Assembly: GCF_003224335.1 (NCBI RefSeq)
Contig: NZ_QKLF01000002.1
Coordinates: forward strand, 1 to 64,000
DNA: 64,000 bases
Direction: 5' to 3'
DNA from: Curtobacterium sp. MCJR17_055
GTDB taxonomy: Bacteria > Actinomycetota > Actinomycetes > Actinomycetales > Microbacteriaceae
The notes under the pieces are model-generated. The model was not told where the DNA came from. It made no database searches and saw nothing but the letters and a program-made list of their open reading frames with translations. This document shows positions 1-64,000 of this stretch, one piece after another (position 1 is the first letter of the stretch; each line of letters begins with the position of its first letter). Position numbers and translations under genes: made by a program.

Positions 1-59
<59 letters not shown>

Positions 60-82
60 CGGCGCCCTCCAGGCAGACGGAC

Positions 83-125
83 GGGAGGCCCGGCGCCGGT
101 CGCGTGGACCGGCACCGGGCCTCCC
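83..125. terminator. bidirectional-type hairpin terminator of the GGAGGCCCG family, downstream of rlmB
   Basis: An 11-bp arm (GGGAGGCCCGG with CCGGGCCTCCC) continues, after one C-A mismatch, into a further 7 bp (GCCGGTC with GACCGGC) around a short loop. It sits 20 bases beyond the rlmB stop. There is no long T tract, as is usual in high-GC actinobacteria. Related hairpins recur in this window. Confidence 0.75.
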
Positions 126-144
126 GGATGTCGCTGGTGCGGCG

Positions 145-1164
145 CTACTCGGCGCGTCGGCGCCGGGCGACCTCCCACAGGGTCACGCTCGCGGCGATGC
201 CCGCGTTGAGGGACTCGGTCGCGCTCGAGATCGGGATGGAGACGATCGCGTCGCACGTCTCGGTGACGAGGCGGGAGAGGCCTTTGCCCTCCGAGCCGAC
301 GACGATGACGATCGGCCGGTCGGCGAGTTCGAGGGCGTCCAGCTCGACGTCCCCACCACCGTCGAGGCCGAGGACGAACAGCCCCATCGACTTCAGCGAC
401 TTGAGGGTCTGCGTCAGGTTCGGCGCCATCGCGACGGGGGTCCGGGCAGCGGCACCCGCGGACGTCTTCCACGCCGACGCGGTCACGCCGACGGAGCGAC
501 GCTGCGGCACGATGACCCCGTGCCCACCGAACGCGGCCGTCGACCGGATGATCGCACCGAGGTTGCGCGGGTCGGTGATGCCGTCGAGCGCGACGATGAG
601 CGGGACCTGGTCGCGCGAGAACGCCCGCTCGACGAGGTCCTCGGCGACCGCGTACTCGTACGCCGGCACCTTGAGCGCGACACCCTGGTGCACGCTGTCG
701 TGCCCCGTGATGCGGTCGAGCTCCGGACGCATGATCTCCATGATCGGCACGCCGCGGTGGTTGGCGAGCGCCAGGATCTCCTTGACGCGGTCGTCGACCT
801 CGATCCGGGCGGCGATGTAGAGCGTCGTCGACGGCGTCTTCGTCCGGAGCGCCTCGAGCACCGAGTTGCGGCCGGTCACCAGCTCGCTGTCGTCGGTCTT
901 GCGTGCGGGCGGTCGACCACCCGAGCGGGTCTGCGGCGCCGAGGCGCTGCTGCCGCCACGACGGGCACGCGCAGCCTCGAAGCGCTCCTTGGCGGCCTTG
1001 CGCTTGCCGGCCGGGTGGTACGGGCGGTCCTCGGCCTTCGGCGTCGGCTTGCGGCCCTCGAGCGCCTGCGCGCCCTGCCCGCCGGAACCGACCTGCTTGT
1101 TGCCCTTGCGGCCGGTCCGGACGGCGCCCGGACGACCCTTCTTGCTCCCCGAGACGTTCTTCAT
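145..1164 (-). CDS. rlmB: 23S rRNA (guanosine-2'-O-)-methyltransferase RlmB (SpoU/TrmH family)
   Basis: A SPOUT-class methyltransferase that 2'-O-methylates a guanosine in the peptidyl-transferase region of 23S rRNA using S-adenosylmethionine. The 339-residue protein has a basic, low-complexity N-terminus of about 90 residues, an RNA-binding domain opening with LVTGRNSVLEAL, and the three SpoU motifs: DPRNLGAIIR near residue 196, VVGSEGKGL near 290 and ESLNAGIAAS near 316, the last closing the knot. The ATG at 1164 is chosen because AGGAGA lies just upstream; the same frame stays open for a further 213 codons but that part shadows cysS. It lies 28 bases after cysS and is probably cotranscribed with it. 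The exact target nucleotide is inferred from the family. Confidence 0.93.
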   Translation of the reverse strand: MKNVSGSKKGRPGAVRTGRKGNKQVGSGGQGAQALEGRKPTPKAEDRPYHPAGKRKAAKERFEAARARRGGSSASAPQTRSGGRPPARKTDDSELVTGRNSVLEALRTKTPSTTLYIAARIEVDDRVKEILALANHRGVPIMEIMRPELDRITGHDSVHQGVALKVPAYEYAVAEDLVERAFSRDQVPLIVALDGITDPRNLGAIIRSTAAFGGHGVIVPQRRSVGVTASAWKTSAGAAARTPVAMAPNLTQTLKSLKSMGLFVLGLDGGGDVELDALELADRPIVIVVGSEGKGLSRLVTETCDAIVSIPISSATESLNAGIAASVTLWEVARRRRAE

Positions 1165-1192
1165 GCAGTTCTCCTGTTCGGCACTGCCGTGT

Positions 1193-2602
1193 TCAGGCGA
1201 TGCTCCAGCGTGTTCCGGACGGTGTGTCCTCGATCGTGATGCCCGCGCCTGCGAGGTCGTCCCGGACGCGGTCGGCCGTGGCGAAGTCCCGTGCGGCCCT
1301 GGCGTCGGCGCGTTCCTGCACGAGGCGTTCGACGAGGGCGGCGAGCGGTGCTGCGGCGGTGTCGTGCGCACCACCCGACCAGTGCGGCGCCCGCGGGTCG
1401 ATGCCGAGCACCTCCACCATCGCGGCCACCTGATGGTACGCGACACCGAGCGCTTCCGCATCGTCGGCGTCGAGCGCTGCGTTCCCGGACCGGACGGTCT
1501 CGTGCAGGACGGCCAGCGCCTGGGGCACCGCGAGGTCGTCGTCCATGGCGTCGGCGAACGCCTGCGGCACCGTCGGGGCGTCGGCGAGGCGGACCCCTTC
1601 GAGTCGTGCGGCACCGCGGTCGAGGAACCCCTCGATGCGGTCGAGCGCGGCCTCGGCCTCGGCGAGGGAGCCCTCGTGGTGGTCGATCGTGGACCGGTAG
1701 TGGGCGGCGCCGAGGAAGTAGCGGACGACGACGGGGCGTGCGGCCGCCAGGAAGTCCGCGGCGAAGATCGAGTTGCCGAGGGACTTGGACATCTTCTGCC
1801 CACCGACGGTCACGAGCCCGTTGTGCAGCCAGTACGAGGCGAAGGCGTCCCCCGCCGCGGTGGACTGTGCGAGTTCGTTCTCGTGGTGCGGGAACCGCAG
1901 GTCGAGGCCGCCGCCGTGGATGTCGAACGCTGGGCCGAGGTAGCGCCGGGACATCGCCGAGCACTCGATGTGCCACCCCGGGCGGCCGGCACCCCACGGC
2001 GAGTCCCAGCTGGCGGTGGATGGCTCCCCCGCCTTGCTGCCCTTCCACAGGGCGAAGTCGCGGGCGTCCCGCTTGCCCCGGGGATCGGCGTCGGTGGCGT
2101 CGACCATGTCGTCACGTCGCTGACGGGTCAGGGCGCCGTACTCCGGCCAGCTCGCGGTGTCGAAGTACACGTCACCGCTGCCGTCCGCTGCCGGGTAGGC
2201 GTGCCCGCGCTCGATGAGGCTCGTGATGATGTCCTGCATCTGCGGGATGCTCGCCGTCGCGCGGGGCTCGTACGTCGGCGGCAGGATGCCGAGCGCGGCG
2301 TAGGCGGCGGTGAACTCGAGTTCGACGCGGTAGGCCCGGGCCCACCACGCCTCGTCGGAGCCCGCGGCGAGGTCGAGCACCTTGTCGTCGATGTCGGTGA
2401 CGTTCCGCACCAGGGTGACCCGGTACCCGCGGTGACTCAACCAGCGACGCCAGATGTCGTAGACGAGCGCGGACCGGAGGTGTCCGATGTGCGGGGAGGA
2501 CTGCACGGTCGGCCCACACACGTACATGCTGACCTGTCCGTCGACCAGGGGCACGAGGTCGACGACGTCGGCGGCGCGGGAGTCGTACAGGCGAACGGTC
2601 AC
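1193..2602 (-). CDS. cysS: cysteinyl-tRNA synthetase
   Basis: A class I aminoacyl-tRNA synthetase that charges tRNA-Cys in the cytoplasm. At 469 residues it has the family's usual length. The adenylate-binding HIGH motif is near residue 38 ([13 protein letters not shown]), with the preceding cysteine a likely zinc ligand; HIECSAMS and the HHENE segment supply the other expected ligands. KMSKSLGNS near residue 270 is the second signature. The start is GTG. A hexamer TAGGCT lies exactly six bases before it, suggesting a leaderless transcript. It leads a pair with rlmB. A mycothiol ligase MshC would share the fold, but the full length and anticodon-binding C-terminus favour CysS. Confidence 0.93.
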
Positions 2603-2608
2603 AGGACA

Positions 2609-2614
2609 AGCCTA
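2609..2614 (-). promoter_or_regulatory. -10 hexamer TAGGCT of a leaderless cysS promoter
   Basis: TAGGCT is followed by TGTCCT and then the GTG start, so transcription would begin at or next to the start codon. The same six-base gap recurs at about a dozen other genes here. No clear -35 box is visible. Confidence 0.55.
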
Positions 2615-2663
2615 GAGGGGGACGCCCCCACCGCGACGGAACAGGGCAGGGCCTGTGGAGTGT

Positions 2664-3839
2664 TCAGACGGCCCGGACGACGGCCGTGGCGATCGCGGTG
2701 AGCCCCTCGCCCCGCCCGGTGAAGCCGAGCCCGTCGGTCGTCGTGCCGGAGACCGCGACGGGCGCGCCGACGACCGCGGCGAGGGCGTCCTGCATCTCCT
2801 TGCGACGAGCCCCGATGCGCGGGCGGTTCCCGACGACCTGGACCGTGACACGGACGGGGACGAGGCCCTCCGCGCGGAGCAGCTCGACGGCCCCGCGGAC
2901 GAAGACGTCCCCGGTCGCTCCGGCGTACCGCGGGTCGGACGTGCCGAACCGCCCGCCGATGTCCCCGAGGCCGCCTGCGGAGAGCAGCGCGTCGCACACC
3001 GCGTGCGCGACGGCGTCCCCGTCGCTGTGTCCGGAGAGGCCCGCTTCACCCGGGAAGTCGAGCAGGCCGACGCGGCACGGGCTCGCGGCGTCGAAGGCGT
3101 GCACGTCGACACCGAGCCCGACCCTGAGGTCGAGCGACGGAGGCGTCGACGCGGCCGCCGCACGCTCGGCGACGACGGCCTCGGCACGACCGAGGTCCCA
3201 CCGCGTGGTGATCTTGAACGCGTCGGCGTCACCGGGCACGGTCCGGACCGTCCCGCCGGCCGCCTGGAACACCCCGGCGTCGTCGGTCTCGGCGCGGGCG
3301 GCCCCGGCGTAGGCGCGGCGGAGGTCCGCGAGCGGGAAGCCCTGCGGCGTCTGCACCCCGACCAGCGCCGACCGGTCGACGGTCTCGACCACGGTGTCCC
3401 CGTCGACACGCTTCACGGTGTCGGTGACCGGCAGGCCCGGGACGACCCCGGCGCCCGACGCCAGCACCGCGGCGAAGACCCGCTCGAACTGGCTCGCCGG
3501 GGTGAGGCACCGCGCGGCGTCGTGCACGAGGACCGTGACGACGGAGTCCGGCAGGGCTGCCAGGCCGGCCTCGACCGACGCGTGGCGATCCGCGCCTCCC
3601 GGCACGACCGCCGTGTACGCGACCGCGCCGCCCGCGACGGAGGTGACGAGTTCCCGGCACTCGTCGAGCCGGTCCGCCGGTGCCACGACCGCGACGAACG
3701 TCGGCTCGGTCAGCGCGAGCACCGTCCGCAGTGCGCGGACGAGCATGCGTTCACCGGCGACGGGGACGAACGCCTTGGCCGTCCCGAGCCCGAGGCGGGT
3801 GCCGGAACCCGCCGCGACGACGACGACCGCCCTGCTCAC
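2664..3839 (-). CDS. ispDF: bifunctional IspD/IspF: MEP cytidylyltransferase and MECDP synthase
   Basis: A fusion of two methylerythritol-phosphate pathway enzymes for isoprenoid precursors. The N-terminal half, about residues 1-225, is IspD: it opens with [20 protein letters not shown], the CTP-binding loop. The C-terminal half, about 235-391, is IspF, with the zinc-binding DVHAF near residue 245, [11 protein letters not shown], and a late substrate-binding [11 protein letters not shown] segment. IspD makes CDP-methylerythritol; IspF makes the cyclodiphosphate, skipping the separate kinase step between them. The GTG at 3839 is chosen because no upstream ATG or GTG exists in frame before the carD stop. 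It lies 51 bases after carD, a common actinobacterial neighbourhood. Confidence 0.93.
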
Positions 3840-3890
3840 CCGATCGGGGAGCAGGACGGTCGTCGTCGTGTGGTCCAGCTGCGGTTCGCC

Positions 3891-4373
3891 CTAGGAGGCG
3901 AGGACCTCGTCGAGGACGGTCGATGCCTTGTCCTCGTCGGTCTTCTCCGCCAGGGCCAGCTCGGAGATGAGGATCTGCCGAGCCTTGGCCAGCATCCGCT
4001 TCTCGCCCGCGGAGAGCCCGCGGTCCTGGTCGCGGCGCCAGAGGTCGCGCACGACCTCGGACACCTTGATGACGTCCCCCGAAGCGAGCTTCTCGAGGTT
4101 CGCCTTGTAGCGGCGCGACCAGTTGGTCGGCTCCTCGGTGAACGGTGCCCGCAGGACCTCGAAGACCTTGTCGAGGCCTTCCTTGCCGATCACGTCGCGG
4201 ACGCCGACCAGGTCGACGTTGTCCGCCGGGACCTCGATCGTGAGGTCACCCTGCGTGACGCGCAGCTTCAGGTAGACCTTCTCCTCGCCCTTGATGACGC
4301 GAGTCTTGACTTCAGAGATGGTTGCCGCCCCGTGATGGGGGTAGACGACGGTCTCGCCGACCTCGAATTGCAT
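3891..4373 (-). CDS. carD: CarD family RNA polymerase-binding regulator
   Basis: A 160-residue CarD/CdnL-type global transcription factor that binds the RNA polymerase beta subunit and stabilises open promoter complexes, notably at rRNA promoters. The N-terminal RNA-polymerase-interacting domain starts [19 protein letters not shown]; the helical DNA-binding C-terminal domain includes [12 protein letters not shown] and [18 protein letters not shown], with the tryptophan expected to wedge the promoter at its upstream edge. Length and arrangement match mycobacterial CarD. A GGAGCC ribosome site lies upstream of the ATG, and a TAAACT hexamer further upstream may be its -10 box. It is followed by ispDF. 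Confidence 0.93.
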
Positions 4374-4503
4374 GTATCAGGCTCCGTTCCCAGACCTTCA
4401 GTTTACCACAAGGCCCGTTCGGGTAATGGGCCGGGCCCGCGGCGACGGGCCGGGGCGCGCGGGGCACCGCCGACCCTGACCTCCGGCCGTCCCGGGGCCT
4501 GGG

Positions 4504-4509
4504 TAGGAT
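4504..4509 (+). promoter_or_regulatory. -10 hexamer TAGGAT for the lipoprotein gene
   Basis: TAGGAT is close to the TATAAT consensus and stands about 50 bases before the chosen TTG start at 4559. It includes the first base of an alternative ATG start at 4508, which argues against that ATG. No convincing -35 box is visible. Confidence 0.45.
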
Positions 4510-4558
4510 GATCGCCAGGGCCGCACGGTCCGCCATCGTTGACTTCCGGAGGAACCTC

Positions 4559-5146
4559 TTGCGAGCTCGGGTACTCGTTTCCGTCGCCGTCGCCGCGTCC
4601 ATCGCCCTCGGCGCCACCGGCTGCGAGTTCTTGTCGCCGGCGCGCACCAAGGAGATCCGCCAGATCACCGACGGCGTGGACGTGTCGACGGGCAGCATCG
4701 ACGTGCGCAACGCCCTGCTCATCACGGACACCGGCGAGGACGCCCGCTTCGTCGGCACCCTGGTCAACACCGGGGAGCGCGACCGCACCGTCACGCTCGA
4801 GCTCGACGGCACCGACCAGACCGTCGAGGTCCCGAGCAACTCGACCGTCGTGCTCGCCGACGACGAGCAGCACGACACGGTCGACTTCGACGACGTCACC
4901 GCGGAGCCGGGCTCGCTCGTGAAGATGTACTTCTCGTACCAGGGCGCCGAGGGCGCGTCGGCCACCGTGCCGGTCCTCACGAGCGCGCAGGAGGAGTACC
5001 AGACCCTCGCGCCGTCCCCCACGCCGACGCCGACCGAGACCTCCCCCTCCGTCAGCGGCACGCAGCCGACCGGTGGCGCCGACGCCCCCGGCACGCAGGA
5101 GGGTCCGCAGACCGACTCGTCCGAGGGCGACAACGGCACGAACTGA
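4559..5146 (+). CDS. secreted lipoprotein of unknown function
   Basis: A 195-residue lipoprotein. The N-terminus is a short basic segment, a hydrophobic stretch (VLVSVAVAASIALGA) and a lipobox ending LGATGC, so the cysteine would be lipidated and the rest exported. The mature part has a beta-rich middle (FVGTLVNTGERDRTVTLEL) and a Pro/Thr/Ser-rich acidic tail. The TTG start at 4559 has GGAGGA five bases upstream and gives a normal signal peptide; an ATG at 4508 would add 17 residues and coincides with the -10-like TAGGAT. Similar proteins are sometimes labelled DNA methylase in databases, but no such domain is visible. The function is unknown. Confidence 0.8.
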   Translation: MRARVLVSVAVAASIALGATGCEFLSPARTKEIRQITDGVDVSTGSIDVRNALLITDTGEDARFVGTLVNTGERDRTVTLELDGTDQTVEVPSNSTVVLADDEQHDTVDFDDVTAEPGSLVKMYFSYQGAEGASATVPVLTSAQEEYQTLAPSPTPTPTETSPSVSGTQPTGGADAPGTQEGPQTDSSEGDNGTN

Positions 5147-5161
5147 CGCAGCAGACACCCG

Positions 5162-5203
5162 GGAGGCCCGGGGCTGGTCCCGCAGGACCGGCTCCGGGCC
5201 TCC
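5162..5203. terminator. hairpin terminator shared by the lipoprotein gene and regX3
   Basis: Arms GGAGGCCCGG and CCGGGCCTCC pair perfectly, with an inner GGTCC/GGACC stem. It lies between two convergent stop codons (5146 and 5221), so it can serve both strands. It is a member of the recurrent GGAGGCCCG family. Confidence 0.8.
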
Positions 5204-5220
5204 TGTCTGTCCGGACGCGG

Positions 5221-5901
5221 CTACGCCTCGATGCGGTAGCCGAGCCCGCGGACCGTCACGAGGACCTCCGGGGTGCTCGGCACGCGCTCGATCTTCGAGC
5301 GGATGCGCTTGATGTGCACGTCGAGCGTCTTCGTGTCGCCGAAGTAGTCCGACCCCCACACCCGGTCGATGAGCTGCCCGCGGGTGAGCACGCGGCCGGC
5401 GTTGCGCAGCAGCAGCTCGAGGAGCTCGAACTCCTTGAGCGGCATCGGCGTCTCCGAGCCGTCGACCGACACCGTGTGGCGCTCGACGTCCATCCGGATG
5501 CCGCCCACCTGCAGGATGCCGACGTCGCCCGGGTCGTCCTCGGTGCGACGGCGGAGGACGGCACGGAGCCGGGCCAGGAGCTCCCGCGTCGAGTACGGCT
5601 TCGTCACGTAGTCGTCCGCGCCGAGCTCCAGCCCGACGACGATGTCCACCTCGGAGTCCTTCGCGGTGAGCATGATGATGGGGACGTTCGACCGGGTGCG
5701 GATCTGCCGGCACACCTCGGTGCCGCTCAGGCCGGGGAGCATGAGGTCCAGCAGGACGAGGTCGGGGTCGTCCGTGTCGAACTTCGACAGCGCGGTGACG
5801 CCGTCGGCAGCGACGGAGGTGTCGTACCCCTCGCGCTGCAGCAGGAACTCCAGGGGTTCGCTCAGGGCCGGCTCGTCGTCGACGATGAGGATCTTGGTCA
5901 C
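5221..5901 (-). CDS. regX3: phosphate-responsive response regulator RegX3 (OmpR/PhoB family)
   Basis: The DNA-binding half of a two-component system that controls phosphate-starvation genes. The 226-residue protein has a receiver domain with the acidic pair DDE at residues 8-10 and phospho-acceptor D52 (VLLDLMLPG), followed by a winged-helix domain (about residues 130-226) with LKEFELLELLLRNAGRV and VRGLGYRIEA. The GTG at 5901 overlaps the senX3 stop as GTGA, so translation is probably coupled to the sensor gene; an upstream in-frame extension lies inside senX3 and is not credible. Likely targets in this window are the PHO boxes at phoU/senX3 and pstS. Confidence 0.92.
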   Translation of the reverse strand: MTKILIVDDEPALSEPLEFLLQREGYDTSVAADGVTALSKFDTDDPDLVLLDLMLPGLSGTEVCRQIRTRSNVPIIMLTAKDSEVDIVVGLELGADDYVTKPYSTRELLARLRAVLRRRTEDDPGDVGILQVGGIRMDVERHTVSVDGSETPMPLKEFELLELLLRNAGRVLTRGQLIDRVWGSDYFGDTKTLDVHIKRIRSKIERVPSTPEVLVTVRGLGYRIEA

Positions 5902-7064
5902 GATGGCTGCTCTTCCAGTTGCTCTTCGAGTGCTGTGGTCAGTTCGGGGTCTGCTTCGGGGAGCCGGATGGTGAACGTCGAGCCCTTGCCGGGCTGCGAC
6001 CACACGCGGACGTCACCGCCGTGGTTGCTCACGATGTGCTTCACGATCGCGAGGCCGAGGCCGGTCCCGCCGGTCGCACGGGACCGTGCGGGGTCGACGC
6101 GGTAGAACCGCTCGAACACGCGGTCGAGGTCGGACTGCGGGATGCCGACGCCCTGGTCGGTGACCGCGATCTCCACGAAGCCCTTCACCCGCCGGACGCC
6201 GACGCCGACGCGGGTGTGGTCCGGGGAGTACTTGACCGCGTTCGCGATGAGGTTCGACACCGCCACCTGCAGCAGGCCGGGGTCGCCGATCACCCGCAGC
6301 TTCGACCGCTTCGCACGGACGAGCTCGATGTCGCGGGCCCGGGCGACGACCTCGTTGCCGTCGATCGCGGCCTGCACGACCGCGTCGATCGCGGTCTCCT
6401 CGCTGGCCTCGAGCGCGTCGACGGACTGCAGGCGGGACAGCTCGATGATGTCCTTGGTCAGGGCGCCGAGCCGCTCCGACTCGGAGACGAGCTGCGCGGC
6501 GAACTTCCGCACGTGCGCGGGTTCGTCGGCGGCGAGCACCAGGGTCTCGGAGAGCAGGCCGATCGCGCCGATCGGGGTCTTCAGCTCGTGCGAGATGTTG
6601 GCGAGGAAGTCCCGTCGGACCTCGTCGATCCGCCGGCTCTCGGTGAGGTCGTCGGCCGTGACGAGCACGTACCGGTTGCCGAGCTGTGCCGCGCGGAAGC
6701 TGAGGTAGCCGATGACGTCGCCCCGTCCCCCGCGCGGGAGTTCGAGGTCCTCCGACCCCATCTCCCCGCTGCGCCGCACCTGGTCCACGAGTTCGGCGAG
6801 CTCGGCGTGCACGAGCTTGCGCCGGACCACCAGTCCGACCGCGAGTGCCTGCGGGGAGGCGGCGACGACGGTGTTCGACGGGTCGACGACGACGGCGGGG
6901 TTGTGCATCGTGGCGATCACTGCGGCGACGCCGTCGGGGAGGGTCCGTTCCGCCACGTCGGCAGCCCGTGCCGTGCGCTCGGCGGTGATGATCAGCACCA
7001 CGACGCCCGCTCCGAACACACCGCCGAGGAGCATCGACAGTGGCACGAGCCACGCGTTGTCCAT
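5898..7064 (-). CDS. senX3: sensor histidine kinase SenX3 (PhoR-like)
   Basis: The membrane sensor partner of RegX3. The 388 residues comprise one N-terminal membrane helix (VPLSMLLGGVFGAGVVVLII), a PAS-like region, and a HisKA domain with the phospho-histidine in FLANISHELKTPIGAIG. The ATPase domain carries N box NLIANAVKYS, G1 DQGVGIPQ, FERFYRV and G2 GGTGLGLAIVKHI. With a single N-terminal helix and no large external domain, it probably senses phosphate indirectly, through the Pst transporter and PhoU, as known for this family. A TACACT hexamer six bases before the ATG suggests a leaderless mRNA. It is transcribed divergently from phoU. Confidence 0.92.
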   Translation of the reverse strand: MDNAWLVPLSMLLGGVFGAGVVVLIITAERTARAADVAERTLPDGVAAVIATMHNPAVVVDPSNTVVAASPQALAVGLVVRRKLVHAELAELVDQVRRSGEMGSEDLELPRGGRGDVIGYLSFRAAQLGNRYVLVTADDLTESRRIDEVRRDFLANISHELKTPIGAIGLLSETLVLAADEPAHVRKFAAQLVSESERLGALTKDIIELSRLQSVDALEASEETAIDAVVQAAIDGNEVVARARDIELVRAKRSKLRVIGDPGLLQVAVSNLIANAVKYSPDHTRVGVGVRRVKGFVEIAVTDQGVGIPQSDLDRVFERFYRVDPARSRATGGTGLGLAIVKHIVSNHGGDVRVWSQPGKGSTFTIRLPEADPELTTALEEQLEEQPS

Positions 7065-7070
7065 GCCGTC

Positions 7071-7076
7071 AGTGTA
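7071..7076 (-). promoter_or_regulatory. -10 hexamer TACACT of a leaderless senX3 promoter
   Basis: TACACT is followed by GACGGC and then ATG. No ribosome-binding site is visible before this ATG, in agreement with leaderless initiation. Confidence 0.6.
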
Positions 7077-7136
7077 GGAGTGGTCACACGCGGTTCGGAT
7101 CCCGTTCGCCGCCCTCTCCGGGCCGGAACGCGAACC

Positions 7137-7169
7137 GTTCAGCCGCAGGTCACCGATCGTTCACCTGGG
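7137..7169 (+). promoter_or_regulatory. PHO box: three 11-bp direct repeats upstream of phoU
   Basis: Three consecutive 11-bp units begin GTTCAGC, GGTCACC and GTTCACC, each followed by four variable bases. This is the layout of actinobacterial PHO boxes bound by PhoP/RegX3-type regulators as tandem monomers. Two further degenerate units (GTTCGGA and GTTCGCC) lie at 7093-7114. The site lies between divergent senX3 and phoU and could serve both. Confidence 0.75.
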
Positions 7170-7210
7170 CTGACGACACTCGTCCGGTACGCAGAGAGAG
7201 GTTCTCCCCC

Positions 7211-7882
7211 ATGCGCGAAGTGTTCCAGCAGGAGCTGCAGGACGTCCAAGAGCGTCTGACCGAGATCGCCGGACTCGTCGAGTCCGCGATCACCCGAGCG
7301 ACCCAGGCGTTCAGCGACTCCGACGTCGCACTCGCCGAGGAGGTGATCGCCGACGACCAGAAGATCGACGAGGCCGCCTCGAACCTCGACGAGGTCGCGA
7401 TCGACATCCTCGCCCGCCAGGCCCCGGTCGCGCGCGACCTCCGTGTCGTCGTGACCGCCCTCCGCGTGAGCTCCTCGCTCGAGCGCATGGGTGACATGGC
7501 CGAGCACATCGCGCAGCTCACGCGCCAGCGCTTCCCCGAGAAGGTCGTCCCGAAGGGCCTGCGCGGCACCTTCAAGCAGATGGGCGCACACGACGTCGCG
7601 ATGTCGCAGAAGCTCACGCGCCTGCTCGCGACCGAGGACATCGCCCTCGCTGCCGAGATCCGCGACGAGGACGACGCCGTCGACGAGCTGCACGCGAGCG
7701 TCTTCGACTTCGTGCTCGGCGAGGCCTGGAAGGGCGGGCCGGTCGACACGGTCGACGCCACCCTGGCCTCCCGCTACCACGAGCGCTTCGCCGACCACGC
7801 GGTCTCCATCGCGAAGAAGGTCGAGTACCTGGCGACCGGCGACTGGGCCGGCGCCGCGGCGGTCACGACCTCGCCGGCCTGA
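7211..7882 (+). CDS. phoU: phosphate signalling regulator PhoU
   Basis: A 223-residue PhoU (PhoY) protein, all alpha-helical with two repeats of a three-helix bundle, each carrying the metal-binding acidic motif: EEVIADDQKIDEAASNLDE in the first and EIRDEDDAVDELHASV in the second. It links the Pst transporter to the SenX3 kinase and represses the Pho response when phosphate is plentiful. The ATG at 7211 is chosen over upstream codons because family members begin MREVFQQEL and an AGAGAGG ribosome site precedes it. It is divergent from senX3-regX3 with PHO boxes between. Tandem 17-bp repeats follow the stop. Confidence 0.92.
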   Translation: MREVFQQELQDVQERLTEIAGLVESAITRATQAFSDSDVALAEEVIADDQKIDEAASNLDEVAIDILARQAPVARDLRVVVTALRVSSSLERMGDMAEHIAQLTRQRFPEKVVPKGLRGTFKQMGAHDVAMSQKLTRLLATEDIALAAEIRDEDDAVDELHASVFDFVLGEAWKGGPVDTVDATLASRYHERFADHAVSIAKKVEYLATGDWAGAAAVTTSPA

Positions 7883-7948
7883 CGACTCCGGCTGCCGGAC
7901 GACTCCGGCCGCCCGTCAGCTCCGGCTGCCCGTCAGCTCCGGCTGCCG
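7881..7948. repeat. four tandem 17-bp repeats after phoU
   Basis: Four imperfect copies share the core CTCCGGCTGCC and begin GACGA or GTCAG. The array starts within the phoU stop codon and fills the gap to the next gene's upstream region. No hairpin or protein is obvious; it may be slippage-prone filler. Confidence 0.7.
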
Positions 7949-8001
7949 CTCACGCCTGTCCCGGCGGTGTGCTGCGGTCGGAGACCTGGGAGGATCAGGG
8001 C

Positions 8002-8544
8002 ATGGCCCAGGTCGCGATCATCGTCAACGGCATGCCCGGTTCCGGCAAGAGCACGGTGGGGGCAGCCCTCGCCGAGGTGCTCGGCTGCCCCTTCCTGTCG
8101 AAGGACCGGATCAAGGAGCCCCTGGCCGACATCGCCGGTCCGATGATCGCCTCGCGCACGCTCGGCGGTGTCGCCCTGGACACGATGTGGTCGATGGCCG
8201 GGGCGGTCGAGAACGGGGTCGTCCTCGACGCCGTCTGGCTGCCGTCCCGCGACCGCGCCTTCCTGGAGGCCGGGCTCACCACCGCCGGGTCGCCGCGCGC
8301 GGTCGAGGTGTGGTGCGACGTCGACCGCGCCACGGCCGAGGAGCGCCTCCGCGACCGGTACGACCCGGGCACGCTGCCGGTGCGCCACGACGTGCACGGG
8401 GACCTGGCGTCGGTGCTCGCCTTCTGGGACGAGCACGGCGACGCGGCCGGTCCGGTCGGGGTGACGCCCGTCGTCCGGGTCGACACCGCCCGTCCCTACG
8501 ACGTGGGCATGCTCGTGCAGGAGATCGCCGCGCACTTCGCCTGA
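8002..8544 (+). CDS. P-loop ATPase/kinase of the AAA_33 (gluconate/adenylate-kinase-like) type
   Basis: A 180-residue nucleotide-binding protein. The Walker A motif GMPGSGKST sits near residue 10, and KDRIKEPLAD, a switch-like segment, follows. DVDRATAEERLRDRYD resembles the lid region of small-molecule kinases. Family members phosphorylate small molecules or act as zeta-toxin-like kinases, but the substrate cannot be read from the sequence. The ATG at 8002 is chosen because GGGAGGA lies upstream; the longer upstream frame has no such site. It is a single gene ending at a bidirectional terminator before gpmA. Confidence 0.75.
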   Translation: MAQVAIIVNGMPGSGKSTVGAALAEVLGCPFLSKDRIKEPLADIAGPMIASRTLGGVALDTMWSMAGAVENGVVLDAVWLPSRDRAFLEAGLTTAGSPRAVEVWCDVDRATAEERLRDRYDPGTLPVRHDVHGDLASVLAFWDEHGDAAGPVGVTPVVRVDTARPYDVGMLVQEIAAHFA

Positions 8545-8550
8545 CGGCGA

Positions 8551-8581
8551 GGAGGCCCGCCCCGGCCGGGGACGGGCCTCC
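8551..8581. terminator. bidirectional hairpin terminator between the P-loop kinase gene and gpmA
   Basis: Arms GGAGGCCCG and CGGGCCTCC flank an inner CCCC/GGGG stem with a GGCC loop and one bulged A. It lies between convergent stops at 8544 and 8616 and is followed on the plus strand by CTGTCC, as in other family members. Confidence 0.8.
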
Positions 8582-8615
8582 TGTCCGGACGCGACGCACG
8601 TCGCCCCGGGTGGTC

Positions 8616-9362
8616 CTACTTCTTCGCGCCCTGCGCGGCGACGGCCGCGGCGCCGGCAGCGGCGGCCTCGGGGTCGAGGTACACCGCGGGCTTCGTCGGA
8701 CGGTGGTCGTCGTCGAGCTCGTACACGAGCGGGATGCCCGTCGGGATGTTCAGCCCCGCGATGTCGTCGTCCGAGATGCCGTCGAGGTGCTTCACGAGCG
8801 CGCGCAGCGAGTTGCCGTGCGCGGTGACGAGGACGGTCTTCCCCGCGGCGAGGTCCTGCGTGATGTCGGACTCCCAGTACGGCAGCAGGCGCTCGATGAC
8901 GAGCTTGAGCGACTCGGTGCGGGGCAGCTGGTCGCCGAGTCCGGCGTAGCGGCGGTCACCGGCCTGCGACCACTCGGCGTCGTCGGCGATGGGGGGCGGC
9001 GGCACGTCGAACGAGCGGCGCCACTCCATGAACTGCTCCTCGCCGTACTGCTCGAGGGTCTGCGCCTTGTCCTTGCCCTGCAGGTCGCCGTAGTGGCGCT
9101 CGTTGAGGCGCCAGTCGCGCTTCACCGGCAGCCAGGCGAGGTCCGCCTCGAGCAGGGCGATGTCGGCCGTCTGGATCGCACGGGTCAGGAGCGACGTGTA
9201 CAGGACGTCGGGCACGATGCCCGACTCGGCGATGAGCTCGCCGGCGCGCTTCGCCTCCTTCTCGCCGAGCTCGGAGAGCCGGACGTCGACCCAACCGGTG
9301 AACAGGTTCTTCTGGTTCCAGTCACTGTTGCCGTGACGCAGCAGGACGAGCGTGGAGGTCAT
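8616..9362 (-). CDS. gpmA: 2,3-bisphosphoglycerate-dependent phosphoglycerate mutase
   Basis: The glycolytic enzyme interconverting 3- and 2-phosphoglycerate through a phosphohistidine. At 248 residues it is of normal length. The catalytic RHG motif is near residue 9 ([12 protein letters not shown]), followed by NLFTGW, the [11 protein letters not shown] segment and the second catalytic histidine in [11 protein letters not shown]. The C-terminal tail is Ala-rich. The ATG at 9362 is preceded at exactly six bases by TAGACT, so the mRNA is probably leaderless. It shares a 43-bp divergent intergenic space with the methyltransferase gene. Confidence 0.94.
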
Positions 9363-9368
9363 GCGCCG

Positions 9369-9374
9369 AGTCTA
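9369..9374 (-). promoter_or_regulatory. -10 hexamer TAGACT of a leaderless gpmA promoter
   Basis: TAGACT, then CGGCGC, then the ATG of gpmA. It lies back to back with the -10 box of the divergent methyltransferase gene 20 bases away, so the two promoters must overlap in their -35 regions. Confidence 0.6.
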
Positions 9375-9393
9375 CCGAGCGGCGCTCCACCCG

Positions 9394-9399
9394 TACCCT
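9394..9399 (+). promoter_or_regulatory. -10 hexamer TACCCT of a leaderless methyltransferase promoter
   Basis: TACCCT, then GGTCCC, then the ATG at 9406. This decides the start: an in-frame ATG at 9352 would lie upstream of the -10 box and inside gpmA. Confidence 0.6.
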
Positions 9400-9405
9400 G
9401 GTCCC

Positions 9406-10194
9406 ATGCCCGGGAACGCCTCGCCGATCGGCACCGTCACACGCGGGACGACCGGGCACAACCGCCTCCGCCGCGTCGACCGCTGGATCGCCACGCTCCC
9501 GGTGCTCCGCCGGACCGACGACCCGCTCGTCGCCGACGTCGGCTACGGCGCGAGCCCGACGACGACGCTCGAGCTCCGCGACCGGCTGGCCCGCGTCCGA
9601 CCGGACGTCGAGGTCACCGGCATCGAGATCGAGCCCTCGCGCGTGGCCCTCGCGAACGCCGGCACCCGTGATGCCGTCACCTTCCGGCTCGGCGGCTTCG
9701 AGACCCCGACACCGGGCGGACGGCGGCCCGCCGTGATCCGCGCGTTCAACGTGCTGCGGCAGTACGACGAGTCGGCAGTCGTCGGCTCGTGGCGGATCAT
9801 GCAGGACCGGCTCCAGCCCGGCGGCCAGCTCGTCGAGGGCACCTGCAACGAGGTCGGTCGCGTCGCCTCGTGGGTCACGCTCGACCGGGAGGCCCCGCAC
9901 ACCTTCACGGTCGCGCTGCGGCTGGCCGGGCTCGACGTCCCGAGCATCGTGGCCGAACGCCTGCCGAAGGCGCTCATCCACCGGAACGTCCCCGGGGAGC
10001 GCGTGCACGCGTTCCTCCGCGACCTCGACCTGGCCTGGGCGGTCGCGGCCCCGCTCGGCACGTACGGCCCGCGGCAGCGCTGGATCGCGACCGTCCGCGG
10101 GGTGCGGGACCGCGGGTGGCCGGTGCTGCACGGGGTGACGCGCTGGCGCCTCGGCGAACTCAGCGTCCCCTGGTCGGCGGTCGCTCCGGCGTGA
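9406..10194 (+). CDS. class I SAM-dependent methyltransferase-like protein
   Basis: A 262-residue cytoplasmic protein with a Rossmann-type methyltransferase core. A glycine-rich motif I (LVADVGYGASPTTTLELRD) is near residues 46-64, and the acidic ribose-binding residue is in VTGIEIEPSRVALA. An RAFNVLRQYDES segment then follows, and LQPGGQLVEGTCNE resembles motif III. The motif I loop (GYGASP) departs from the usual GxGxG. The substrate is unknown. It is divergent from gpmA, and the downstream neighbour is the convergent YgfZ-like gene. Confidence 0.75.
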   Translation: MPGNASPIGTVTRGTTGHNRLRRVDRWIATLPVLRRTDDPLVADVGYGASPTTTLELRDRLARVRPDVEVTGIEIEPSRVALANAGTRDAVTFRLGGFETPTPGGRRPAVIRAFNVLRQYDESAVVGSWRIMQDRLQPGGQLVEGTCNEVGRVASWVTLDREAPHTFTVALRLAGLDVPSIVAERLPKALIHRNVPGERVHAFLRDLDLAWAVAAPLGTYGPRQRWIATVRGVRDRGWPVLHGVTRWRLGELSVPWSAVAPA

Positions 10195-10339
10195 GCGACG
10201 TCGGTGGGCGCGTCGCACCCGCCGACGGACATCGCACCCCGTCAGGACCGGGCGTGATGAGCGGGACGGGGCTCGGTGCGGGGCGCGGGCGGGGTGTCGG
10301 GCGCGGACGGGGGTGTGGGGCGCGGCCGCGCTCGGCCGG

Positions 10340-11416
10340 TCAGCCGCGGCGGACGGCCCCGAGCCGCGGGAGGCGCGGCACGTCGGCGGTCGCACCGGCC
10401 CCGGGAGGCACGATGACCTCCTGCGCGGCGGTCACCACGACGTCGTCGGCCGGAAGGGTCAGCACCGCCGACGGGTCCAGCGAACGCTTGACCACGGCGA
10501 GCCCCACCGGCCCGAGCTCGTGGTGCGTGGCCGAGGCGACGAGCCGCCCGACCTCGGTGCCGTCGAGCGTGACGGGGGTGCCCGGTGCGGGGACCACGCC
10601 GTCGGAGCCGTCGAGGTGCAGCATCACGAGCCGCCGCGGCGGACGCCCGAGGTTGTGCACCTTCGCGACGGTCTCCTGCCCGCGGTAGCAGCCCTTCGAC
10701 AGGTGCACGGCGGAGCGGAGCCAGTCGAGCTCGTGCGGGATCGTCCGCTCGTCGACGTCGGTGAGCGCCGGGCGCCAGGCGGCGATCCGCAGGGCCTCGA
10801 GCGCGAGGAGGCCGGCGACCGGCACGTCCGAGGCCGCGACGGCAGCGGCGGTGTCGGGGGTGACCACGGCGATGCGGAGGGTCCAGTCGGAGCCGGGGTG
10901 GGCCTCCAGGTCGGCGTAGCCCCAGCCGCCCGGCGTGACGGACGACCACGGGTCGACCCAGGTCGTGAGCGGCGCGGCGCCACCGAGCGGGTCCGCACCC
11001 GCGAACCAGCCGAGCGTGACGAGGTCGGCCGAGCGGTCGGTGACCTCGACGCGGAGCATGAACCGCATCGACGACAGCCACGCGGCGAGCGGCGCGGCGT
11101 CGTCCGGCTCGGTGAGGAGCCAGGTCGTCTCGCCGTCGTCGACGACACGGGCGGCGTGTTCGACCCGACCGGACGCGTCGAGCACGAGTGTCTCGGTGCT
11201 GACGCCCGGCGCCAGGCCGAGCAGCAACTGCGACGTGATCGAGTTCAGCCAGGACAGCCGGTCCGGGCCCGACACCGTGACGACCCCGAGCCCGAGTTCC
11301 ACGACCGCGCGGCCCCGGGCGAGCAGGCGCTGCTCGCCGAGCGGGTTGCCGAGGTGCGCGGCCGGACCGGCCTCGGACGCCACGAAGCCGTCGTGTCCGG
11401 CGAACGGGGACGGCAT
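10340..11416 (-). CDS. ygfZ: YgfZ/GcvT-like folate-binding protein
   Basis: A 358-residue tetrahydrofolate-binding protein of the YgfZ family, related to the glycine-cleavage T protein and implicated in iron-sulfur cluster assembly or repair. The diagnostic motif KGCYRGQE is present near residue 240. The N-terminal part (VVTVSGPDRLSWLNSITSQ) is the typical GCV_T-like opening. Its ATG overlaps the stop of the nitrobindin-like gene as TGATG, so the two are translationally coupled; this pairing is common in actinobacteria. The cluster target is inferred from the family. Confidence 0.85.
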   Translation of the reverse strand: MPSPFAGHDGFVASEAGPAAHLGNPLGEQRLLARGRAVVELGLGVVTVSGPDRLSWLNSITSQLLLGLAPGVSTETLVLDASGRVEHAARVVDDGETTWLLTEPDDAAPLAAWLSSMRFMLRVEVTDRSADLVTLGWFAGADPLGGAAPLTTWVDPWSSVTPGGWGYADLEAHPGSDWTLRIAVVTPDTAAAVAASDVPVAGLLALEALRIAAWRPALTDVDERTIPHELDWLRSAVHLSKGCYRGQETVAKVHNLGRPPRRLVMLHLDGSDGVVPAPGTPVTLDGTEVGRLVASATHHELGPVGLAVVKRSLDPSAVLTLPADDVVVTAAQEVIVPPGAGATADVPRLPRLGAVRRG

Positions 11417-12018
11417 CAGTCGACCTTCGCGAGCTGCCCCGAGGCGTGCGAGGTGAGCTCACGGCCGAGCGCGGCGATGTCCCACGCCCAGAACAGCTTG
11501 CCCTCGACGAGGCCGTACATGCGCGTCGCCGCCGAGTACTCCTTGGCGTTGGCGGAGCGCATCACGGCGTCGGTGGCGAGGTCGATGCGGCCCTGCTTCA
11601 CCCGGCCCACGTAGAGCTCGTTGACGCCCGTGGGGTGGATGATCGCCGCTTCGACGTCGAACCCGTCGGTCTGGTTGCGCAGCGTCTCGACGCTCTGCGT
11701 GGTCGAGAACGGCACCGGTCCGTCGCCGAGCAGCATCGCCGGACCGCGGTCACCGGGCTCGGACGGACGGTCGAGTCGCCAGTAGCCCACCTCGGCGGCG
11801 AGCGGCGTGCGGTCCTCGTCGAGCAGCCACGTCGTGGACGAGTAGTTGAGGTACGGCAGACCGTCGTGGCTGAAGCTCACGCGCTGGCCGAACTCGTACG
11901 TACGGACGGTGTCGTCCTCGCCCACGGGGTACTCGACCACCCCGGTGCCCTCCCACACGCCGACCAGCCACGACAGCGGGACGAGTTCGGCCGAGAGGCC
12001 CTCCGGCAGTTCGATCAC
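11416..12018 (-). CDS. nitrobindin-like heme-binding beta-barrel protein (FABP family)
   Basis: A 200-residue protein of the THAP4/nitrobindin-like group (DUF1794). The signature LVGVWEGTGVVEYP near residue 20 matches the GxWxGxG motif, and the rest is beta-rich with repeated aromatic strands. Family members form a ten-stranded barrel that binds ferric heme and may detoxify peroxynitrite; the heme-ligand histidine cannot be assigned with certainty here. The GTG at 12018 is preferred over an upstream ATG because it overlaps the stop of the small membrane gene as GTGA. It is followed directly by ygfZ. Confidence 0.82.
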   Translation of the reverse strand: MIELPEGLSAELVPLSWLVGVWEGTGVVEYPVGEDDTVRTYEFGQRVSFSHDGLPYLNYSSTTWLLDEDRTPLAAEVGYWRLDRPSEPGDRGPAMLLGDGPVPFSTTQSVETLRNQTDGFDVEAAIIHPTGVNELYVGRVKQGRIDLATDAVMRSANAKEYSAATRMYGLVEGKLFWAWDIAALGRELTSHASGQLAKVD

Positions 12019-12131
12019 CGCTGGCCCTTGAAGAGCTTGACGATGACCGTCACCGAGATGAACGCGATGGCGAGCGACGCCAGGCCGAGCAGGCCCACGT
12101 AGAAGAGCTCGAGCGCAAGCAGCGAATCCAT
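12015..12131 (-). CDS. 38-residue single-pass membrane microprotein
   Basis: This very short gene encodes MDSLLALELFYVGLLG, then a hydrophobic helix (LASLAIAFISVTVIV) and a basic tail KLFKGQR, so it should be a single-pass membrane peptide with its C-terminus inside. Evidence that it is real: TAGAGT stands exactly six bases before the ATG, giving a leaderless promoter, and its TGA overlaps the GTG of the nitrobindin-like gene as GTGA. It would be the first gene of a three-gene coupled operon (this gene, nitrobindin-like, ygfZ). Its function is unknown. Confidence 0.75.
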   Translation of the reverse strand: MDSLLALELFYVGLLGLASLAIAFISVTVIVKLFKGQR

Positions 12132-12137
12132 GCCGCA

Positions 12138-12143
12138 ACTCTA
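12138..12143 (-). promoter_or_regulatory. -10 hexamer TAGAGT of the leaderless microprotein operon promoter
   Basis: TAGAGT, then TGCGGC, then the ATG at 12131. No ribosome site precedes that ATG. Confidence 0.6.
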
Positions 12144-12171
12144 CGCGGCCGGCACCGACAGCGCAGGACGC

Positions 12172-12477
12172 TCAGCGAGCCAGCAGGACGAGCGCGGTGA
12201 CGAGCACGACCACGAACGACCCGGACGAGGCGATGCTGATCCGCTCGACCAGACCGTCCTTCGTCTGCGTCGCGAGCTGGAGCACGAAGCTGACGAACAC
12301 CGCCGCGACGAACACGAGCAGGAGCCAGGCGAACGAGTCCTTCGCCGTCAGGGTGAGCACGAGCACCGCTCCGACCACCGCGAGCAACCAGACCGGCACG
12401 ACGGACGCCAGCCGCAGTCGGCGCTGGCTCGGCCCGACGGGCGGCTCGGCCGTCGCGGGGTCGCTCGTCTCGCTCAC
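12172..12477 (-). CDS. small integral membrane protein, unknown function
   Basis: A 101-residue protein with a polar 20-residue N-terminus and three hydrophobic helices: VVPVWLLAVVGAVLVLTL, FAWLLLVFVAAVFVSFVLQ and SGSFVVVLVTALVLLA. It is not assigned to a named family. The GTG at 12477 is chosen because CATGAT lies exactly six bases upstream, matching the leaderless pattern seen at many genes here; a longer in-frame extension crosses the divergent promoter region. It is divergent from the GlnR-like regulator gene. Confidence 0.72.
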   Translation of the reverse strand: MSETSDPATAEPPVGPSQRRLRLASVVPVWLLAVVGAVLVLTLTAKDSFAWLLLVFVAAVFVSFVLQLATQTKDGLVERISIASSGSFVVVLVTALVLLAR

Positions 12478-12483
12478 GTCCCC

Positions 12484-12489
12484 ATCATG
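12484..12489 (-). promoter_or_regulatory. possible -10 hexamer CATGAT, leaderless
   Basis: CATGAT, then GGGGAC, then GTG at 12477. It is weaker than the other members because the first base is C. Confidence 0.4.
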
Positions 12490-12536
12490 ACAGTCCCGCG
12501 CTGGACCGTCCGTCCGGGTGGGTTCTGCGGGCTCAC

Positions 12537-12542
12537 TAGGAT
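12537..12542 (+). promoter_or_regulatory. -10 hexamer TAGGAT for the GlnR-like regulator gene
   Basis: TAGGAT lies 33 bases before the GTG start. This gene, unlike its neighbours, has a leader with a ribosome site (GGAGGT) close to the start. Confidence 0.5.
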
Positions 12543-12575
12543 GGCGCAACGACGTCTTCTCCCTCTGGAGGTCCT

Positions 12576-13256
12576 GTGGCACAGCTCCTGGTACTCACCT
12601 CGGCCGCGCCCGGCGACGTCCTCCCGAGCCTCGGCCTGCTGAGCCACCGGATCCGCCACGTCCCGGCCGAGGCCGCGCAGCTGGTGAACGCGCCGCAGAG
12701 CGACCTCATGTTCGTCGACGCCCGCACCGACCTGGTCAGCGCCAAGGCCCTGTGCAAGATCCTCGCCACGAGCGGCTCGACCACCCCCGTCGTCCTCGTG
12801 GTCACCGAGGGCGGCCTCACCGCGGTGACGACCGAGTGGAACATCGACGACGTCGTGCTCGAGTCCGCCGGCCCCGCGGAGGTCGACGCCCGCATCCGCC
12901 TCAACGCCGGTCGCGCGTCGAAGAACCCGACCGGGTCGAAGATCCAGGCCTCCGGCGTCGTCATCGACGAGGCGAGCTACTCCGCCAAGGTGCGTGGCCG
13001 GCCGCTCGACCTGACGTTCAAGGAGTTCGAGCTCCTCCGGTTCTTCGCGTCGCACCCCGCCCGGGTCTTCACCCGCGAGCAGCTGCTCAGCGAGGTCTGG
13101 GGGTACGACTACTTCGGCGGCACCCGGACGGTCGACGTGCACGTCCGACGCCTGCGCGCCAAGCTCGGCGACCTCGAGTCGCTCATCGGCACCGTCCGCA
13201 ACGTCGGCTACCGCTTCAACGTCCACGACGACGACGAACGGCTGCAGGGGCAGTGA
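12576..13256 (+). CDS. glnR: GlnR-like orphan response regulator (winged helix)
   Basis: A 226-residue OmpR-class regulator with an atypical receiver. Only one candidate phospho-site aspartate is evident (D48 in MFVDARTD); the N-terminal acidic pair that binds magnesium in normal receivers is absent ([11 protein letters not shown]). The winged-helix domain is intact: [19 protein letters not shown] and [10 protein letters not shown]. This matches actinobacterial GlnR, a dimeric nitrogen-assimilation regulator working without a partner kinase. The neighbour mshD supports it, since the glnR-mshD order is seen in mycobacteria (Rv0818-Rv0819). The GTG start has GGAGGT upstream. The nitrogen role is inferred, as no target gene lies nearby. 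Confidence 0.82.
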
Positions 13257-14080
13257 TGCTCGCCGTCGTCGAGCAGCTCGCCGACGCCGCGGTCGCGGAC
13301 GGCGAGGCTCCCCCGTTCTCCGACCAGACGCTCGTGGACCTGCGGGCCGGTCGGGCGCGCGTGCTCGGTGACGACTCCGGCGTCGCGGTCGTCCGGGACG
13401 ACGAGGTCGAGGTCGTCGTCCGCCGGGAGGCCCGGGGGCGCGGCATCGGGACCAGCCTCGTCGAGCAGGTGCTCGCCCTCGGCGACGACGCCCCGGTCCG
13501 CGCGTGGGCGCACGGCGACCACCCGGCCGCACGCGCCCTCGCGGCCCGGTACGGCTGGTCCGCGGAGCGGACGCTGCTGCAGTTGCGCGCACCGGTGCCG
13601 ACCGCGGCACCGGAGACGGGCCTCCCGGACGGCTACCGACTCGACGCCTTCCGCGCGGGCTCCACGGAGGACGAGACCGACTGGCTCGCGCTCAACGCGG
13701 CCGCCTTCGCCACGCACCCGGAGCAGGGCCGGATGACGCTCGAGGACCTGCGGGCCCGCGAGTCCGACGCCTGGTTCTCCGGCGACGACCTCGTGCTGCT
13801 GCGCGACGCCGACGGCCGCCTGGCCGGCTCGTGCTGGCTCAAGGTGGAGGACGGCGTCGGCGAGTTCTACGCCGTCGCCGTCCGCCCCGACCTGCAGGGG
13901 CAGGGCCTCGGCGGCGTGCTCATGCGTGCGGGGTCCGCCCGGCTCGTCGGCCGCGGGCTCGACGCCGTCGCCCTGTACGTCGAGGGCGACAACACCCCCG
14001 CGCTGGCGCTCTACCGACGGCAGGGGTTCGTCGCCCACACGATCGACGTCCAGTACGCGGCGCCGGGGTCCGGCCGGTAA
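13256..14080 (+). CDS. mshD: mycothiol synthase MshD
   Basis: A 274-residue acetyltransferase with two GNAT domains in tandem. It transfers an acetyl group to Cys-GlcN-Ins in the last step of mycothiol synthesis, the main thiol buffer of actinobacteria. The first domain (about 1-120) has RREARGRGIGTSLVEQVL; the second (about 130-274) has the acetyl-CoA loop AVRPDLQGQGLGGVLM and ends ALYRRQGFVAHTIDVQYA. The ATG overlaps the stop of the regulator gene as TGATG, so translation is coupled. Length and two-domain layout match known MshD. Confidence 0.9.
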   Translation: MLAVVEQLADAAVADGEAPPFSDQTLVDLRAGRARVLGDDSGVAVVRDDEVEVVVRREARGRGIGTSLVEQVLALGDDAPVRAWAHGDHPAARALAARYGWSAERTLLQLRAPVPTAAPETGLPDGYRLDAFRAGSTEDETDWLALNAAAFATHPEQGRMTLEDLRARESDAWFSGDDLVLLRDADGRLAGSCWLKVEDGVGEFYAVAVRPDLQGQGLGGVLMRAGSARLVGRGLDAVALYVEGDNTPALALYRRQGFVAHTIDVQYAAPGSGR

Positions 14081-14127
14081 CATGGGGCGGCCGGTGACGC
14101 GCCGGTGATCGTGGGTCTGGGGGATCT

Positions 14128-16266
14128 GTGGCGGAGGACGGACAGCACGCGCAGTACGGCCGTGGTGAGCCGCTCGGTGCGTCCTACCGCCTGGTCGAGC
14201 TGCTCGGGACCGGAGCGTCCGGCGAGGTCTGGCGGACCGAGCACACCGCGACCGGCGAGCAGTTCGCCGCGAAGCTCCTGCGCGCCGAACTCGCCGCGGA
14301 GCCCGACGTCGTCGAGCGGTTCGTCCGCGAGCGTTCGGTGCTCCTCGCCCTCCGACACCCCTCGATCGTCCGGGTCCGTGACCTCGTCGTCGAGGGTGAC
14401 CGGCTCGCGATCGTCATGGACCTGGTCCGTGGGGGTTCGGCCCGGGACCTGCTGCTCGCCGTCGGCACGCTCCCGCCGGCCGACGCGCTGACGATCACCG
14501 CGGAGACACTCGACGCCCTCGCCGCCGCACACGAGCAGGACGTCAGCCACCGCGACGTCAAGCCGGACAACGTGCTCCTCGACTCCGCGTGGACCGCGGG
14601 CAGGACCGGCGACGTGCGGGTGTCGGACTTCGGCATCGCCTCGGTCGTGGCCGAACGGGACCGCAAGACGACCGGGCTCCTCGGCACGCCGCAGTACATG
14701 GCGCCGGAGTCGATCAGCCAGGGCCGGTCCGGTCCGGCTTCGGACGTGTACGGCGCCGGCGTCATGCTCTACGAACTCCTGTCCGGGCGGACACCGTTCG
14801 CCGGACCGGGCACCGACTTCGCCGTCGCCTACCGGCACGTGACCTCGACCCCGCCGCGGCTCGACGTGCCCGACGCGCTGTGGTCGACGCTCTCGTCGCT
14901 CCTGGCCAAGGACCCGGCAGCGCGACCCTCCGCGGTCGACGCCGCGGCCACCCTCCGCCGGCTGGCACGCTCGCTCCGGGACGCGCCGGCCCTGCCGCGG
15001 GCGGACGACCCGGACTCGTTCGACGAGGTCGAGCGGCCGGCGACCGTGGTGCGCGGTGGGTCCGGCGCCGCGGGTGGCGCCGGTGGTGTGGGCGCCGGCG
15101 CTCTCTCGGCGGGTGCGTCCACGGCCGGTGCGGGTGACGGGGACGCGGGCAGCGCGCTCGCAGCCGTCGACGCCGGCCCCGAACCCGAGCTCGGGCAGGC
15201 CGGTTCGCAGACCGTCATCCGACCCCTCGCCCGCCCGCCGGTCGCCGTCGCCGCCGCCGAACCCGAGCCGCCCCGACGCCGCCTCCGTCGGCCGGACTGG
15301 CTGACGAACCGGATGCTCGCCCTCGGCGTCGTCGGGGTCGTCCTCGTCGTGGTGCTCGTCGTCGCCGCCGTCGTGTGGCTGCCCGGCGCCGGCCGGAAGG
15401 GCGCCCGCACCGGCACCGGCACCGCGCAGGCAGCGAGCGCGTACCAGCAGGACCGACCGCTCCCCACGGGGCTGACGACCACGCGCAAGGCCGTCGTCGA
15501 TCCCCAGGCCGGCACCGTCGAGGTCTCGATCACGTACAGCGCGCAGACCGCACCGCTCAGCGGCCCCCTGCTCGAGGTCCTCCCCGGCGCGGACGAGAAC
15601 GCCGAGTGCCCGGCAGTGACGTGGAACGGCGAGGGTGTGACGGCCAAGCGGAACCAGCCGTCCCTGACCGGGGTCGACACCGCGTGCGCGTGGAGCCTGA
15701 CCGGGGTCGAGATCGAGGCGGGCGGCTCCGTCACCGTGCAGGCCTCCGTGCCGCAGGACGTCGTGGCGGCCGGTGGCTCGGAGGCGGGCGTCACGGGGGC
15801 TGGCGGTTCCGGGTCTGGCGGTTCCGGGTCTGGCGGTTCCGGCCTGCAGGAGTGGCTCGACGCCGTCGGCGAGGCGACCACCGCAGCGGTGACCGACCAG
15901 GAGGTGACCGGTACCGCGTACCCGGTGCAGCGCCTCCAGGGTGTCGACGTCCGCACCCCCGACCGCACCGTCAGCCAGACCACGCTGCCCGTGACGCTCG
16001 TGCCCGTGTGGCCGAGCGGTGCGGACGAGCTGAACCCGCTGTACCGCAGCCCGAGCGCCGGGAAGCCCTCGGAGATGCTGACCGACGTCGCGGGTGGAGA
16101 GTCCGGCGTGCGGTTCGCCGACGGCTGCTCGGGGGCGCTCGCGGTGTCGTCGGACGGGCTCGTCGTGACCGCGCTGTCGGTCGCGCCGTCGTGCACGGTG
16201 CGGGCGACCGTGGGGAACTTCACGAACCTCGAGAGCCAGCCGTTCGGGATCACCACGCGCGACTGA
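14128..16266 (+). CDS. transmembrane serine/threonine protein kinase with external domain
   Basis: A 712-residue Hanks-type kinase. The cytoplasmic kinase domain (about residues 20-280) has the glycine loop LGTGASGEVW, lysine in AAKLL, catalytic HRDVKPDN, DFGIAS and the MAPES loop, all intact. An Ala/Gly/Pro-rich linker leads to one membrane helix near residues 396-420 (VVGVVLVVVLVVAAVVW). A beta-rich external domain of about 290 residues follows, with a GGSGS linker repeat near residue 560. The start is GTG, close behind GGGGGA. It is convergent with the EssC-like gene. The kinase-helix-external layout recalls EssB of T7SSb, which is a pseudokinase, but this kinase looks active. A role in the secretion locus is inferred only from position. 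Confidence 0.85.
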   Translation: MAEDGQHAQYGRGEPLGASYRLVELLGTGASGEVWRTEHTATGEQFAAKLLRAELAAEPDVVERFVRERSVLLALRHPSIVRVRDLVVEGDRLAIVMDLVRGGSARDLLLAVGTLPPADALTITAETLDALAAAHEQDVSHRDVKPDNVLLDSAWTAGRTGDVRVSDFGIASVVAERDRKTTGLLGTPQYMAPESISQGRSGPASDVYGAGVMLYELLSGRTPFAGPGTDFAVAYRHVTSTPPRLDVPDALWSTLSSLLAKDPAARPSAVDAAATLRRLARSLRDAPALPRADDPDSFDEVERPATVVRGGSGAAGGAGGVGAGALSAGASTAGAGDGDAGSALAAVDAGPEPELGQAGSQTVIRPLARPPVAVAAAEPEPPRRRLRRPDWLTNRMLALGVVGVVLVVVLVVAAVVWLPGAGRKGARTGTGTAQAASAYQQDRPLPTGLTTTRKAVVDPQAGTVEVSITYSAQTAPLSGPLLEVLPGADENAECPAVTWNGEGVTAKRNQPSLTGVDTACAWSLTGVEIEAGGSVTVQASVPQDVVAAGGSEAGVTGAGGSGSGGSGSGGSGLQEWLDAVGEATTAAVTDQEVTGTAYPVQRLQGVDVRTPDRTVSQTTLPVTLVPVWPSGADELNPLYRSPSAGKPSEMLTDVAGGESGVRFADGCSGALAVSSDGLVVTALSVAPSCTVRATVGNFTNLESQPFGITTRD
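15801..15842 (+). repeat. 15-bp in-frame repeat encoding a GGSGS linker
   Basis: Nearly three perfect copies of a 15-bp unit starting TGGCGGTTCC encode a flexible Gly-Ser linker in the kinase's external part. Being a multiple of three, copy changes would keep the frame. Confidence 0.8.
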
Positions 16267-16383
16267 CCGGCGGGCCGCGGCGTCGGCGGGCTCGGATCGG
16301 CGGCGGCCGGCGGCCTGGGCAGTCGGCAGCCTCGGCGGTCGGGGCCTCGGCGGGAGCCGCCCGGGCGGTCGATCTGGGCGCGG

Positions 16384-16426
16384 AACCGACAGATCAGCCC
16401 GGGACTTCCGCGGTGATCTGTCGGTT
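16384..16426. terminator. 13-bp perfect inverted repeat between convergent genes
   Basis: AACCGACAGATCA and TGATCTGTCGGTT pair perfectly around a 17-base loop. It lies in the 292-base gap between the kinase stop (16266) and the EssC-like stop (16559), so a bidirectional terminator is the simplest reading. The stem is markedly more AT-rich than its surroundings and unlike the GGAGGCCCG family. The rest of the gap is GC-rich filler with no gene. Confidence 0.6.
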
Positions 16427-16558
16427 TGATGCCTGGGTCCGGCTCTGGCCTCGGCCGCGGCCGCGCGCCGGGCCGGCCGGCCAGTCGCGCCCGGCCGCCG
16501 GGCCGTGCTGGCCCGTCCGGGCTGGGCCGGGCGGCTGTTCCGAGGTGGGCGGAGGGGA

Positions 16559-19500
16559 TCAGCTCGCGGCGGACGCTGTCTGCACGAGCCGCACCGCGCC
16601 TCCCGAGGCCGCGTACCCGCGTCCGGTCGTCAGCGCGACCGGGGAACGTCGAGGCAGCGTGACGCCGAGGAGCTCGCCGTCGTAGTCGACGTCGGGCTGC
16701 AGGAGGACCCCGCAACGGGCCTTCCGGACCGCTCGGGTCCAGTGGCTGTACATCGAACGGAGGTCCGCCGACCGCCCGGCGGCGACCACGCAGAGCCCGG
16801 GGCGCTCGGACGTCAGGAGCGACGCGATGCTCTGGTCGCCGTCGTCGAACCGTTCGGCGTCGTCGATGAGCAGCAGCACCGGTCCACGCTCGAGCCGGAG
16901 GCCGGCGAGCAGCGCCGGGACCTCGTCGGCACCGACGGCGAGACGGTCGACCGCACCGGTGTCGAGCGCGCTCGCGAGCGGTGAGCGTCGGTCGCAGACG
17001 GCCCACACTGCGGGTCGGGTCCCCTCAGCGCTCCGTGCGGCTGCGGCCAGGGCGAGGAGCACCGAGGACTTGCCGGAGCGCGCGGGTCCGGCGACGAGGA
17101 CGTGCTCGCCGTCGTACACCTCGAGCACGGCGGTGCCGAGGTCGTCCTCCGCGATGCCGACCGGGAGCTGCCACGGCTCGGTGTCGAAGCGGGCGGGGAC
17201 GGCGAGGTCGGTGACCGCGACCGAGCCCGGGAGCCGACCGACCGCGCTGGCCTTCGGCGTGACGTCGCCCCACTGCTCGCGGACCGCGCGGACCGCCTCG
17301 GCGAGGGAGCCCGTCGGCGTGCCCACGTGCGACTGCAGCTTCGCCGTCGAGTCGATGAACCGGCCGGGGACGGGCGGCGGCACGTCCTTCGGTCGGACGC
17401 CGATGGTCGCGTAGTCGTACGGGTCCGCGAGGCGGAAGAGCCACTTCTGCGTCGTCACCTCGTCCATCGCCGAGGGGACGGCCTTCGCCCGGGTGGTGGA
17501 CACGGCGAACGAGATGCCGAGCGCCGGCCCCTCGGCGTAGACGCGGTAGAGCGCGTCGAGCAGCTGCTGTCCCTCGAAGTCCTGGTACTCGTCGCGGAGC
17601 GCCGCCAGACCGTCGAGGAGCACGACGGCACGACGACCACCCGGCGCAGCACGGCGGCGGTCGAGCTCGGTGCGGAGGTGTCGGAGCATGCGGGTCTGCA
17701 GCTCGGCAGCACCGGCACCGGACCCGACGTAGGCGCTCGTGTGCGGGAGGTCCGCCAGGGGCGCGAGGTCGCCGGCACCCATGTCGAGGACGAGCAGGTC
17801 GAGGTCGTCGGGGCTCGTCGTGCGGGCCAGCTGCAGCGCGATCGACGCGAGGGCCGTGCTCGTCCCGCTGCCGGGGATGCCCATGAGCATGAGGTTGCCC
17901 TCGGCGAGGTCCCACCCGGTCCGGACCTGGCGCTGGTTGTCGGGGTCGTCGGCCAGGGCCACCGGGACGCGGGTCGGTGCGGACGTCTGATGTGTCGTGT
18001 CGGGTGCCGGCAGGAGCGCGTCGAGCGGGACGGACGTGCCGAGCGCTTCCGGCCAGATCGGCCGTGGCGGTGCGTAGCCGGCCTCGTCGTTGGCCGTGCG
18101 GATCGCGTCGATGAGGACGTCGAGGTCGGTGAGGTCGTTCGACGCCGGTGCGGAGAACGCCACGGGCGCGGGGACGCCGAAGACGTCGGTGGGGCGGACC
18201 GTGACGGGCTGCTCGGCGCGGGCGTCGCGGGCGCGACCGGTGACGAGCGCGGTCTGCACCGGCGTGATGTCGTCCTGGCCGAGCTTCACGTAGGCACGAC
18301 CGGTCTGCTGCCGTCCGATGCCGGCGGCCGACGGCACGCCGATGACGTTCGTCGAGTCCTCACGACTCTGCACGCGCAGGGCCACGCGCATGTTCGTGTT
18401 GGCGAGGATGTCCTCGCTGACGACACCCGCCGGCCGCTGCGTGGCGAGGACCATGTGCACGCCGAGGGTACGACCCACCGCGGCGATCGCCACGAGGGAC
18501 GTCAGGACGTCCGGGAAGTCCTTCGCCAGCATCGCGAACTCGTCGACCACGAAGAGCAGTCGGGGCATCGGCTCGGACGGCTTGGTCGCCAGGTAGGCGT
18601 CGAGGTTGTCGATGTCGGCACCGGCGGCGGCGAACACCCGCTGCCGTCGCCCGAGCTCGGCCTCGAGCGCCCGGATGGCGCGGTCGGCCAGCTGCTCGTC
18701 GAGGTTCGAGATCGTGCCGATCGTGTGCGGCAGACGCTCACACGCGGCGAAGGCGGCGCCGCCCTTGAAGTCCACGAGCAGGAAGTTCAGGCGCGTCGGG
18801 TCGTTGCGCGCGGCGAGCCCGGCGACGAAGGAGCGTAGGAACTCGCTCTTGCCGGAACCCGTCGTCCCACCGACCAGGCCGTGTGGGCCGTCGCGGACCA
18901 GGTCGATCTCGAGGACGCCGCTCTCCGACGACCCGATCGGCGTCGAGAAGCCGGTCCGGGCCTCCCAGGCGGCACGGATGGCCGCGGGACCGCTCGGCTC
19001 GGAAGCAGAGTCGGGGGCGGCGCTCGCGAGCAGGTCGGGCAGCCGCACGAGCGACGGCAGCGAGGCACCCGGCACCAGGAGTTCCGGGTCGTCGAAGTGC
19101 GAGACGTGCCGGGCGCACTGCTCGGCGTCCGCCGGGCTGAGACCGGCGAGCACGACGTCGTCGACGCGCGTGCGGTCCTCCGGGCGGTACACCGTCGCGG
19201 CCGCGTCGGCCCCCACCGTGATGATCGTCGTGCACGCGGCGGGGAGTTGCTGCTCGTTCGTCGCGATGACGATCCCGCTCACCCGGCGGGGCCGCTCGCC
19301 CGGACGACGCACCTGGCCGAGCGCTGCCCGACCATGGCCGAGCAGGCTCCGGGCCGGGGCGTCGCGCCCCTCGGTGAGGACCTCGGAGTCGATGAGCACG
19401 AGGAGCTCCGGGGTCGGTAGCTCGTCGATGGACTCGCGCAGGCCGCGGAGCACCGCGGCGCCCTGGTCACGCTGCGCGGACATCCACCGCTGGCCGGTGC

Positions 19501-20848
19501 TGCTCCCCGCGACGCGGGTGTGCGGCAGCCAGGAGGCCCAGGACCAGTCGTCCTCGCGGCCCCTGTCGCAGAACACACCGACGGTCAGGTCGGCGGGTCC
19601 GCAGTGCACCGTCGCCTGGACCAGGAGGCTCCGGGCCAGTGCGAGGGCACCCTCGCGGTCGCCGACGATGCCCACGACGCCGGCGTCGCTGAGGTCCGCG
19701 ACGACCGGGGCCGCCGTCAGCTTGCTCTCCTCGATGGCGGTCTTCGCCGCCTCCTCGAGCTTCATCTGCGTCGCGCGGGAGTCGAGCTGGGGACGCCAGG
19801 GCGCGTCGCCCGTGCCGGCGTGCAGGCTGAGGAAGTCGACGTCGTCGGCCCGGCGCTGCCACAGTGTCGTCGCGGGCAACAGCGCGCGCCGGACCACGGT
19901 CGCCGGATCGGGGACCAGTTCCTGGCGACGGGCGGCCTCGATCGCGGCGGCAGCGGTGATCTCCCCGCTGAAGTCGCGGACCGCCTCCGCGAAGCGCTCG
20001 TCCTCCTCCTTCAGGTTCTTCGCGCGCCGGTGCTTCTGCTCGAACCACATGCCGATCGCCGTGACGGGGCTGAGCAGGGCGAAGAGCGCGAAGCGGGCGT
20101 CCCCGAGCAGTGCGACCATCGCACCGGCGAGGACCAGCGGTGCGGCGACCGTGATCCAGCTGAACTTCGACGCCGGCGGCACGTCCCGCTTGCTCGGCGG
20201 CGACACGGGCTCCACGTCCCGGTTGCGCCCCGGCCGCGGAGGACGGTTGAACGGCGCCGTGGCCGCGGGGGTGAGGTTCGGGAGCGAACCCGGAGCAGGA
20301 ACCGGCGTCTCGTGCAGGTCCGGGCGCACGAGCAACACCGCGCCACCCACGATGACGCTCGTGCCGACCTCGACGAGGACGCCCTCCTCGTCGAGTCGCT
20401 CCCCCGCCACGACGGTGCCGTTCGTCGACCCGGAGTCCCGGATCCGGACCCCGTCGTCCTCGAGCTCGAGCGTGCAGTGCTCCCACGAGGCGCTCTCGGT
20501 GGGCAGGACCAGGTCGGCCTGCGGCGCCCGACCGACCACGAGCCTCCTGGACCGGGGGATCGGGACGACTGCCCCGGTGTCGAGACCGCCGGCCAAGGTG
20601 ACGGTCCAGCCGTCGACCAGCTGGGGGCGTTCCTCGGGCGTCCGGGCGATGCGGGAGCCCTCGAGCAGGACGAGGTCGCGGATCGGGGTGTCCACGCTCG
20701 TCCGGTGTCCGTCGACCGCCAGGGTCGTGCCGGGCTCGAGGCTGATGCCCACGGCGGACTGGACGAGTTCGCCGAGACACGACGTGGCTGCCCACCCGTC
20801 GACCTCGACCGCTTCACGTCGGTCGTCGAGCTCGATCAACAGTCGCAT
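16559..20848 (-). CDS. essC: type VII secretion ATPase, FHA-FtsK/SpoIIIE (EssC/EccC-like)
   Basis: A 1429-residue secretion motor. The first 75 residues look like a ubiquitin-like fold; an FHA domain follows at about 98-172 (LVVGRAPQADLVLP, RDSGSTNGTVV). Two membrane helices lie near 231-268, and then three FtsK/SpoIIIE ATPase domains. Domain 1 has Walker A GTTGSGKSE near 665 and Walker B LLFVVDEFAM near 766. Domain 2 has the altered loop GIPGSGTST near 990. Domain 3 has GPARSGKSS near 1256 and LLLIDDAERF near 1327. A single chain with N-terminal FHA is the EssC (T7SSb) plan rather than split mycobacterial EccCa/EccCb. GGAGGA precedes the ATG at 20848. It would drive export of the WXG100 and Rhs proteins encoded upstream. 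Confidence 0.9.
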   Translation of the reverse strand: MRLLIELDDRREAVEVDGWAATSCLGELVQSAVGISLEPGTTLAVDGHRTSVDTPIRDLVLLEGSRIARTPEERPQLVDGWTVTLAGGLDTGAVVPIPRSRRLVVGRAPQADLVLPTESASWEHCTLELEDDGVRIRDSGSTNGTVVAGERLDEEGVLVEVGTSVIVGGAVLLVRPDLHETPVPAPGSLPNLTPAATAPFNRPPRPGRNRDVEPVSPPSKRDVPPASKFSWITVAAPLVLAGAMVALLGDARFALFALLSPVTAIGMWFEQKHRRAKNLKEEDERFAEAVRDFSGEITAAAAIEAARRQELVPDPATVVRRALLPATTLWQRRADDVDFLSLHAGTGDAPWRPQLDSRATQMKLEEAAKTAIEESKLTAAPVVADLSDAGVVGIVGDREGALALARSLLVQATVHCGPADLTVGVFCDRGREDDWSWASWLPHTRVAGSSTGQRWMSAQRDQGAAVLRGLRESIDELPTPELLVLIDSEVLTEGRDAPARSLLGHGRAALGQVRRPGERPRRVSGIVIATNEQQLPAACTTIITVGADAAATVYRPEDRTRVDDVVLAGLSPADAEQCARHVSHFDDPELLVPGASLPSLVRLPDLLASAAPDSASEPSGPAAIRAAWEARTGFSTPIGSSESGVLEIDLVRDGPHGLVGGTTGSGKSEFLRSFVAGLAARNDPTRLNFLLVDFKGGAAFAACERLPHTIGTISNLDEQLADRAIRALEAELGRRQRVFAAAGADIDNLDAYLATKPSEPMPRLLFVVDEFAMLAKDFPDVLTSLVAIAAVGRTLGVHMVLATQRPAGVVSEDILANTNMRVALRVQSREDSTNVIGVPSAAGIGRQQTGRAYVKLGQDDITPVQTALVTGRARDARAEQPVTVRPTDVFGVPAPVAFSAPASNDLTDLDVLIDAIRTANDEAGYAPPRPIWPEALGTSVPLDALLPAPDTTHQTSAPTRVPVALADDPDNQRQVRTGWDLAEGNLMLMGIPGSGTSTALASIALQLARTTSPDDLDLLVLDMGAGDLAPLADLPHTSAYVGSGAGAAELQTRMLRHLRTELDRRRAAPGGRRAVVLLDGLAALRDEYQDFEGQQLLDALYRVYAEGPALGISFAVSTTRAKAVPSAMDEVTTQKWLFRLADPYDYATIGVRPKDVPPPVPGRFIDSTAKLQSHVGTPTGSLAEAVRAVREQWGDVTPKASAVGRLPGSVAVTDLAVPARFDTEPWQLPVGIAEDDLGTAVLEVYDGEHVLVAGPARSGKSSVLLALAAAARSAEGTRPAVWAVCDRRSPLASALDTGAVDRLAVGADEVPALLAGLRLERGPVLLLIDDAERFDDGDQSIASLLTSERPGLCVVAAGRSADLRSMYSHWTRAVRKARCGVLLQPDVDYDGELLGVTLPRRSPVALTTGRGYAASGGAVRLVQTASAAS

Positions 20849-20948
20849 GCTCGCTCCTCCTGGTCCGTGCGGTGGGGCGGGTACCGGCGGTCCGGTTGCC
20901 CGTCGTCTGGGGTGCCGGCGACTCGTGCGCCGGTGCGCCGGTGCGTGG

Positions 20949-22301
20949 TCAGCGAGCGGTGGAGTCCTGGAACCACACGAGCGACGCGGTCGGTTCCGCG
21001 GTCGCCGGTCGGAGCCCGAGGGTCTGCGACGAGGCTGCGAGGACCGTCGCATCCGTCCGGAGTGCCTGCTGCTGGCGGAAGTCGAGCGCAGGTCCTGCGA
21101 TCCCGTCGCCGGCGTCCAGACGCAGAGTGGCGAGCGCGTCGGTCACATCGGACGGGTCGTCGCTGCGAGCCGAGCCGACGGCTCGCACCAAGGCCACGAC
21201 CGCGTCATGGCTCCGCGAGTCAGCAGCCCAGGCCACCGCGGAGAACGGCTGGTCCGCGGTGAGGTTCTGCGCATCCGGGTCGTCAGCGAGCACCCGGACG
21301 CCGCCGAGGAACGCCGACATCGCACGGCCCTGCTCGTCGGAGGTGAGCGCACGCGCGTCGTCGGTCGCGACGCCCGCGGAGACGAACGTGCCCGACAGGC
21401 TGCCGTTCGCGTCGGCGAGCGCGGTGCCGAACGCCGGACTGGTCGCCTGCGGGGTGAGGACGACGGGCACCGTCACGTCCGCGGACTGCAGGGCGGCGAC
21501 GAACGCCCCCTGTCGAGCCGCCGAGCCGCTGACGACGACCGCGTCCGAGTCCGCCGGAGCGGGGGCATCGGCCTGGTCGTCACCGGCTGCGGGCGTGGCG
21601 TCCGCCGTCACGGCACCGGTCCGCTCGGCGACGGTCGTCGCGAGCGCGGTGTCGTCGGCGGCGGCATCCGCGGTGAGCACGTGGGCGACCTCCAGCCCGG
21701 AGGGCGCACCGCCGCCGAGGTCGACCAGCAGCGGGGAGTCAGCGCCTCGGAGCGCGCGTTCCATGGCGGCGGTCGTGGAGGCCGGCGACGGCGCCGTCGA
21801 CCACGAGTCGCTGCCACTGGATGCGTACGGGAGGACGACCGGCACCCCGGCGTCGGCGGCGGCCTCGAGCGCGCCGGAGACGTGCGCACCGGACGAGGCG
21901 ACCACGATGCCCGAGACGCCGCTGTCGACGAGTGCCTCGACGGCACGCTCCCCACCGCCGGCGCTGCCGCCGTCGTTCCGCGTCACGAGTTCGACGTCCG
22001 TCCCGCCCAGCGTGAGACGACGTTCCGCGACGAGGGCACCTTGCGCCGCTTCGTCCCAGTCGGCCCCCTCGCCGTCGCCGAGCGTGACGACCACACCGAT
22101 CTTCGTGCCCTCGGGCACATGGGCGACCCGGATCGGGACCGGCACGGTCGCCGGGACGGCCTCGGCCGCGGGCGTGTTCCGGTCGACCACGAACACCACG
22201 ACCGCGAGGACCACCGCGATGACGAGCACCGCGATTGCGACGATCACGAGCGGCTGGCGCGGCCGCCGGTCGTGCTGCATGTCGTCGACGGCGTGAGTCA
22301 T
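20949..22301 (-). CDS. membrane-anchored periplasmic-binding-like protein in the T7SS locus
   Basis: A 450-residue protein with a short cytoplasmic N-terminus, one membrane helix (residues about 18-40, LVIVAIAVLVIAVVLAVVVF) and an external two-lobed domain resembling type 1 periplasmic-binding proteins (LivJ/LivK-like): VGVVVTLGDGEG-like opening, ALVDSGVSGIVVASSG, and VTVPVVLTPQATSPAF. No ABC transporter genes are nearby. Its ATG overlaps the stop of the EsaA-like lipoprotein gene as ATGA, and the EssC-like gene follows 100 bases later, so it is part of the secretion operon. A structural or recognition role at the channel is an inference. Confidence 0.7.
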   Translation of the reverse strand: MTHAVDDMQHDRRPRQPLVIVAIAVLVIAVVLAVVVFVVDRNTPAAEAVPATVPVPIRVAHVPEGTKIGVVVTLGDGEGADWDEAAQGALVAERRLTLGGTDVELVTRNDGGSAGGGERAVEALVDSGVSGIVVASSGAHVSGALEAAADAGVPVVLPYASSGSDSWSTAPSPASTTAAMERALRGADSPLLVDLGGGAPSGLEVAHVLTADAAADDTALATTVAERTGAVTADATPAAGDDQADAPAPADSDAVVVSGSAARQGAFVAALQSADVTVPVVLTPQATSPAFGTALADANGSLSGTFVSAGVATDDARALTSDEQGRAMSAFLGGVRVLADDPDAQNLTADQPFSAVAWAADSRSHDAVVALVRAVGSARSDDPSDVTDALATLRLDAGDGIAGPALDFRQQQALRTDATVLAASSQTLGLRPATAEPTASLVWFQDSTAR

Positions 22302-25105
22302 CGTGTGCCCCCGATGGTGAAGGTGTACAGCGTCGTCGAGGTCGCGCTCTCCGGCACGTCCATCCGGAACGCCGGCAGAGTGGTCGCCGCGTCGAGCGAT
22401 GCGCGGAACTGCTCCTGCTGGAGGAGGATGCCCGCCACGTCCTCGGCGCGCACGTTGGCGTACCCAGCTGCGTTCTGCGAGGCCAGGGCGAGCTGGTAGT
22501 CGGCGGAGTCGGACTTCGCCGCGCTCGTCGCCATCGCGCCGAGGATGCCGGAGCCGTTGACCTTGCGGTCGCCCAGGTCGAGCATCACGCGGTTGAGGTC
22601 TCCGGTCAGCAGCGTGCTCGCGCCCTCGACGTCGCGGGTCGACGCCGTGGTGCTCGCGTCGATCCGCGCCAGGCTCTGCTTCGTCTGCTCGTCCACTGCG
22701 GTCGCGAGGGCCGAGTTCTCCCGCTCGAGCTTGCCGCGCTGCTCGTCGATCGTGCCCTTGGCTCCGGATGTCACCTGCTTCGACGTCGAGCGGAGGCCGG
22801 CGATCGACTGGTCGAACGCCTTCAGCACGGCGGCGTTGCTGGTTCCGGCCTGCTCCGACACTTCGCGGACCTGCTCGTCGATGAGCTCGTCGATCTTCTC
22901 CGCTGTATCGTCGTTCGCCTTGGCAAAGGCGTCCTTCACCTTCTGGCCCAGGGACTCCTGCTCGTCACGGACCGAGGTCAGTGCCGTCGCAAGCTTGTCT
23001 CCGGCTTCGTTCGCGTCGTCGACCGCGGTCTGCATCTGCTCGACCGACGACGTCACGTCGCCGCCGCTCGTGCTGATGCTGTCGTACACCGCACGACGAG
23101 CGTCTTCGATCGTGCGAAAACGATCGCGCAGCTCGCGGGTCGCGGCGCCGAGACCGGCCGTCTCGTCATCGAGGTCCGTGGCCTTGATCAACTCGTCCCA
23201 GGCGACAGACTGGTCGGCGAGACGTGCGTCCATCGGCTTGTCGAACGGGATCGCCGTGTCCAGCTTGGCACCGTCACCCTCGTCGACGCACGGTGTCGCC
23301 GTCAGGTACGAACGGAGTTCGTCGGCTTGCTGCTCGGTGAGACCTGGTCCGACCGGCAGCGATGGGACGATACCACCGTCATCGGTGGGCACGACCATCT
23401 GGCAGATCCGTTCCGCGAGCGCCGCATTCTGCGCTTGCATAGTCTTGGAAAGGCGCGGGTCGCCGATGTTCCCGATGACGCCCCGAGCGGCCTTGGCACG
23501 ACCATGCACAGCGACGATCTTGTCGCTGAGGTCCTTCACACCGACGCCCGCGACCCGGACTGCCTCCTCGAGAGCGTCCAGCTGCTGTTTGACCGTTGCC
23601 GTGCCATTCCCCGAGCGCGTTGAGAGCGCGTCGAGAGCCGTCTGCACCTCGCCCAGCCCCGTGTCCACCTTCCCGTATTCATTGATGGCGGCCTCCGCCA
23701 AGTCGGGCTGCAGACCGTTTGCCAGATCGGCGCCGGTCTTCACCAGTCCGGCGAGCGCCTCCGTGATGCTGGTCGACGACGAGAACAGTGCGCACGTCAG
23801 GGAGAAGCGGGCGGTCTCGACGGCGCACTTCTCTGCCGTTGGTTCGCGGGGGCCGATCGAGGACGCGAGCTGGTCGCTGACCTGCTGCTTGCACTCCTCG
23901 CTCGCCGTCGCGTACCCCTCCAACTGCGACGACACCCGCAGGAGGTTGCCGTAGACGCTCGCGCCACCATCCGCCTGCTGCGGAGCTGCCGCGCAGCCCT
24001 CGCCGTCGATCGCCGGACGGGGAGCGGTGGCGGAGGTGTCACCGAGCAACGCGTCGAGGCTCGTGGTCGTCTCCTGCAGCTGCTGCAAGACAGTGGACTG
24101 CGTTGCACCGACCGTCGAGCCGAGGTCGGACTTCAACGAGCCGAGCTGGCCGGACAGCGATTTCATCGTGCTGGCGAGCGAGGTGCTGCTCTCCTTGAGC
24201 CGGTCAGCCGTCCGGACACCGAGTGTGGACGACGTCGTCTCGAGGTTCGACCGGACCTCGGTGATCGTGCTCCCGGCGCGCGCGAGCACCTCGTTCACCT
24301 GCGAGATGAGGTCGATCGTGCGCCGCTGCAGCGCCAGTTCGGAGTCGGTGTCGGACCCGAAGGCCGCGTTCACCACACCGGTCGAGGACAGGTCGGTCGA
24401 GATGCCCGGCTGCGCGGCCAGGTCGAAGGTGGGTGCCGCGAAATCGTCGACGTTCGCCACCAGGTGCAGGGTCGTGCTCGCTCCCGACATGGGCGGCGCG
24501 AGCAGGCGTCCCCACTGCACGACGGCATCGCCGTCACCGTTCGCGCTGACGACACCGTCGGTCGCGGTGCCGTCGTCAGCAGTCTCGGTGACGACACTGT
24601 TCGGTCGGGTACCCGGCAGCACCGTCGACGCGGCGATGCTGAAGGGAGCGCCGACGAGCGCCGGCGTCGTCCGGGAGGCCCCGGCCACGTCGTAGGTCAA
24701 GTTCCGCGATCGGACGGTCAGGTTCTCGACGGTGAGGTCGATCTCGACCCGGCCGGAGTAGCCCGCCAGGTCCGCGAGGTCGGTTCCGCTCTTCTTCGCC
24801 GTCGTGTACTGCGTGGTCACGCGCAACGGCAGGTCACCCGCGGCCTTCGCCGCCTCGTGCTCCGTGACGGAGGACGACGAGTCGTCCGCGCCGACCGAGA
24901 TGGCGGTGTCGGAGATCGTGGTGATCGACCCGTCCGCAGCGAGGCGCGTGTCCACGGTCTGCAGGACGCGAGACGGGCTCTCCACCGCGCGATCCGTGGA
25001 CGTGCACCCCGCCAGGACCACCGCAGCAGCGCCCGCCATCGCGACAACGGCGAGCGCACGGCCGTTCTTCGTTCGTACCCCTGGATGCAGCATGCGCAAC
25101 GACAT
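22298..25105 (-). CDS. large coiled-coil lipoprotein, EsaA/YhgE-like
   Basis: A 935-residue exported lipoprotein. The signal peptide ends in a lipobox VVLAGC with the modified cysteine at residue 34. After a beta-rich region of about 220 residues come long helical segments rich in Ser, Thr, Ala, Glu and Gln (VNEVLARAGSTITEV, QLGSLKSDLGSTVG, SLGQKVKDAFAKANDDTAEK), typical of extended coiled coils. Several cysteines occur in the middle. The layout recalls the external stalk of EsaA/YueB in T7SSb, but EsaA has membrane helices at both ends while this has only a lipid anchor. GAGGGGG precedes the ATG at 25105; an in-frame ATG four codons later is possible. It is coupled to the binding-like protein gene. 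Confidence 0.7.
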   Translation of the reverse strand: MSLRMLHPGVRTKNGRALAVVAMAGAAAVVLAGCTSTDRAVESPSRVLQTVDTRLAADGSITTISDTAISVGADDSSSSVTEHEAAKAAGDLPLRVTTQYTTAKKSGTDLADLAGYSGRVEIDLTVENLTVRSRNLTYDVAGASRTTPALVGAPFSIAASTVLPGTRPNSVVTETADDGTATDGVVSANGDGDAVVQWGRLLAPPMSGASTTLHLVANVDDFAAPTFDLAAQPGISTDLSSTGVVNAAFGSDTDSELALQRRTIDLISQVNEVLARAGSTITEVRSNLETTSSTLGVRTADRLKESSTSLASTMKSLSGQLGSLKSDLGSTVGATQSTVLQQLQETTTSLDALLGDTSATAPRPAIDGEGCAAAPQQADGGASVYGNLLRVSSQLEGYATASEECKQQVSDQLASSIGPREPTAEKCAVETARFSLTCALFSSSTSITEALAGLVKTGADLANGLQPDLAEAAINEYGKVDTGLGEVQTALDALSTRSGNGTATVKQQLDALEEAVRVAGVGVKDLSDKIVAVHGRAKAARGVIGNIGDPRLSKTMQAQNAALAERICQMVVPTDDGGIVPSLPVGPGLTEQQADELRSYLTATPCVDEGDGAKLDTAIPFDKPMDARLADQSVAWDELIKATDLDDETAGLGAATRELRDRFRTIEDARRAVYDSISTSGGDVTSSVEQMQTAVDDANEAGDKLATALTSVRDEQESLGQKVKDAFAKANDDTAEKIDELIDEQVREVSEQAGTSNAAVLKAFDQSIAGLRSTSKQVTSGAKGTIDEQRGKLERENSALATAVDEQTKQSLARIDASTTASTRDVEGASTLLTGDLNRVMLDLGDRKVNGSGILGAMATSAAKSDSADYQLALASQNAAGYANVRAEDVAGILLQQEQFRASLDAATTLPAFRMDVPESATSTTLYTFTIGGTR

Positions 25106-25271
25106 TGGCGATCGTCCCCCTCAAGAACCGACAAGCGACTCGATCCTAACGGCGCTGCATCGCCGAGGGACGACTGTCCACAGACCCACGAGTCCCCCGT
25201 TCGGGCGACACGATCAGCGGTGACGACACGGAGCCGTTCGACAACCCGTGAAGCGATCACCGAGACCGGGA

Positions 25272-25511
25272 CTACGCCGATCGCGAGAACGTCAGCACCA
25301 GCGCGCCGAGCTCGCTCTGGAGAGGCCAGGAGTCCGCGACCGTCCGTCCGGCCTCCCGCACGATCGACCGGGAAACTGGACTCCCCTGTTCCTGCGCCAG
25401 AGCACGGGCGAGGACCGACCGCACCGCATGGATCTGTTCGGCTGAGGCTGCGTCCTCAGCGCCGCGCCGGTCCAGGGTGTCGATCAGGTCAAGCAAGCTC
25501 ATGTCGTCCAT
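25272..25511 (-). CDS. small hypothetical protein in the T7SS locus
   Basis: A 79-residue, mostly helical, charged protein starting MDDMSLLDLIDTLDRRG. It has no membrane segment, signal peptide or WxG motif. I do not recognise a family. The start is uncertain: a second ATG three codons later and upstream in-frame codons exist, and no strong ribosome site is visible. It lies 166 bases before the EsaA-like lipoprotein gene and just after the array of small membrane proteins. Confidence 0.45.
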   Translation of the reverse strand: MDDMSLLDLIDTLDRRGAEDAASAEQIHAVRSVLARALAQEQGSPVSRSIVREAGRTVADSWPLQSELGALVLTFSRSA

Positions 25512-25636
25512 CCGGTCGCGTCCGCGCAGACCATGCGGCGACCTCAAGAACGACGGCATCCGAGGAGTCCCGGCGAAGCGCCGAATCTGCGCGACTGAGC
25601 CCTCACCTCGAGGGAGCCGTCACTCCTGAAAGGCCA

Positions 25637-26068
25637 TCAACAGCTGCAGGCCCCTGTCACGGTTCCGCCGAGAAACCGAAGACGACCCACCTTCTCGCGC
25701 ACGCGAACGAGGGCCTCCCGGTGTCGGAATGATGCTTCGCCGATCTGGAACCGAGTCGAGCCTCCTGCTTCGAGCCTCGAGGCGATCGCGTCTTTGTTGT
25801 CGGCCGTCACGCCCCGCCTGAGGACGAGCGGACCACATTCCTTCGTCATGATCGCGACCTGGTCGAACGACGATCCGATTCCCTTACCGGAAGCGCTCGA
25901 CCCGATGTCTCCTTCGGCACCCGTCACGGTGCACATGACGGAGATCACGTGCGCGTCGTCGTAGGCCTTCCACGCCCGTGAGCCCCCGAGGACCAGCGCG
26001 GTGACAAGCACCATCGCGCTCAACATCGAGATCACCAGCACGTTCCCGCGGCGCCGTTTCGCTCCCAC
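25637..26068 (-). CDS. small membrane protein, YDxAH family paralogue 5 (putative immunity protein)
   Basis: A 143-residue member of a tandem family. The N-terminus is basic (VGAKRRRGN), followed by one membrane helix (VLVISMLSAMVLVTALVL) and an external domain of about 110 residues. The shared motifs are AYDDAH, then a cysteine (VMC), GKGIGSSFDQV, a second cysteine in ECGPLVLRRGVTADN, and SRLEAGGSTRF. The two cysteines are likely to form a disulfide outside the cell. The GTG at 26068 has AAGGAG upstream; an ATG pair at 26101-26104 is the alternative. Being last in the array downstream of an Rhs gene suggests immunity, which is inference. Confidence 0.65.
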   Translation of the reverse strand: MGAKRRRGNVLVISMLSAMVLVTALVLGGSRAWKAYDDAHVISVMCTVTGAEGDIGSSASGKGIGSSFDQVAIMTKECGPLVLRRGVTADNKDAIASRLEAGGSTRFQIGEASFRHREALVRVREKVGRLRFLGGTVTGACSC

Positions 26069-26154
26069 GTTGCTCCTTGTCGATGTCCCGCCGGGGACCA
26101 TCATCGTCGTAGCCCTCTGCCGGCCGCCGGATCGGTCCCATTGCATGGCGCGGC

Positions 26155-26604
26155 TCACCTTCCACGCTCGGCTCGCACATCGAGCACATTGGGTGCGACG
26201 CCGACCGCTTGGAACCATCCCCGCAGGCGTGCAGACCCTTGACCGATCTTGACGTCGTAACGCTCCCCGCCCACGACTCCAGATGCTTTCTCCTCGGCTG
26301 CCTCGGCGGTGAGCCCTCCACTCAATACAAGCGTTCCACAATCCGGTGACCGGTACTCCACCTGGTTGGACGATGTGCCAACTCCCTGCAACGACCGACT
26401 TGAAGCGGAGCCGGCGTAGGCCGCCGTCACCTTGCAGTTGATCGTCGTGATGTGTGCGCGGTCGTAGTTCTCGAGCATCGCCGGCCCGATCGCGAACACG
26501 AAGAGCACGAGCATGAAGAGCGCCATCACGAGCAGCAAAACCAACCATCGCATCGGCCTCGACAACCTCCGCCCGCTGACCATCGACTGCCCGGAAAGCT
26601 CCAC
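26155..26604 (-). CDS. small membrane protein, YDxAH family paralogue 4 (putative immunity protein)
   Basis: A 149-residue paralogue with a basic N-terminus, a long hydrophobic helix (LVLLLVMALFMLVLFVFAIG) and the family domain: NYDRAH, cysteine in INCKV, QGVGTSSNQV and DCGTLVLSGGLTAEA. The usual GVTADN is altered to GLTAEA, so it has diverged from the others. The GTG at 26604 follows AGGAGG closely. It lies 86 bases before paralogue 5, on the same strand as the Rhs gene. Confidence 0.65.
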   Translation of the reverse strand: MELSGQSMVSGRRLSRPMRWLVLLLVMALFMLVLFVFAIGPAMLENYDRAHITTINCKVTAAYAGSASSRSLQGVGTSSNQVEYRSPDCGTLVLSGGLTAEAAEEKASGVVGGERYDVKIGQGSARLRGWFQAVGVAPNVLDVRAERGR

Positions 26605-26776
26605 GTTTCCTCCTCTACTCGGTTACTCCCCTTGCCGTCGACTTCAGCGACGCGCCTCATGCACGTCGTCGATCAGGACACCGACCTTGCGTTCGCCTGC
26701 ATGACCATAATCACCACGACGAACACCAATCGTCGCCGCTGACCTTTCCCGCTTCCGCTGTTCACCGCGTCCGGCG

Positions 26777-27191
26777 CTAGTGCACCTTCACGACCGCTGG
26801 AGTTCGCAGGACGCGAAGCACGCTTCGGAAGGACGCCTCTCCCATCTCGAACTCGTACTGCTGCCCGGCTCGAACTTCCGTGCGATCACATTGCGGTTCT
26901 TCGCAGTCACTCCACTTCGCACGACGAGCGCCCCGCGACAGACGGAGCGCACCACCACCCGGTCGTAGGACACTCCACGCCCCTCCCCGAGGTGGATGAC
27001 CGCACCCCGCCCTCTGCTGAGATGACCCTGCCTCGCACGGCGATCGGATGTGTCCGGTCCCAGGCAGAGCCCCCGACTTGCACCACCAGGATCATGATCG
27101 GCATGAGCGCGAAGCGCCAGAACCCGGATCGCGCGCCTTCGCTTCGTGCTCCTCGTCGGAGGAACACCGTCAGGCACCCTGGTCCCACCAT
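26777..27191 (-). pseudogene. broken YDxAH family paralogue 3
   Basis: Pieces of the family domain lie in successive frames. The first gives a hydrophobic helix (FALMPIMILVVQVGG), WDRTHPIAVRGRV and SSTSGRGV; the second SYDRVVV, VCRGALVVRSGVTAKNRN and KFEPG; the third QQYEFEMGEASFRS ending at 26777. Each joint needs one missing base, at a short G run near 26967 and another near 26861, and a further shift near the N-terminus is possible. The first conserved cysteine is replaced by arginine. Either the gene has decayed or G-run indels were miscalled. Confidence 0.6.
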
Positions 27192-27215
27192 TCCTTATTC
27201 GTCGCCCGGCCGTCT

Positions 27216-27506
27216 TCAGTCAGCGGCTCCGTCGGTGACGCTACGCATCCCAAATGCAAGGGTCAGGGCCAGGGCAGGGCGAAGAATACGACCACGATCC
27301 CTGAGTTCCAGATTGCCGCGATCCGGGCCGTCCGGGCCATCTGGCTCGTTAGTCGCCGACGGTGTGGACTCAGCCGCTGAACATCTCCCAGGCAGCGTCG
27401 CCGATACCTCGGACAGCGACGCCGGACGCATTCGAGCCCCAAAAAAGCGACCCTGCTGCTGCGTACTGAACAGTCCGTCAGCGGTTTGTGGCTGCGTATG
27501 AGGCAT
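27216..27506 (-). pseudogene. possible decayed small gene in the immunity-like array
   Basis: A 96-codon frame starts MPHTQPQTADGLFSTQQQ at 27506 and has a Gly-Pro-Asp repeat (EPDGPDGPD). An alternative frame over the same bases contains a membrane-helix-like stretch (IAAIWNSGIVVVFFALPW) just where the family would be expected to cross the membrane. This suggests compensating frameshifts, but I cannot decide whether any version is expressed. The remaining bases from 27192 to 27553 show nothing else. Confidence 0.3.
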
Positions 27507-27553
27507 CTTCCCCAACTGTCGTCGGCTGTCACCCCTCGGCGGACGACGAGGGT

Positions 27554-28027
27554 TCAGGCTCGTTGGAAGTCCTGCACGAAGACCGCCTGACGGATGGTGT
27601 TCAGGAAGGGGTGCAGCCGGTACGAACCTGCACCGACATTGAACTTCCACGTCGTCCCGGGCGCGAAGCCGTCGGTGATTGATTCTTTGTTGTCCCTCGT
27701 CACGCCCCAGCGCAACGTCAACGTCCCGCAGCCAGAAGTCTCGATCACGACCTGATTGGTCGATGAACCGATGCCCCTGACCGAGTGCGACGAACCAACG
27801 CCGATCCGTGCCGAGAGCACTTTGCACGACACCTCGACCCGATGAGCCGCGTCGTAGACCTTCAGCGTGATCGGGCCGACGAAGATCACGAGCACTGGGA
27901 CCAGGACGACCAGGACGACCAGGACGACCAGGACGACCAGGACGAGGATCCCGATCGCGACGAGACGATCACGTCGCTTCGAGCGACTCGGCTTCCCACT
28001 GGCATCGGTCTTCGTGAATACCGCCAT
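27554..28027 (-). CDS. small membrane protein, YDxAH family paralogue 2 (putative immunity protein)
   Basis: A 157-residue paralogue. A basic N-terminus (SGKPSRSKRRDR) leads to an unusually long hydrophobic segment of about 30 residues built on repeated VLV units, encoded by six perfect 9-bp repeats. The external domain has VYDAAH, cysteine in VSCKV, RGIGSSTNQV, SGCGTLTLRWGVTRDN and FAPGTTWKF. GAGGGGAACGACC before the ATG at 28027 supports that start. Repeat changes would lengthen or shorten the helix three residues at a time without a frameshift. The immunity role is inferred from its position after the Rhs gene. Confidence 0.68.
   Translation of the reverse strand: MAVFTKTDASGKPSRSKRRDRLVAIGILVLVVLVVLVVLVVLVPVLVIFVGPITLKVYDAAHRVEVSCKVLSARIGVGSSHSVRGIGSSTNQVVIETSGCGTLTLRWGVTRDNKESITDGFAPGTTWKFNVGAGSYRLHPFLNTIRQAVFVQDFQRA
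27901..27954 (-). repeat. six perfect 9-bp repeats inside a membrane-helix coding segment
   Basis: The unit CCAGGACGA (plus strand) is repeated six times without change. On the coding strand each copy encodes three hydrophobic residues (Val-Leu-Val). It is a slippage-prone microsatellite that keeps frame. Confidence 0.9.
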
Positions 28028-28309
28028 GGTCGTTCCCCTCGCCGTTCGGATCAGCGGCGAACTGGGTGCAGCGGACCTGTTCGTCCGCTCGCGCCAGAGA
28101 TCGCGCCGTTGATCCCGTCCTGCAGATAGTCTCGTGGATCCTTCCGAACGAGCACGTCGTTCACCACGCCGCCCGCCCCTCCCGCGACGTGGTCGACGAC
28201 GGTGCTTCACCGGGCGACGTCCCGAGCCATGGCGTGGTCGCCGCTCTGGATGTGTCGTCCGGTGGGGATGGGAAGCCGGACCAAGCGGCGACCTCGGCGC
28301 AACAAGACA

Positions 28310-28677
28310 TCAGCGCCTCGTCGCCTCTCGAGTACGAAGAGACCTGAGATGCCCTCCGAGCACTGCGCTGCCGAAAGCACTCAGGATGTAGCTGGGGATG
28401 AGGACCAACCAGATTCCGCCGATCTGGCGACTGATGAACATCAGAGCAATCATCGAGATCACCAGCACCGGCGTACCGATGCTCGCGCGGCAGAGATAAA
28501 AACCCCTCCGATGAAGATCAGACCGCCAGCGGCACCGGTCAGTGCGACGGGGAGAACGCCGCCAACGCGATCACCGACGGAAATAACGGGGAACAAGACT
28601 GCCGCCAGTACCGCAACAGATGCCAAAACGAGCGCACTTGACTGCTGGAAAGTGCCAGAGTCAAGCTTCGGACTCAT
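28310..28677 (-). pseudogene. frameshifted multi-pass membrane protein gene
   Basis: The first 67 codons from ATG 28677 encode a membrane protein (ALVLASVAVLAAVLFPVI, VALTGAAGGLIFIGGVFI) that runs into a stop just after AARASVRRCW. Shifting by one base near 28479 restores a long hydrophobic continuation (IGTPVLVISMIALMF, GGIWLVLIPSYILSAF) ending GGHLRSLRTREATRR at 28310. One missing base therefore appears to split a roughly 120-residue, four-helix protein. It is unrelated to the YDxAH family. It is either a real mutation or a sequencing indel. Confidence 0.55.
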
Positions 28678-28802
28678 CGTGCCGTTCCGATCCCGAAAAT
28701 ATCACGAATTGATCCTGGTCCCACCCCGGTCGCCACCCCAAGGTGGCCGACTTACTGAGTCGCTCAGCGCTTTCTCCTCGACTGAGCAGCGCTCCACTCG
28801 CT

Positions 28803-29225
28803 TCAAGCACGACGGTAGGAGAGCAACTCAGGCGAGGCCCCGAACAGCTTCAACAAACCGCGCACCTTGAGCGATCCATCCCCGGCCTCGAACTCGTACT
28901 CAGCTCCGGTCTCGAACCTGGATGCAACGTCGCGGCTGTTGTCCGCAGTGACGCCGGTGCGCAACACGAACTTGCCGCAATCGCTCGACTCGATGACGAC
29001 TTGCGGGATGGACGCGCCGACCCCTTTCGCCGAGCGAGTGGAACCGGTGCTCGCTTTCGCGGAGGAGACCTCACAGGTCAACGTGACGTTGTGCGCGTTG
29101 TCGTATGACCGAAGCACCGCGGGGCCAGCGAGGAAGAACGCACTCACGAAGACGATCAGGAAAGCCCAGAGCAGGAACAATACCCATGCCTTGGTCTTCG
29201 ACATCTTCCGTCTCGCTGCAGTCAC
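28803..29225 (-). CDS. small membrane protein, YDxAH family paralogue 1 (putative immunity protein to the Rhs protein)
   Basis: A 140-residue paralogue directly after the Rhs gene, 48 bases from its stop. A basic N-terminus (TAARRKMSKTK) precedes one membrane helix (AWVLFLLWAFLIVFVSAFFL). The external domain has SYDNAH, cysteine in LTCEV, KGVGASIPQV, DCGKFVLRTGVTADN and SRFETGAEYEFEAGDGS. The GTG at 29225 has GGGAG upstream at good spacing; a TTG at 29240 and an ATG at 29204 are alternatives. As the first gene after the toxin candidate it is the best guess for the cognate immunity protein, but no known immunity family was recognised. Confidence 0.7.
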   Translation of the reverse strand: MTAARRKMSKTKAWVLFLLWAFLIVFVSAFFLAGPAVLRSYDNAHNVTLTCEVSSAKASTGSTRSAKGVGASIPQVVIESSDCGKFVLRTGVTADNSRDVASRFETGAEYEFEAGDGSLKVRGLLKLFGASPELLSYRRA

Positions 29226-29273
29226 CAATACGTCTCCCAAGAACTCGGTACGATCGCCCGTGCGTCCAGTTTG

Positions 29274-32200
29274 TCAGCCAGCGGAGTGAACGGGCTTCGT
29301 CGGCCCCTCCCCGCCGGACACAGCACCTCCGAAGAACGTTGTGCCGAAGTCCTGCGCGACACCGTCTCCGCCCGGGCGGACGGCCTCGTTCACGACAGCA
29401 CCGACCCCACCGACGAAGCGGTCGGTGATGTCACCCGTCACGGCGTTCCACCGCGAGACGGCGCTGGGCAGCTCATGTCCGACCCATCCTTCGGGGACAT
29501 CCGGGCCGATCGGCAGCTTCGAGACGAGAGGGCTGAGAGCGCTTGATGCAACGCTCGTTCCTGCGCCCACCCCGAACCCAGTCGCGGCGGCATTTACGTA
29601 CCCCAAGGCGCTCTTGTCAGTGATCTGCGGGTCGATCGCATAGCTCCCGACGTTCGACGTTGCCCCCGAAAGCCCCGACGCAACGGCAGCCCGACCTGTC
29701 GAGCCAATGGCTGTGGTCGCTGCTTGGCGGAGGGCAGGCTGCGAGATCCGAGCAATCTGCGGCGTGACGGCTTGCGTGATCTTCGGAGCCCACTGTGCAA
29801 GCTTCGCCGCGGCGCCACCGCCGACCGCCCCGGCGACTCCCCCGATCACGGTGTCCAATCCGACCGCACCCCAATCAACCCTGCCGTCAGCTCCCTTGTT
29901 CGACTGGATCGAAAGCCCGCCGGAGAGGGCGGCTCCTGCACCAGCCGCCATCGCGATCGCGACGATTGGCCCGACCGGGGTCACCATCGACGCGATCGTC
30001 AGCCCGATCCCGACGCCGACCGCCACAGCTGCGATCTCGTCGGCGTGCTCATCCGCCCAGTCCTTGAGACCGCCCTGGTGCGCATCCCGGTACGCCTGCA
30101 GGTCCTTGTCCGTCGCCGGCCGCAGCCCGAGCGGGTCGACCGCGTGCAGCGGGTCGTTCCCCGCGTACGAGTAGGGGTTCCCCGACCACCCAGCTCCGAC
30201 GACCGGCGCGAGCGGGTCCGTCGACAGGAAGCCCTTCGCCACGGGGTCGTACACCCGTGCCCCGAGCCACTCCATCCCCCCGATGCTCAGGCTTCCGCCC
30301 GGGGTCAGCCCGACTCCGGACGGCAGCGCAGCGCCGCCGTCGATCCCGCTCGTCGATGCGAGGAGCGCCCAGGGATCGGTCGCGTCGGTCGCACGCGCCC
30401 CGCGCCAGTTCCCTGCTGTCCAGCTCCCGTCGACGGCGAGGATCCCGCCCGGGGCTTCCAGCACCGGCGTCGCGCCGACCGAGGTCAGGACCGGGACACC
30501 TGCTGCGGTGTCCCACCAGGTGTCGACTCCTCCGACTTCCGCGACCTCGCCCAGAGCGTCGGTCCACACCTCGAGCCGGCCGGTCTCGTCGTACGTCGCG
30601 TCCCGCTCGAAGACTCCGGCCAGGAACCCGAGGTCCGACCAGGCGTACTCGGTGGTCGAACCGTCCGGAGCAGTCCGCCGGACGCGCCGTCCGAGTCCGT
30701 CGTGCACGTACTCGGTCCGCGCACCGTCAGCACCGGTGGTGGCGACGAGTTGCCCGGCAGCGTCGTACTCGTGCCGGAGTTCCGCATCGTCGACGGTCTC
30801 GGCGACGAGGCGTCCTGCTGCGTCGTACCGCCAGGTCCGACCACGGCCGCCGTCGTCGAGTGCGCTGACGAGTTGCGCCGCGGCGTCGTGGACGTAGGTC
30901 CGGTGACCGTCCGCGCCGGTGATCGCCGCGATGCGGTCGTCCTCGTCGTGGTCGATGCGGGTCGTCGTGCCACCCTCCGGCGTGGTCACGGTGTGTTCGA
31001 CGAGCGACCCGCGCTCGTACGACCACGACTGGACGACGTCACCGGTCGAGGCCTGGACGATGCGCCCGAGGGTGTCCAGGGTGAACGCGGCGGGCGCGAG
31101 TCCTTCCCGTTCGACGCCGACGACGCGGCCGGCGGCGTCCCTGCGCCATGTCGTGCGGTTGCCGTCGGGGTCCGTACGGGCAGCACGACGGCCGTCGACG
31201 TCGTACTCCCAGGACATCGCCTGCCCGCCCCGGCTCCGCCGGACGAGCAGACCCCGCCGGTCGAAGCACAGCTCGTGCTCGATGTCCCGACCAGGGCCAC
31301 GCGTGTGGTCGGTGACGACGACGGTCCGTCGAGCTCTGTCGTGCGCGGTCTCCGCCACGAGGGCGCCGTCCACAAAGATCCGCTGTTCACGTCCTGCTGC
31401 GTCGTACGCCCACTCGACGACCCCGCCGTCGGGGTCCGTCTGCTGGATGCGGCGACCGGCGTCGTCGAGTCGTGCGGTGGTCGTCCTGCCCAACGGATCC
31501 GTGATGCCGATCAGCCGTCCGGCAGCGTCGTAGGCGTACCGGGTGACACCACCCACCGGGTCGGTCGCGCTGGTCAGGCGCCCGTCGGCGTCGTACGTGT
31601 AGGCGGTCACTCCGCCCAGGCCGTTCTCGGCCTCGACGAGCTGGCCCGCGGCGTCGTAGCGGAACCGACGTCGACCGTGACGTGCGTCGTGGACGGAGAC
31701 GAGCCTCCCGGCCGCGTCCCAGCGGTAGCGAGCCGTTCCTTCTCCGGGTGCGGTCCGCGCGACGACGCGTCCGACGACGTCGTACTCGATGCGCTCGACG
31801 TCACCCGTCGGCAAGATCCGCGCGACGACCCGTGAGTCTGCGTCGTAGGTGATCGTCGTCCGCGCCCCGAGTGGGTCGGTGGCGGCCGAAGGCCGGCCAC
31901 AGGCGTCGTACTCGTAGGTCGTCCGCCCACCGCTCGGCGACGTGATCGCGCTGATCCGGCCACTCGGGTCGCGCTCGATACGGGTGAGGCCACCCTCACC
32001 GTCCACCAGCTCGACCGGTCGGCCACAAGCGTCGTACGTCACGAGTTCGGAACCGGTCTCGTCGGACGTCACCTCGACGGGCCGTCCGAACTCGTCGGAC
32101 CGGACGGTGGTCGTCGCGAACGCGTCCGACAACGTGGAGATGCCAGTGGCCGGGTCCTCCGAGAACTCCTTGCGGACTCCGGTGGGGTCGGTCACGGCGT

Positions 32201-34667
32201 GCAGGTCGCCGTTGACCCCGTACTCCCGGCGCCACACTGCGCCGGTGGGGTCGACGACGGACTGGAGGCGCGACAAGGCGTCGTGCGCGAAGGTCCAGGA
32301 CGCGCCGCTCGGCAGGGTGACCTGCAGCGGGTTGGCCTGGTCGTCGTAGGTCCGGCGGGTGGTCCGTCCGAGCGCGTCGGTCGTGGAGGCGAGTTCACCG
32401 TCCGCCCCGTAGGCGAGGACGGTCCGCGCATCGATCGGGTCGGTCACGGCGCTGACGCGTCCACCCGCGGTGTACTCGACCGTCCACGTCGCGCCGTCGG
32501 GGTCACGGCGAGCGACGACCTGACCGGCGGCACCGTAGCGGTACTCCGTGCGGGCGCCGGTGGGGCTGATGGTCGCGACGGCGTGACCGGCGGCGTCCCG
32601 CTCGATCCGTGCGACGTGCCCGGCAGCGTTGGTCACGGCGACGAGCTCGCCCGACGCGTCGTGGTCGAGGCTGAGCGTGACACCGGTGGGGTCGACGACC
32701 CGGAGGAGCAGGCCGTGGTCCCACGTGAGTTCGGTTCGTCCGCCCATCGGGTCGATGACGACCGACGGGTCACGCTCGTCACCGTCGTACTCGTACGTGA
32801 CGACGCTGCCGCTCTCCGTGACCACGGTCGTGACGCGGTCGGCGTCGTCGTAGCCGTACGTCAGGTCCCCACCGGTCGGCGTGACCGTCCGCGTACGGCG
32901 GCCTCGCGCGTCGTAGGCGTGCACGGTGACCGAACCGTCGCGTTCCGTCGCTGACACGAGGTTGCCGTGCGGGTCGTAGCTCATCGACTGTCGACGGTCA
33001 TCCGAGTCGATGATCCCGACGAGTCGACCCTTCGGGTCCGCGATCCAGGCGTTCGAACGCGTCCCGTCCTGGTCGGAGACCACGGTCACGCGGCCGGGGA
33101 GGTAGGCGAACCGGACTCGGCGGCCGTGCGGGCTGGTCTGCTCGACGACACGACGCTGCGCGTCGTACACGTTGTCGACCTCGAGCACGCCGTCGGCACT
33201 CGTGACCGTCACGATGAGGTCGTCCTCGTCCCAGCCGTACGTCCTGGTCCCGAGCGGGGTCGCGGCCGAGACCAGGCGCCCTCGGTCGTCGTACCCGTAC
33301 TCCACCCGACGTCCGTCGGAGGCCCGCAGCACGGCGACACGACCGTCGACGTACTCGATGTCCACGAAGCGACCGCGTTCGTGGCGGAGACGCACGACGG
33401 CGTCGGAAGCGTCCCGTTCCACCGCCACGGCTGTTCCGGGTCCGGCGCTCTCGCCGACCCAGAGACCAGTCGGGGTGAAGTCGATACGACCACCCTCGTT
33501 GTCCCGCACGACCAGGAGGTCTGCCTCCGTCGTGAGCCACCGGTTCTCGCCGACGCCGCGCGCCCAACCGGTGCCGGCCCGGGGGAAGCGGACGAGCCGG
33601 CCGTCGGCACCGACGAAGGACGCGCCCTCGTCGTCGAGGAGCAGGCGGGTCTCGAGGACGGACGCCCACCCCGGGCCGAAGACCCCGACCCGCTGGTCGA
33701 GGGAGTTGTACATGCGCGAGACCCTGAGGGACGCGGATGCGCCGTCGAAGGAGAGGTCGAGCTCTGGCTCGAGGAAGTTGCCGGTCGTCGTGTTGACCGG
33801 GTCCATCGAGTAACCGGTCGTCGGCTGCGCGCCGTAGGCGGTGGGCGGATCGATCTGCAGGTCGGTCCGGTTGGCCGACACGCCCGCGGCCTGCAGAGCT
33901 GCGCCGAGCGCTGCGTCGGACACGGTCGAGACCGCGCCTTCACCCCCGGCGGCGGCGAAGGCGTCGGCGATGGTCTTCGCCCAGGCGACGTCCTGGTCGT
34001 TGGCTGCGAGCCACCGCTCGAAGCCGGTGACGAGCCCGTCCGCGTTGATCGTGCCCCAGGAGCACAGGGACGCGAAGTCGGACAGCTTGCCCCGGAGCAG
34101 CCCGGGCTTCCCGGACAGCTCGGAGTTCAACGACGCCGAGCCCGTGGCGAAGGACCGGAGGTCTTCCGGCTTCGCGGACGACGTCCCGCCCCCGCCGCCG
34201 CCGGAACCCGGGGAAGGCGTCTGCCTCGGCTTCGGCTGCATCTCCGCGGGGCCGAACGGAGGCGCGGGCTTGTTCTCGATGTCCGGCGGGTTCCCGGTGC
34301 CGAACGTGTCGTCCCACCACTTCTCGAACCCGTTGCGTTCAGCCTGCTGCTCCTGCCACTCACGGGCCTGGCGACGCCGTTCGCGTTCTTCTGCGGCGAG
34401 CTTCTTCATCTGGTCGACCCACCCCGCGACCGTGCGCATCAGGTCTGAGAGGGTCGTACCGTCGCTCTTCGCGATCGTCGCGTTCTCGGTGAACAGCTGC
34501 GAGAAGTGGCCGCGGAACTCCTGCGAGGCCGTCGACACGTACGACTGACGACTCCCGATCTGACCGTCGATCGCACTCGCCGCGCCGCGCATGGCGCTGG
34601 CGAGCGCATCAGCGGTGGCGTCGTCGAACTCGATCGGATCGGTGTTGGCGTGCAGCTGTCCTGACAC
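29274..34667 (-). CDS. Rhs/YD-repeat protein, T7SS-associated polymorphic toxin candidate
   Basis: A 1797-residue protein. The first 110 residues form a helical hairpin-like region without WxG (EFRGHFSQLF), fitting T7SS export domains. A Pro/Gly-rich linker and a DUF6531-type segment (DPVNTTTGNFLEPELDLSF) near residue 289 follow. Dozens of YD repeats (YDAAGRLV type) fill about 420-1450, and the Rhs core closes with VYDPVAKGFLSTDPLAP near 1480 and NDPLHAVDPLGLRP near 1514. The last 280 residues are Ala/Gly-rich and hydrophobic (AAVAVGVGIGLTIASMV, IVAIAMAAGAGAALSGG) with no recognised nuclease. The GTG at 34667 follows GGGGGGA. A membrane-active tip is an inference. Confidence 0.85.
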   Translation of the reverse strand: MSGQLHANTDPIEFDDATADALASAMRGAASAIDGQIGSRQSYVSTASQEFRGHFSQLFTENATIAKSDGTTLSDLMRTVAGWVDQMKKLAAEERERRRQAREWQEQQAERNGFEKWWDDTFGTGNPPDIENKPAPPFGPAEMQPKPRQTPSPGSGGGGGGTSSAKPEDLRSFATGSASLNSELSGKPGLLRGKLSDFASLCSWGTINADGLVTGFERWLAANDQDVAWAKTIADAFAAAGGEGAVSTVSDAALGAALQAAGVSANRTDLQIDPPTAYGAQPTTGYSMDPVNTTTGNFLEPELDLSFDGASASLRVSRMYNSLDQRVGVFGPGWASVLETRLLLDDEGASFVGADGRLVRFPRAGTGWARGVGENRWLTTEADLLVVRDNEGGRIDFTPTGLWVGESAGPGTAVAVERDASDAVVRLRHERGRFVDIEYVDGRVAVLRASDGRRVEYGYDDRGRLVSAATPLGTRTYGWDEDDLIVTVTSADGVLEVDNVYDAQRRVVEQTSPHGRRVRFAYLPGRVTVVSDQDGTRSNAWIADPKGRLVGIIDSDDRRQSMSYDPHGNLVSATERDGSVTVHAYDARGRRTRTVTPTGGDLTYGYDDADRVTTVVTESGSVVTYEYDGDERDPSVVIDPMGGRTELTWDHGLLLRVVDPTGVTLSLDHDASGELVAVTNAAGHVARIERDAAGHAVATISPTGARTEYRYGAAGQVVARRDPDGATWTVEYTAGGRVSAVTDPIDARTVLAYGADGELASTTDALGRTTRRTYDDQANPLQVTLPSGASWTFAHDALSRLQSVVDPTGAVWRREYGVNGDLHAVTDPTGVRKEFSEDPATGISTLSDAFATTTVRSDEFGRPVEVTSDETGSELVTYDACGRPVELVDGEGGLTRIERDPSGRISAITSPSGGRTTYEYDACGRPSAATDPLGARTTITYDADSRVVARILPTGDVERIEYDVVGRVVARTAPGEGTARYRWDAAGRLVSVHDARHGRRRFRYDAAGQLVEAENGLGGVTAYTYDADGRLTSATDPVGGVTRYAYDAAGRLIGITDPLGRTTTARLDDAGRRIQQTDPDGGVVEWAYDAAGREQRIFVDGALVAETAHDRARRTVVVTDHTRGPGRDIEHELCFDRRGLLVRRSRGGQAMSWEYDVDGRRAARTDPDGNRTTWRRDAAGRVVGVEREGLAPAAFTLDTLGRIVQASTGDVVQSWSYERGSLVEHTVTTPEGGTTTRIDHDEDDRIAAITGADGHRTYVHDAAAQLVSALDDGGRGRTWRYDAAGRLVAETVDDAELRHEYDAAGQLVATTGADGARTEYVHDGLGRRVRRTAPDGSTTEYAWSDLGFLAGVFERDATYDETGRLEVWTDALGEVAEVGGVDTWWDTAAGVPVLTSVGATPVLEAPGGILAVDGSWTAGNWRGARATDATDPWALLASTSGIDGGAALPSGVGLTPGGSLSIGGMEWLGARVYDPVAKGFLSTDPLAPVVGAGWSGNPYSYAGNDPLHAVDPLGLRPATDKDLQAYRDAHQGGLKDWADEHADEIAAVAVGVGIGLTIASMVTPVGPIVAIAMAAGAGAALSGGLSIQSNKGADGRVDWGAVGLDTVIGGVAGAVGGGAAAKLAQWAPKITQAVTPQIARISQPALRQAATTAIGSTGRAAVASGLSGATSNVGSYAIDPQITDKSALGYVNAAATGFGVGAGTSVASSALSPLVSKLPIGPDVPEGWVGHELPSAVSRWNAVTGDITDRFVGGVGAVVNEAVRPGGDGVAQDFGTTFFGGAVSGGEGPTKPVHSAG

Positions 34668-34773
34668 GGTTGTCGTCCCCCCGGAAGAAGTGGTGCTGGT
34701 CGTGATGGTCCGCGTCGAACGCGGGAACCCGGGCCGTCGAACCAGTCGACGACCCGGGCGTTGTCGGTCGGTG

Positions 34774-35055
34774 TTACGCGCCGCCACCCGCGGTGAAGAT
34801 GTCCTGCGAGATCTTGTCGAGCTGCGTGCGGAGCTGCTCGAGCTCCGTCTTCGCCTTGTCCAGCGCAGCCTTGGTCTCCGGCCACGTCGAACCACGGAAG
34901 TTCGACGCCAACGGGCCGTCCCACACGTTCGAGTCGGACAGGATGCGCCCCTGCGCATCGAGCTGCGAGATCTGGTCCGTGAACCCACCGTTCACGATGG
35001 ACTGGATCTGACGGATGGCGGTCTTCGCCTGCTCGGTCGAAAGCACACGCGACAT
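34774..35055 (-). CDS. WXG100 family protein (EsxA-like)
   Basis: A 93-residue helical-hairpin protein of the classic T7SS substrate family. The WxG turn is WDG in SNVWDGPLASNF, central in the chain and flanked by two amphipathic helices (EQAKTAIRQIQSIVNGG and ALDKAKTELEQLRTQLDKI). No signal peptide is present, as expected. GAGGGG lies upstream of the ATG at 35055. It is the first gene of the minus-strand secretion locus, 106 bases before the Rhs gene, and probably acts as secretion partner or chaperone for it. No YxxxD/E export tail was seen. Confidence 0.88.
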   Translation of the reverse strand: MSRVLSTEQAKTAIRQIQSIVNGGFTDQISQLDAQGRILSDSNVWDGPLASNFRGSTWPETKAALDKAKTELEQLRTQLDKISQDIFTAGGGA

Positions 35056-35193
35056 GGTGAACCCCTCTTCTCTTCGTACCTGCACCCCCGCGCAGAAGAT
35101 CCCCCGGAGGCTCTGACGCGCACCACCATACCGAGTCGTCCACCCGCTCGTACCCTCCTGTGCACAGCTGATCCGCCGTCCCGACGACTGCCC

Positions 35194-35211
35194 GTTCACC
35201 CTCTGTCTCCA
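35194..35211 (+). promoter_or_regulatory. possible degenerate PHO box upstream of ppk
   Basis: GTTCACC is followed 11 bp later by GTCTCCA, a partial match to the direct-repeat PHO box seen at phoU and pstS. It lies about 40 bases upstream of the ppk -10 hexamer. Confidence 0.35.
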
Positions 35212-35252
35212 CAGGCGCAACCCGGGCCGCTCCCGGTGCAGGGTGCTGGTGG

Positions 35253-35258
35253 CAGGAT
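35253..35258 (+). promoter_or_regulatory. -10 hexamer CAGGAT of a leaderless ppk promoter
   Basis: CAGGAT, then GTGGCC, then the ATG at 35265. This favours 35265 over the in-frame codon two positions earlier. Confidence 0.5.
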
Positions 35259-35264
35259 GTGGCC

Positions 35265-37430
35265 ATGGACACCGAACCGCAGCTGGACGGCGACTCCGTC
35301 GCGAACGACCTCGACGACTTCGACGAGGTCGTGGAGATCGAGCACGAGTCGCTGCCCTCGGACCGGTACTTCGACCGTGAGCTCAGCTGGCTCCGCTTCA
35401 ACCAGCGCGTGCTCGAGCTCGGTGAAGACCGGACGCAGCCGCTGCTCGAGCGTGCGAACTTCCTCGCGATCTTCGCGTCGAACCTCGACGAGTTCTTCAT
35501 GGTCCGCGTCGCCGGCCTGAAGCGCCGCATCGACACCGGCATCGCGGTCCCCACCAACGTCGGTCGCGCGCCGAGCGACGTCCTGCGCGACATCGCGATG
35601 AAGGCGCACGAGCTGCAGGAACGGCACGCCAACGCCTTCATCGGGTCGCTCAAGCCCGACCTCGACGCCGCCGGCATCCACGTCGAGCACTGGTCCGACC
35701 TGGGCGAGGACGACCGCCTGCGGATGCGTGAGTACTTCAGCGAGCAGATCTTCCCGGTGCTCATGCCGCTCGCAGTCGACCCGGCACACCCGTTCCCCTA
35801 CATCTCCGGCCTCTCGCTCAACCTGGCGGTGCGGGTGCGCAACCCGAAGTCGCAGCGGCAGGAGTTCGCGCGCCTCAAGGTGCCGCAGAACTACCCGCGC
35901 TTCATCAAGCTCCCGGACGACAACTCGGGGCGGCTGCGCTTCATCCCCCTCGAAGACCTCATCGCGAACCACCTGCCGGACCTGTTCCCGGGCATGGAGG
36001 TCCTCGAGCACCACGTGTTCCGCATCACCCGCAACGAGGACGTCGAGATCGAGGAGGACGAGGCCGAGAACCTCATCCAAGCACTCGAGCGAGAGCTCCT
36101 CCGCCGTCGCTTCGGTCCGCCGATCCGGCTCGAGATCACCGAGGACATGGACCCGGTGACGCTCGACCTCCTGGTGCGCGAACTCGACATCACCGAGCAG
36201 GAGGTCTACCGCCTGCCGTCGCCGCTCGACCTCGGCGGGCTGTTCGAGATCGCCAAGATCGCCCGTCCCGACCTGCACTACCCGCGTCACGTCCCGACGA
36301 CCCCGGTGCAGTTCCAGCCGGGCGAACCGAACACGAAGCCCGACCTGTTCCGCGCGATCGCCGCGCGCGACGTCCTGGTCCACCACCCGTACGAGTCCTT
36401 CGCGACCAGCGTGCAGGCGTTCCTCGAGCAGGCCGCAGCCGACCCGAACGTCCTCGCGATCAAGCAGACGCTGTACCGCACGTCGGGCGACTCCCCCATC
36501 GTCGAGGCCCTCATCGACGCCGCAGCTGCCGGTAAGCAGGTCCTCGCCCTGGTCGAGATCAAGGCGCGCTTCGACGAGCAGAACAACATCACGTGGGCCC
36601 GCAAGCTCGAGAAGGCCGGCGTGCACGTCGTCTACGGCCTGGTCGGGCTGAAGACGCACTCCAAGCTGGTGCTCGTCATCCGCCAGGAGGGCGGGACGCT
36701 CAAGCACTACAGCCACATCGGCACGGGCAACTACAACCCGAAGACCTCGCGGATCTACGAGGACATGGGCCTCTTCACCGCGGACGACACGGTGGGCAAG
36801 GACCTGACGCGCCTGTTCAACGAGCTGTCGGGCTACGCCATCGAGAAGAAGTTCAAGCGACTGCTGGTCGCGCCGCTGCACCTGCGGAAGGGGCTGGTCA
36901 AGCGCATCCAGACAGAGGCGCAGAACGCCCGCGACGGGAAGCCCTCGGGCATCCGCATCAAGGTCAACTCGATGGTCGACGAGCAGATCATCGACGCGCT
37001 CTACCTGGCGAGCCAGGCCGGTGTCCCCGTCGACGTCTGGGTCCGCGGGATCTGCTCGCTGAAGCCCGGACTCGAAGGGGTCAGCGAGACCATCCGCGTC
37101 CGGAGCATCGTCGGACGGTACCTGGAGCACTCCCGGGCCTTCGCGTTCCACAACGACGGCGACCCGGTCGTCTTCATCGGCAGCGCAGACATGATGCACC
37201 GCAACCTCGACCGTCGCGTCGAAGCCCTGGTGCGGCTCACCGCTCCCGCGCACATCGACGAGGTCCAGGGGATGTTCGACCTGGCGATGGCCGAGACCAC
37301 CAGTTCGTGGCACCTGGAGTCGGACGGCGAATGGACCCGCCGCTCGACGGACGAGGACGGTCGACCGCTCGACGACGCCCAGAACGTGCAGATGCGGACG
37401 ATCTCGGCGCGGAAGCGCTCGACGCGGTGA
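35265..37430 (+). CDS. ppk: polyphosphate kinase 1
   Basis: A 721-residue PPK1 that reversibly builds polyphosphate from ATP. The N-terminal domain starts at [20 protein letters not shown] and includes [15 protein letters not shown]. The catalytic C-terminal domains have [18 protein letters not shown], the phospho-histidine segment [11 protein letters not shown], and [33 protein letters not shown] and [17 protein letters not shown] form the second half of the phospholipase-D-like site. The stop overlaps the next start as GTGA. With pstSCAB close by and a possible PHO box, it fits the phosphate-storage theme of this block. Confidence 0.94.
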
Positions 37431-38374
37431 GTGGAGGGCAGGCAGGCCCGGTCGTCGCGGCCGGGGCCGTGGTGTGGCGCGAGCAGGACGGCGTCCCGCT
37501 CGTGCTCCTCATCCACCGGGAGCACCACAAGGACGTCTCGTTCCCCAAGGGCAAGGTCGACCCGGGCGAGAGCGTGCCGGAAGCAGCGGTCCGCGAGATC
37601 GACGAGGAGACCGGGTACCGCGTACACCTCGGCGCTCCCCTCGGTCGCGCCGAGTACGTCCTGCCCAGCGGACGCGACAAGGTCGTGCACTACTGGTCGG
37701 CGCGGGTGAGCCGGAAGGAGTTCGAGCGGGCGGGGGTCTTCCGCCCGAACGACGAGGTGGCCGCCGTCGAGTGGGTGTCGATCGACGACGCCCGCGCGCG
37801 GCTCACCTACGAGCGGGACGTCGCGATCCTCGAGCGCTTCGCCGAGCGCGCGGCGGCAGGCGAGCACGACACCTTCGCCCTGATCGCCCTGCGGCACGCG
37901 AAGACCGTCCCCGGTTCGGACTGGGACGGGCCCGATGCGACCCGCCCCCTCCTGCCGGTCGGACGGGCACAGGCGAAGTCCGTGGCGGCGCCGGTCGCGG
38001 CGTTCGGTCCGAAGAAGATCGTCAGCAGCACTGCCGCGCGGTGCCTCGCGACCGTCGAGCCGCTGTCCTCCAGGACGAAGCTCGGCGTCTCGAACACCGC
38101 CGACATCAGTCAGGACGCGCACGAACGTGGCACCGCCGACGTCAAGGGCGTCGTACGGAAACGCCTCGACAAGGGCAAGTCCGCGGTGCTGTGCTCGCAC
38201 GGCCCCGTGCTGCCGGACATCATCTCCCGGATCGCGAACGACACCGCCGACGACCGGGCGCGGTTCGACCTCCGCCGGGCCGCCATGCTCTCGGTCGGGG
38301 ACTTCGCCGTCATGCACATCGCCGGCCGCAAGCTCGTCGCGGTCGAGACGCACCGCAACACCGTCAGCGCCTGA
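37427..38374 (+). CDS. mutT1: NUDIX hydrolase fused to histidine phosphatase (MutT1-like)
   Basis: A 315-residue two-domain protein. The N-terminal NUDIX domain (about 1-140) carries the full box in [20 protein letters not shown] plus TGY. The C-terminal domain (about 155-315) is a histidine phosphatase of the SixA type, opening [10 protein letters not shown] with the catalytic RH pair. Mycobacterial MutT1 has the same fusion and hydrolyses 8-oxo-dGTP and diadenosine polyphosphates, preventing mutation from oxidised nucleotides. The GTG overlaps the ppk stop, and the ppk-mutT1 order is conserved in mycobacteria. The exact substrates are inferred. Confidence 0.88.
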
Positions 38375-38736
38375 CGAAAGGCCCGAGCAGCCCGTCAGCG
38401 AGGAGTCCGCCGCCCGATCGGCGAGCCCGGCCGTCCGGCGGCCCGGCCACCGCCAGGACGTGCAGCCCGTCAGGACGGATGACCCGGAACCGGGCCGTCC
38501 GACAGGACGGGCAGCCTGGAACCAGCCGTCCGTCAGCACGGGCTGCCACCCGGCCGGGCCGTCGGGAAGCCGAAGAGATCAGCATGGCAGGACCCGCGTC
38601 CGGCACGGACGCCGACCATCGGGACCCACCTCAGCCGGTGACAGGCCCGCGGTGTCCCCCGAGCCTCCCGGCCGGAGGGCAGCGTGCCCCTGATCCTGCC
38701 CGTGCACGCCGACCCGCGTCCGCCGACCCGCACCGG
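38375..38736. other. gene-free GC-rich spacer upstream of pstS
   Basis: No convincing gene. Short degenerate repeats around CAGCCCGTCAGGACGG and GGAACCAGCCGTCCGTCAG give several overlapping weak hairpins between about 38390 and 38560. The functional promoter elements of pstS begin at 38737. Confidence 0.5.
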
Positions 38737-38791
38737 GTGAACCCCGCGTTCACCTCCCGTTCACCGGAGAGCGTCATCCCGGTCACCTCTC
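38737..38791 (+). promoter_or_regulatory. PHO box array upstream of pstS
   Basis: Consecutive 11-bp units contain GTTCACC (38748), GTTCACC (38759) and GGTCACC (38781), with weaker units before and between them. The last unit ends five bases before a TACAGT -10 hexamer, so a bound regulator would take the place of a -35 box, as in class II activation by PhoB/PhoP-type proteins. RegX3 encoded in this window is the likely activator. Confidence 0.8.
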
Positions 38792-38796
38792 GTCCC

Positions 38797-38802
38797 TACA
38801 GT
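38797..38802 (+). promoter_or_regulatory. -10 hexamer TACAGT of the pstS promoter
   Basis: TACAGT lies just downstream of the PHO box array and about 72 bases before the GTG start, giving a leader of roughly 65 bases with its own ribosome site (AAGGGA). Confidence 0.65.
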
Positions 38803-38873
38803 CGCTCCCGGGTCAGCACCGGCCCGGGGACCACACAGCGGTCCCACTGCACTCACCTCCCGAAGGGACCCCT

Positions 38874-39989
38874 GTGAACATCAAGCGAATCGGCTCGGTC
38901 GCGGCAATCGCGATCGCCGGCGCCGTCGTGCTCTCCTCCTGCGCGGCGAACGAGGACGCGGGCAACGGCGGATCGTCGTCGCCCTCCGCCGCCTCGGGTG
39001 TCGACTACTCGAAGCTCTCCGGCACCCTCACCGGCTCGGGCTCCTCCGCGCAGCAGACCGCCGAGGCCACCTGGGCCGCCGGCTTCCAGGAGCAGGCTTC
39101 CGGCGTCACGGTGAACTACACGCCCGACGGCTCCGGTGCCGGGCGCGAGAACTTCATGTCGGGTGCCGCTGACTTCGCCGGCTCCGACGCCGCGCTGAAG
39201 GAAGAGGAGCTCTCCGGCGAGTTCAAGAACTGCGCCGCGGACTCCAAGGGCATCGACATCCCCGTCTACATCTCCCCGATCGCGATCGCCTACAAGGTCG
39301 ACGGCGTCTCGGACCTCACCCTCGACGCGAAGAGCATCGCGGGCATCTTCTCCGGCAAGATCACCAAGTGGAACGACGACGAGATCGCCGCGCTGAACGA
39401 CGGTGTCGACCTGCCGGACTCGAACATCACGGTCGTCCACCGTTCGGACGACTCGGGCACCACACAGAACTTCTCCGAGTACGTCTCCGCGAACGCCGGT
39501 GACGTGTGGACCGAAGAGCCCAGCCAGACCTTCCCGTACGAGGTCGGCGACAGCGCGAAGGGCACCTCCGGTGTGGCCTCGGCGATGCAGGGCGCCTCGA
39601 ACGCGATCACCTACATCGACGACTCCGGCGCCGGTGACCTCGACAAGGCCAAGCTCATGGTCGGCGACACGGCCACCGAGCTCTCGGCCGAGGGCGCTGC
39701 CCAGGTCGTCGCCGACTCCGACGTCGCCACGGGCCGCGAGGAGAACGACCTCGCGATCGACATCGACCGCAAGGACACCGCTGAGGGTGCCTGGCCGCTC
39801 GTGCTCGTCTCCTACGCCATCGCGTGCCAGGAGTACGAGGACAAGGACAAGGCCGACCTCGTGAAGGCGTACCTCGGCTACGTCGTGTCCGAGGACGCGC
39901 AGAAGGCCGCGGCGACGGAGGCCAAGTCGGCCGCCCTGTCGTCCGACCTCGCGGAGAAGGCCGCAGCGGCGGTCGCCTCCATCAAGTAA
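38874..39989 (+). CDS. pstS: phosphate ABC transporter substrate-binding lipoprotein PstS
   Basis: A 371-residue high-affinity phosphate receptor. The signal peptide (SVAAIAIAGAVVLSSC) ends in a lipobox with cysteine at residue 23, anchoring the protein outside the membrane. Phosphate-binding features include LTGSGSSAQQ near the N-terminus of the mature protein, PDGSGAGRENF, and HRSDDSGTTQNF, which supplies backbone and Asp contacts. The GTG start follows AAGGGA. It is first of pstSCAB and is induced by phosphate starvation through the PHO boxes. A strong hairpin after the stop separates it from pstC. Confidence 0.94.
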   Translation: MNIKRIGSVAAIAIAGAVVLSSCAANEDAGNGGSSSPSAASGVDYSKLSGTLTGSGSSAQQTAEATWAAGFQEQASGVTVNYTPDGSGAGRENFMSGAADFAGSDAALKEEELSGEFKNCAADSKGIDIPVYISPIAIAYKVDGVSDLTLDAKSIAGIFSGKITKWNDDEIAALNDGVDLPDSNITVVHRSDDSGTTQNFSEYVSANAGDVWTEEPSQTFPYEVGDSAKGTSGVASAMQGASNAITYIDDSGAGDLDKAKLMVGDTATELSAEGAAQVVADSDVATGREENDLAIDIDRKDTAEGAWPLVLVSYAIACQEYEDKDKADLVKAYLGYVVSEDAQKAAATEAKSAALSSDLAEKAAAAVASIK

Positions 39990-40000
39990 GTCCCGCTCGC

Positions 40001-40040
40001 GCCCGGACGCCGGTCCCACCCACCTGACCGGCGTCCGGGC
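40001..40040 (+). terminator. 15-bp perfect hairpin between pstS and pstC (attenuator-like)
   Basis: Arms GCCCGGACGCCGGTC and GACCGGCGTCCGGGC pair perfectly around a 10-base loop. Lying between the first and second genes of one operon, it is likely to stop part of the transcripts or protect the pstS 3' end, making more binding protein than permease. Confidence 0.7.
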
Positions 40041-40149
40041 TCTCGCCCGTCCCGACGCGAGCCGCCTCCGCGCCCGTCGCGATCCCCACGAACCACCTCT
40101 CCCCCGAACCCTCGCGCTCACCCCGACGCGATCCTCCGACAGGAGCTCC

Positions 40150-41100
40150 ATGACGACCGCACCGGTCCGAGACCAGGACACCGCCACCCCGTCGAAGCCC
40201 AAGGCCGTCGTCCGCATCGGCGATCGGGTGTTCTCCACCGCCTCCGTCGTGGCGGGCAGTCTCATCCTCTTCGTCCTCGCGCTCGTCGCGGCGTTCCTCA
40301 TCTGGCAGAGCCTCCCTGCGTTCTCGGCGAAGGCCGGCGACCTGCCGAACGACGCCGCGAACTTCTGGGACTACGTCGGCCCGCTCGTCTTCGGCACGGT
40401 GTGGTCGGCGTTCCTGGCGCTCGTCATGGCCGTGCCGCTGTCGCTCGGCATCGCGCTCTTCATCTCGCACTACGCGCCGCGCCGCCTGGCACCGGTGCTC
40501 GGGTACGTCATCGACCTGCTGGCCGCGGTCCCGTCGGTCGTCTACGGACTGTGGGGCATCGTGGTGCTGGCACGGTTCGTCCGCCCGTTCTACGAGTTCC
40601 TCAACGAGCACTTCGGCTGGATCCCGCTGTTCTCCGGTCAGGTCTCCGGGACCGGGCGCACCATCCTCACCGCGTCGATCGTCCTCGCGGTCATGGCGAT
40701 CCCGATCATGACCGCCGTCATGCGCGAGATCTTCTTGCAGGCGCCGACCCTGAACGAGGAAGCGGCCCTGGCCCTCGGCGCGACGCGCTGGGAGATGATC
40801 CGGATGTCGGTCCTGCCGTTCGCCAAGTCCGGCATCGTGTCCGCGATCATGCTCGGGCTCGGTCGTGCACTCGGCGAGACGATGGCGATCGCGCTGGTCC
40901 TGTCGGTGTCGACGAACATCACCTTCAACCTGATCGGGTCGCTCAACCCGTCGACCATCGCGGCGAACATCGCGCTGCAGTTCGCCGAGGCCTCGGGGAC
41001 TGCGCTCAACGCCCTGGTCGCCTCCGGCCTGATCCTCTTCGTCATCACCCTGGTCATCAACATGCTCGCGCGGTACATCGTCCGCAAGCGAGTCTCCTGA
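40150..41100 (+). CDS. pstC: phosphate ABC transporter permease PstC
   Basis: A 316-residue inner-membrane permease with six hydrophobic helices, starting with VVAGSLILFVLALVAAFLIW. The ABC-contact loop is REIFLQAPTLNEEAALALGATRWE, of which the EAA-type core EEAALALGAT is clear. It pairs with PstA to form the phosphate channel. AGGAGCTCC precedes the ATG. The next gene, pstA, starts 20 bases after its stop. Confidence 0.93.
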   Translation: MTTAPVRDQDTATPSKPKAVVRIGDRVFSTASVVAGSLILFVLALVAAFLIWQSLPAFSAKAGDLPNDAANFWDYVGPLVFGTVWSAFLALVMAVPLSLGIALFISHYAPRRLAPVLGYVIDLLAAVPSVVYGLWGIVVLARFVRPFYEFLNEHFGWIPLFSGQVSGTGRTILTASIVLAVMAIPIMTAVMREIFLQAPTLNEEAALALGATRWEMIRMSVLPFAKSGIVSAIMLGLGRALGETMAIALVLSVSTNITFNLIGSLNPSTIAANIALQFAEASGTALNALVASGLILFVITLVINMLARYIVRKRVS

Positions 41101-41119
41101 CGGGAAAGGTCGCACCCCG

Positions 41120-42199
41120 ATGTCCCTCGCACTCCGTCAGCCCGCCGGCAACGTCTTCGCCAACGGGAAGCTCCACAAGTCCGTCCCGTGGCTGCTCCTC
41201 ATCGGCAGCTGGGTCGCCCTCGGCCTGGTGTTCGCCCTGCTCGCCGCCAGCGGCGCCACGGAGGACTTCAACATCGTGGCCGCGGTCTTCCTCGGCACGG
41301 TCCTGTTCGACGTCCTCATCGTCGTCCTCTCCCGGATCGTCGAGGGTGGGCGGAAGGCCGTCGACCGGCTCATCACCTCGCTCGTCGTCACCGCCTTCGT
41401 GATCGCGGTGCTGCCGCTGATCTCCCTGCTCTACACGGTGCTCGCGAAGGGCCTGGCCCGCTTCGACGCCCAGTACTTCTCGTACTCGATGCGCGGGGTC
41501 ATCTCCGAGGGCGGCGGCGCGGTCCACGCCCTCGTCGGCACCCTGGAGATCACGCTCTTCGCAGCGCTCATCAGCGTGCCGATCGGCCTCCTGACCTCCA
41601 TCTACCTGGTCGAGTACGGCAAGGGTCCGCTCGCCCGAGGGATCACGTTCTTCGTCGACGTCATGACGGGCATCCCGTCGATCGTCGCCGGCCTCTTCGC
41701 CTACTCGCTCTTCGCGTTGATCCTCGGCCCGGGCTCGCGCTTCGGCCTGGTGGGCTCGATCGCCCTCGCGGTGCTGATGATCCCGATCGTCGTGCGCTCC
41801 ACCGAGGAGGTCCTGAAGATCGTGCCGATGGAACTCCGCGAAGCCTCGTACGCGCTCGGTGTCCCGAAGTGGCTCACGATCGTGAAGGTCGTGCTCCCCA
41901 CGAGCCTCGCCGGCATCACGACCGGTGTGATGCTCTCGATCGCCCGCGTCATCGGCGAGACCGCGCCGCTGCTCGTCACGGCCGGCTTCACCTCGAGCAT
42001 GAACTACGACCTGTTCGGGGACCCGATGATGACGCTGCCGGTGTTCGCGTACACGCAGTACTCGCAGCAGGGCGCCAACCCGGTGCCGTTCGTCGACCGG
42101 GCCTGGACGGCAGCGCTGCTCCTCATCCTCATCGTGATGGTGCTCAACCTGCTCGCCCGCTTCATCACCCGCCTCTTCGCCCCGAAGCTCCCGCGCTAG
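41120..42199 (+). CDS. pstA: phosphate ABC transporter permease PstA
   Basis: A 359-residue permease, longer than average because of an N-terminal extension with two or three extra helices ([20 protein letters not shown] and [17 protein letters not shown]). The core has six helices and the EAA loop in [18 protein letters not shown]. It forms the channel with PstC. GGAAAGG precedes the ATG. It is third gene of the operon, and pstB follows after 73 bases. Confidence 0.93.
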
Positions 42200-42272
42200 C
42201 GCGGGACACCGGCATCCCCCTCCACCCGACTTCCCGCCCCGGCGGTTCGACCACCCAACCAGAAGGATCCAC

Positions 42273-43052
42273 GTGTCCAAGCGCATCGAGGTCGACGGCC
42301 TCAACGTCTACTACTCGAAGTTCAAGGCCGTCGAGGGCGTCGACATGACGATCGAGCCCCGCACCGTCACCGCCTTCATCGGCCCGTCCGGCTGCGGCAA
42401 GTCGACCTTCCTCCGCACCCTGAACCGCATGCACGAGGTCATCCCCGGTGCGTACGTCGAGGGTTCGGTCAAGGTGGACGGCGACGACCTGTACGCCCCC
42501 GGCGTCGACCCGGTCATCGTCCGTCGTCAGGTCGGCATGGTCTTCCAGCGCCCGAACCCGTTCCCGACGATGTCCATCAAGGACAACGTGCTGGCCGGCG
42601 TCAAGCTGAACAACAAGCGCATCTCGCGGTCCGAGGCCGATGACATCGTCGAGCGCTCGCTGCAGGGTGCCAACCTGTGGAACGAGGTCAAGGACCGCCT
42701 CGAGAAGCCCGGCATGGGCCTGTCCGGTGGTCAGCAGCAGCGTCTCTGCATCGCCCGCGCGATCGCCGTGCAGCCGGACGTGCTCCTCATGGACGAGCCG
42801 TGCTCAGCGCTCGACCCGATCTCCACCCTCGCCATCGAGGACCTCATCGAGGAGCTGAAGAAGGACTTCACGATCGTCATCGTGACCCACAACATGCAGC
42901 AGGCCTCGCGCGTCAGCGACAAGACCGCGTTCTTCAACATCGCGGGCACCGGTCAGCCCGGTCACCTCATCGAGTTCGACGACACCGCCACGATCTTCTC
43001 GAACCCGTCCGTCAAGTCGACCGAGGACTACGTCTCGGGTCGCTTCGGGTGA
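42273..43052 (+). CDS. pstB: phosphate ABC transporter ATP-binding protein PstB
   Basis: A 259-residue ABC ATPase that powers phosphate import. Walker A is GPSGCGKST, the signature is [14 protein letters not shown], Walker B is [13 protein letters not shown], and the switch histidine is in IVTHNMQQA. The PstB-specific [14 protein letters not shown] segment after Walker A is present. The GTG start follows AAGGA. It is last of pstSCAB, followed by a strong hairpin terminator. Confidence 0.95.
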
Positions 43053-43085
43053 TCAGCCGCCGGTCGGTCCGCTGACCACCAGCCG

Positions 43086-43127
43086 GGAGGCCCGGTGCAC
43101 GTCCGCCACGGACGGCACCGGGCCTCC
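43086..43127. terminator. hairpin terminator after pstB
   Basis: Arms GGAGGCCCGGTGC and GCACCGGGCCTCC (13 bp) continue into an inner CGTCCG/CGGACG stem with a tiny loop, then CTGTC. It is the strongest copy of the GGAGGCCCG family here. Confidence 0.85.
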
Positions 43128-43167
43128 TGTCGTTGCGTCCACAGGCCCGGGCCCTGCGTCCCACGAG

Positions 43168-43368
43168 ACACACCCGTTTGAGCGGCACGCCCCCGTCGAC
43201 ACTCGACGCCCCCGTCCCCACACGACGCCCCGTCTGCGCGGCACGCCCCGTCCCCACGCGACGCCCCCGTCTGCGCGGCACGCCCCGTCTGCACGACGCC
43301 GTCCCCACGGGACGCCCGCGTCTGCACGGCACGCCCCCGTCCGTACGAGACGCCCCCGAGCGCAGCGA
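43168..43368. repeat. degenerate tandem array, about 19-bp period (first arm)
   Basis: Roughly ten units of 16-19 bp begin ACGCCCCCGTC or ACGCCCCGTC and end GCGCGGC, CCACACG or similar. No gene is supported. It faces a second array of the same period across a small hairpin at about 43372-43391. Confidence 0.75.
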
Positions 43369-43371
43369 AGC

Positions 43372-43391
43372 GCCGCCGTTTTCGGCGGCGT
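43372..43391. repeat. central T-loop hairpin between the two 19-bp arrays
   Basis: CGCCGCCG, TTTT and CGGCGGCG form a perfect stem with a T loop at the turning point between the arrays. Confidence 0.65.
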
Positions 43392-43549
43392 CCGGCCCAC
43401 TCGGCGGCGTCCGGCCCACTCCGGAGCGTCTGGCGCACTCGGCGGCGTCCAGCGCCCGGCGGCGTCCGGCTCACCCGGCGGAGTCCGGCTCACCCGGCGG
43501 CGTCCGACCCACTCGGCAGCGTCTCGCGTGCCTGGCGGCGTCTCGCCGC
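43383..43549. repeat. degenerate tandem array, 19-bp period (second arm, opposite sense)
   Basis: About eight units resemble CGGCGGCGTCCGGCCCACT. Read on the opposite strand they become similar to the first array (ACGCCGCCGAG against ACGCCCCCGTC), so the pair forms a large imperfect inverted repeat of about 380 bp. Confidence 0.7.
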
Positions 43550-43572
43550 TCGGCGGACCGGCCGCACCACGA

Positions 43573-43618
43573 ACGGACGGGAGGCTCCGCACCAGCTGGT
43601 GGGGAGCCTCCCGTCCGT
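43573..43618. terminator. 16-bp perfect hairpin after the anti-sigma factor gene
   Basis: Arms ACGGACGGGAGGCTCC and GGAGCCTCCCGTCCGT pair perfectly; the loop itself contains the palindrome ACCAGCTGGT. It lies 20 bases past the anti-sigma stop at 43638 and also bounds the repeat arrays. Confidence 0.8.
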
Positions 43619-43637
43619 GGCGCAGGTGCGCGGGCGC

Positions 43638-44495
43638 TCAGGCCTCCGACGTCGGCACGGCCACGACCGGCTCGGAGGTCGGCTGGTCCGACCCGCCCGC
43701 CGGCTCGACCGTGATGCCGATCGTGTCACCGGCGACCATGGTGCCGCGGAGCACCGCTGACCGAACGCCGCCGTCGACGTCGTGCATGAGCCCGGCTGCC
43801 TCGATGGTGCCGCCGGACTCCTGCGAGCCGATGTACCAGAGCTCGTAGGTCTTGCCCTTCGGCGCGGCCTTGACCCCGTCGAGGATGACCGCGGAGCGCC
43901 CGAGCTGCCCGGACCACACGACCGTGGCGGTCCCGCCGCCCTTGACCTTCGCCGAGCTGCGCTGGAAGTCCGGCGCCGCGTAGATCTGGTCGAGGCCGGA
44001 GGCAGCCTGCGTGGTGGCGGGGGCGCCGCCGTCGTCCGAGAAGAGCGACGGGCCGACGCCGAGGCCGACACCGAGGAAGACGACGGCCACGGCGGCGGCG
44101 GCGCTGAGGGCGGCCGCGGGACGCTGGAACCAGCGGGCGCGGGCCTTCGTCGCGGCGCGACCGGAGTCGGAAGCGAGGTCGGCGACGGGCGCGGGCCGGG
44201 CCTCCTGGACGGGCTCGACGATGCCCTCCTCGTCGGAAGCTGACTGATCGAGCGCCGGCAGCTGCGGCGTCTGGGCGATCTTCGCCATGAGCGAGGCCTT
44301 GAGGTCGGCGCGGGGCGTGACCGGGGGCACGGCGTAGGCGAGGGCGAGGGCGGTCTCGCGCAGCGAGTCGGCCTCGAGTCGGAGTTCGGGAGCGGTGCGG
44401 AGGGCCTGCTCGACCGAGTGGCGCTCCTCGTCACTGAGCGCGTCGAGGGCGTGGGAGCCGGTCATCAGCTCCGGGTCGTCGTGTCGTTCGGTCAT
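43638..44495 (-). CDS. rskA: anti-sigma factor, RskA family
   Basis: A 285-residue membrane anti-sigma factor. The cytoplasmic N-terminus starts with a zinc-finger-like helical region (SHALDALSDEERHSVEQAL) that would hold the sigma factor. One membrane helix (AALSAAAAVAVVFLGVGLGV) lies near residues 128-147, and the external RskA domain contains GKTYELWYIGSQESGGTIEAAG. The C-terminus is Pro/Ser-rich. Its ATG overlaps the sigma gene stop as ATGA. In this family, cleavage of the membrane protein releases the sigma factor; the inducing signal is not evident here. Confidence 0.88.
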   Translation of the reverse strand: MTERHDDPELMTGSHALDALSDEERHSVEQALRTAPELRLEADSLRETALALAYAVPPVTPRADLKASLMAKIAQTPQLPALDQSASDEEGIVEPVQEARPAPVADLASDSGRAATKARARWFQRPAAALSAAAAVAVVFLGVGLGVGPSLFSDDGGAPATTQAASGLDQIYAAPDFQRSSAKVKGGGTATVVWSGQLGRSAVILDGVKAAPKGKTYELWYIGSQESGGTIEAAGLMHDVDGGVRSAVLRGTMVAGDTIGITVEPAGGSDQPTSEPVVAVPTSEA

Positions 44496-45091
44496 GAGTT
44501 CACCCCCATCTCGTCACGGAGTCGGATCATCCCGTCGCGGAGACGGGTCTTGACGGTGCCGATCGGCACCCCGAGTCGCTCGGCCATCTCGCTGTGCGAG
44601 AAGCCGCCGTAGTAGGCGAGTTGCACCGCCTGCCGCTGGAACTCGGTGAGTCGGGAGAGCGCCCGGCTGACGCGTTCGTGCTCGAGTCGGATCTCGACCG
44701 ACTCGGAAACGGAGTCGAAGTCCGTCTCGAAGTCGCGGATGCCGATCTTCGTGTCCCGGTCGCGGGAGGACTGCGATGCCCGCACCCGGTCGACCGCTCG
44801 GCGGTGCGCCATCGTCAGCACCCAGCTGGCGGCACTGCCGCGGGCCTGGTCGAAGCGCGTGGCCTGCTGCCAGACCTCGAGGAAGACCTCCTGCGTGACC
44901 TCTTCCGACTGCGCCCGGTCCTTGAGGAGCCGCGTCACGAGTCCGAGGACCCGGCCGGACAGCTCGTCGTACAGGTCGGAGAACGCAGCCTGGTCGCCGG
45001 TCGCGACCCGGATGAGCAGGTCGTCCGCCGACACCGGTTCCGGGGCGGCGGGAGTCCAACCATCCATGTCGCCTTCCACGAGAGTGAGCAT
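44492..45091 (-). CDS. sigK: ECF RNA polymerase sigma factor, SigK-like
   Basis: A 199-residue extracytoplasmic-function sigma factor. Region 2 includes AAFSDLYDELSGRVLGLVTR and the -10-recognition helix QEVFLEVWQQA; region 4 includes LTEFQRQAVQLAYYGG and the helix-turn-helix SHSEMAERLGVPIGTVKTRL. The ATG at 45091 has AAGGAGG ten bases upstream; an in-frame ATG at 45067 with GGAAGG is an alternative. The longer upstream frame is rejected. It is regulated by the coupled RskA gene. The closest named relative by order and motifs is mycobacterial SigK; its regulon is not visible here. Confidence 0.88.
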   Translation of the reverse strand: MLTLVEGDMDGWTPAAPEPVSADDLLIRVATGDQAAFSDLYDELSGRVLGLVTRLLKDRAQSEEVTQEVFLEVWQQATRFDQARGSAASWVLTMAHRRAVDRVRASQSSRDRDTKIGIRDFETDFDSVSESVEIRLEHERVSRALSRLTEFQRQAVQLAYYGGFSHSEMAERLGVPIGTVKTRLRDGMIRLRDEMGVNS

Positions 45092-45131
45092 TGCAGGTTT
45101 TCCTCCTTCCCGGGTGGACGGCGTCCTCCGC

Positions 45132-45149
45132 GCGCACTGGACAGTGCGC
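45132..45149. promoter_or_regulatory. 8-bp-arm palindrome upstream of sigK
   Basis: GCGCACTG, GA, CAGTGCGC: a perfect inverted repeat 41 bases before the sigK start, at a position where an operator or leader hairpin could lie. No factor is known to bind it. Confidence 0.4.
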
Positions 45150-45548
45150 TCGGCGACGGCGGTCGCGGTGGTCATCAGTCGGGTCCCGTTCGGATCGGGT
45201 GACGCAGCGGTCGCTACGCGGGTGGTGCCGTGTTCAGGTGCCGAGGCCCCGTGCGACCCACAGGGAATTGACCCGGGAGCGGGCCCGGGTCGCACGGGGA
45301 CCTCGTGTGATCGTCGTGCGACGGTCACGCTGATGATTCGGCACCCTCGCGCCGTCGGTTTGGGTCAGGATCGCTTGGGATGTCCGCTGCGGTCGGCGGA
45401 CAGTCTTGCGGGCGCCGCGGCGGTGGTCGGCGTGCTCTGGACGGGCGTCGGCCGCACCGCGCCGACGCGTCCGATGCAGGCCCGGATACGGGTGCTGACG
45501 GAAGGTCCGGTCACGGGTGCTGACGGGAGGCCCGGATGCGGCAACAGG

Positions 45549-45644
45549 CCGGGCACCGCGGGTGGGCGCGGGCTGGGCACCGCGAGTGGGTGCGGACCGG
45601 GCACCGCCACGGGGTGCGAGCGCGGCACCGCGACCGGTTGCGGG
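45549..45644. repeat. four degenerate 24-bp tandem repeats in the sigK upstream region
   Basis: Four 24-bp units share GGGCACCGC and a G-rich end (GGTGGGCGCGGG and variants). A shorter pair of 25-bp units around ACGGGTGCTGACGG precedes it near 45488-45535. The stretch 45092-45983 contains no credible gene; apart from these repeats it holds only the sigK upstream palindrome and the RNA candidate at 45757-45859. Confidence 0.65.
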
Positions 45645-45744
45645 CTGGGAGCGCGAGCGGACCCGGAGCGCTGTCCACGGCGCGCGCGGTCGCGGATCTG
45701 TCCCCCCAGAGTGAACACCTGGGTACGGACGGGGAGGTGTCTCG

Positions 45745-45750
45745 TACACT
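45745..45750 (+). promoter_or_regulatory. -10 hexamer TACACT before the candidate structured RNA
   Basis: TACACT stands nine bases before a strong 11-bp closing stem, at the expected distance from a transcription start near 45757. Confidence 0.45.
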
Positions 45751-45756
45751 TGATCT

Positions 45757-45859
45757 CGCCGGGCCGCAGCAAGCCCCGGGCTCCAATATTCGCCGCTCCG
45801 AGCGGCCTCGCGCCGAGAGGCGCTTCTGCGGCCCGGTCTTCTCATGTCCGGGCTCGGAC
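45757..45859 (+). ncRNA. candidate structured RNA, multibranched with GNRA loop
   Basis: An 11-bp perfect stem (CCGGGCCGCAG at 45759-45769 with CTGCGGCCCGG at 45826-45836) closes a domain. Inside are a 6-bp hairpin (GCCGCT/AGCGGC) and a 5-bp hairpin capped by the tetraloop GAGA (GCGCC/GGCGC, 45810-45823), plus an unpaired AT-rich CAATATT. A final hairpin (GTCCG/CGGAC, 45846-45859) could end the transcript. A -10 box precedes it and no gene follows on that strand. It does not match tmRNA, SRP RNA, RNase P RNA or riboswitch cores that I know. Confidence 0.4.
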
Positions 45860-45983
45860 CCGGGTGACCCGCGTCCGCCCGACGCGGCGGCGTCCTGACG
45901 GACGTCTCGACCGCCGAACGGTGCTCGTGTCCGTCACCGTGCAGTCCGACGACGCAGTGACCAGGCGGCTTGTCGGAGGGTGG

Positions 45984-46613
45984 TCAGTCCAGGCTGTCGC
46001 GACGCCACAGCGCCGCAGCGGCGGACAGGTCCTCGGCCAGCTCCGCGAGCCGGTACGCGCGCGTCGTCAGCGCCGATGCCCGCTCCTGGGCCGTGCGGTC
46101 CGAATCATCCGCGACCGAGGTCGCCCCCGCGGCGGTCAGCCGCGCGAACGCGGCCCCGCGCTCGAGCGCCACCGCGAAGTCGCCCGTGTACAACCCGTGC
46201 AGGATCCGGTCGGACAGGGTGAGGATCTCCGCCGGGCCGGTCGGTTCCTCGGCACCCGCCACGGCCTGGTCGATCGTGCCGATGAGCTGCGTGCCGCGCT
46301 CGAAGAGGTAGGCGATCTCCTCGGGGTTCTGCCGGATGACGGTCCGCACCAGGTAGATGCGCCAGAGCGCACCCGGCAGGGTGTGTGCGCCGACGCGGGC
46401 CCACAGTTCGGCGATCGCGTCGATGCCGTGCACGTCCGTGTACGTGACCAGCCGCTCGACGACGGCGGGGTCCGGGTCCTCCCGCACGCGGTGGAGGAGC
46501 GCGTTCGCCGTGTCGTGCGCGACGCGGTTCACCAGCGCCGGGTCCTCACCGCCCTGGATGGCGGCGAACTCGGCGTCGGTGAACTGGACGGGTCGGTGGT
46601 GTTCACGAGGCAC
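45984..46613 (-). CDS. conserved hypothetical helical protein
   Basis: A 209-residue cytoplasmic protein, helical and acidic, without membrane segment or signal. It reads REHHRPVQFTDAEFAAIQGG at the start and has ERLVTYTDVHGIDAIAELWA and RTVIRQNPEEIAYLFERGTQ. I do not recognise a domain. The GTG at 46613 is supported by TACACT exactly six bases upstream, implying a leaderless mRNA. It is transcribed away from tRNA-Lys. Confidence 0.7.
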   Translation of the reverse strand: MPREHHRPVQFTDAEFAAIQGGEDPALVNRVAHDTANALLHRVREDPDPAVVERLVTYTDVHGIDAIAELWARVGAHTLPGALWRIYLVRTVIRQNPEEIAYLFERGTQLIGTIDQAVAGAEEPTGPAEILTLSDRILHGLYTGDFAVALERGAAFARLTAAGATSVADDSDRTAQERASALTTRAYRLAELAEDLSAAAALWRRDSLD

Positions 46614-46619
46614 CGCGAC

Positions 46620-46625
46620 AGTGTA
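46620..46625 (-). promoter_or_regulatory. -10 hexamer TACACT of a leaderless promoter (hypothetical gene)
   Basis: TACACT, then GTCGCG, then GTG at 46613. It lies back to back with the tRNA-Lys promoter. Confidence 0.6.
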
Positions 46626-46641
46626 GGCGCTGCTCTCCCGA

Positions 46642-46647
46642 TACCCT
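46642..46647 (+). promoter_or_regulatory. -10 hexamer TACCCT of the tRNA-Lys promoter
   Basis: TACCCT ends nine bases before the mature tRNA 5' end, a normal distance for a tRNA with a very short leader. Confidence 0.6.
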
Positions 46648-46656
46648 TGGTCGCGA

Positions 46657-46729
46657 GGGCCTCTAGCTCAGTTGGTAGAGCACCGGACTTTTAATCCGAG
46701 GGTCGTGGGTTCGAGCCCCACGGGGCCCA
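46657..46729 (+). tRNA. tRNA-Lys (anticodon TTT)
   Basis: A complete cloverleaf: acceptor GGGCCTC with GGGGCCC (one G-U pair), D arm GCTC/GAGC with AGTTGGTA loop, anticodon loop CTTTTAA giving TTT, and T arm GTGGG/CCCAC with TTCGAGC. The discriminator is A. The last anticodon-stem pair is a C-A mismatch, as also occurs in mycobacterial tRNA-Lys. Its last 36 bases recur four times downstream. Confidence 0.95.
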
Positions 46730-46997
46730 CCTCTGGTCGGGACGCCCACCGCCCTCTTCATCCGAGGGTCGTGGGTTCGAGCCCCACGGGGCCCACCTCT
46801 GGTCGGGACGCCCACCGCCCTCTTCATCCGAGGGTCGTGGGTTCGAGCCCCACGGGGCCCACCTCTGGTCGGGACGCCCACCGCCCTCTTCATCCGAGGG
46901 TCGTGGGTTCGAGCCCCACGGGGCCCACCTCTGGTCGGGACGCCCACCGCCCTCTTCATCCGAGGGTCGTGGGTTCGAGCCCCACGGGGCCCACCTC
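46694..46997 (+). repeat. 66-bp tandem repeat carrying the 3' end of tRNA-Lys (4.6 copies)
   Basis: The 36-base 3' part of tRNA-Lys (from ATCCGAGG through the acceptor end) plus a 30-base spacer is repeated with an exact 66-bp period at 46694, 46760, 46826, 46892 and 46958. The copies appear identical. Open frames through it are artefacts of the repeat. The rest of the gap to 47117 shows nothing else. Confidence 0.95.
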
Positions 46998-47117
46998 CTC
47001 GTCGCCTCCCGTCCGACCGTGCCGCCCCGTTCTGGGGTCCGCGCCCGTCTCGCGAACGGGACATGATGCTCGTTGTGGGGGTACCACGCCGCAGCGCGCC
47101 TGTGGTGTGGTGCTGTC

Positions 47118-47756
47118 ATGCCCAGCGCCACCATGGACTCCGCACAGCACGACGACGTCTTCACCCGCACCCAGATCGTCGATGCGATGATCCGCGTACT
47201 CCACGAACTGCCCCTGCACGAGGTCACCCCCGCTCGCGTCGCCGCAGAGGCCTCGATGAGCGTCGAGACGATGACCGGCTCGTTCCCGAGCTGGGACGGC
47301 CTCCTCCTCGCGAGCATCGACCGGTGGAACGATCAGCGCACGACGGGGCTGATGCCGATCGCCGCCGAGCTGGGCACGGTCCGGTTCCTCCGCGCGATCG
47401 TCATGAAGAACATCGAAGACCCGTCGCTCATGCGGTTCCTCACCGCGATGCTGAACATCGCCGCGGCACCGAACCACCCGCTCGCGCCGATGCTGCACAG
47501 CCGGTGGCGCCGGTTCCAGAGCTTCGTGCAGGAGTCCCTCGTGCAGGACATCACCGTCGGCCGCGAACCGCACACGATGGAGCCGGCTCGCGGTGCCGAG
47601 CAGCTGATCGCCACGTACGAGGGCCTGCAGCTGCAGTCGATGGTCCGTCCGGAGATGGACCTGCTCGAGTCCTTCGACCGAGCCGTGACGCGTCTCCGCG
47701 AGGGATGGTCCCGCGCCTACGTCCCGCCCGTGTGGGACCTCTCGCAGGCGAGCTGA
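47118..47756 (+). CDS. TetR-family transcriptional regulator
   Basis: A 212-residue regulator. The N-terminal helix-turn-helix is in VTPARVAAEASMSVETMTGS, followed by the usual third helix replaced by a divergent SFPSWDGLLLAS, where most TetR proteins have a YYHF-type motif. The C-terminal helical ligand domain includes FLRAIVMKNIEDPSLMRFL. The ATG at 47118 is chosen; another ATG five codons later is possible. No divergent target gene is adjacent, so ligand and targets are unknown. Confidence 0.72.
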   Translation: MPSATMDSAQHDDVFTRTQIVDAMIRVLHELPLHEVTPARVAAEASMSVETMTGSFPSWDGLLLASIDRWNDQRTTGLMPIAAELGTVRFLRAIVMKNIEDPSLMRFLTAMLNIAAAPNHPLAPMLHSRWRRFQSFVQESLVQDITVGREPHTMEPARGAEQLIATYEGLQLQSMVRPEMDLLESFDRAVTRLREGWSRAYVPPVWDLSQAS

Positions 47757-47915
47757 TCCCGGGGTACAGCTCGCCCCCAGGTGATCCTTGGTCGCCGCAC
47801 TGTCCACATCGGTGCCCCGCTCAGCAGTCTGTTGGATTCACCCGGATATGGTCGTTCTCGTTCCGCTCACCGCGGGACGTCAGCACTGAACGAACCACAC
47901 CGAACGGGGTACACC

Positions 47916-48236
47916 GTGATCGAGCCCATCGACGCCACGCAGACCAGCTCCACCGGTGACGCGCGCCGCCTCGTGGAGCTCGCCGCCGCCACCGGGACGA
48001 GCATGAGCGACGAGCTCCTGTTGGACACCCTCCGACGCAACGCGAAGGTCAGCATCCGGCACATCCGTGCCGACTTCGCCGAGGTCGCGACCGGCACCGC
48101 CGTCCTCGGGTACGTCTGCCGACAGCGCAAGGACTTCCTCGCGCTGCGCGGTGACGACCCGGCATGGGCGCAGGAGATCGGCCGCTACCCGAGCGAGTCA
48201 CTCGCGGTCGAGGCCCTGCGGATGCGTCGAGCCTGA
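47916..48236 (+). CDS. small hypothetical protein
   Basis: A 106-residue charged, largely helical protein: VELAAATGTSMSDELLLDTL and RQRKDFLALRGDDPAWAQEI. No membrane segment, signal or recognised domain is seen. The GTG at 47916 is the most likely start, with GGGG about seven bases upstream; a longer frame begins at 47781 without a ribosome site. It is isolated between the TetR-like gene and the galactose locus. Confidence 0.55.
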   Translation: MIEPIDATQTSSTGDARRLVELAAATGTSMSDELLLDTLRRNAKVSIRHIRADFAEVATGTAVLGYVCRQRKDFLALRGDDPAWAQEIGRYPSESLAVEALRMRRA

Positions 48237-48285
48237 CCCGACCGCCGCAAGCGACCGGCCGGCCAGGCCGATCGCGTCACCCCGG

Positions 48286-49221
48286 TCAGGACCAGACGCG
48301 TCGGATCCCCCACGAGCCGGTCCACGTCTCGTCGGCCTTGAGCCACCGCAACCCCTCCCCCGAGTTGAGCGCGTCCGCGGGTGCGGTCATGGGCTCGACC
48401 GCCACGGCGAGCCCCTTCCCGTCACCGCGGGGGAACTCGCGGGACGTGAAGACCTGCACGTAGGGGAACGACGCGTCCTGCCACAGCTCGACGCCGTCGC
48501 CCTCGGGCCCGTGCAGCGACGTCCGACGGATGCCGTCCGCGTCCGGCTGCACGTCCGTGTACGCCGTGTCCAGGTCCGCGTCACCGGCACGGAGCCCCTG
48601 GCGCAGGTCGACGTCCGTCCCCTCGACCGGGCGGGTGCCGTTCGGGATCTTCCGCTCGTCGACCGTGAAGGCGGTCGCGGCGTCGAGGCGGATCACCAGG
48701 TCCTCCGCCGGGGTGTCGCCGGCCCGGAGGTACGGGTGCGACCCGACCGCGAACGGCGCCGGGCGACCGGAGCGGTTCGTGATCGTGTGGGTGATGCGGA
48801 TGCCGTCCTCCACGAGCTCGTGGTGCACACGCGTCTCGAGGGTGAACGGCCAGCCGTGCTGCGGGTGGATCGTCGCCTGCTGCTCGATCGACGACTCGGT
48901 CTGCTCGACGACGCGGTACGGCGCGAAGCGGAGCAACCCGTGCGAAGCGTTGCCGTACTTCGGCTCCGAGATGTCGAGCTGCTGCGCCGCCCCGTCCAGC
49001 TGCCACACGCCACCGGCCACGCGGTTCGGCCACGGCACGAGGACGATGCCGTTCGCCCCGGCCGGGGCCTCGCTCGCGGGGAAGGGCTCGGTGAGGTCGA
49101 ACCCGGCGACCCGCAACTCGCGGATGCCGGCGGCGACCTCGGTGACGACGGCCTCGACGACGCCGTCGGGTCCCGCGTGCCGCAGGTGGTACTGACCGCC
49201 GGTGGGTGCCGCTGTGCTCAT
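48286..49221 (-). CDS. galM: aldose 1-epimerase family protein
   Basis: A 311-residue galactose mutarotase-like enzyme that interconverts alpha and beta anomers of hexoses. Family motifs are present: VLVPWPNRVAGG near residue 60, NASHGLLRFAPYRV with the first catalytic histidine, and FAVGSHPYLRAG with the second. The catalytic glutamate is probably in VAVEPMTAPADALN. The ATG overlaps the deoR stop as ATGA, so it is coupled to the regulator. With galT-galK divergent across the operator it completes a Leloir-type galactose locus; galE is not in the window. Confidence 0.86.
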   Translation of the reverse strand: MSTAAPTGGQYHLRHAGPDGVVEAVVTEVAAGIRELRVAGFDLTEPFPASEAPAGANGIVLVPWPNRVAGGVWQLDGAAQQLDISEPKYGNASHGLLRFAPYRVVEQTESSIEQQATIHPQHGWPFTLETRVHHELVEDGIRITHTITNRSGRPAPFAVGSHPYLRAGDTPAEDLVIRLDAATAFTVDERKIPNGTRPVEGTDVDLRQGLRAGDADLDTAYTDVQPDADGIRRTSLHGPEGDGVELWQDASFPYVQVFTSREFPRGDGKGLAVAVEPMTAPADALNSGEGLRWLKADETWTGSWGIRRVWS

Positions 49222-50063
49222 GGGTGCTGCTTCCTCTCCGATGTGCGGGTCGCGCCCGCTGGTCCGTCCGCGACCACCACGTGGACCCCGGCCGCCCGGA
49301 TCCGGTCGACCGCGTCCGCGCTGGCTCCCGCGGTGACGACAACGTCGACGTCCTCCAGCGTGCTGACCACGCCGATGTCGGCCCGGCCGAACTTCGACCC
49401 GTCCGCGACCACGACGGTACGCCTGCCCGCCGCCGCGAGGACCCGCTTCGCCTCGGTCTCGGGCAGGTTCACGTTCGTCAGCCCGTGCTCGACGTCCAGC
49501 CCGGTCCCGCTGAGGAACACCAGGTCGGCGGACAGCATCGGCAGCACGGTGGCGTTGAAGGGCGCGACGAGCGAGTGCTGCATGGGCCGGAGCGTGCCAC
49601 CGGTGACGACGACGGTGAAGCGCGGCACCGCCCGTTCGAGCGCAAGGGCGGTGGTGAGCGAGTTCGTCACGACGGTCAGGTCGACGAGGTCCTCGCGTGC
49701 GACGAGCGCCTCGGCGACGGCCGCCGGGGTCGTCCCGACGTCGAGGACGATGCACTGCCCGGAGCGCACGAGGTCAGCTGCGGCCCGGCCGATCGCGGCC
49801 TTCGCGGTGCTGTTCTCGACGGCCGTCACCTCGAGCGGACGCTCGCGTGAGCCGGCCCCGAGGCGGACCGCACCGCCGTGCACCCGGCGGATCCGGGCCT
49901 CCCGGTCGAGGGTGGCGAGGTCCTGCCGGACCGTCACCTCGCTCGTCCCCACCGCGGCGGCCAGGTCAGCGGTCCGGACCATGCCGCGGGCGCCGTCGAG
50001 GATCGCGACGATGCGCTCCTGGCGCAGCAGTGCGGGCAGCACGGGAGGCTCGTCGGTCGTCAC
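49218..50063 (-). CDS. DeoR-family transcriptional repressor of the galactose locus
   Basis: A 281-residue sugar-responsive repressor. The DeoR helix-turn-helix is near residues 10-60 (RQERIVAILDGARGMVRTAD, VGTSEVTVRQDLATLD), and the C-terminal DeoRC sensor domain contains VLDVGTTPAAVAEAL, VVTNSLTTALAL and VVADGSKFGRADIG, which bind a sugar phosphate. The GTG at 50063 is chosen; GTG 50087 is an alternative but overlaps the operator. It lies divergent from galT-galK with a 16-bp palindrome between and probably represses both directions. The inducer is inferred. Confidence 0.85.
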   Translation of the reverse strand: MTTDEPPVLPALLRQERIVAILDGARGMVRTADLAAAVGTSEVTVRQDLATLDREARIRRVHGGAVRLGAGSRERPLEVTAVENSTAKAAIGRAAADLVRSGQCIVLDVGTTPAAVAEALVAREDLVDLTVVTNSLTTALALERAVPRFTVVVTGGTLRPMQHSLVAPFNATVLPMLSADLVFLSGTGLDVEHGLTNVNLPETEAKRVLAAAGRRTVVVADGSKFGRADIGVVSTLEDVDVVVTAGASADAVDRIRAAGVHVVVADGPAGATRTSERKQHP

Positions 50064-50085
50064 GGGACGAGTTTCGTCTGCTTCC

Positions 50086-50101
50086 ACTTGCTTTCGCAAG
50101 T
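50086..50101. promoter_or_regulatory. palindromic operator between deoR and galT
   Basis: ACTTGC, TTTC, GCAAGT: perfect 6-bp arms with a TTTC centre, typical of DeoR-family operators. It overlaps the expected -35 region of galT, whose -10 hexamer begins at 50115, and lies just upstream of deoR. Confidence 0.7.
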
Positions 50102-50114
50102 CTTCGTACCGGAG

Positions 50115-50120
50115 TACAGT
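50115..50120 (+). promoter_or_regulatory. -10 hexamer TACAGT of a leaderless galT promoter
   Basis: TACAGT, then GATGCG, then GTG at 50127. This decides the galT start; the frame is open further upstream through the operator. Confidence 0.6.
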
Positions 50121-50126
50121 GATGCG

Positions 50127-51220
50127 GTGATCACGAAACGTGCGACGACGCTCGCGGACGGCCGCGACCTCTTCTACTTCGACGACGCGGACTCGACGCT
50201 CCCCGCCGAGCGGAGCATCGACCACCGCGTCCTCGACCCGCGGCCCGAGACCGCGCGGATGCGGCAGGACGTCCTGACCGGTGAGTGGGTCTCCATCGCG
50301 GCGAGTCGGCAGAACCGGGTGTTCCTGCCGCCGGCCGACCAGGACCCGCTCGCACCGCAGACCGCTGCGAACCCCTCCGAGATCCCGAGCCGGTACGACG
50401 TCGCGGTGTTCGAGAACCGGTCCCCGTCGTTCGGTCCGATGCTCGAGGCGGACGACGCTCCGGAGTCCCTCGAGTCCCTGTCCGATGTCGGTCTCGACCG
50501 TCAGCTCCGGAGCGTCGGCCGCTGCGAGGTCGTGTGCTTCTCCCCGGAGACGAGCGGCTCGTTCGCGTCGATCTCCGAGTCGCGGGCCCGGACGGTCGTC
50601 GAGGCCTGGGCCGACCGCACCGCGGCCCTCTCCGCCATGCCCGGTATCCAGCAGGTGTTCCCGTTCGAGAACCGGGGCGAGGCGATCGGCGTCACGCTCC
50701 ACCACCCGCACGGGCAGATCTACGCGTACCCGTACGTCACGCCGCGCACGCAACGACTGCTCGCGTCGATCGAGCGCTTCGGGCCGGACCTGTTCGAGCA
50801 GCACCTCGCGAACGAGCGCGCGTCAGAGCGCGTGGTGCTGCAGGGCGAGCACTTCACCGCCTTCGTGCCGTTCGCCGCACGCTGGCCGATCGAGGTCCAC
50901 ATGCTGCCGCACCGCCACGTGCCGGACTTCGCCGGCCTGACCGAGGCCGAGAAGGACGAGCTCGCACACATGCACCTGCGGCTCACCCGCGGGCTCGACG
51001 CGCTGTACGACACCCCCACGCCGTACATCGCCGCGTGGCACCAGGCGCCGGTGCACACCGCGCGCGACACCGTGCGGCTCATGCTGCAGATCACGTCCCC
51101 GCGTCGCGCGGCGGACAAGCTCAAGTTCCTGGCTGGCAGCGAGGCCGCCATGGGCGCCTGGATCGGGGACCTCGTGCCCGAGAAGGCGGCCGAGTTCATC
51201 CGAGGAGGGATCGAACGCGC

Positions 51221-51224
<4 letters not shown>
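50127..51224 (+). CDS. galT: galactose-1-phosphate uridylyltransferase
   Basis: A 365-residue enzyme of the Leloir pathway that exchanges galactose-1-phosphate and UDP-glucose. The active-site motif HPHGQIYAYP has the nucleophilic histidine between the two prolines' neighbours; ENRSPSF and FENRGEAIGVTLH are further family segments. EVHMLPHRHVPDF in the C-terminal half matches the structural metal region. The GTG start lies six bases after a -10 box. The stop overlaps galK as ATGA. Confidence 0.93.
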
Positions 51225-52360
<1,136 letters not shown>

Positions 52361-52405
52361 CGGCGCGGCCGCGCGGCGCCCGGCGCGCGGAGCTGGCCGG
52401 GCGCG

Positions 52406-52465
52406 CTTCGCGCTGAGCGACAGTGCGCGGCCCGGCGGCCGCGCGGACTGTCGCTGACCGCGAAG
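52406..52465. terminator. large interrupted hairpin after galK
   Basis: CTTCGCG and CGCGAAG form the outer stem, AGCGACAGT and ACTGTCGCT the middle, and GCGCGGCC and GGCCGCGC the inner stem around a CGGC loop, with one small internal mismatch. It starts 46 bases past the galK stop and is the probable galT-galK terminator. Confidence 0.6.
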
Positions 52466-52552
52466 GGCCATGCCGGCCGGCCGCGCCCGTCGGGCCGGCA
52501 CCGGGCCTCCCGGCCGCCACGCTCCTGCGGACCGCGGCGTCACCTGTATCCA

Positions 52553-52610
52553 CACAACGAGAACCGGCTCGCGCCACGGACGTCCGTGGCGCGAGCCGGT
52601 TCTCGTTGTG
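52553..52610. terminator. 58-bp perfect palindrome between galK and folD
   Basis: Two 29-base arms, starting CACAACGAGAACCGG, are exact reverse complements with no spacer. As RNA it would form a hairpin of about 27 bp on either strand, in the 301-base gap between convergent galK and folD stops. No T tract follows. The remaining gap has no gene. Confidence 0.75.
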
Positions 52611-52661
52611 CAGGGCCGATCTGCGCCGACTGACGACGGCGGGCCTACCGCGTCCGCGCAC

Positions 52662-53585
52662 CTACTTCAGGTGGCGCTCCGCGGCCTCGACGACGTTCTT
52701 CATGAGCATCGCGCGGGTCATCGGTCCGACCCCGCCCGGCGTCGGCGACAGGAAACCGGCGACCGACGCGACCGCGGGATCGACGTCGCCGCGGAGCTTC
52801 GCCTTCCCGGTCGCCGGGTCGACGATGCGACTGATGCCGACGTCGATGACCGCAGCACCGGGCTTGACCCAGTCCGGCTGCACGAGCCCGGCGACCCCGG
52901 CCGCGGCGACGATGATGTCGGCGCGGCGGCACTCGGCGGCGACGTCCTCGGTGAGCGAGTGCGTGAGGGTGGCGGTCGCCTCGAGCCGGGTGAGCAGCAG
53001 CCCGAGCGGACGACCGACCGTCAGCCCCTGCCCGATGATCGTGACGTGCTCGCCCCGGATCGGGACGCCGTACGCCTCGAGCATCGCGACGATGCCGCGC
53101 GGGGTGCACGGCAGCGGGGCGTCGATCGTGCCGGCGCCACCGGGGACGGCGAGCACGAGCTCACCGAGGTTCGTCGGGTGCAGGCCGTCGGCGTCCTTCG
53201 CCGGGTCCATGAGCTCGAGCATCGGGATCGGGTCGATGCCCTGCGGCAGCGGGAGCTGCACGATGAACGCGGTGACCCGCGGGTCGTCGTTCATCTGCAG
53301 GATCGCAGCCCGGATGTCGGCCGCACTCGCGGACGAGGGCAGGTCGATGCGGACCGAGTCGAGCCCGATCTGCGCCGAGTCCTTGTGCTTGCCGGCGACG
53401 TAGGAGACCGACCCGGGGTTCTCGCCGACCATGATCGTGCCGAGACCGGGACGGAAGCCGTGGTCGTGCAGGCGGTCGATGCGGACCTTCAGGTCGTCGA
53501 GCGTACGCGCGGCGAGGACGGTGCCGTCGATGCGGACGGCACTGCCCTCCCCCGCCCAACGCTCACGAGGGAGCGCGGCGCTCAC
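52662..53585 (-). CDS. folD: bifunctional methylenetetrahydrofolate dehydrogenase/cyclohydrolase FolD
   Basis: A 307-residue enzyme oxidising 5,10-methylene-THF and hydrolysing the product to 10-formyl-THF. Signatures include [14 protein letters not shown] with the catalytic lysine (YxxxK type), [10 protein letters not shown], and the NADP-binding [27 protein letters not shown] lies near the end. The GTG overlaps the glyA stop as GTGA. In glycine/serine metabolism GlyA supplies methylene-THF that FolD converts, and both lie behind a ZTP riboswitch. Confidence 0.94.
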
Positions 53586-54886
53586 GCGTAGAGCGGGAAC
53601 GCGTCGGTCAGGGCCTCCACCCGGGCCGAGAGCGCTTCGATGTCCGGGTTCGGCATGAGGGTCAGCGCGATGATGTCCGCCACCTCGGTGAACTCGGCGT
53701 CGCCGAACCCGCGGGTCGCGAGCGCCGAGGTGCCGATGCGGACACCCGAGGTGACCATCGGCGGACGCGGGTCGAACGGCACCGAGTTGCGGTTCACGGT
53801 GATGCCGACCTCGTGCAGCAGGTCTTCTGCCTGCTTGCCGTCGACCTCGGACTCGCGCAGGTCGACGAGCACCAGGTGCACGTCGGTGCCGCCGGTGAGG
53901 ACGTCGATGCCCGCGGCCTTGGCGTCGTCCTGCGTCAGCCGCTCGGCCAGTGCCTTCGCACCGCGGAGCGTGCGCTCCTGGCGGTCCTTGAACTCGGGCG
54001 TCGCGGCGAGCAGGAACGCGGTGGCCTTGGCGGCGATCACGTGCATGAGCGGGCCGCCCTGCTGCCCCGGGAACACGGCCGAGTTGAGCTTCTTGAAGAG
54101 CGACTCCTCGTTGGACAGGATGATGCCCGAGCGGGGACCCGCGAGCGTCTTGTGCACGGTCGAGGAGACGACGTGGGCGTGCGGGAGGGGCGACGGGTGC
54201 AGGCCCGCGGCGACGAGCCCGGCGAAGTGCGCCATGTCCACCCAGAGCGTCGCACCGACCTCGTCGGCGATCTCGCGGAACTTCGCGAAGTCGAGCTGAC
54301 GGGGGTACGCCGACCACCCGGCGATGAGGACCTTCGGCTGGTGCTCGATCGCCTTCGCGCGGATGTCGTCGTAGTCGACCTCGAACGTCTCCGGGTCGAC
54401 GCCGTAGGACACGGCGTTGTAGATGCGGCCGGAGAAGTTGAGCTTCATGCCGTGGGTCAGGTGGCCGCCGTGGGCGAGCTCGAGGCCCAGGATGGTGTCG
54501 CCGGCGGAGGCGATGGCGTGCAGGACCGCGGCGTTCGCGCTGGCGCCGGAATGCGGCTGCACGTTCGCGTACGCGGCACCGAAGAGGGCCTTCGCGCGGT
54601 CGATGGCGAGCTGCTCGGCGATGTCGACGAACTCGCAGCCGCCGTAGTAGCGCTTGCCCGGGTAGCCCTCGGCGTACTTGTTCGTGAGCACCGAGCCCTG
54701 CGACTCGAGGACGGCGCGGGGCACGAAGTTCTCGGACGCGATCATCTCGAGGGTGTCGCGCTGACGGCCGAGTTCCTGCTGGAGGACGGCCGCGATCTCC
54801 GGGTCGACCTCGGCGAGCGGGGCGTTGAAGGTGGTCCGGGCTGCGTCGGCGGACGCGGCGGCGGGGGTGAGATCGGTGATGGACAC
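53582..54886 (-). CDS. glyA: serine hydroxymethyltransferase
   Basis: A 434-residue PLP enzyme that converts serine and THF to glycine and methylene-THF. The N-terminal [28 protein letters not shown] and the PLP-lysine segment [13 protein letters not shown] are present. The GTG at 54886 is chosen because GAGGAG lies just upstream; the in-frame ATG at 54916 lacks a site. It leads a two-gene operon with folD, controlled by the ZTP riboswitch about 60 bases upstream. Confidence 0.94.
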
Positions 54887-54946
54887 GGGACTCCTCGTTG
54901 TCTGGCCGCCGCGCACACGCGTACGACGGGGTGGACGGGTGGGCGC

Positions 54947-55023
54947 GGCCCAGGCGTACGGCTGCGCTCCGTGTCAGGTGTCGCTCCCCGATGGTGACCC
55001 ATCCAACGCCAGTCGCGACCGTT
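54947..55023 (-). ncRNA. ZTP (pfl) riboswitch controlling glyA-folD
   Basis: On the minus strand the sequence contains the pfl hallmarks in order: TCGCGACTGGCG near the 5' end, CGGGGAGCG in the middle, and GCCGTACGCCTGGGCC at the 3' end, separated by short variable segments. pfl RNAs bind ZTP/ZMP, which accumulates when 10-formyl-THF is low, and turn on one-carbon genes such as glyA and folD. A -10 hexamer TACGAT lies directly upstream. Confidence 0.9.
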
Positions 55024-55025
55024 CG

Positions 55026-55031
55026 ATCGTA
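55026..55031 (-). promoter_or_regulatory. -10 hexamer TACGAT of the glyA-folD promoter
   Basis: TACGAT is followed by a transcription start that would fall at the first bases of the ZTP riboswitch, as expected for this aptamer. Confidence 0.55.
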
Positions 55032-55064
55032 CCGAGGCCGCAGGTTCGTGTCACCCTTGTCCCC

Positions 55065-55352
55065 ATGACCATGCTGAGTCCGGACCTCGACGAGCGCACG
55101 TCGGTGCGGGCCGACGTCCCGTGGACGACCGTGGTGTGGGACGACCCGGTGAACCTGATGTCGTACGTCACCTACGTCTTCGAGTCGTACTTCGGGTTCC
55201 CGCGGGCGAAGGCCGAGCGCCTCATGCACCAGGTCGACTCCGACGGTCGGGCGGTCGTCGCGACGGGGCACCGCGAGGAGATGGAGCGACACGTGGAGGC
55301 CATGCACGGGTACGGCCTGCAGGCGACCGTCGACCGGGCCCCCGCCGCGTGA
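55065..55352 (+). CDS. clpS: ATP-dependent Clp protease adaptor ClpS
   Basis: A 95-residue N-degron recognition adaptor that delivers substrates to ClpA/ClpC. The characteristic [20 protein letters not shown] motif (residues about 20-39) forms the pocket with the conserved Asp, and the helix [18 protein letters not shown] follows. The ATG at 55065 has CACCCT seven bases upstream. The stop overlaps the DUF2017 gene as GTGA. It is divergent from glyA. Confidence 0.92.
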
Positions 55353-55825
55353 TCCCCTTCGTCCGTCGCGCCGACGGCGTGCACCTCGGACTGGCCTCCG
55401 GCGAGCGCGCCGTGTTGACGTCCCTCGTGGAGCAGTTGCGCCAGGTCCTCGACCACGACCTGGCGACGGACCCGGTGGCGACGCGGATGTTCCCGGACGC
55501 CTACCCGGGGGACGACGAGGCCAGCGCCGAGTTCCGCCGGTACACGCAGGACGACCTGCGCACCGCCAAGTCCGCCAACGCGGCCGTCGTGCACGAGTGG
55601 CTGACGGGCACCCGGGACGGAGCGCTCACCCGCGCCGACGAGCAGGCCTGGCTCCGGTCGCTGACCGACCTGCGGCTCACCATCGCGGACCGCCTGGGCA
55701 TCGTGGACCGGGACACCGCGGACAACGGCCTGGACGGGGACGACGGCAGCATCGGCCTGCGGGACGTCTACGACTGGCTCGGGTACGTGCAGGAGCACCT
55801 GGTCGTCACGATCTCCTCCCGCTGA
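55349..55825 (+). CDS. DUF2017 family protein
   Basis: A 158-residue cytoplasmic protein of an actinobacterial family of unknown function that regularly follows clpS. Recognisable parts are [35 protein letters not shown] and [13 protein letters not shown]. It is helical with no membrane segment. The GTG overlaps the clpS stop, so it is translationally coupled and may act with the ClpS/ClpC degradation pathway; that link is an inference. Confidence 0.8.
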
Positions 55826-55898
55826 CGGCCAGGAGGCCCGTTCCACCGCCGCCACGTGCCTCCCGTCCGGTCGCGCGCTGACGCGCGCACGCCCCCGG

Positions 55899-55904
55899 TA
55901 CCCT
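55899..55904 (+). promoter_or_regulatory. -10 hexamer TACCCT of a leaderless purU promoter
   Basis: TACCCT, then GATCCG, then GTG at 55911. Confidence 0.6.
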
Positions 55905-55910
55905 GATCCG

Positions 55911-56780
55911 GTGACGACCCCGACGCCCGAGACCCCCACGCACTGGACCCTGACGCTGGTCTGCGACGACCAGCCCGGCATCGTGCACGCCGTCTCCGGA
56001 GCGGTCGTCGCGGCCGAGGGCAACATCACCGAGTCCCAGCAGTTCTCCAGCGCGGACACGGACACCTTCTTCATGCGCCTGCAGGTGATGGCACCGGTGG
56101 ACCGCCAGACGTTCCAGGAGGCCCTCGCTCCCGTCGTCCAGCGCTACGGCATGCGCGTGCAGCTCGACATCGTCGGCCGGCCGATGCGGACGCTCGTCCT
56201 CGTGTCGAAGGCCGGCCACTGCCTCAACGACCTGCTGTACCGGCAGCGCGGCGGGCAGCTGCCGATCGACGTGCCGCTCGTGCTGTCGAACCACACCGAC
56301 CTCGCCGAGCTGGCGTCGTTCTACTCGGTGCCGTTCGAGCACCGACCGGTGTCCGACGCCGGGTCGAAGGCCGCGATGGAGCGCCGGATCCTCGAGGCGG
56401 TCGAGGAGCACGACATCGAGCTCGTCGTCCTCGCCCGGTACATGCAGATCCTCTCCCCCGAACTCTGCGCGGCGCTCGCCGGTCGTGCGGTGAACATCCA
56501 CCACTCGTTCCTGCCCGGCTTCAAGGGCGCGAACCCGTACCGGCAGGCGCACGCCCGCGGGGTGAAGCTCATCGGCGCGACGGCGCACTTCGTCACGAGC
56601 GACCTCGACGAGGGCCCGATCATCGAGCAGAACGTCGTGCGGGTCGACCACACCAAGGAGCCCGCCGAGCTGGTGTCCATCGGTCAGGACGAGGAGTCCC
56701 GCACCCTGACCCAGGCCGTGCGCTGGATCGCCGAGGACCGCGTGCTCCTCGACGGCGCCCGCACGATCATCTTCAAGTAG
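55911..56780 (+). CDS. purU: formyltetrahydrofolate deformylase
   Basis: A 289-residue enzyme that hydrolyses 10-formyl-THF to THF and formate, balancing the folate pool. The N-terminal ACT domain (about 10-85) begins WTLTLVCDDQPGIVHAVSGA. The formyltransferase-like domain has LVLSNHTDLAELA, the catalytic NIHHSFLPGFKGANPY and the aspartate in VTSDLDEGPIIEQ. The GTG start is leaderless. It lies near folD/glyA, all acting on one-carbon folates. Confidence 0.92.
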   Translation: MTTPTPETPTHWTLTLVCDDQPGIVHAVSGAVVAAEGNITESQQFSSADTDTFFMRLQVMAPVDRQTFQEALAPVVQRYGMRVQLDIVGRPMRTLVLVSKAGHCLNDLLYRQRGGQLPIDVPLVLSNHTDLAELASFYSVPFEHRPVSDAGSKAAMERRILEAVEEHDIELVVLARYMQILSPELCAALAGRAVNIHHSFLPGFKGANPYRQAHARGVKLIGATAHFVTSDLDEGPIIEQNVVRVDHTKEPAELVSIGQDEESRTLTQAVRWIAEDRVLLDGARTIIFK

Positions 56781-56788
56781 GTCCGCCG

Positions 56789-57196
56789 ATGCGCGACGCT
56801 CCCCGCAGTCCGGTCGACCCTGGCGACGACCCCGTGCCCGCGCCGGCCCCCACGCCGCATCCCCCGGTGGACGTCTGGACCGTCCTCCGGTCCCTGGTGT
56901 GTGCCTTCGGCCTGCTGTCCCTGGCGTACTGGGGCTACCTGTCGTGGCCGTACCCGTTCCCGGCGGTGTTCTTCATCGTCGGCGCCCCGCTCTTCGCGGC
57001 CGTCGTCTGGTACCTCTTCCGGTCACCGCGCTCCCCGATCGAGACCGACGTGGTCGGGAAGACCGTCGTCGAGACCGCCCTCGTCGTCGCCGCCGGTGCC
57101 ACCTGGATCTCGCTCGGCCACCCCGTCGTCGGGCTCGTGTTCGTCGTCGTCGCTGCGGTCAGCGGCGTGGTCGCGTTCCGGCGGGAGACCGCATGA
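56789..57196 (+). CDS. DUF2568 (YrdB-like) membrane protein
   Basis: A 135-residue integral membrane protein. A Pro-rich cytoplasmic N-terminus precedes four hydrophobic helices (LRSLVCAFGLLSLAYWGYL, FPAVFFIVGAPLFAAVVWYL, VVETALVVAAGATWISL, VVGLVFVVVAAVSGVVAF). The FRSPRSPI loop between helices fits the family. Its function is unknown. It lies 8 bases after purU and overlaps nagA as ATGA, so it is in an operon with both. Confidence 0.78.
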   Translation: MRDAPRSPVDPGDDPVPAPAPTPHPPVDVWTVLRSLVCAFGLLSLAYWGYLSWPYPFPAVFFIVGAPLFAAVVWYLFRSPRSPIETDVVGKTVVETALVVAAGATWISLGHPVVGLVFVVVAAVSGVVAFRRETA

Positions 57197-58356
57197 CCGA
57201 CGCAGGCCGCGGGGACCGCGTGGAGGCCCGGACCACGCTGTTGCGCGCCGCCCGCCTGGTCGACGTGGCCGGGTCCGTCGAGGACGGATGGGTGCTCGTC
57301 GGCGGCGACACGATCCTCCAGGCCGGGTCCGGAGCCGCACCCGCGGCGGAGGAGGTCGTCGACCTCGACGACGCGGTCCTGACGCCCGGCTTCACGGACC
57401 TGCACGGGCACGGCGGCGCGACCGAGGCGTACGAGGACGAGTCCTTCACCCGTGCCCTCGCGGTGCACCGCTCGCACGGCACCACCCGGTCGGTCCTGTC
57501 GCTCGTCGCGAACCCCGTGCGCGCGTTGGTCGCGTCGCTGGCGCAGGTGCGTACCGTGATGGCGACGGACCCGCTCGTGCTCGGCGTCCACCTGGAGGGG
57601 CCGTTCCTCTCCCCGCACAACAAGGGCGCCCACAACGAGGACCACCTCATCGCGCCGACCCCGGCGGACGTCGACACCCTGCTCGAGGCCGGCGAGGGCG
57701 TCCTCCGGCAGATCACCATCGCGCCCGAGCTGCCGGGAGCGGTCGACGCCGTCCGCCGGTTCGTCGCCGCGGGCGTCACGGTCGCGGTCGGACACACCGT
57801 GGGGACGCTCGACCAGGCGCGTGCCGCCTTCGACGCCGGCGCCACCGTCCTGACGCACGCCTTCAACGCGATGCCTGGGCTACACCACCGTGCGCCGGGG
57901 CCGATCGGGGCGGCGGTGTCGGACGACCGGGTCACGCTCGAGCTGATCCTGGACGCGGTCCACGTGCACCCCCTCGTCGCCGCGACGCTGTTCCGCGCCG
58001 CCCCGGGTCGGGTCGCGCTCATCACCGACGCGATGGGTGCGGCGGGAGCGGCTGACGGCGACTACCGCCTCGGGTCCCTCGACGTCACCGTGACGGACGG
58101 GGTCGCGCGCGTCGCCGGGACGGACACCATCGCAGGGTCGACCCTGACGCAGGACGTCGCACTCCGGAACGCCGTGACCCTCGCCGGGCGGACGCTGCCC
58201 GAGGCCGTGGCGGCGCTCACGAGCACCCCGGCCGCGGCGATCGGGCTCGGGGACCGGCTCGGCCGACTCGCGCCGGGGTACGCGGCGGACCTCGTCGCGC
58301 TGTCGCCGACGCTCGAGGTGCGGCGGGTGTGGGGCGGCGGGCGCGAACTGCGCTGA
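57193..58356 (+). CDS. nagA: N-acetylglucosamine-6-phosphate deacetylase
   Basis: A 387-residue amidohydrolase that removes acetate from GlcNAc-6-phosphate in amino-sugar and cell-wall recycling. Metal and catalytic motifs: DLHGHGG near residue 68, GVHLEGPFLSPHNKGAHNE, VAVGHTVGTLDQ, LTHAFNAMPG and the catalytic aspartate in ALITDAM. The ATG overlaps the DUF2568 gene. No nagB or transporter lies in the window. Confidence 0.9.
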   Translation: MTDAGRGDRVEARTTLLRAARLVDVAGSVEDGWVLVGGDTILQAGSGAAPAAEEVVDLDDAVLTPGFTDLHGHGGATEAYEDESFTRALAVHRSHGTTRSVLSLVANPVRALVASLAQVRTVMATDPLVLGVHLEGPFLSPHNKGAHNEDHLIAPTPADVDTLLEAGEGVLRQITIAPELPGAVDAVRRFVAAGVTVAVGHTVGTLDQARAAFDAGATVLTHAFNAMPGLHHRAPGPIGAAVSDDRVTLELILDAVHVHPLVAATLFRAAPGRVALITDAMGAAGAADGDYRLGSLDVTVTDGVARVAGTDTIAGSTLTQDVALRNAVTLAGRTLPEAVAALTSTPAAAIGLGDRLGRLAPGYAADLVALSPTLEVRRVWGGGRELR

Positions 58357-58479
58357 CGATCGGCGCTCCGGTCCGCGGACGTCTGTGACACTCCGTGACG
58401 GCATGCGGCGCCGGCCTCGACCCGGCTGCATAGGCTCCCTGCACCGGCGGACCCACCGCCGCCACCCGGAGGAGCACCG

Positions 58480-59142
58480 ATGCCCGAGCAGTCCATCGCC
58501 GAACAGGTCGACACGTTCAACGAGGGCTTCATCGCCCAGATCGGCCCCGACCTGAGCGCGGTGTTCGACCGGGAGCAGGCGGCTCTCCGTGCAGCGGGTG
58601 TGCCGAGCACCGCCGCCGGCGTGGGCGACACCGTCCCCGACGCCGCGCTGCTGACGGCGACCGGCACCGACACGTCACTGGCCGCCGAGCTCGACGGCTC
58701 CCCCGCCGTCGTGGTGTTCTACCGCGGCGCCTGGTGCCCGTACTGCAACCTGACGCTCCGCACGTACCAGCAGGACCTGCTGCCGGAACTCACCGCCCGC
58801 GGGGTCCGGCTCATCGCGATCTCACCGCAGACGCCCGAGGGCTCGGAGCAGGCGATCGCGAACGGCGAGCTGGCGTTCCCCGTCCTGTCGGACCCGGCAA
58901 ATGCCCTGGCCGCGCAGCTCGGCATCGTCACCGAGCCGGACGGGCCCGCGCGGGAGGCGCACACGCAGCTCGGCTTCGACGTCGCCGACAGCAACGTCGA
59001 CCACACGGCGCAGATCCCGTTCCCGTCGGTGTTCGTCGTCGACGGCGACCGGGTCGTCCGGTTCGCCGACGTGCACGTCGACTACACGACGCGCACCGAG
59101 GTGGCGGAGGTCCTCGACGCCGTCGACCGCGTCGCCGGGTAG
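58480..59142 (+). CDS. peroxiredoxin-like (AhpC/TSA, redoxin) protein
   Basis: A 220-residue thioredoxin-fold protein. The active-site motif FYRGAWCPYCN gives a CxxC, as in the PRX-like family, with the first cysteine as the likely peroxidatic residue. Helical N-terminal 50 residues (EQVDTFNEGFIAQIGPDLSA) are typical of this subgroup. It probably reduces peroxides, but the reductant and substrate are unknown. GGAGGAGCACCG precedes the ATG. It is a single gene. Confidence 0.83.
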   Translation: MPEQSIAEQVDTFNEGFIAQIGPDLSAVFDREQAALRAAGVPSTAAGVGDTVPDAALLTATGTDTSLAAELDGSPAVVVFYRGAWCPYCNLTLRTYQQDLLPELTARGVRLIAISPQTPEGSEQAIANGELAFPVLSDPANALAAQLGIVTEPDGPAREAHTQLGFDVADSNVDHTAQIPFPSVFVVDGDRVVRFADVHVDYTTRTEVAEVLDAVDRVAG

Positions 59143-59183
59143 CGGCTCGCCGGGTAGCGGGCGCTCGGACTTCGGGCCGCTCG

Positions 59184-59189
59184 TAGAGT
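59184..59189 (+). promoter_or_regulatory. -10 hexamer TAGAGT of a leaderless promoter (GNAT gene)
   Basis: TAGAGT, then GTGGCT, then ATG at 59196, which decides that start against a codon two positions earlier. Confidence 0.6.
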
Positions 59190-59195
59190 GTGGCT

Positions 59196-60170
59196 ATGGA
59201 CCACTCCGACGTCGTGGACGCCCTCGGCACCTGGACACCGGACACGACGAAGGAGCGGGACCCTGCCTGGCGCGACGCGCTCGCGGGGTGGGTCGGACCG
59301 GCCCTCGACCTCGTCGGGGACGCCGCGTGGGGCGCGATGGTGCGGGACGCCGTCGGGCTGCCCGTGGCTGATCCCCTCGCTTGGGCCAACCGGCGGATCG
59401 ACCTGCCGGGTGGCGGGTGGGCCGTCGCCGGCATCCGGTTCCGCGGGCGCGACGTCGAGAAACCCTTCGTCGACGTCATCGCGACGACGGCGACGCCGGA
59501 CGGAGCGGGCCTCGACGACATCGCCGTCCTCATGGACCACTACGCCGCGTTCGCACCCCGGTGCCTGCGGGTCCACCTGCCGGGCGACGTCTCGACGCCC
59601 GGCGCCGCTGCTGCCACCCCGCGTGGTGCCACGCTGCGCGCAGACCTGCTGGTCGTCGCCGGCGGGGTCGACGAGATCACCGCGCAGCCGCCGACCCGTC
59701 GGTACGAGGACGTGACGCTCGTCCGGACGAGCCCCGAGGACGCCGCCGGACTGGTCGCCTCGGTCTACCGGGAACGCATCGCCGACCAGCCGACCTCCGC
59801 CGACTGGGCGACACCGGCCGACGCGGAGTCCCTTGCCGAAGCGGACGAGCAGGGCCTCCTGTTCGAGGTCGTCGTGGCGGGCACGGTGGCTGGCGTGGTC
59901 GCCGCCGAGCGGGACGACTCGTACGGGCTGACCGGGTTCAGCGTGCAGGAGATCGTGCTCGACGCCGGTCACCGGGGTCGAGGTCTCGGCACGGCGACCG
60001 GGCAGCACCTGGCTCGCGCGCTCCCGGCCAGCCCGACGGACGTCCTCTGGGGCCACATCCACCCCGGCAACCGTGCGTCCCTGGCGAACGCCCGGTCCAT
60101 GGGTCGGCAGGTCGTGTCCTCGCTCGTCTGGGTCACGCCGTCCGGTGCGAGCGGCATGCCCGAGCGCTGA
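59196..60170 (+). CDS. GNAT-domain acetyltransferase-like protein
   Basis: A 324-residue protein. The N-terminal 175 residues have no recognised domain. The C-terminal half looks like a GNAT fold: VVAAERDDSYGLTGFSVQEI, the acetyl-CoA loop LDAGHRGRGLGTATGQHLA, and IHPGNRASLANARSMGRQ, the usual final helix. The substrate is unknown. It is a leaderless single gene, convergent with the hydrolase gene. Confidence 0.72.
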   Translation: MDHSDVVDALGTWTPDTTKERDPAWRDALAGWVGPALDLVGDAAWGAMVRDAVGLPVADPLAWANRRIDLPGGGWAVAGIRFRGRDVEKPFVDVIATTATPDGAGLDDIAVLMDHYAAFAPRCLRVHLPGDVSTPGAAAATPRGATLRADLLVVAGGVDEITAQPPTRRYEDVTLVRTSPEDAAGLVASVYRERIADQPTSADWATPADAESLAEADEQGLLFEVVVAGTVAGVVAAERDDSYGLTGFSVQEIVLDAGHRGRGLGTATGQHLARALPASPTDVLWGHIHPGNRASLANARSMGRQVVSSLVWVTPSGASGMPER

Positions 60171-60194
60171 GCCCAGGAGCTGGTCCGGCCGCCC

Positions 60195-61064
60195 TCAGCG
60201 GTCGGCCGGCCCCGCCGTCCCGCGGATCCACGACGCGATCATCGCCGTGGCCGTCGAGAACTCCGTCAGCGCCGGACGGTTCAGGAAGGCATGGCGGGTA
60301 CCCGGCAGGACGTGGTGTGCCACGTCGACACCGGCGGCACCGAGCTCCGCCGCGAAGAGGTCTCCCGAGGCCGCCATGTTGTCGTGCTCGGCGTTGATGA
60401 ACAGCGCCCGCGGGAACCCCCCGACGTCGTGGCCGCCGGGGAAGGCGAAGCGGTCCGACAGCCCACCGCCCCGACCGACGTAGTTGCGGTTCATCACGTC
60501 CAACGCCCACGGCGCGTGGGTGATCCGCCGGTGCCGACGCGAGCGCCGCCGCGCGTCGTGGTGTCGGGGGTGGACCGGGTGGAAGAACCCGTAGGCGAAC
60601 ACCGCTCCGGCCGGCGGGGAGGACCCGTCGTCGAGTGCGCGGAGCGTCGTGGCGGCCGCCAGGCACGCTCCGGCACTCGCGCCGCCGAGGACCACGCCGT
60701 CCGGGGACCGGGCGGCGACCGTCCGGTACGCCTGCAGCACGTCGTCGAGGGGCAGCGGGAACCGCACCCGGGGACGCCCCGCCCGCTGCCGGACCCATGC
60801 CAGGCCGGGGACCGGCGCCAGGCGGTGGTCCACCGTGGCCACCGGGACGCCGAGCCGGGCCAGTTCCTGCGCGACCGCGTGCGCCTCGGGCTGGTCGAGC
60901 CCGCCCCGGAAGAACCCGCCGCCGTGGAGCCAGAGGAGCGTCGGGGTGTCCGCGGTCCGGGCGGGGGACGCCTCGTACCACCGGATCGGGACGGCGTGGT
61001 CGGACTGCCCGGTGGTGCCGCTGGCCGCAGGCCCCCCGGCGTGCGTCAGCTGGCGCCGCCTCAC
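60195..61064 (-). CDS. alpha/beta hydrolase (HSL/esterase type)
   Basis: A 289-residue alpha/beta-hydrolase fold esterase. The oxyanion motif is LLWLHGGGFFRGG near residue 42, the nucleophile elbow is GGASAGACLA, the acid is in FINAEHDNMAASG and the histidine in PGTRHAFLNRP. This is the hormone-sensitive-lipase-like family acting on small esters. No signal peptide is seen, so it is cytoplasmic. The GTG at 61064 overlaps the GH92 stop as GTGA, coupling it to mannosidase synthesis; it might deacetylate or de-esterify imported glycan parts (inference). Confidence 0.8.
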   Translation of the reverse strand: MRRRQLTHAGGPAASGTTGQSDHAVPIRWYEASPARTADTPTLLWLHGGGFFRGGLDQPEAHAVAQELARLGVPVATVDHRLAPVPGLAWVRQRAGRPRVRFPLPLDDVLQAYRTVAARSPDGVVLGGASAGACLAAATTLRALDDGSSPPAGAVFAYGFFHPVHPRHHDARRRSRRHRRITHAPWALDVMNRNYVGRGGGLSDRFAFPGGHDVGGFPRALFINAEHDNMAASGDLFAAELGAAGVDVAHHVLPGTRHAFLNRPALTEFSTATAMIASWIRGTAGPADR

Positions 61065-63532
61065 CGGTCGCGCGGCCGGTCGCGCTCCGCGGTCGCCCAC
61101 GTCGTGTCGGCGGAGTCACCGACACGGAGCGACAGCGTGCCGCCCCGGTTGACGAACGATGCCGGCACCCACGACTTCGTGAGGGTCTTCCCGTCGAGCC
61201 GCGCGCCCTGCACGTACTGCTCCGTCCCCGAGGACCGGATCACGATCCGCTGCCCGCTCGACCGCCGGATGTCGACGGTGCTGAACGTCGGGCTCCCGAT
61301 GAGCATCTCGGCCCGGCCGGGCGTCTGCGGGAACAGACCGATGGAGGCGAAGACGTACCAGGCGCTCATCGTGCCGAGGTCGTCGTTGCCCGGCAGGCCG
61401 CTCGGCCCGGTGCGGTAGGCGTCGTCGACGACGCGGCGCACGGTCTCCTGCGTCTTCCAGGGCTGCCCGAGCGCGTTGTACATCCACGGCGTGTGGATGT
61501 CGGGCTCGTTGGTCGGGTCGAACCGCGTCGCGTCGCCACCGGTCACGGCCCAGTTGCCCGAGGCGTCGTGGAAGAACGCGTCGAGCCGGGCGACCGCGGC
61601 GGCGTCCCCACCGAGGGCGGACGACAGCCCGCTGACGTCCTGCGGCACGAGCCACGTGTACTGCGCGCTCGTCCCCTGCGCGAAACCGGTGCCGGTCGAC
61701 GGCGACCACCCGGGCGTCCACGACCCGTCGGCCTGGCGCGCGGCCTGGTACCCGACGGCCCCGTTGAACGTGTTCTCCCAGTACTTGCCCCGGGCGGCGA
61801 ACATCCGGGCGTCGGAGCGCAGCCCGAGCGACGACGCCCAGTACCCGAGGGCGCTGTCGGAGATGGAGTCCTCGAGCGTCTCGGCCGCGCCGCCCCAGCA
61901 CGAGCAGTCGTCGTTCGCGGCGTAGTGCCGCTGCAGGTACTCGTCGAGCGCGGGCCGCTGCGCCAGGCACTGGCCCGGGCACCCGATGTCGCTCTCGGCG
62001 TCGGCGTTCTCGACGGTCGCCTGCTTGCGGAGCGAGGCGTAGGCCGCACGGACGTCGAAGTTGCGGACGCCCATGGCGTACCAGGTGGCGAGGGTCGCGG
62101 CCGAGGGGTCGCCGGTCATCACGTGGGTCGGTGCGCCGAGGTGCAGCCACCGGTCCCACACGCCGCCGTTCTGCTCGGCGAACCGCAGCATCGACTGCGC
62201 CATGTCCCCGGCGACGTCCGGCCGCAACAGCGCGAGCAGCTGGATCTGCGCCCGGTACTGGTCCCATCCGGAGTACGTGCCGTAGACGGCGCGGTGTCCG
62301 CGGTCGATCTGGTGCACCCGCATGTCCGGCCCGAGGTACCGTCCGTCGCGGTCGTTCAGCGTGTTCGGCTGCATGAGTGCGTGGTACACGGCCGTGTACA
62401 GCTGCGTGGTGCGGTCCGCGGTGCCGCCGCCGACCCGGATGCGCGAGAGTTCGCGGTTCCAGGAGGCACGGGTGTCGGCCGCCACGCTGGCGACGGTGGC
62501 GTGCTTCCGCACCTCGGCGTCACGGTTCGCGACGGCGCCGGCGGCGCTGACGTACGAGATGCCGATCTTCGCGTGCACGGTGGCACCCCGGCGCGCGTCG
62601 AACCCGACCCACGCGCCGGAGCCGCGTCCGGCCCGGTCGGCGCCGGTGAGGTACCCCTCCCCGCCGGAGGCGCGCGTGCCTCCCGGCTGGACGGCACCGT
62701 CCTTCCAGGTGCCGGTGCTCGTGAACGGCTTGTCGAAGGTGGCCGTGAAGAACAGGCGGTAGTAGCTGCGCCGGTCGGGGTTCGTCGCGCCGCCGCCGTT
62801 CGCGCGGCGGCTGCAGAAGCCGCCGGTCAGGACGCTGCCGCTGACTGTGCGGGTGCGGGCGTCGACACGGGTGTCGGCGGCCTCGCTGCCGTTGATCGAG
62901 TTCGACGTGCGGAAGAGCAGGTTGGCGTCCTGCCCGGCCGGGAACGTGAACTCGCCGATGCCGGCGCGGGTGGTCACGGCGAGGTCGGTGCTGACGCCGT
63001 TGTCGAGCGTGACCCCGTAGCGGCCGGGGCTGGCGTGCTCCTGGTCGTGCGAGTACCCGGCGGCGTAGACGGCGTCGGTCGAGTCCGCGGAGGGCGAGGT
63101 CGTGACGGGCGTCGTGACCGGCATGATCGGCACGTCGCCCGCGGCACCCGGAGCGCAGCCGGCGCCGTTGAGGTGCGTGAGGCTGAACCCGCGCAGCCGG
63201 TTGACGTCGTACGAGTAGCCGTTCGCGACCGGGGTGGAGGTCTGGTCGCCCTTCGTGCCCGTCGGGCTCCACTGGAGCATGCCGAACGGTGCGGTGGCTC
63301 CGGGCCAGGTGTTGCCGTCGTGGTTGGTCCCGATGAACGGGTCGACAGACGCCGCCGGGTCGGCTCCGTGCCGGGAGGCCGTGGTCACGCCCGCCCCGGA
63401 CGCTGCGGTCCCCGGGCTGGCTGCGGCCGGGGCGACCACCGCCCCGGTGCCGAGCAGTGCGGCGATCGTGGCAACCGCGGCGAGCGGGACCGGACGGAGG
63501 AGCGGGCGACGGTGCGCGCGGGAACGGGTCAC
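61061..63532 (-). CDS. secreted GH92 family alpha-mannosidase
   Basis: An 823-residue exported glycoside hydrolase. A Sec/Tat-like signal (RSRAHRRPLLRPVPLAAVAT) ends near AAAS around residue 38. The N-terminal beta-sandwich begins DPFIGTNHDGNTWPGATAPFG; the (alpha/alpha)6 catalytic part has the family segments TYSGWDQYRAQIQLLALL, NEPDIHTPWMYNALGQPW and GNDDLGTMSAWYVFASIGL. GH92 enzymes are calcium-dependent exo-alpha-1,2-mannosidases, so it probably trims fungal, plant or actinobacterial mannans. The GTG start is at 63532. It is coupled to the hydrolase. Confidence 0.9.
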   Translation of the reverse strand: MTRSRAHRRPLLRPVPLAAVATIAALLGTGAVVAPAAASPGTAASGAGVTTASRHGADPAASVDPFIGTNHDGNTWPGATAPFGMLQWSPTGTKGDQTSTPVANGYSYDVNRLRGFSLTHLNGAGCAPGAAGDVPIMPVTTPVTTSPSADSTDAVYAAGYSHDQEHASPGRYGVTLDNGVSTDLAVTTRAGIGEFTFPAGQDANLLFRTSNSINGSEAADTRVDARTRTVSGSVLTGGFCSRRANGGGATNPDRRSYYRLFFTATFDKPFTSTGTWKDGAVQPGGTRASGGEGYLTGADRAGRGSGAWVGFDARRGATVHAKIGISYVSAAGAVANRDAEVRKHATVASVAADTRASWNRELSRIRVGGGTADRTTQLYTAVYHALMQPNTLNDRDGRYLGPDMRVHQIDRGHRAVYGTYSGWDQYRAQIQLLALLRPDVAGDMAQSMLRFAEQNGGVWDRWLHLGAPTHVMTGDPSAATLATWYAMGVRNFDVRAAYASLRKQATVENADAESDIGCPGQCLAQRPALDEYLQRHYAANDDCSCWGGAAETLEDSISDSALGYWASSLGLRSDARMFAARGKYWENTFNGAVGYQAARQADGSWTPGWSPSTGTGFAQGTSAQYTWLVPQDVSGLSSALGGDAAAVARLDAFFHDASGNWAVTGGDATRFDPTNEPDIHTPWMYNALGQPWKTQETVRRVVDDAYRTGPSGLPGNDDLGTMSAWYVFASIGLFPQTPGRAEMLIGSPTFSTVDIRRSSGQRIVIRSSGTEQYVQGARLDGKTLTKSWVPASFVNRGGTLSLRVGDSADTTWATAERDRPRDR

Positions 63533-63666
63533 GGTCGTGACGCTAGCCCCCTCGGACGGGGGACGGCACCACCGTCACCGGGAGGTCGGCGGCTGTTCAC
63601 GTGGTGGTCGCCTCGAGCCGTCCGAGCCCGGGACCGGTCACCCTGGTCGCCGGACCCAGGTGCTGC

Positions 63667-63672
63667 GAGGAT
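63667..63672 (+). promoter_or_regulatory. possible -10 hexamer GAGGAT, leaderless
   Basis: GAGGAT, then GACGAC, then ATG at 63679. The first base departs from the TA consensus. Confidence 0.4.
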
Positions 63673-63678
63673 GACGAC

Positions 63679-64000
63679 ATGAGCGTCATGGTCTCCGTGT
63701 TCGATGCCCGCCGGACCCGCACGAGCGAGAAGTACACCGCGTTCGGCCCCGAGGTGCTGCCGATGTTCGTCGCCGAGATGGACTGCGCCCTCGCCGAACC
63801 CGTGCGGGACGCCCTGGTCCGGGCGGTCACCGACGGCGACACCGGGTACGTCGGGCATCACCGGGTGCTGCCCGAGGCCTTCTCCGACTTCGCCGCCGAC
63901 CGGTGGGGCTGGTCGGTGGACCCCGACCTCGTCCGGACCACCACCGACGTCTCGGTCGCGGCGGTCGAGGTCCTCCGCCGGGTGATCGAGCCCGGGGACC
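63679..64000 (+). CDS. MalY/PatB-type aminotransferase, N-terminal part (cut by window end)
   Basis: The first 107 codons of a fold-type I PLP enzyme. Family hallmarks are EVLPMFVAEMDCALAEPVRD near residue 25, corresponding to the conserved LPMWVADMDF, and GDTGYVGHH. MalY/PatB proteins are cystathionine beta-lyases or aminotransferases. The rest, including the PLP lysine, lies beyond the window. It is divergent from the GH92 gene across a 146-base gap that shows no other feature. Confidence 0.8.
   Translation, partial: MSVMVSVFDARRTRTSEKYTAFGPEVLPMFVAEMDCALAEPVRDALVRAVTDGDTGYVGHHRVLPEAFSDFAADRWGWSVDPDLVRTTTDVSVAAVEVLRRVIEPGD

What the first reader, a model, noticed from the sequence alone, without database searches (positions are those of the whole stretch)
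25637..29225. Tandem family of single-pass membrane proteins (YDxAH family) behind an Rhs protein: candidate new immunity array
Five paralogues (28803-29225, 27554-28027, 26777-27191 broken, 26155-26604, 25637-26068) share a basic N-terminus, one helix, Y-D-x-A-H, two cysteines (except the broken copy) and G-V-T-x-D-N. They follow the Rhs gene on the same strand. Arrays of diverged immunity genes are a known hallmark of polymorphic toxin loci, but I recognise no described family here. External placement and a likely disulfide suggest they block a toxin at the outer membrane face.
Basis: partly seen in the sequence, partly recalled or inferred. Interest (0 to 1): 0.9.

Follow-up and report, generated by a model that had tools for sequence, protein, structure and literature searches.

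The report
Antidote gene array behind Rhs toxin
An actinobacterium carries, next to the gene of a large secreted toxin-like protein, a row of related membrane-anchored proteins that are very probably antidotes, one for its own toxin tip and others apparently kept against the tips of relatives; the antidote family looks new, the kind of system is known.

Summary
The array is real: four intact paralogues and a broken one follow an Rhs gene in a type VII secretion locus. The immunity reading is well supported by comparative genomics; toxicity is untested. In 66 genus genomes the window's Rhs C-terminal type ('type A') occurs in 21 full-length copies in 20 genomes, each directly followed by a YDxAH gene; none of the 24 genomes without YDxAH genes has one. 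In loci chosen for YDxAH genes, 20 of 20 type-A tips have the gene 3-71 bp downstream, 12 of 12 other tips only 428-2939 bp away. Type A outside the genus (3 genomes found in the family sample) shows the same pairing. Four orphan YDxAH genes, one in the window, still carry a decayed type-A tip in front; in 4 of 4 the tip and the gene have their best match in the same living pair elsewhere. So the array holds one cognate antidote and displaced orphans. No curated family matches. One helix, an outside domain and two cysteines suggest neutralisation at the outer face of the cell membrane. The toxin's action is unknown; a glycine-rich membrane toxin is my weakly supported guess. Kind of system: known (Rhs tip displacement, orphan immunity; Listeria LrhA/LrhI is close in layout). 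Family: apparently new.

The parts
29274..34667 (-). Rhs gene (start near 34667 inferred; the ORF is open to 34988)
   Evidence: RHS repeats, DUF6531, Rhs core
29274..30122 (-). Type-A C-terminal tip, 282 residues, proposed toxin
34774..35058 (-). WXG100-like gene
   Evidence: TIGR03930 E 0.0009, below its cut-off; conserved in most array loci
28803..29225 (-). I1, proposed cognate antidote
   Evidence: 48 bp after the Rhs stop
28313..28677 (-). Broken polytopic membrane gene
   Evidence: two pieces in two frames, relatives in L041, L049 and in part L064
28066..28269 (-). Decayed type-A tip with a stop inside
   Evidence: E 9.4e-11, 1.8e-12
27554..28027 (-). I2, proposed orphan antidote for the G001-type tip
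26777..27191 (-). I3, broken copy
26155..26604 (-). I4, proposed orphan antidote, partner tip not found
25637..26068 (-). I5, proposed orphan antidote; a relative is cognate in L040
   Evidence: 65% identity to the L040 gene next to its Rhs
25272..25559 (-). Small ORF found again in several array loci
22298..25105 (-). 935-residue envelope-type protein of the locus
20949..22301 (-). 450-residue membrane-anchored protein, weakly like a periplasmic binding protein
16559..21052 (-). FHA-FtsK/SpoIIIE ATPase of T7SS type
14128..16266 (+). Ser/Thr protein kinase beside the ATPase

Best explanation
The array is the immunity side of a polymorphic Rhs toxin linked to a type VII secretion system. The Rhs protein ends in a type-A tip, read here as an antibacterial toxin domain. 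I1, directly behind it, is the cognate antidote; I2, I4 and I5 are orphan antidotes that came with other type-A tip alleles, and I3 is a dead one. Mode of action proposed: one helix holds each protein in the cytoplasmic membrane, with a small OB-like domain outside (two cysteines, probably a disulfide) that binds its own tip allele as it arrives and stops it acting on or in the membrane. New tip-antidote pairs enter behind the conserved core and push older pairs downstream, where the tip decays and the antidote is kept. Shown by computation: family, topology signal, pairing with type A, allele matching of decayed tips, low dN/dS. Inferred: toxicity, secretion, binding, extracellular site, disulfide, membrane target, order of insertion.
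For: 42 of 66 genus genomes have YDxAH genes; the 20 genomes with a full-length type-A tip (21 copies) are all among them, and 0 of the 24 without YDxAH genes has one (Fisher 1.5e-5, shared ancestry not corrected). Place: 20 of 20 type-A tips have the gene 3-71 bp downstream, 12 of 12 other tips 428-2939 bp; two more type-A and one more non-A locus agree. Directly behind 11 of 12 non-A tips an ORF scan finds other genes. Outside the genus, type A was found in 3 genomes of 3 genera, each with the gene 81-95 bp beyond the tip match. In genome G512 of another family 3 of 4 type-A pieces directly precede or overlap a YDxAH-like ORF, the fourth lies 0.49 kb before one. Co-divergence: tip end versus adjacent protein r 0.37, P 1e-4, 0.38 given the Rhs core; non-adjacent array members mean 0.01, 0 of 500 as high as the adjacent; with near-duplicates removed (17 left) r 0.33, P 0.006. 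Decayed tips: four clear ones before 85 non-adjacent genes, 0 of 105 on the reverse strand; 4 of 4 match the same living pair as their gene. dN/dS 0.16-0.53 in 11 pairs. One predicted helix in 82 of 87, net positive N-terminus in 69 of 82, both cysteines in 79 of 87, no lipobox in 87.
Against: No experiment. The tip gave no usable model (pLDDT 34) and matches no Pfam family, so 'toxin' rests on layout. The family also occurs away from Rhs: 9 of 42 genus genomes have only such copies, one clade being a longer protein with an extra module. The adjacency loci were chosen for YDxAH genes; one search is the unselected test. The shared first part of the tip also correlates with the adjacent protein (r 0.27, P 0.007; tip end given that part 0.30, P 0.0016). 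Nearest neighbours agree in only 9 of 20, eight of them in four close reciprocal pairs. In the L047 case the best antidote match wins by one bit inside one allele group. BLAST clustering of tips after residue 115 put type A and five other tips in one cluster of 25, so type A is set apart by its C-terminal end. Z values of the fold are under 8.
Confidence: 0.82

Rival explanations
1. YDxAH proteins are partners of the tip rather than antidotes: membrane chaperones or docking proteins that help fold, hold or export type-A Rhs proteins.
For: Strict adjacency to type A and co-divergence would also follow from a dedicated chaperone; the protein is membrane-anchored.
Against: By my count over genus genomes keep copies at the T7SS locus without a full type-A tip; several diverged copies per locus with low dN/dS and copies on plasmids fit antidotes better. 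The conserved Rhs core and secretion genes occur without the gene next to them when the tip is not type A.
Confidence: 0.08
2. Same immunity role, but the type-A tip is an enzyme acting outside the cell, for instance on lipid II or wall precursors as TelC does, not a membrane toxin.
For: An outside antidote domain fits any extracellular target; TelC acts from outside and its purified antidote TipC inhibits it (PMC5555719, passages). The type-specific tail has no predicted helix in 20 of 20 and no glycine-zipper excess.
Against: The invariant tail residues over 20 sequences are glycines and the near-invariant ones N, Y, S, G and P, with no catalytic-looking set; glycines conserved in 95% or more include two pairs spaced by four (P 0.004, chosen after the fact; 0.13 at the 75% cut).
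Confidence: 0.3
3. The YDxAH domain is a general membrane module with another main role, and its place behind Rhs is hitch-hiking in a recombination hot spot.
For: Stand-alone copies exist, one clade as proteins of about 300 residues with an extra N-terminal module; distant members occur in other families of the order.
Against: Hitch-hiking does not predict 20 of 20 against 0 of 12 by tip type, nor 4 of 4 allele-matched decayed tips, nor the same pairing in other genera and another family.
Confidence: 0.05

Closest known systems
LrhA/LrhI, Rhs toxin and probable immunity protein of a Listeria T7SSb variant (PMC10327511, passages read)
   Same: T7SS-linked Rhs protein; antidote candidate directly downstream with one membrane helix near its N-terminus and an extracellular globular part; orphan copies in other strains.
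   Different: LrhI has 261 residues; here about 140, in tandem paralogues, in an actinobacterial locus, with pairing traced to one tip type and to decayed tips. Sequence relation not tested.
TspA/TsaI and EsaD/EsaG gene strings of Staphylococcus (PMC9484751, abstract and outline seen)
   Same: Strings of non-identical immunity paralogues for a T7SS toxin.
   Different: Other protein families (recalled: TsaI polytopic, EsaG soluble) and other carriers; no Rhs core.
EsxX with ExiC/ExiD (PMC12744356: abstract, first part of Results, Discussion read)
   Same: T7SS toxin countered from outside by membrane antidotes, which also occur as orphans in strains without the toxin.
   Different: ExiC and ExiD have six predicted helices each; EsxX has a glycine zipper and shown depolarising activity, type A has neither shown.
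Rhs C-terminal displacement in enterobacteria (PMC2935791, abstract and outline seen) and orphan Rhs immunity in Serratia (PMC10539506, passages read)
   Same: Conserved core, exchanged tips, arrays of displaced tips, orphan antidotes behind the cognate one.
   Different: Other bacteria and toxin families, T6SS in Serratia; here tips are alleles of one type and the orphans one protein family.
Tse5/Tsi5 of Pseudomonas (PMC10684867, passages read; Tsi5 as membrane antidote from PMC12744356 Discussion)
   Same: Rhs protein with a membrane-acting C-terminal fragment and a membrane antidote.
   Different: T6SS; pore formation is shown there, only guessed here.

Membership tests
Rhs polymorphic toxin-immunity (CT-I) system | Conserved Rhs core with exchanged C-terminal tips | tested here: met
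   Core best segments 65-95% identical across mapped loci while tips differ
Rhs polymorphic toxin-immunity (CT-I) system | Tip-specific gene directly downstream | tested here: met
   20 of 20 type-A against 0 of 12 other tips; 21 of 21 full-length genus copies
Rhs polymorphic toxin-immunity (CT-I) system | Displaced tips and orphan immunity genes | tested here: met
   Four clear decayed tips, 4 of 4 allele-matched
Rhs polymorphic toxin-immunity (CT-I) system | Tip toxic, antidote neutralises it | not testable with these tools
   Needs expression
T7SS-secreted Rhs substrate | WXG100 partner and EccC/EssC-type ATPase in the locus | tested here: met
   WXG100-like, below the curated cut-off; FHA-FtsK/SpoIIIE; in other loci the ATPase was seen only where the stretch reached it
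T7SS-secreted Rhs substrate | Secretion by the T7SS | not testable with these tools
T7SSd variant (PMC11217815, section 9 and passages read) | TsdA, TsdC with FHA, kinase TsdD, TsdH, TsdI | tested here: inconclusive
   Counterparts of A, C and D by domain; H and I not identified; no sequence comparison with T7SSd made
Polytopic membrane immunity (ExiC/ExiD type) | Several membrane helices | tested here: not met
   One predicted helix in 82 of 87, none in 5; fused stand-alone proteins were trimmed to the domain by my start choice
Glycine-zipper membrane toxins (EsxX, TelE) | Glycine zipper in a membrane-spanning part of the toxin domain | tested here: inconclusive
   Two conserved GxxxG pairs in the tail, but no excess over shuffles (z 0.30) and no helix there in 20 of 20
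Curated families of Pfam, NCBIfam, PHROGs, PADLOC | Match clearly above chance or above the family cut-off | tested here: not met
   Window proteins against Pfam and NCBIfam; nine members against PHROGs, PADLOC, NCBIfam; best E 0.0066, single members
OB-fold proteins (SSB, PriB) | Shared fold | tested here: inconclusive
   Model pLDDT 85.5; Foldseek best E 0.026; best Z 7.9
LrhI | Layout: one N-terminal helix, outside domain, behind a T7SS Rhs gene | tested here: met
LrhI | Sequence homology | not tested

The most novel reading that the evidence does not exclude
The arrays are a readable record of past toxin encounters. Each YDxAH gene answers to one type-A tip allele, so that an array predicts which sibling strains a bacterium survives: the window strain should survive its own tip (I1), the G001-type tip (I2) and the L040-type tip (I5). 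The tip-antidote pair would be a new, non-enzymatic toxin class caught outside the membrane by a single-pass OB-like antidote, and independent of the Rhs core, since in another family it follows a carrier without YD repeats.
Probability: 0.4. Interest if true: 0.65.

Novelty: new member of a known kind. Interest (0 to 1): 0.5.

Why it matters
It gives an apparently undescribed antidote family and tip type with a testable pairing rule in actinobacterial T7SS loci. Because decayed tips still stand before some orphan antidotes and match living pairs elsewhere, the targets of orphan antidotes, usually unknown, can be predicted and tested allele by allele. It also adds a single-pass antidote family where polytopic ones are the common case for membrane toxins (as stated in PMC12744356).

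Tried and rejected
Housekeeping family: no curated hit. Phage or defence gene: I2 has no match in 50,697 phage records; PADLOC none, PHROGs chance-level. Solved structures by sequence: nothing convincing for antidote or tip. Tip structure: unusable with two sequences, so no fold search with it. Glycine-zipper excess over composition: not found in the tail. A weak fifth decayed tip (L044, E 0.0096) was set aside as chance, since the same stretch appears in the downstream control; that control gave 1 of 85 and, after type-A-adjacent genes, 2 of 20, which I did not inspect one by one. L043 showed no ORF directly behind its tip. The GG-spacing scan of the window told nothing. Family, order and phylum searches scored about 10 candidates per genome, so members may be missed; the order search hit 6 of 396 genomes, the phylum search only the window's own of 396. 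Five genomes of the family outside the genus have YDxAH hits without a type-A hit.

Recalled or inferred, not tested: that the stand-alone proteins' RVFPDRLE module resembles a bacterial PH domain (Pfam gave no support); that TsaI is polytopic and EsaG soluble; the genus name Curtobacterium, inferred from 15 of 15 plasmid hits. Papers seen only in search listings are not used as evidence.
Full report
What is there. The window is the start of contig C5 of a 3.29 Mb genome. On the minus strand a WXG100-like gene, an Rhs gene and then the array follow one another; further down lie a 935-residue protein, a 450-residue membrane-anchored protein and an FHA-bearing FtsK/SpoIIIE ATPase, with a Ser/Thr kinase beside it. 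Four YDxAH genes are intact and one is broken.

A conserved locus with an exchanged part. A profile of the four proteins hits 42 of 66 genomes of the genus. I took stretches of up to 20 kb around 40 of the places, plus the C6 copy and one named record, L040, and mapped the window's proteins on them. The order polyphosphate kinase, WXG100, Rhs, variable stretch, 935-residue protein, 450-residue protein recurs, with the ATPase where the stretch reaches it. Rhs N-terminus and core match at 61-99% in their best segments; tips differ after about 90-115 residues. Of 32 tips read to their stop, 20 are type A, the window's kind, by a C-terminal motif (one, L070, is cut short by an early stop and was placed by hand), and 12 are others. 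Plain BLAST clustering of the parts after residue 115 did not separate five of the others from type A; the difference lies in the C-terminal end.

Pairing. A YDxAH gene begins 3-71 bp after the stop in 20 of 20 type-A tips and 428-2939 bp after it in 12 of 12 others (starts chosen by a simple rule). These loci were chosen for having YDxAH genes, so I searched the type-A tail in all 66 genus genomes without that choice: 21 full-length matches in 20 genomes, all of which have YDxAH genes, and none in the 24 genomes without such genes (Fisher 1.5e-5, not corrected for ancestry). One match (G044) has a stop inside and one (G041) belongs to a second, incomplete Rhs gene. Three more genomes have weak or partial matches (G003, G008, G056); all have YDxAH genes. 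The two full-length matches not covered (G025, G027) are also directly followed by the gene, and one further non-A locus (G055) is not. In 398 genomes of the family, type A turns up outside the genus in three, of three genera, each with the gene 81-95 bp beyond the tip match. In another family, genome G512 has type-A pieces and YDxAH-like ORFs in alternation: 3 of 4 pieces directly precede or overlap such an ORF, the fourth lies 0.49 kb before one; the longest piece is fused to an Rhs-type N-terminal domain with no YD core between. Two YDxAH-like ORFs of that genome had no tip in front at E 0.1.

Other tips, other genes. An ORF scan finds, directly behind 11 of 12 non-A tips, candidates with two to four predicted helices (7) or soluble ones of 107-114 residues (4). 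The gene behind the core thus changes with the tip, as expected of immunity genes.

Allele specificity. Distances among tip ends follow distances among the outside parts of the adjacent proteins (r 0.37, P 1e-4; 0.38 given the Rhs core), while core distances do not (r -0.08, P 0.75). The first part of the tip correlates too (r 0.27, P 0.007); given it, the tip end still does (0.30, P 0.0016). On 15 loci with a usable non-adjacent copy, adjacent proteins give 0.42 and random non-adjacent ones 0.01 on average, 0 of 500 as high. With near-duplicates removed (17 left) r is 0.33, P 0.006. Nearest neighbours agree in 9 of 20 against 1.06 expected, eight of the nine in four close reciprocal pairs. 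Decayed type-A tips stand clearly before four of 85 non-adjacent genes: I2 of the window, L047:7255, L074:6491, L078:11540; the reverse strand gave 0 of 105. For each, the best living match of the tip and of the gene behind it belong to the same pair: L041, L077, L061, L056; in the L047 case the gene's best match leads by one bit within one allele group. I read this as displacement of whole pairs with loss of the tip and retention of the antidote, the process proposed for enterobacterial rhs genes (PMC2935791, abstract). Eleven pairs of related copies give dN/dS 0.16-0.53, with dS up to 1.05, so rough.

Copies away from Rhs. Of the 42 genus genomes 33 have the gene at an Rhs/T7SS locus and 9 only elsewhere, by my count over (one of the nine, G065, lies on a 3.8 kb contig and cannot be judged). 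One stand-alone clade, including the window genome's copy on C6, consists of proteins of about 300 residues with an extra N-terminal part: 9 of the 10 ORFs aligned show both parts, the tenth being a wrong ORF choice of mine; of six such or other away or array copies tested, none passed a Pfam cut-off. Orphan copies also lie on 15 plasmid records of 72,556, all Curtobacterium; in the one I opened, the gene, annotated as hypothetical, lies in a stretch with a recombinase and an integrase gene.

How it may work. Of 87 near-full proteins, 82 have one predicted helix, the part before it is net positive in 69 of 82, both cysteines are present in 79 of 87 and a lipobox in none. This predicts the C-terminal domain outside. 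The model of I1 (pLDDT 85.5) is a long helix and a small beta domain, nearest to OB-type proteins but at Z below 8, which may be only a common arrangement. The type-A tail matches no Pfam family, has no predicted membrane helix in 20 of 20 and no excess of glycine-zipper patterns; the first 115 residues, shared by all tip types, have one or two helices. Its best conserved tail residues are glycines with two pairs spaced by four. A membrane-acting toxin caught outside is my best guess for the mechanism, about 0.55; an enzyme acting outside is the main alternative, about 0.3.

Against what is known. Strings of T7SS immunity paralogues (PMC9484751), orphan membrane antidotes (PMC12744356), Rhs orphan immunity (PMC10539506) and a single-pass antidote candidate behind a T7SS Rhs toxin (LrhI, PMC10327511) are in print. 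Literature searches listed no paper on this family; the one paper holding both 'Curtobacterium' and 'type VII secretion' says that no T7SS genes were identified in its strain. So the family and its type-A tip appear new, the kind of system is not.

Noticed in passing
window 28313-28677 (-): Broken polytopic membrane gene between I1 and I2 with relatives in L041 and L049; possibly a dead antidote for a non-A tip.
   Followed up: partly
L009:9527-10438 and relatives L051, L059, L062, L110, L121, L124, L126, L127: Stand-alone YDxAH domains behind an N-terminal part of about 170 residues with a conserved VFPDRLE motif; role unknown.
   Followed up: partly
L144:8801-9859 (-), genome G512: Rhs-type N-terminal domain fused straight to a type-A tip with no YD core, followed by alternating tip pieces and YDxAH-like ORFs.
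   Followed up: partly
L042, L045, L047, L052, L054, L058, L067, L069, L075, L078, L080: Other Rhs tip types of the same locus, each with its own ORF directly behind: further toxin-antidote candidates.
   Followed up: no
window 14128-25105: T7SSd-like gene content (FHA ATPase, kinase, WXG100); 'Microbacteri' does not occur in the main text of the paper that defines T7SSd.
   Followed up: partly
window 25272-25559 (-): Small ORF of 95 residues at the array end, found again in several loci.
   Followed up: no
L056:6616-6951 (-): Truncated YDxAH gene whose end reads, by eye, like the tip end of another toxin type: a likely recombination scar.
   Followed up: no
L149:5980-6396 (+): Orphan YDxAH gene on a Curtobacterium flaccumfaciens plasmid in a stretch with recombinase and integrase genes.
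   Followed up: partly
window 20-60: Run of about 40 G near the start of the contig, probably an assembly artefact.
   Followed up: no
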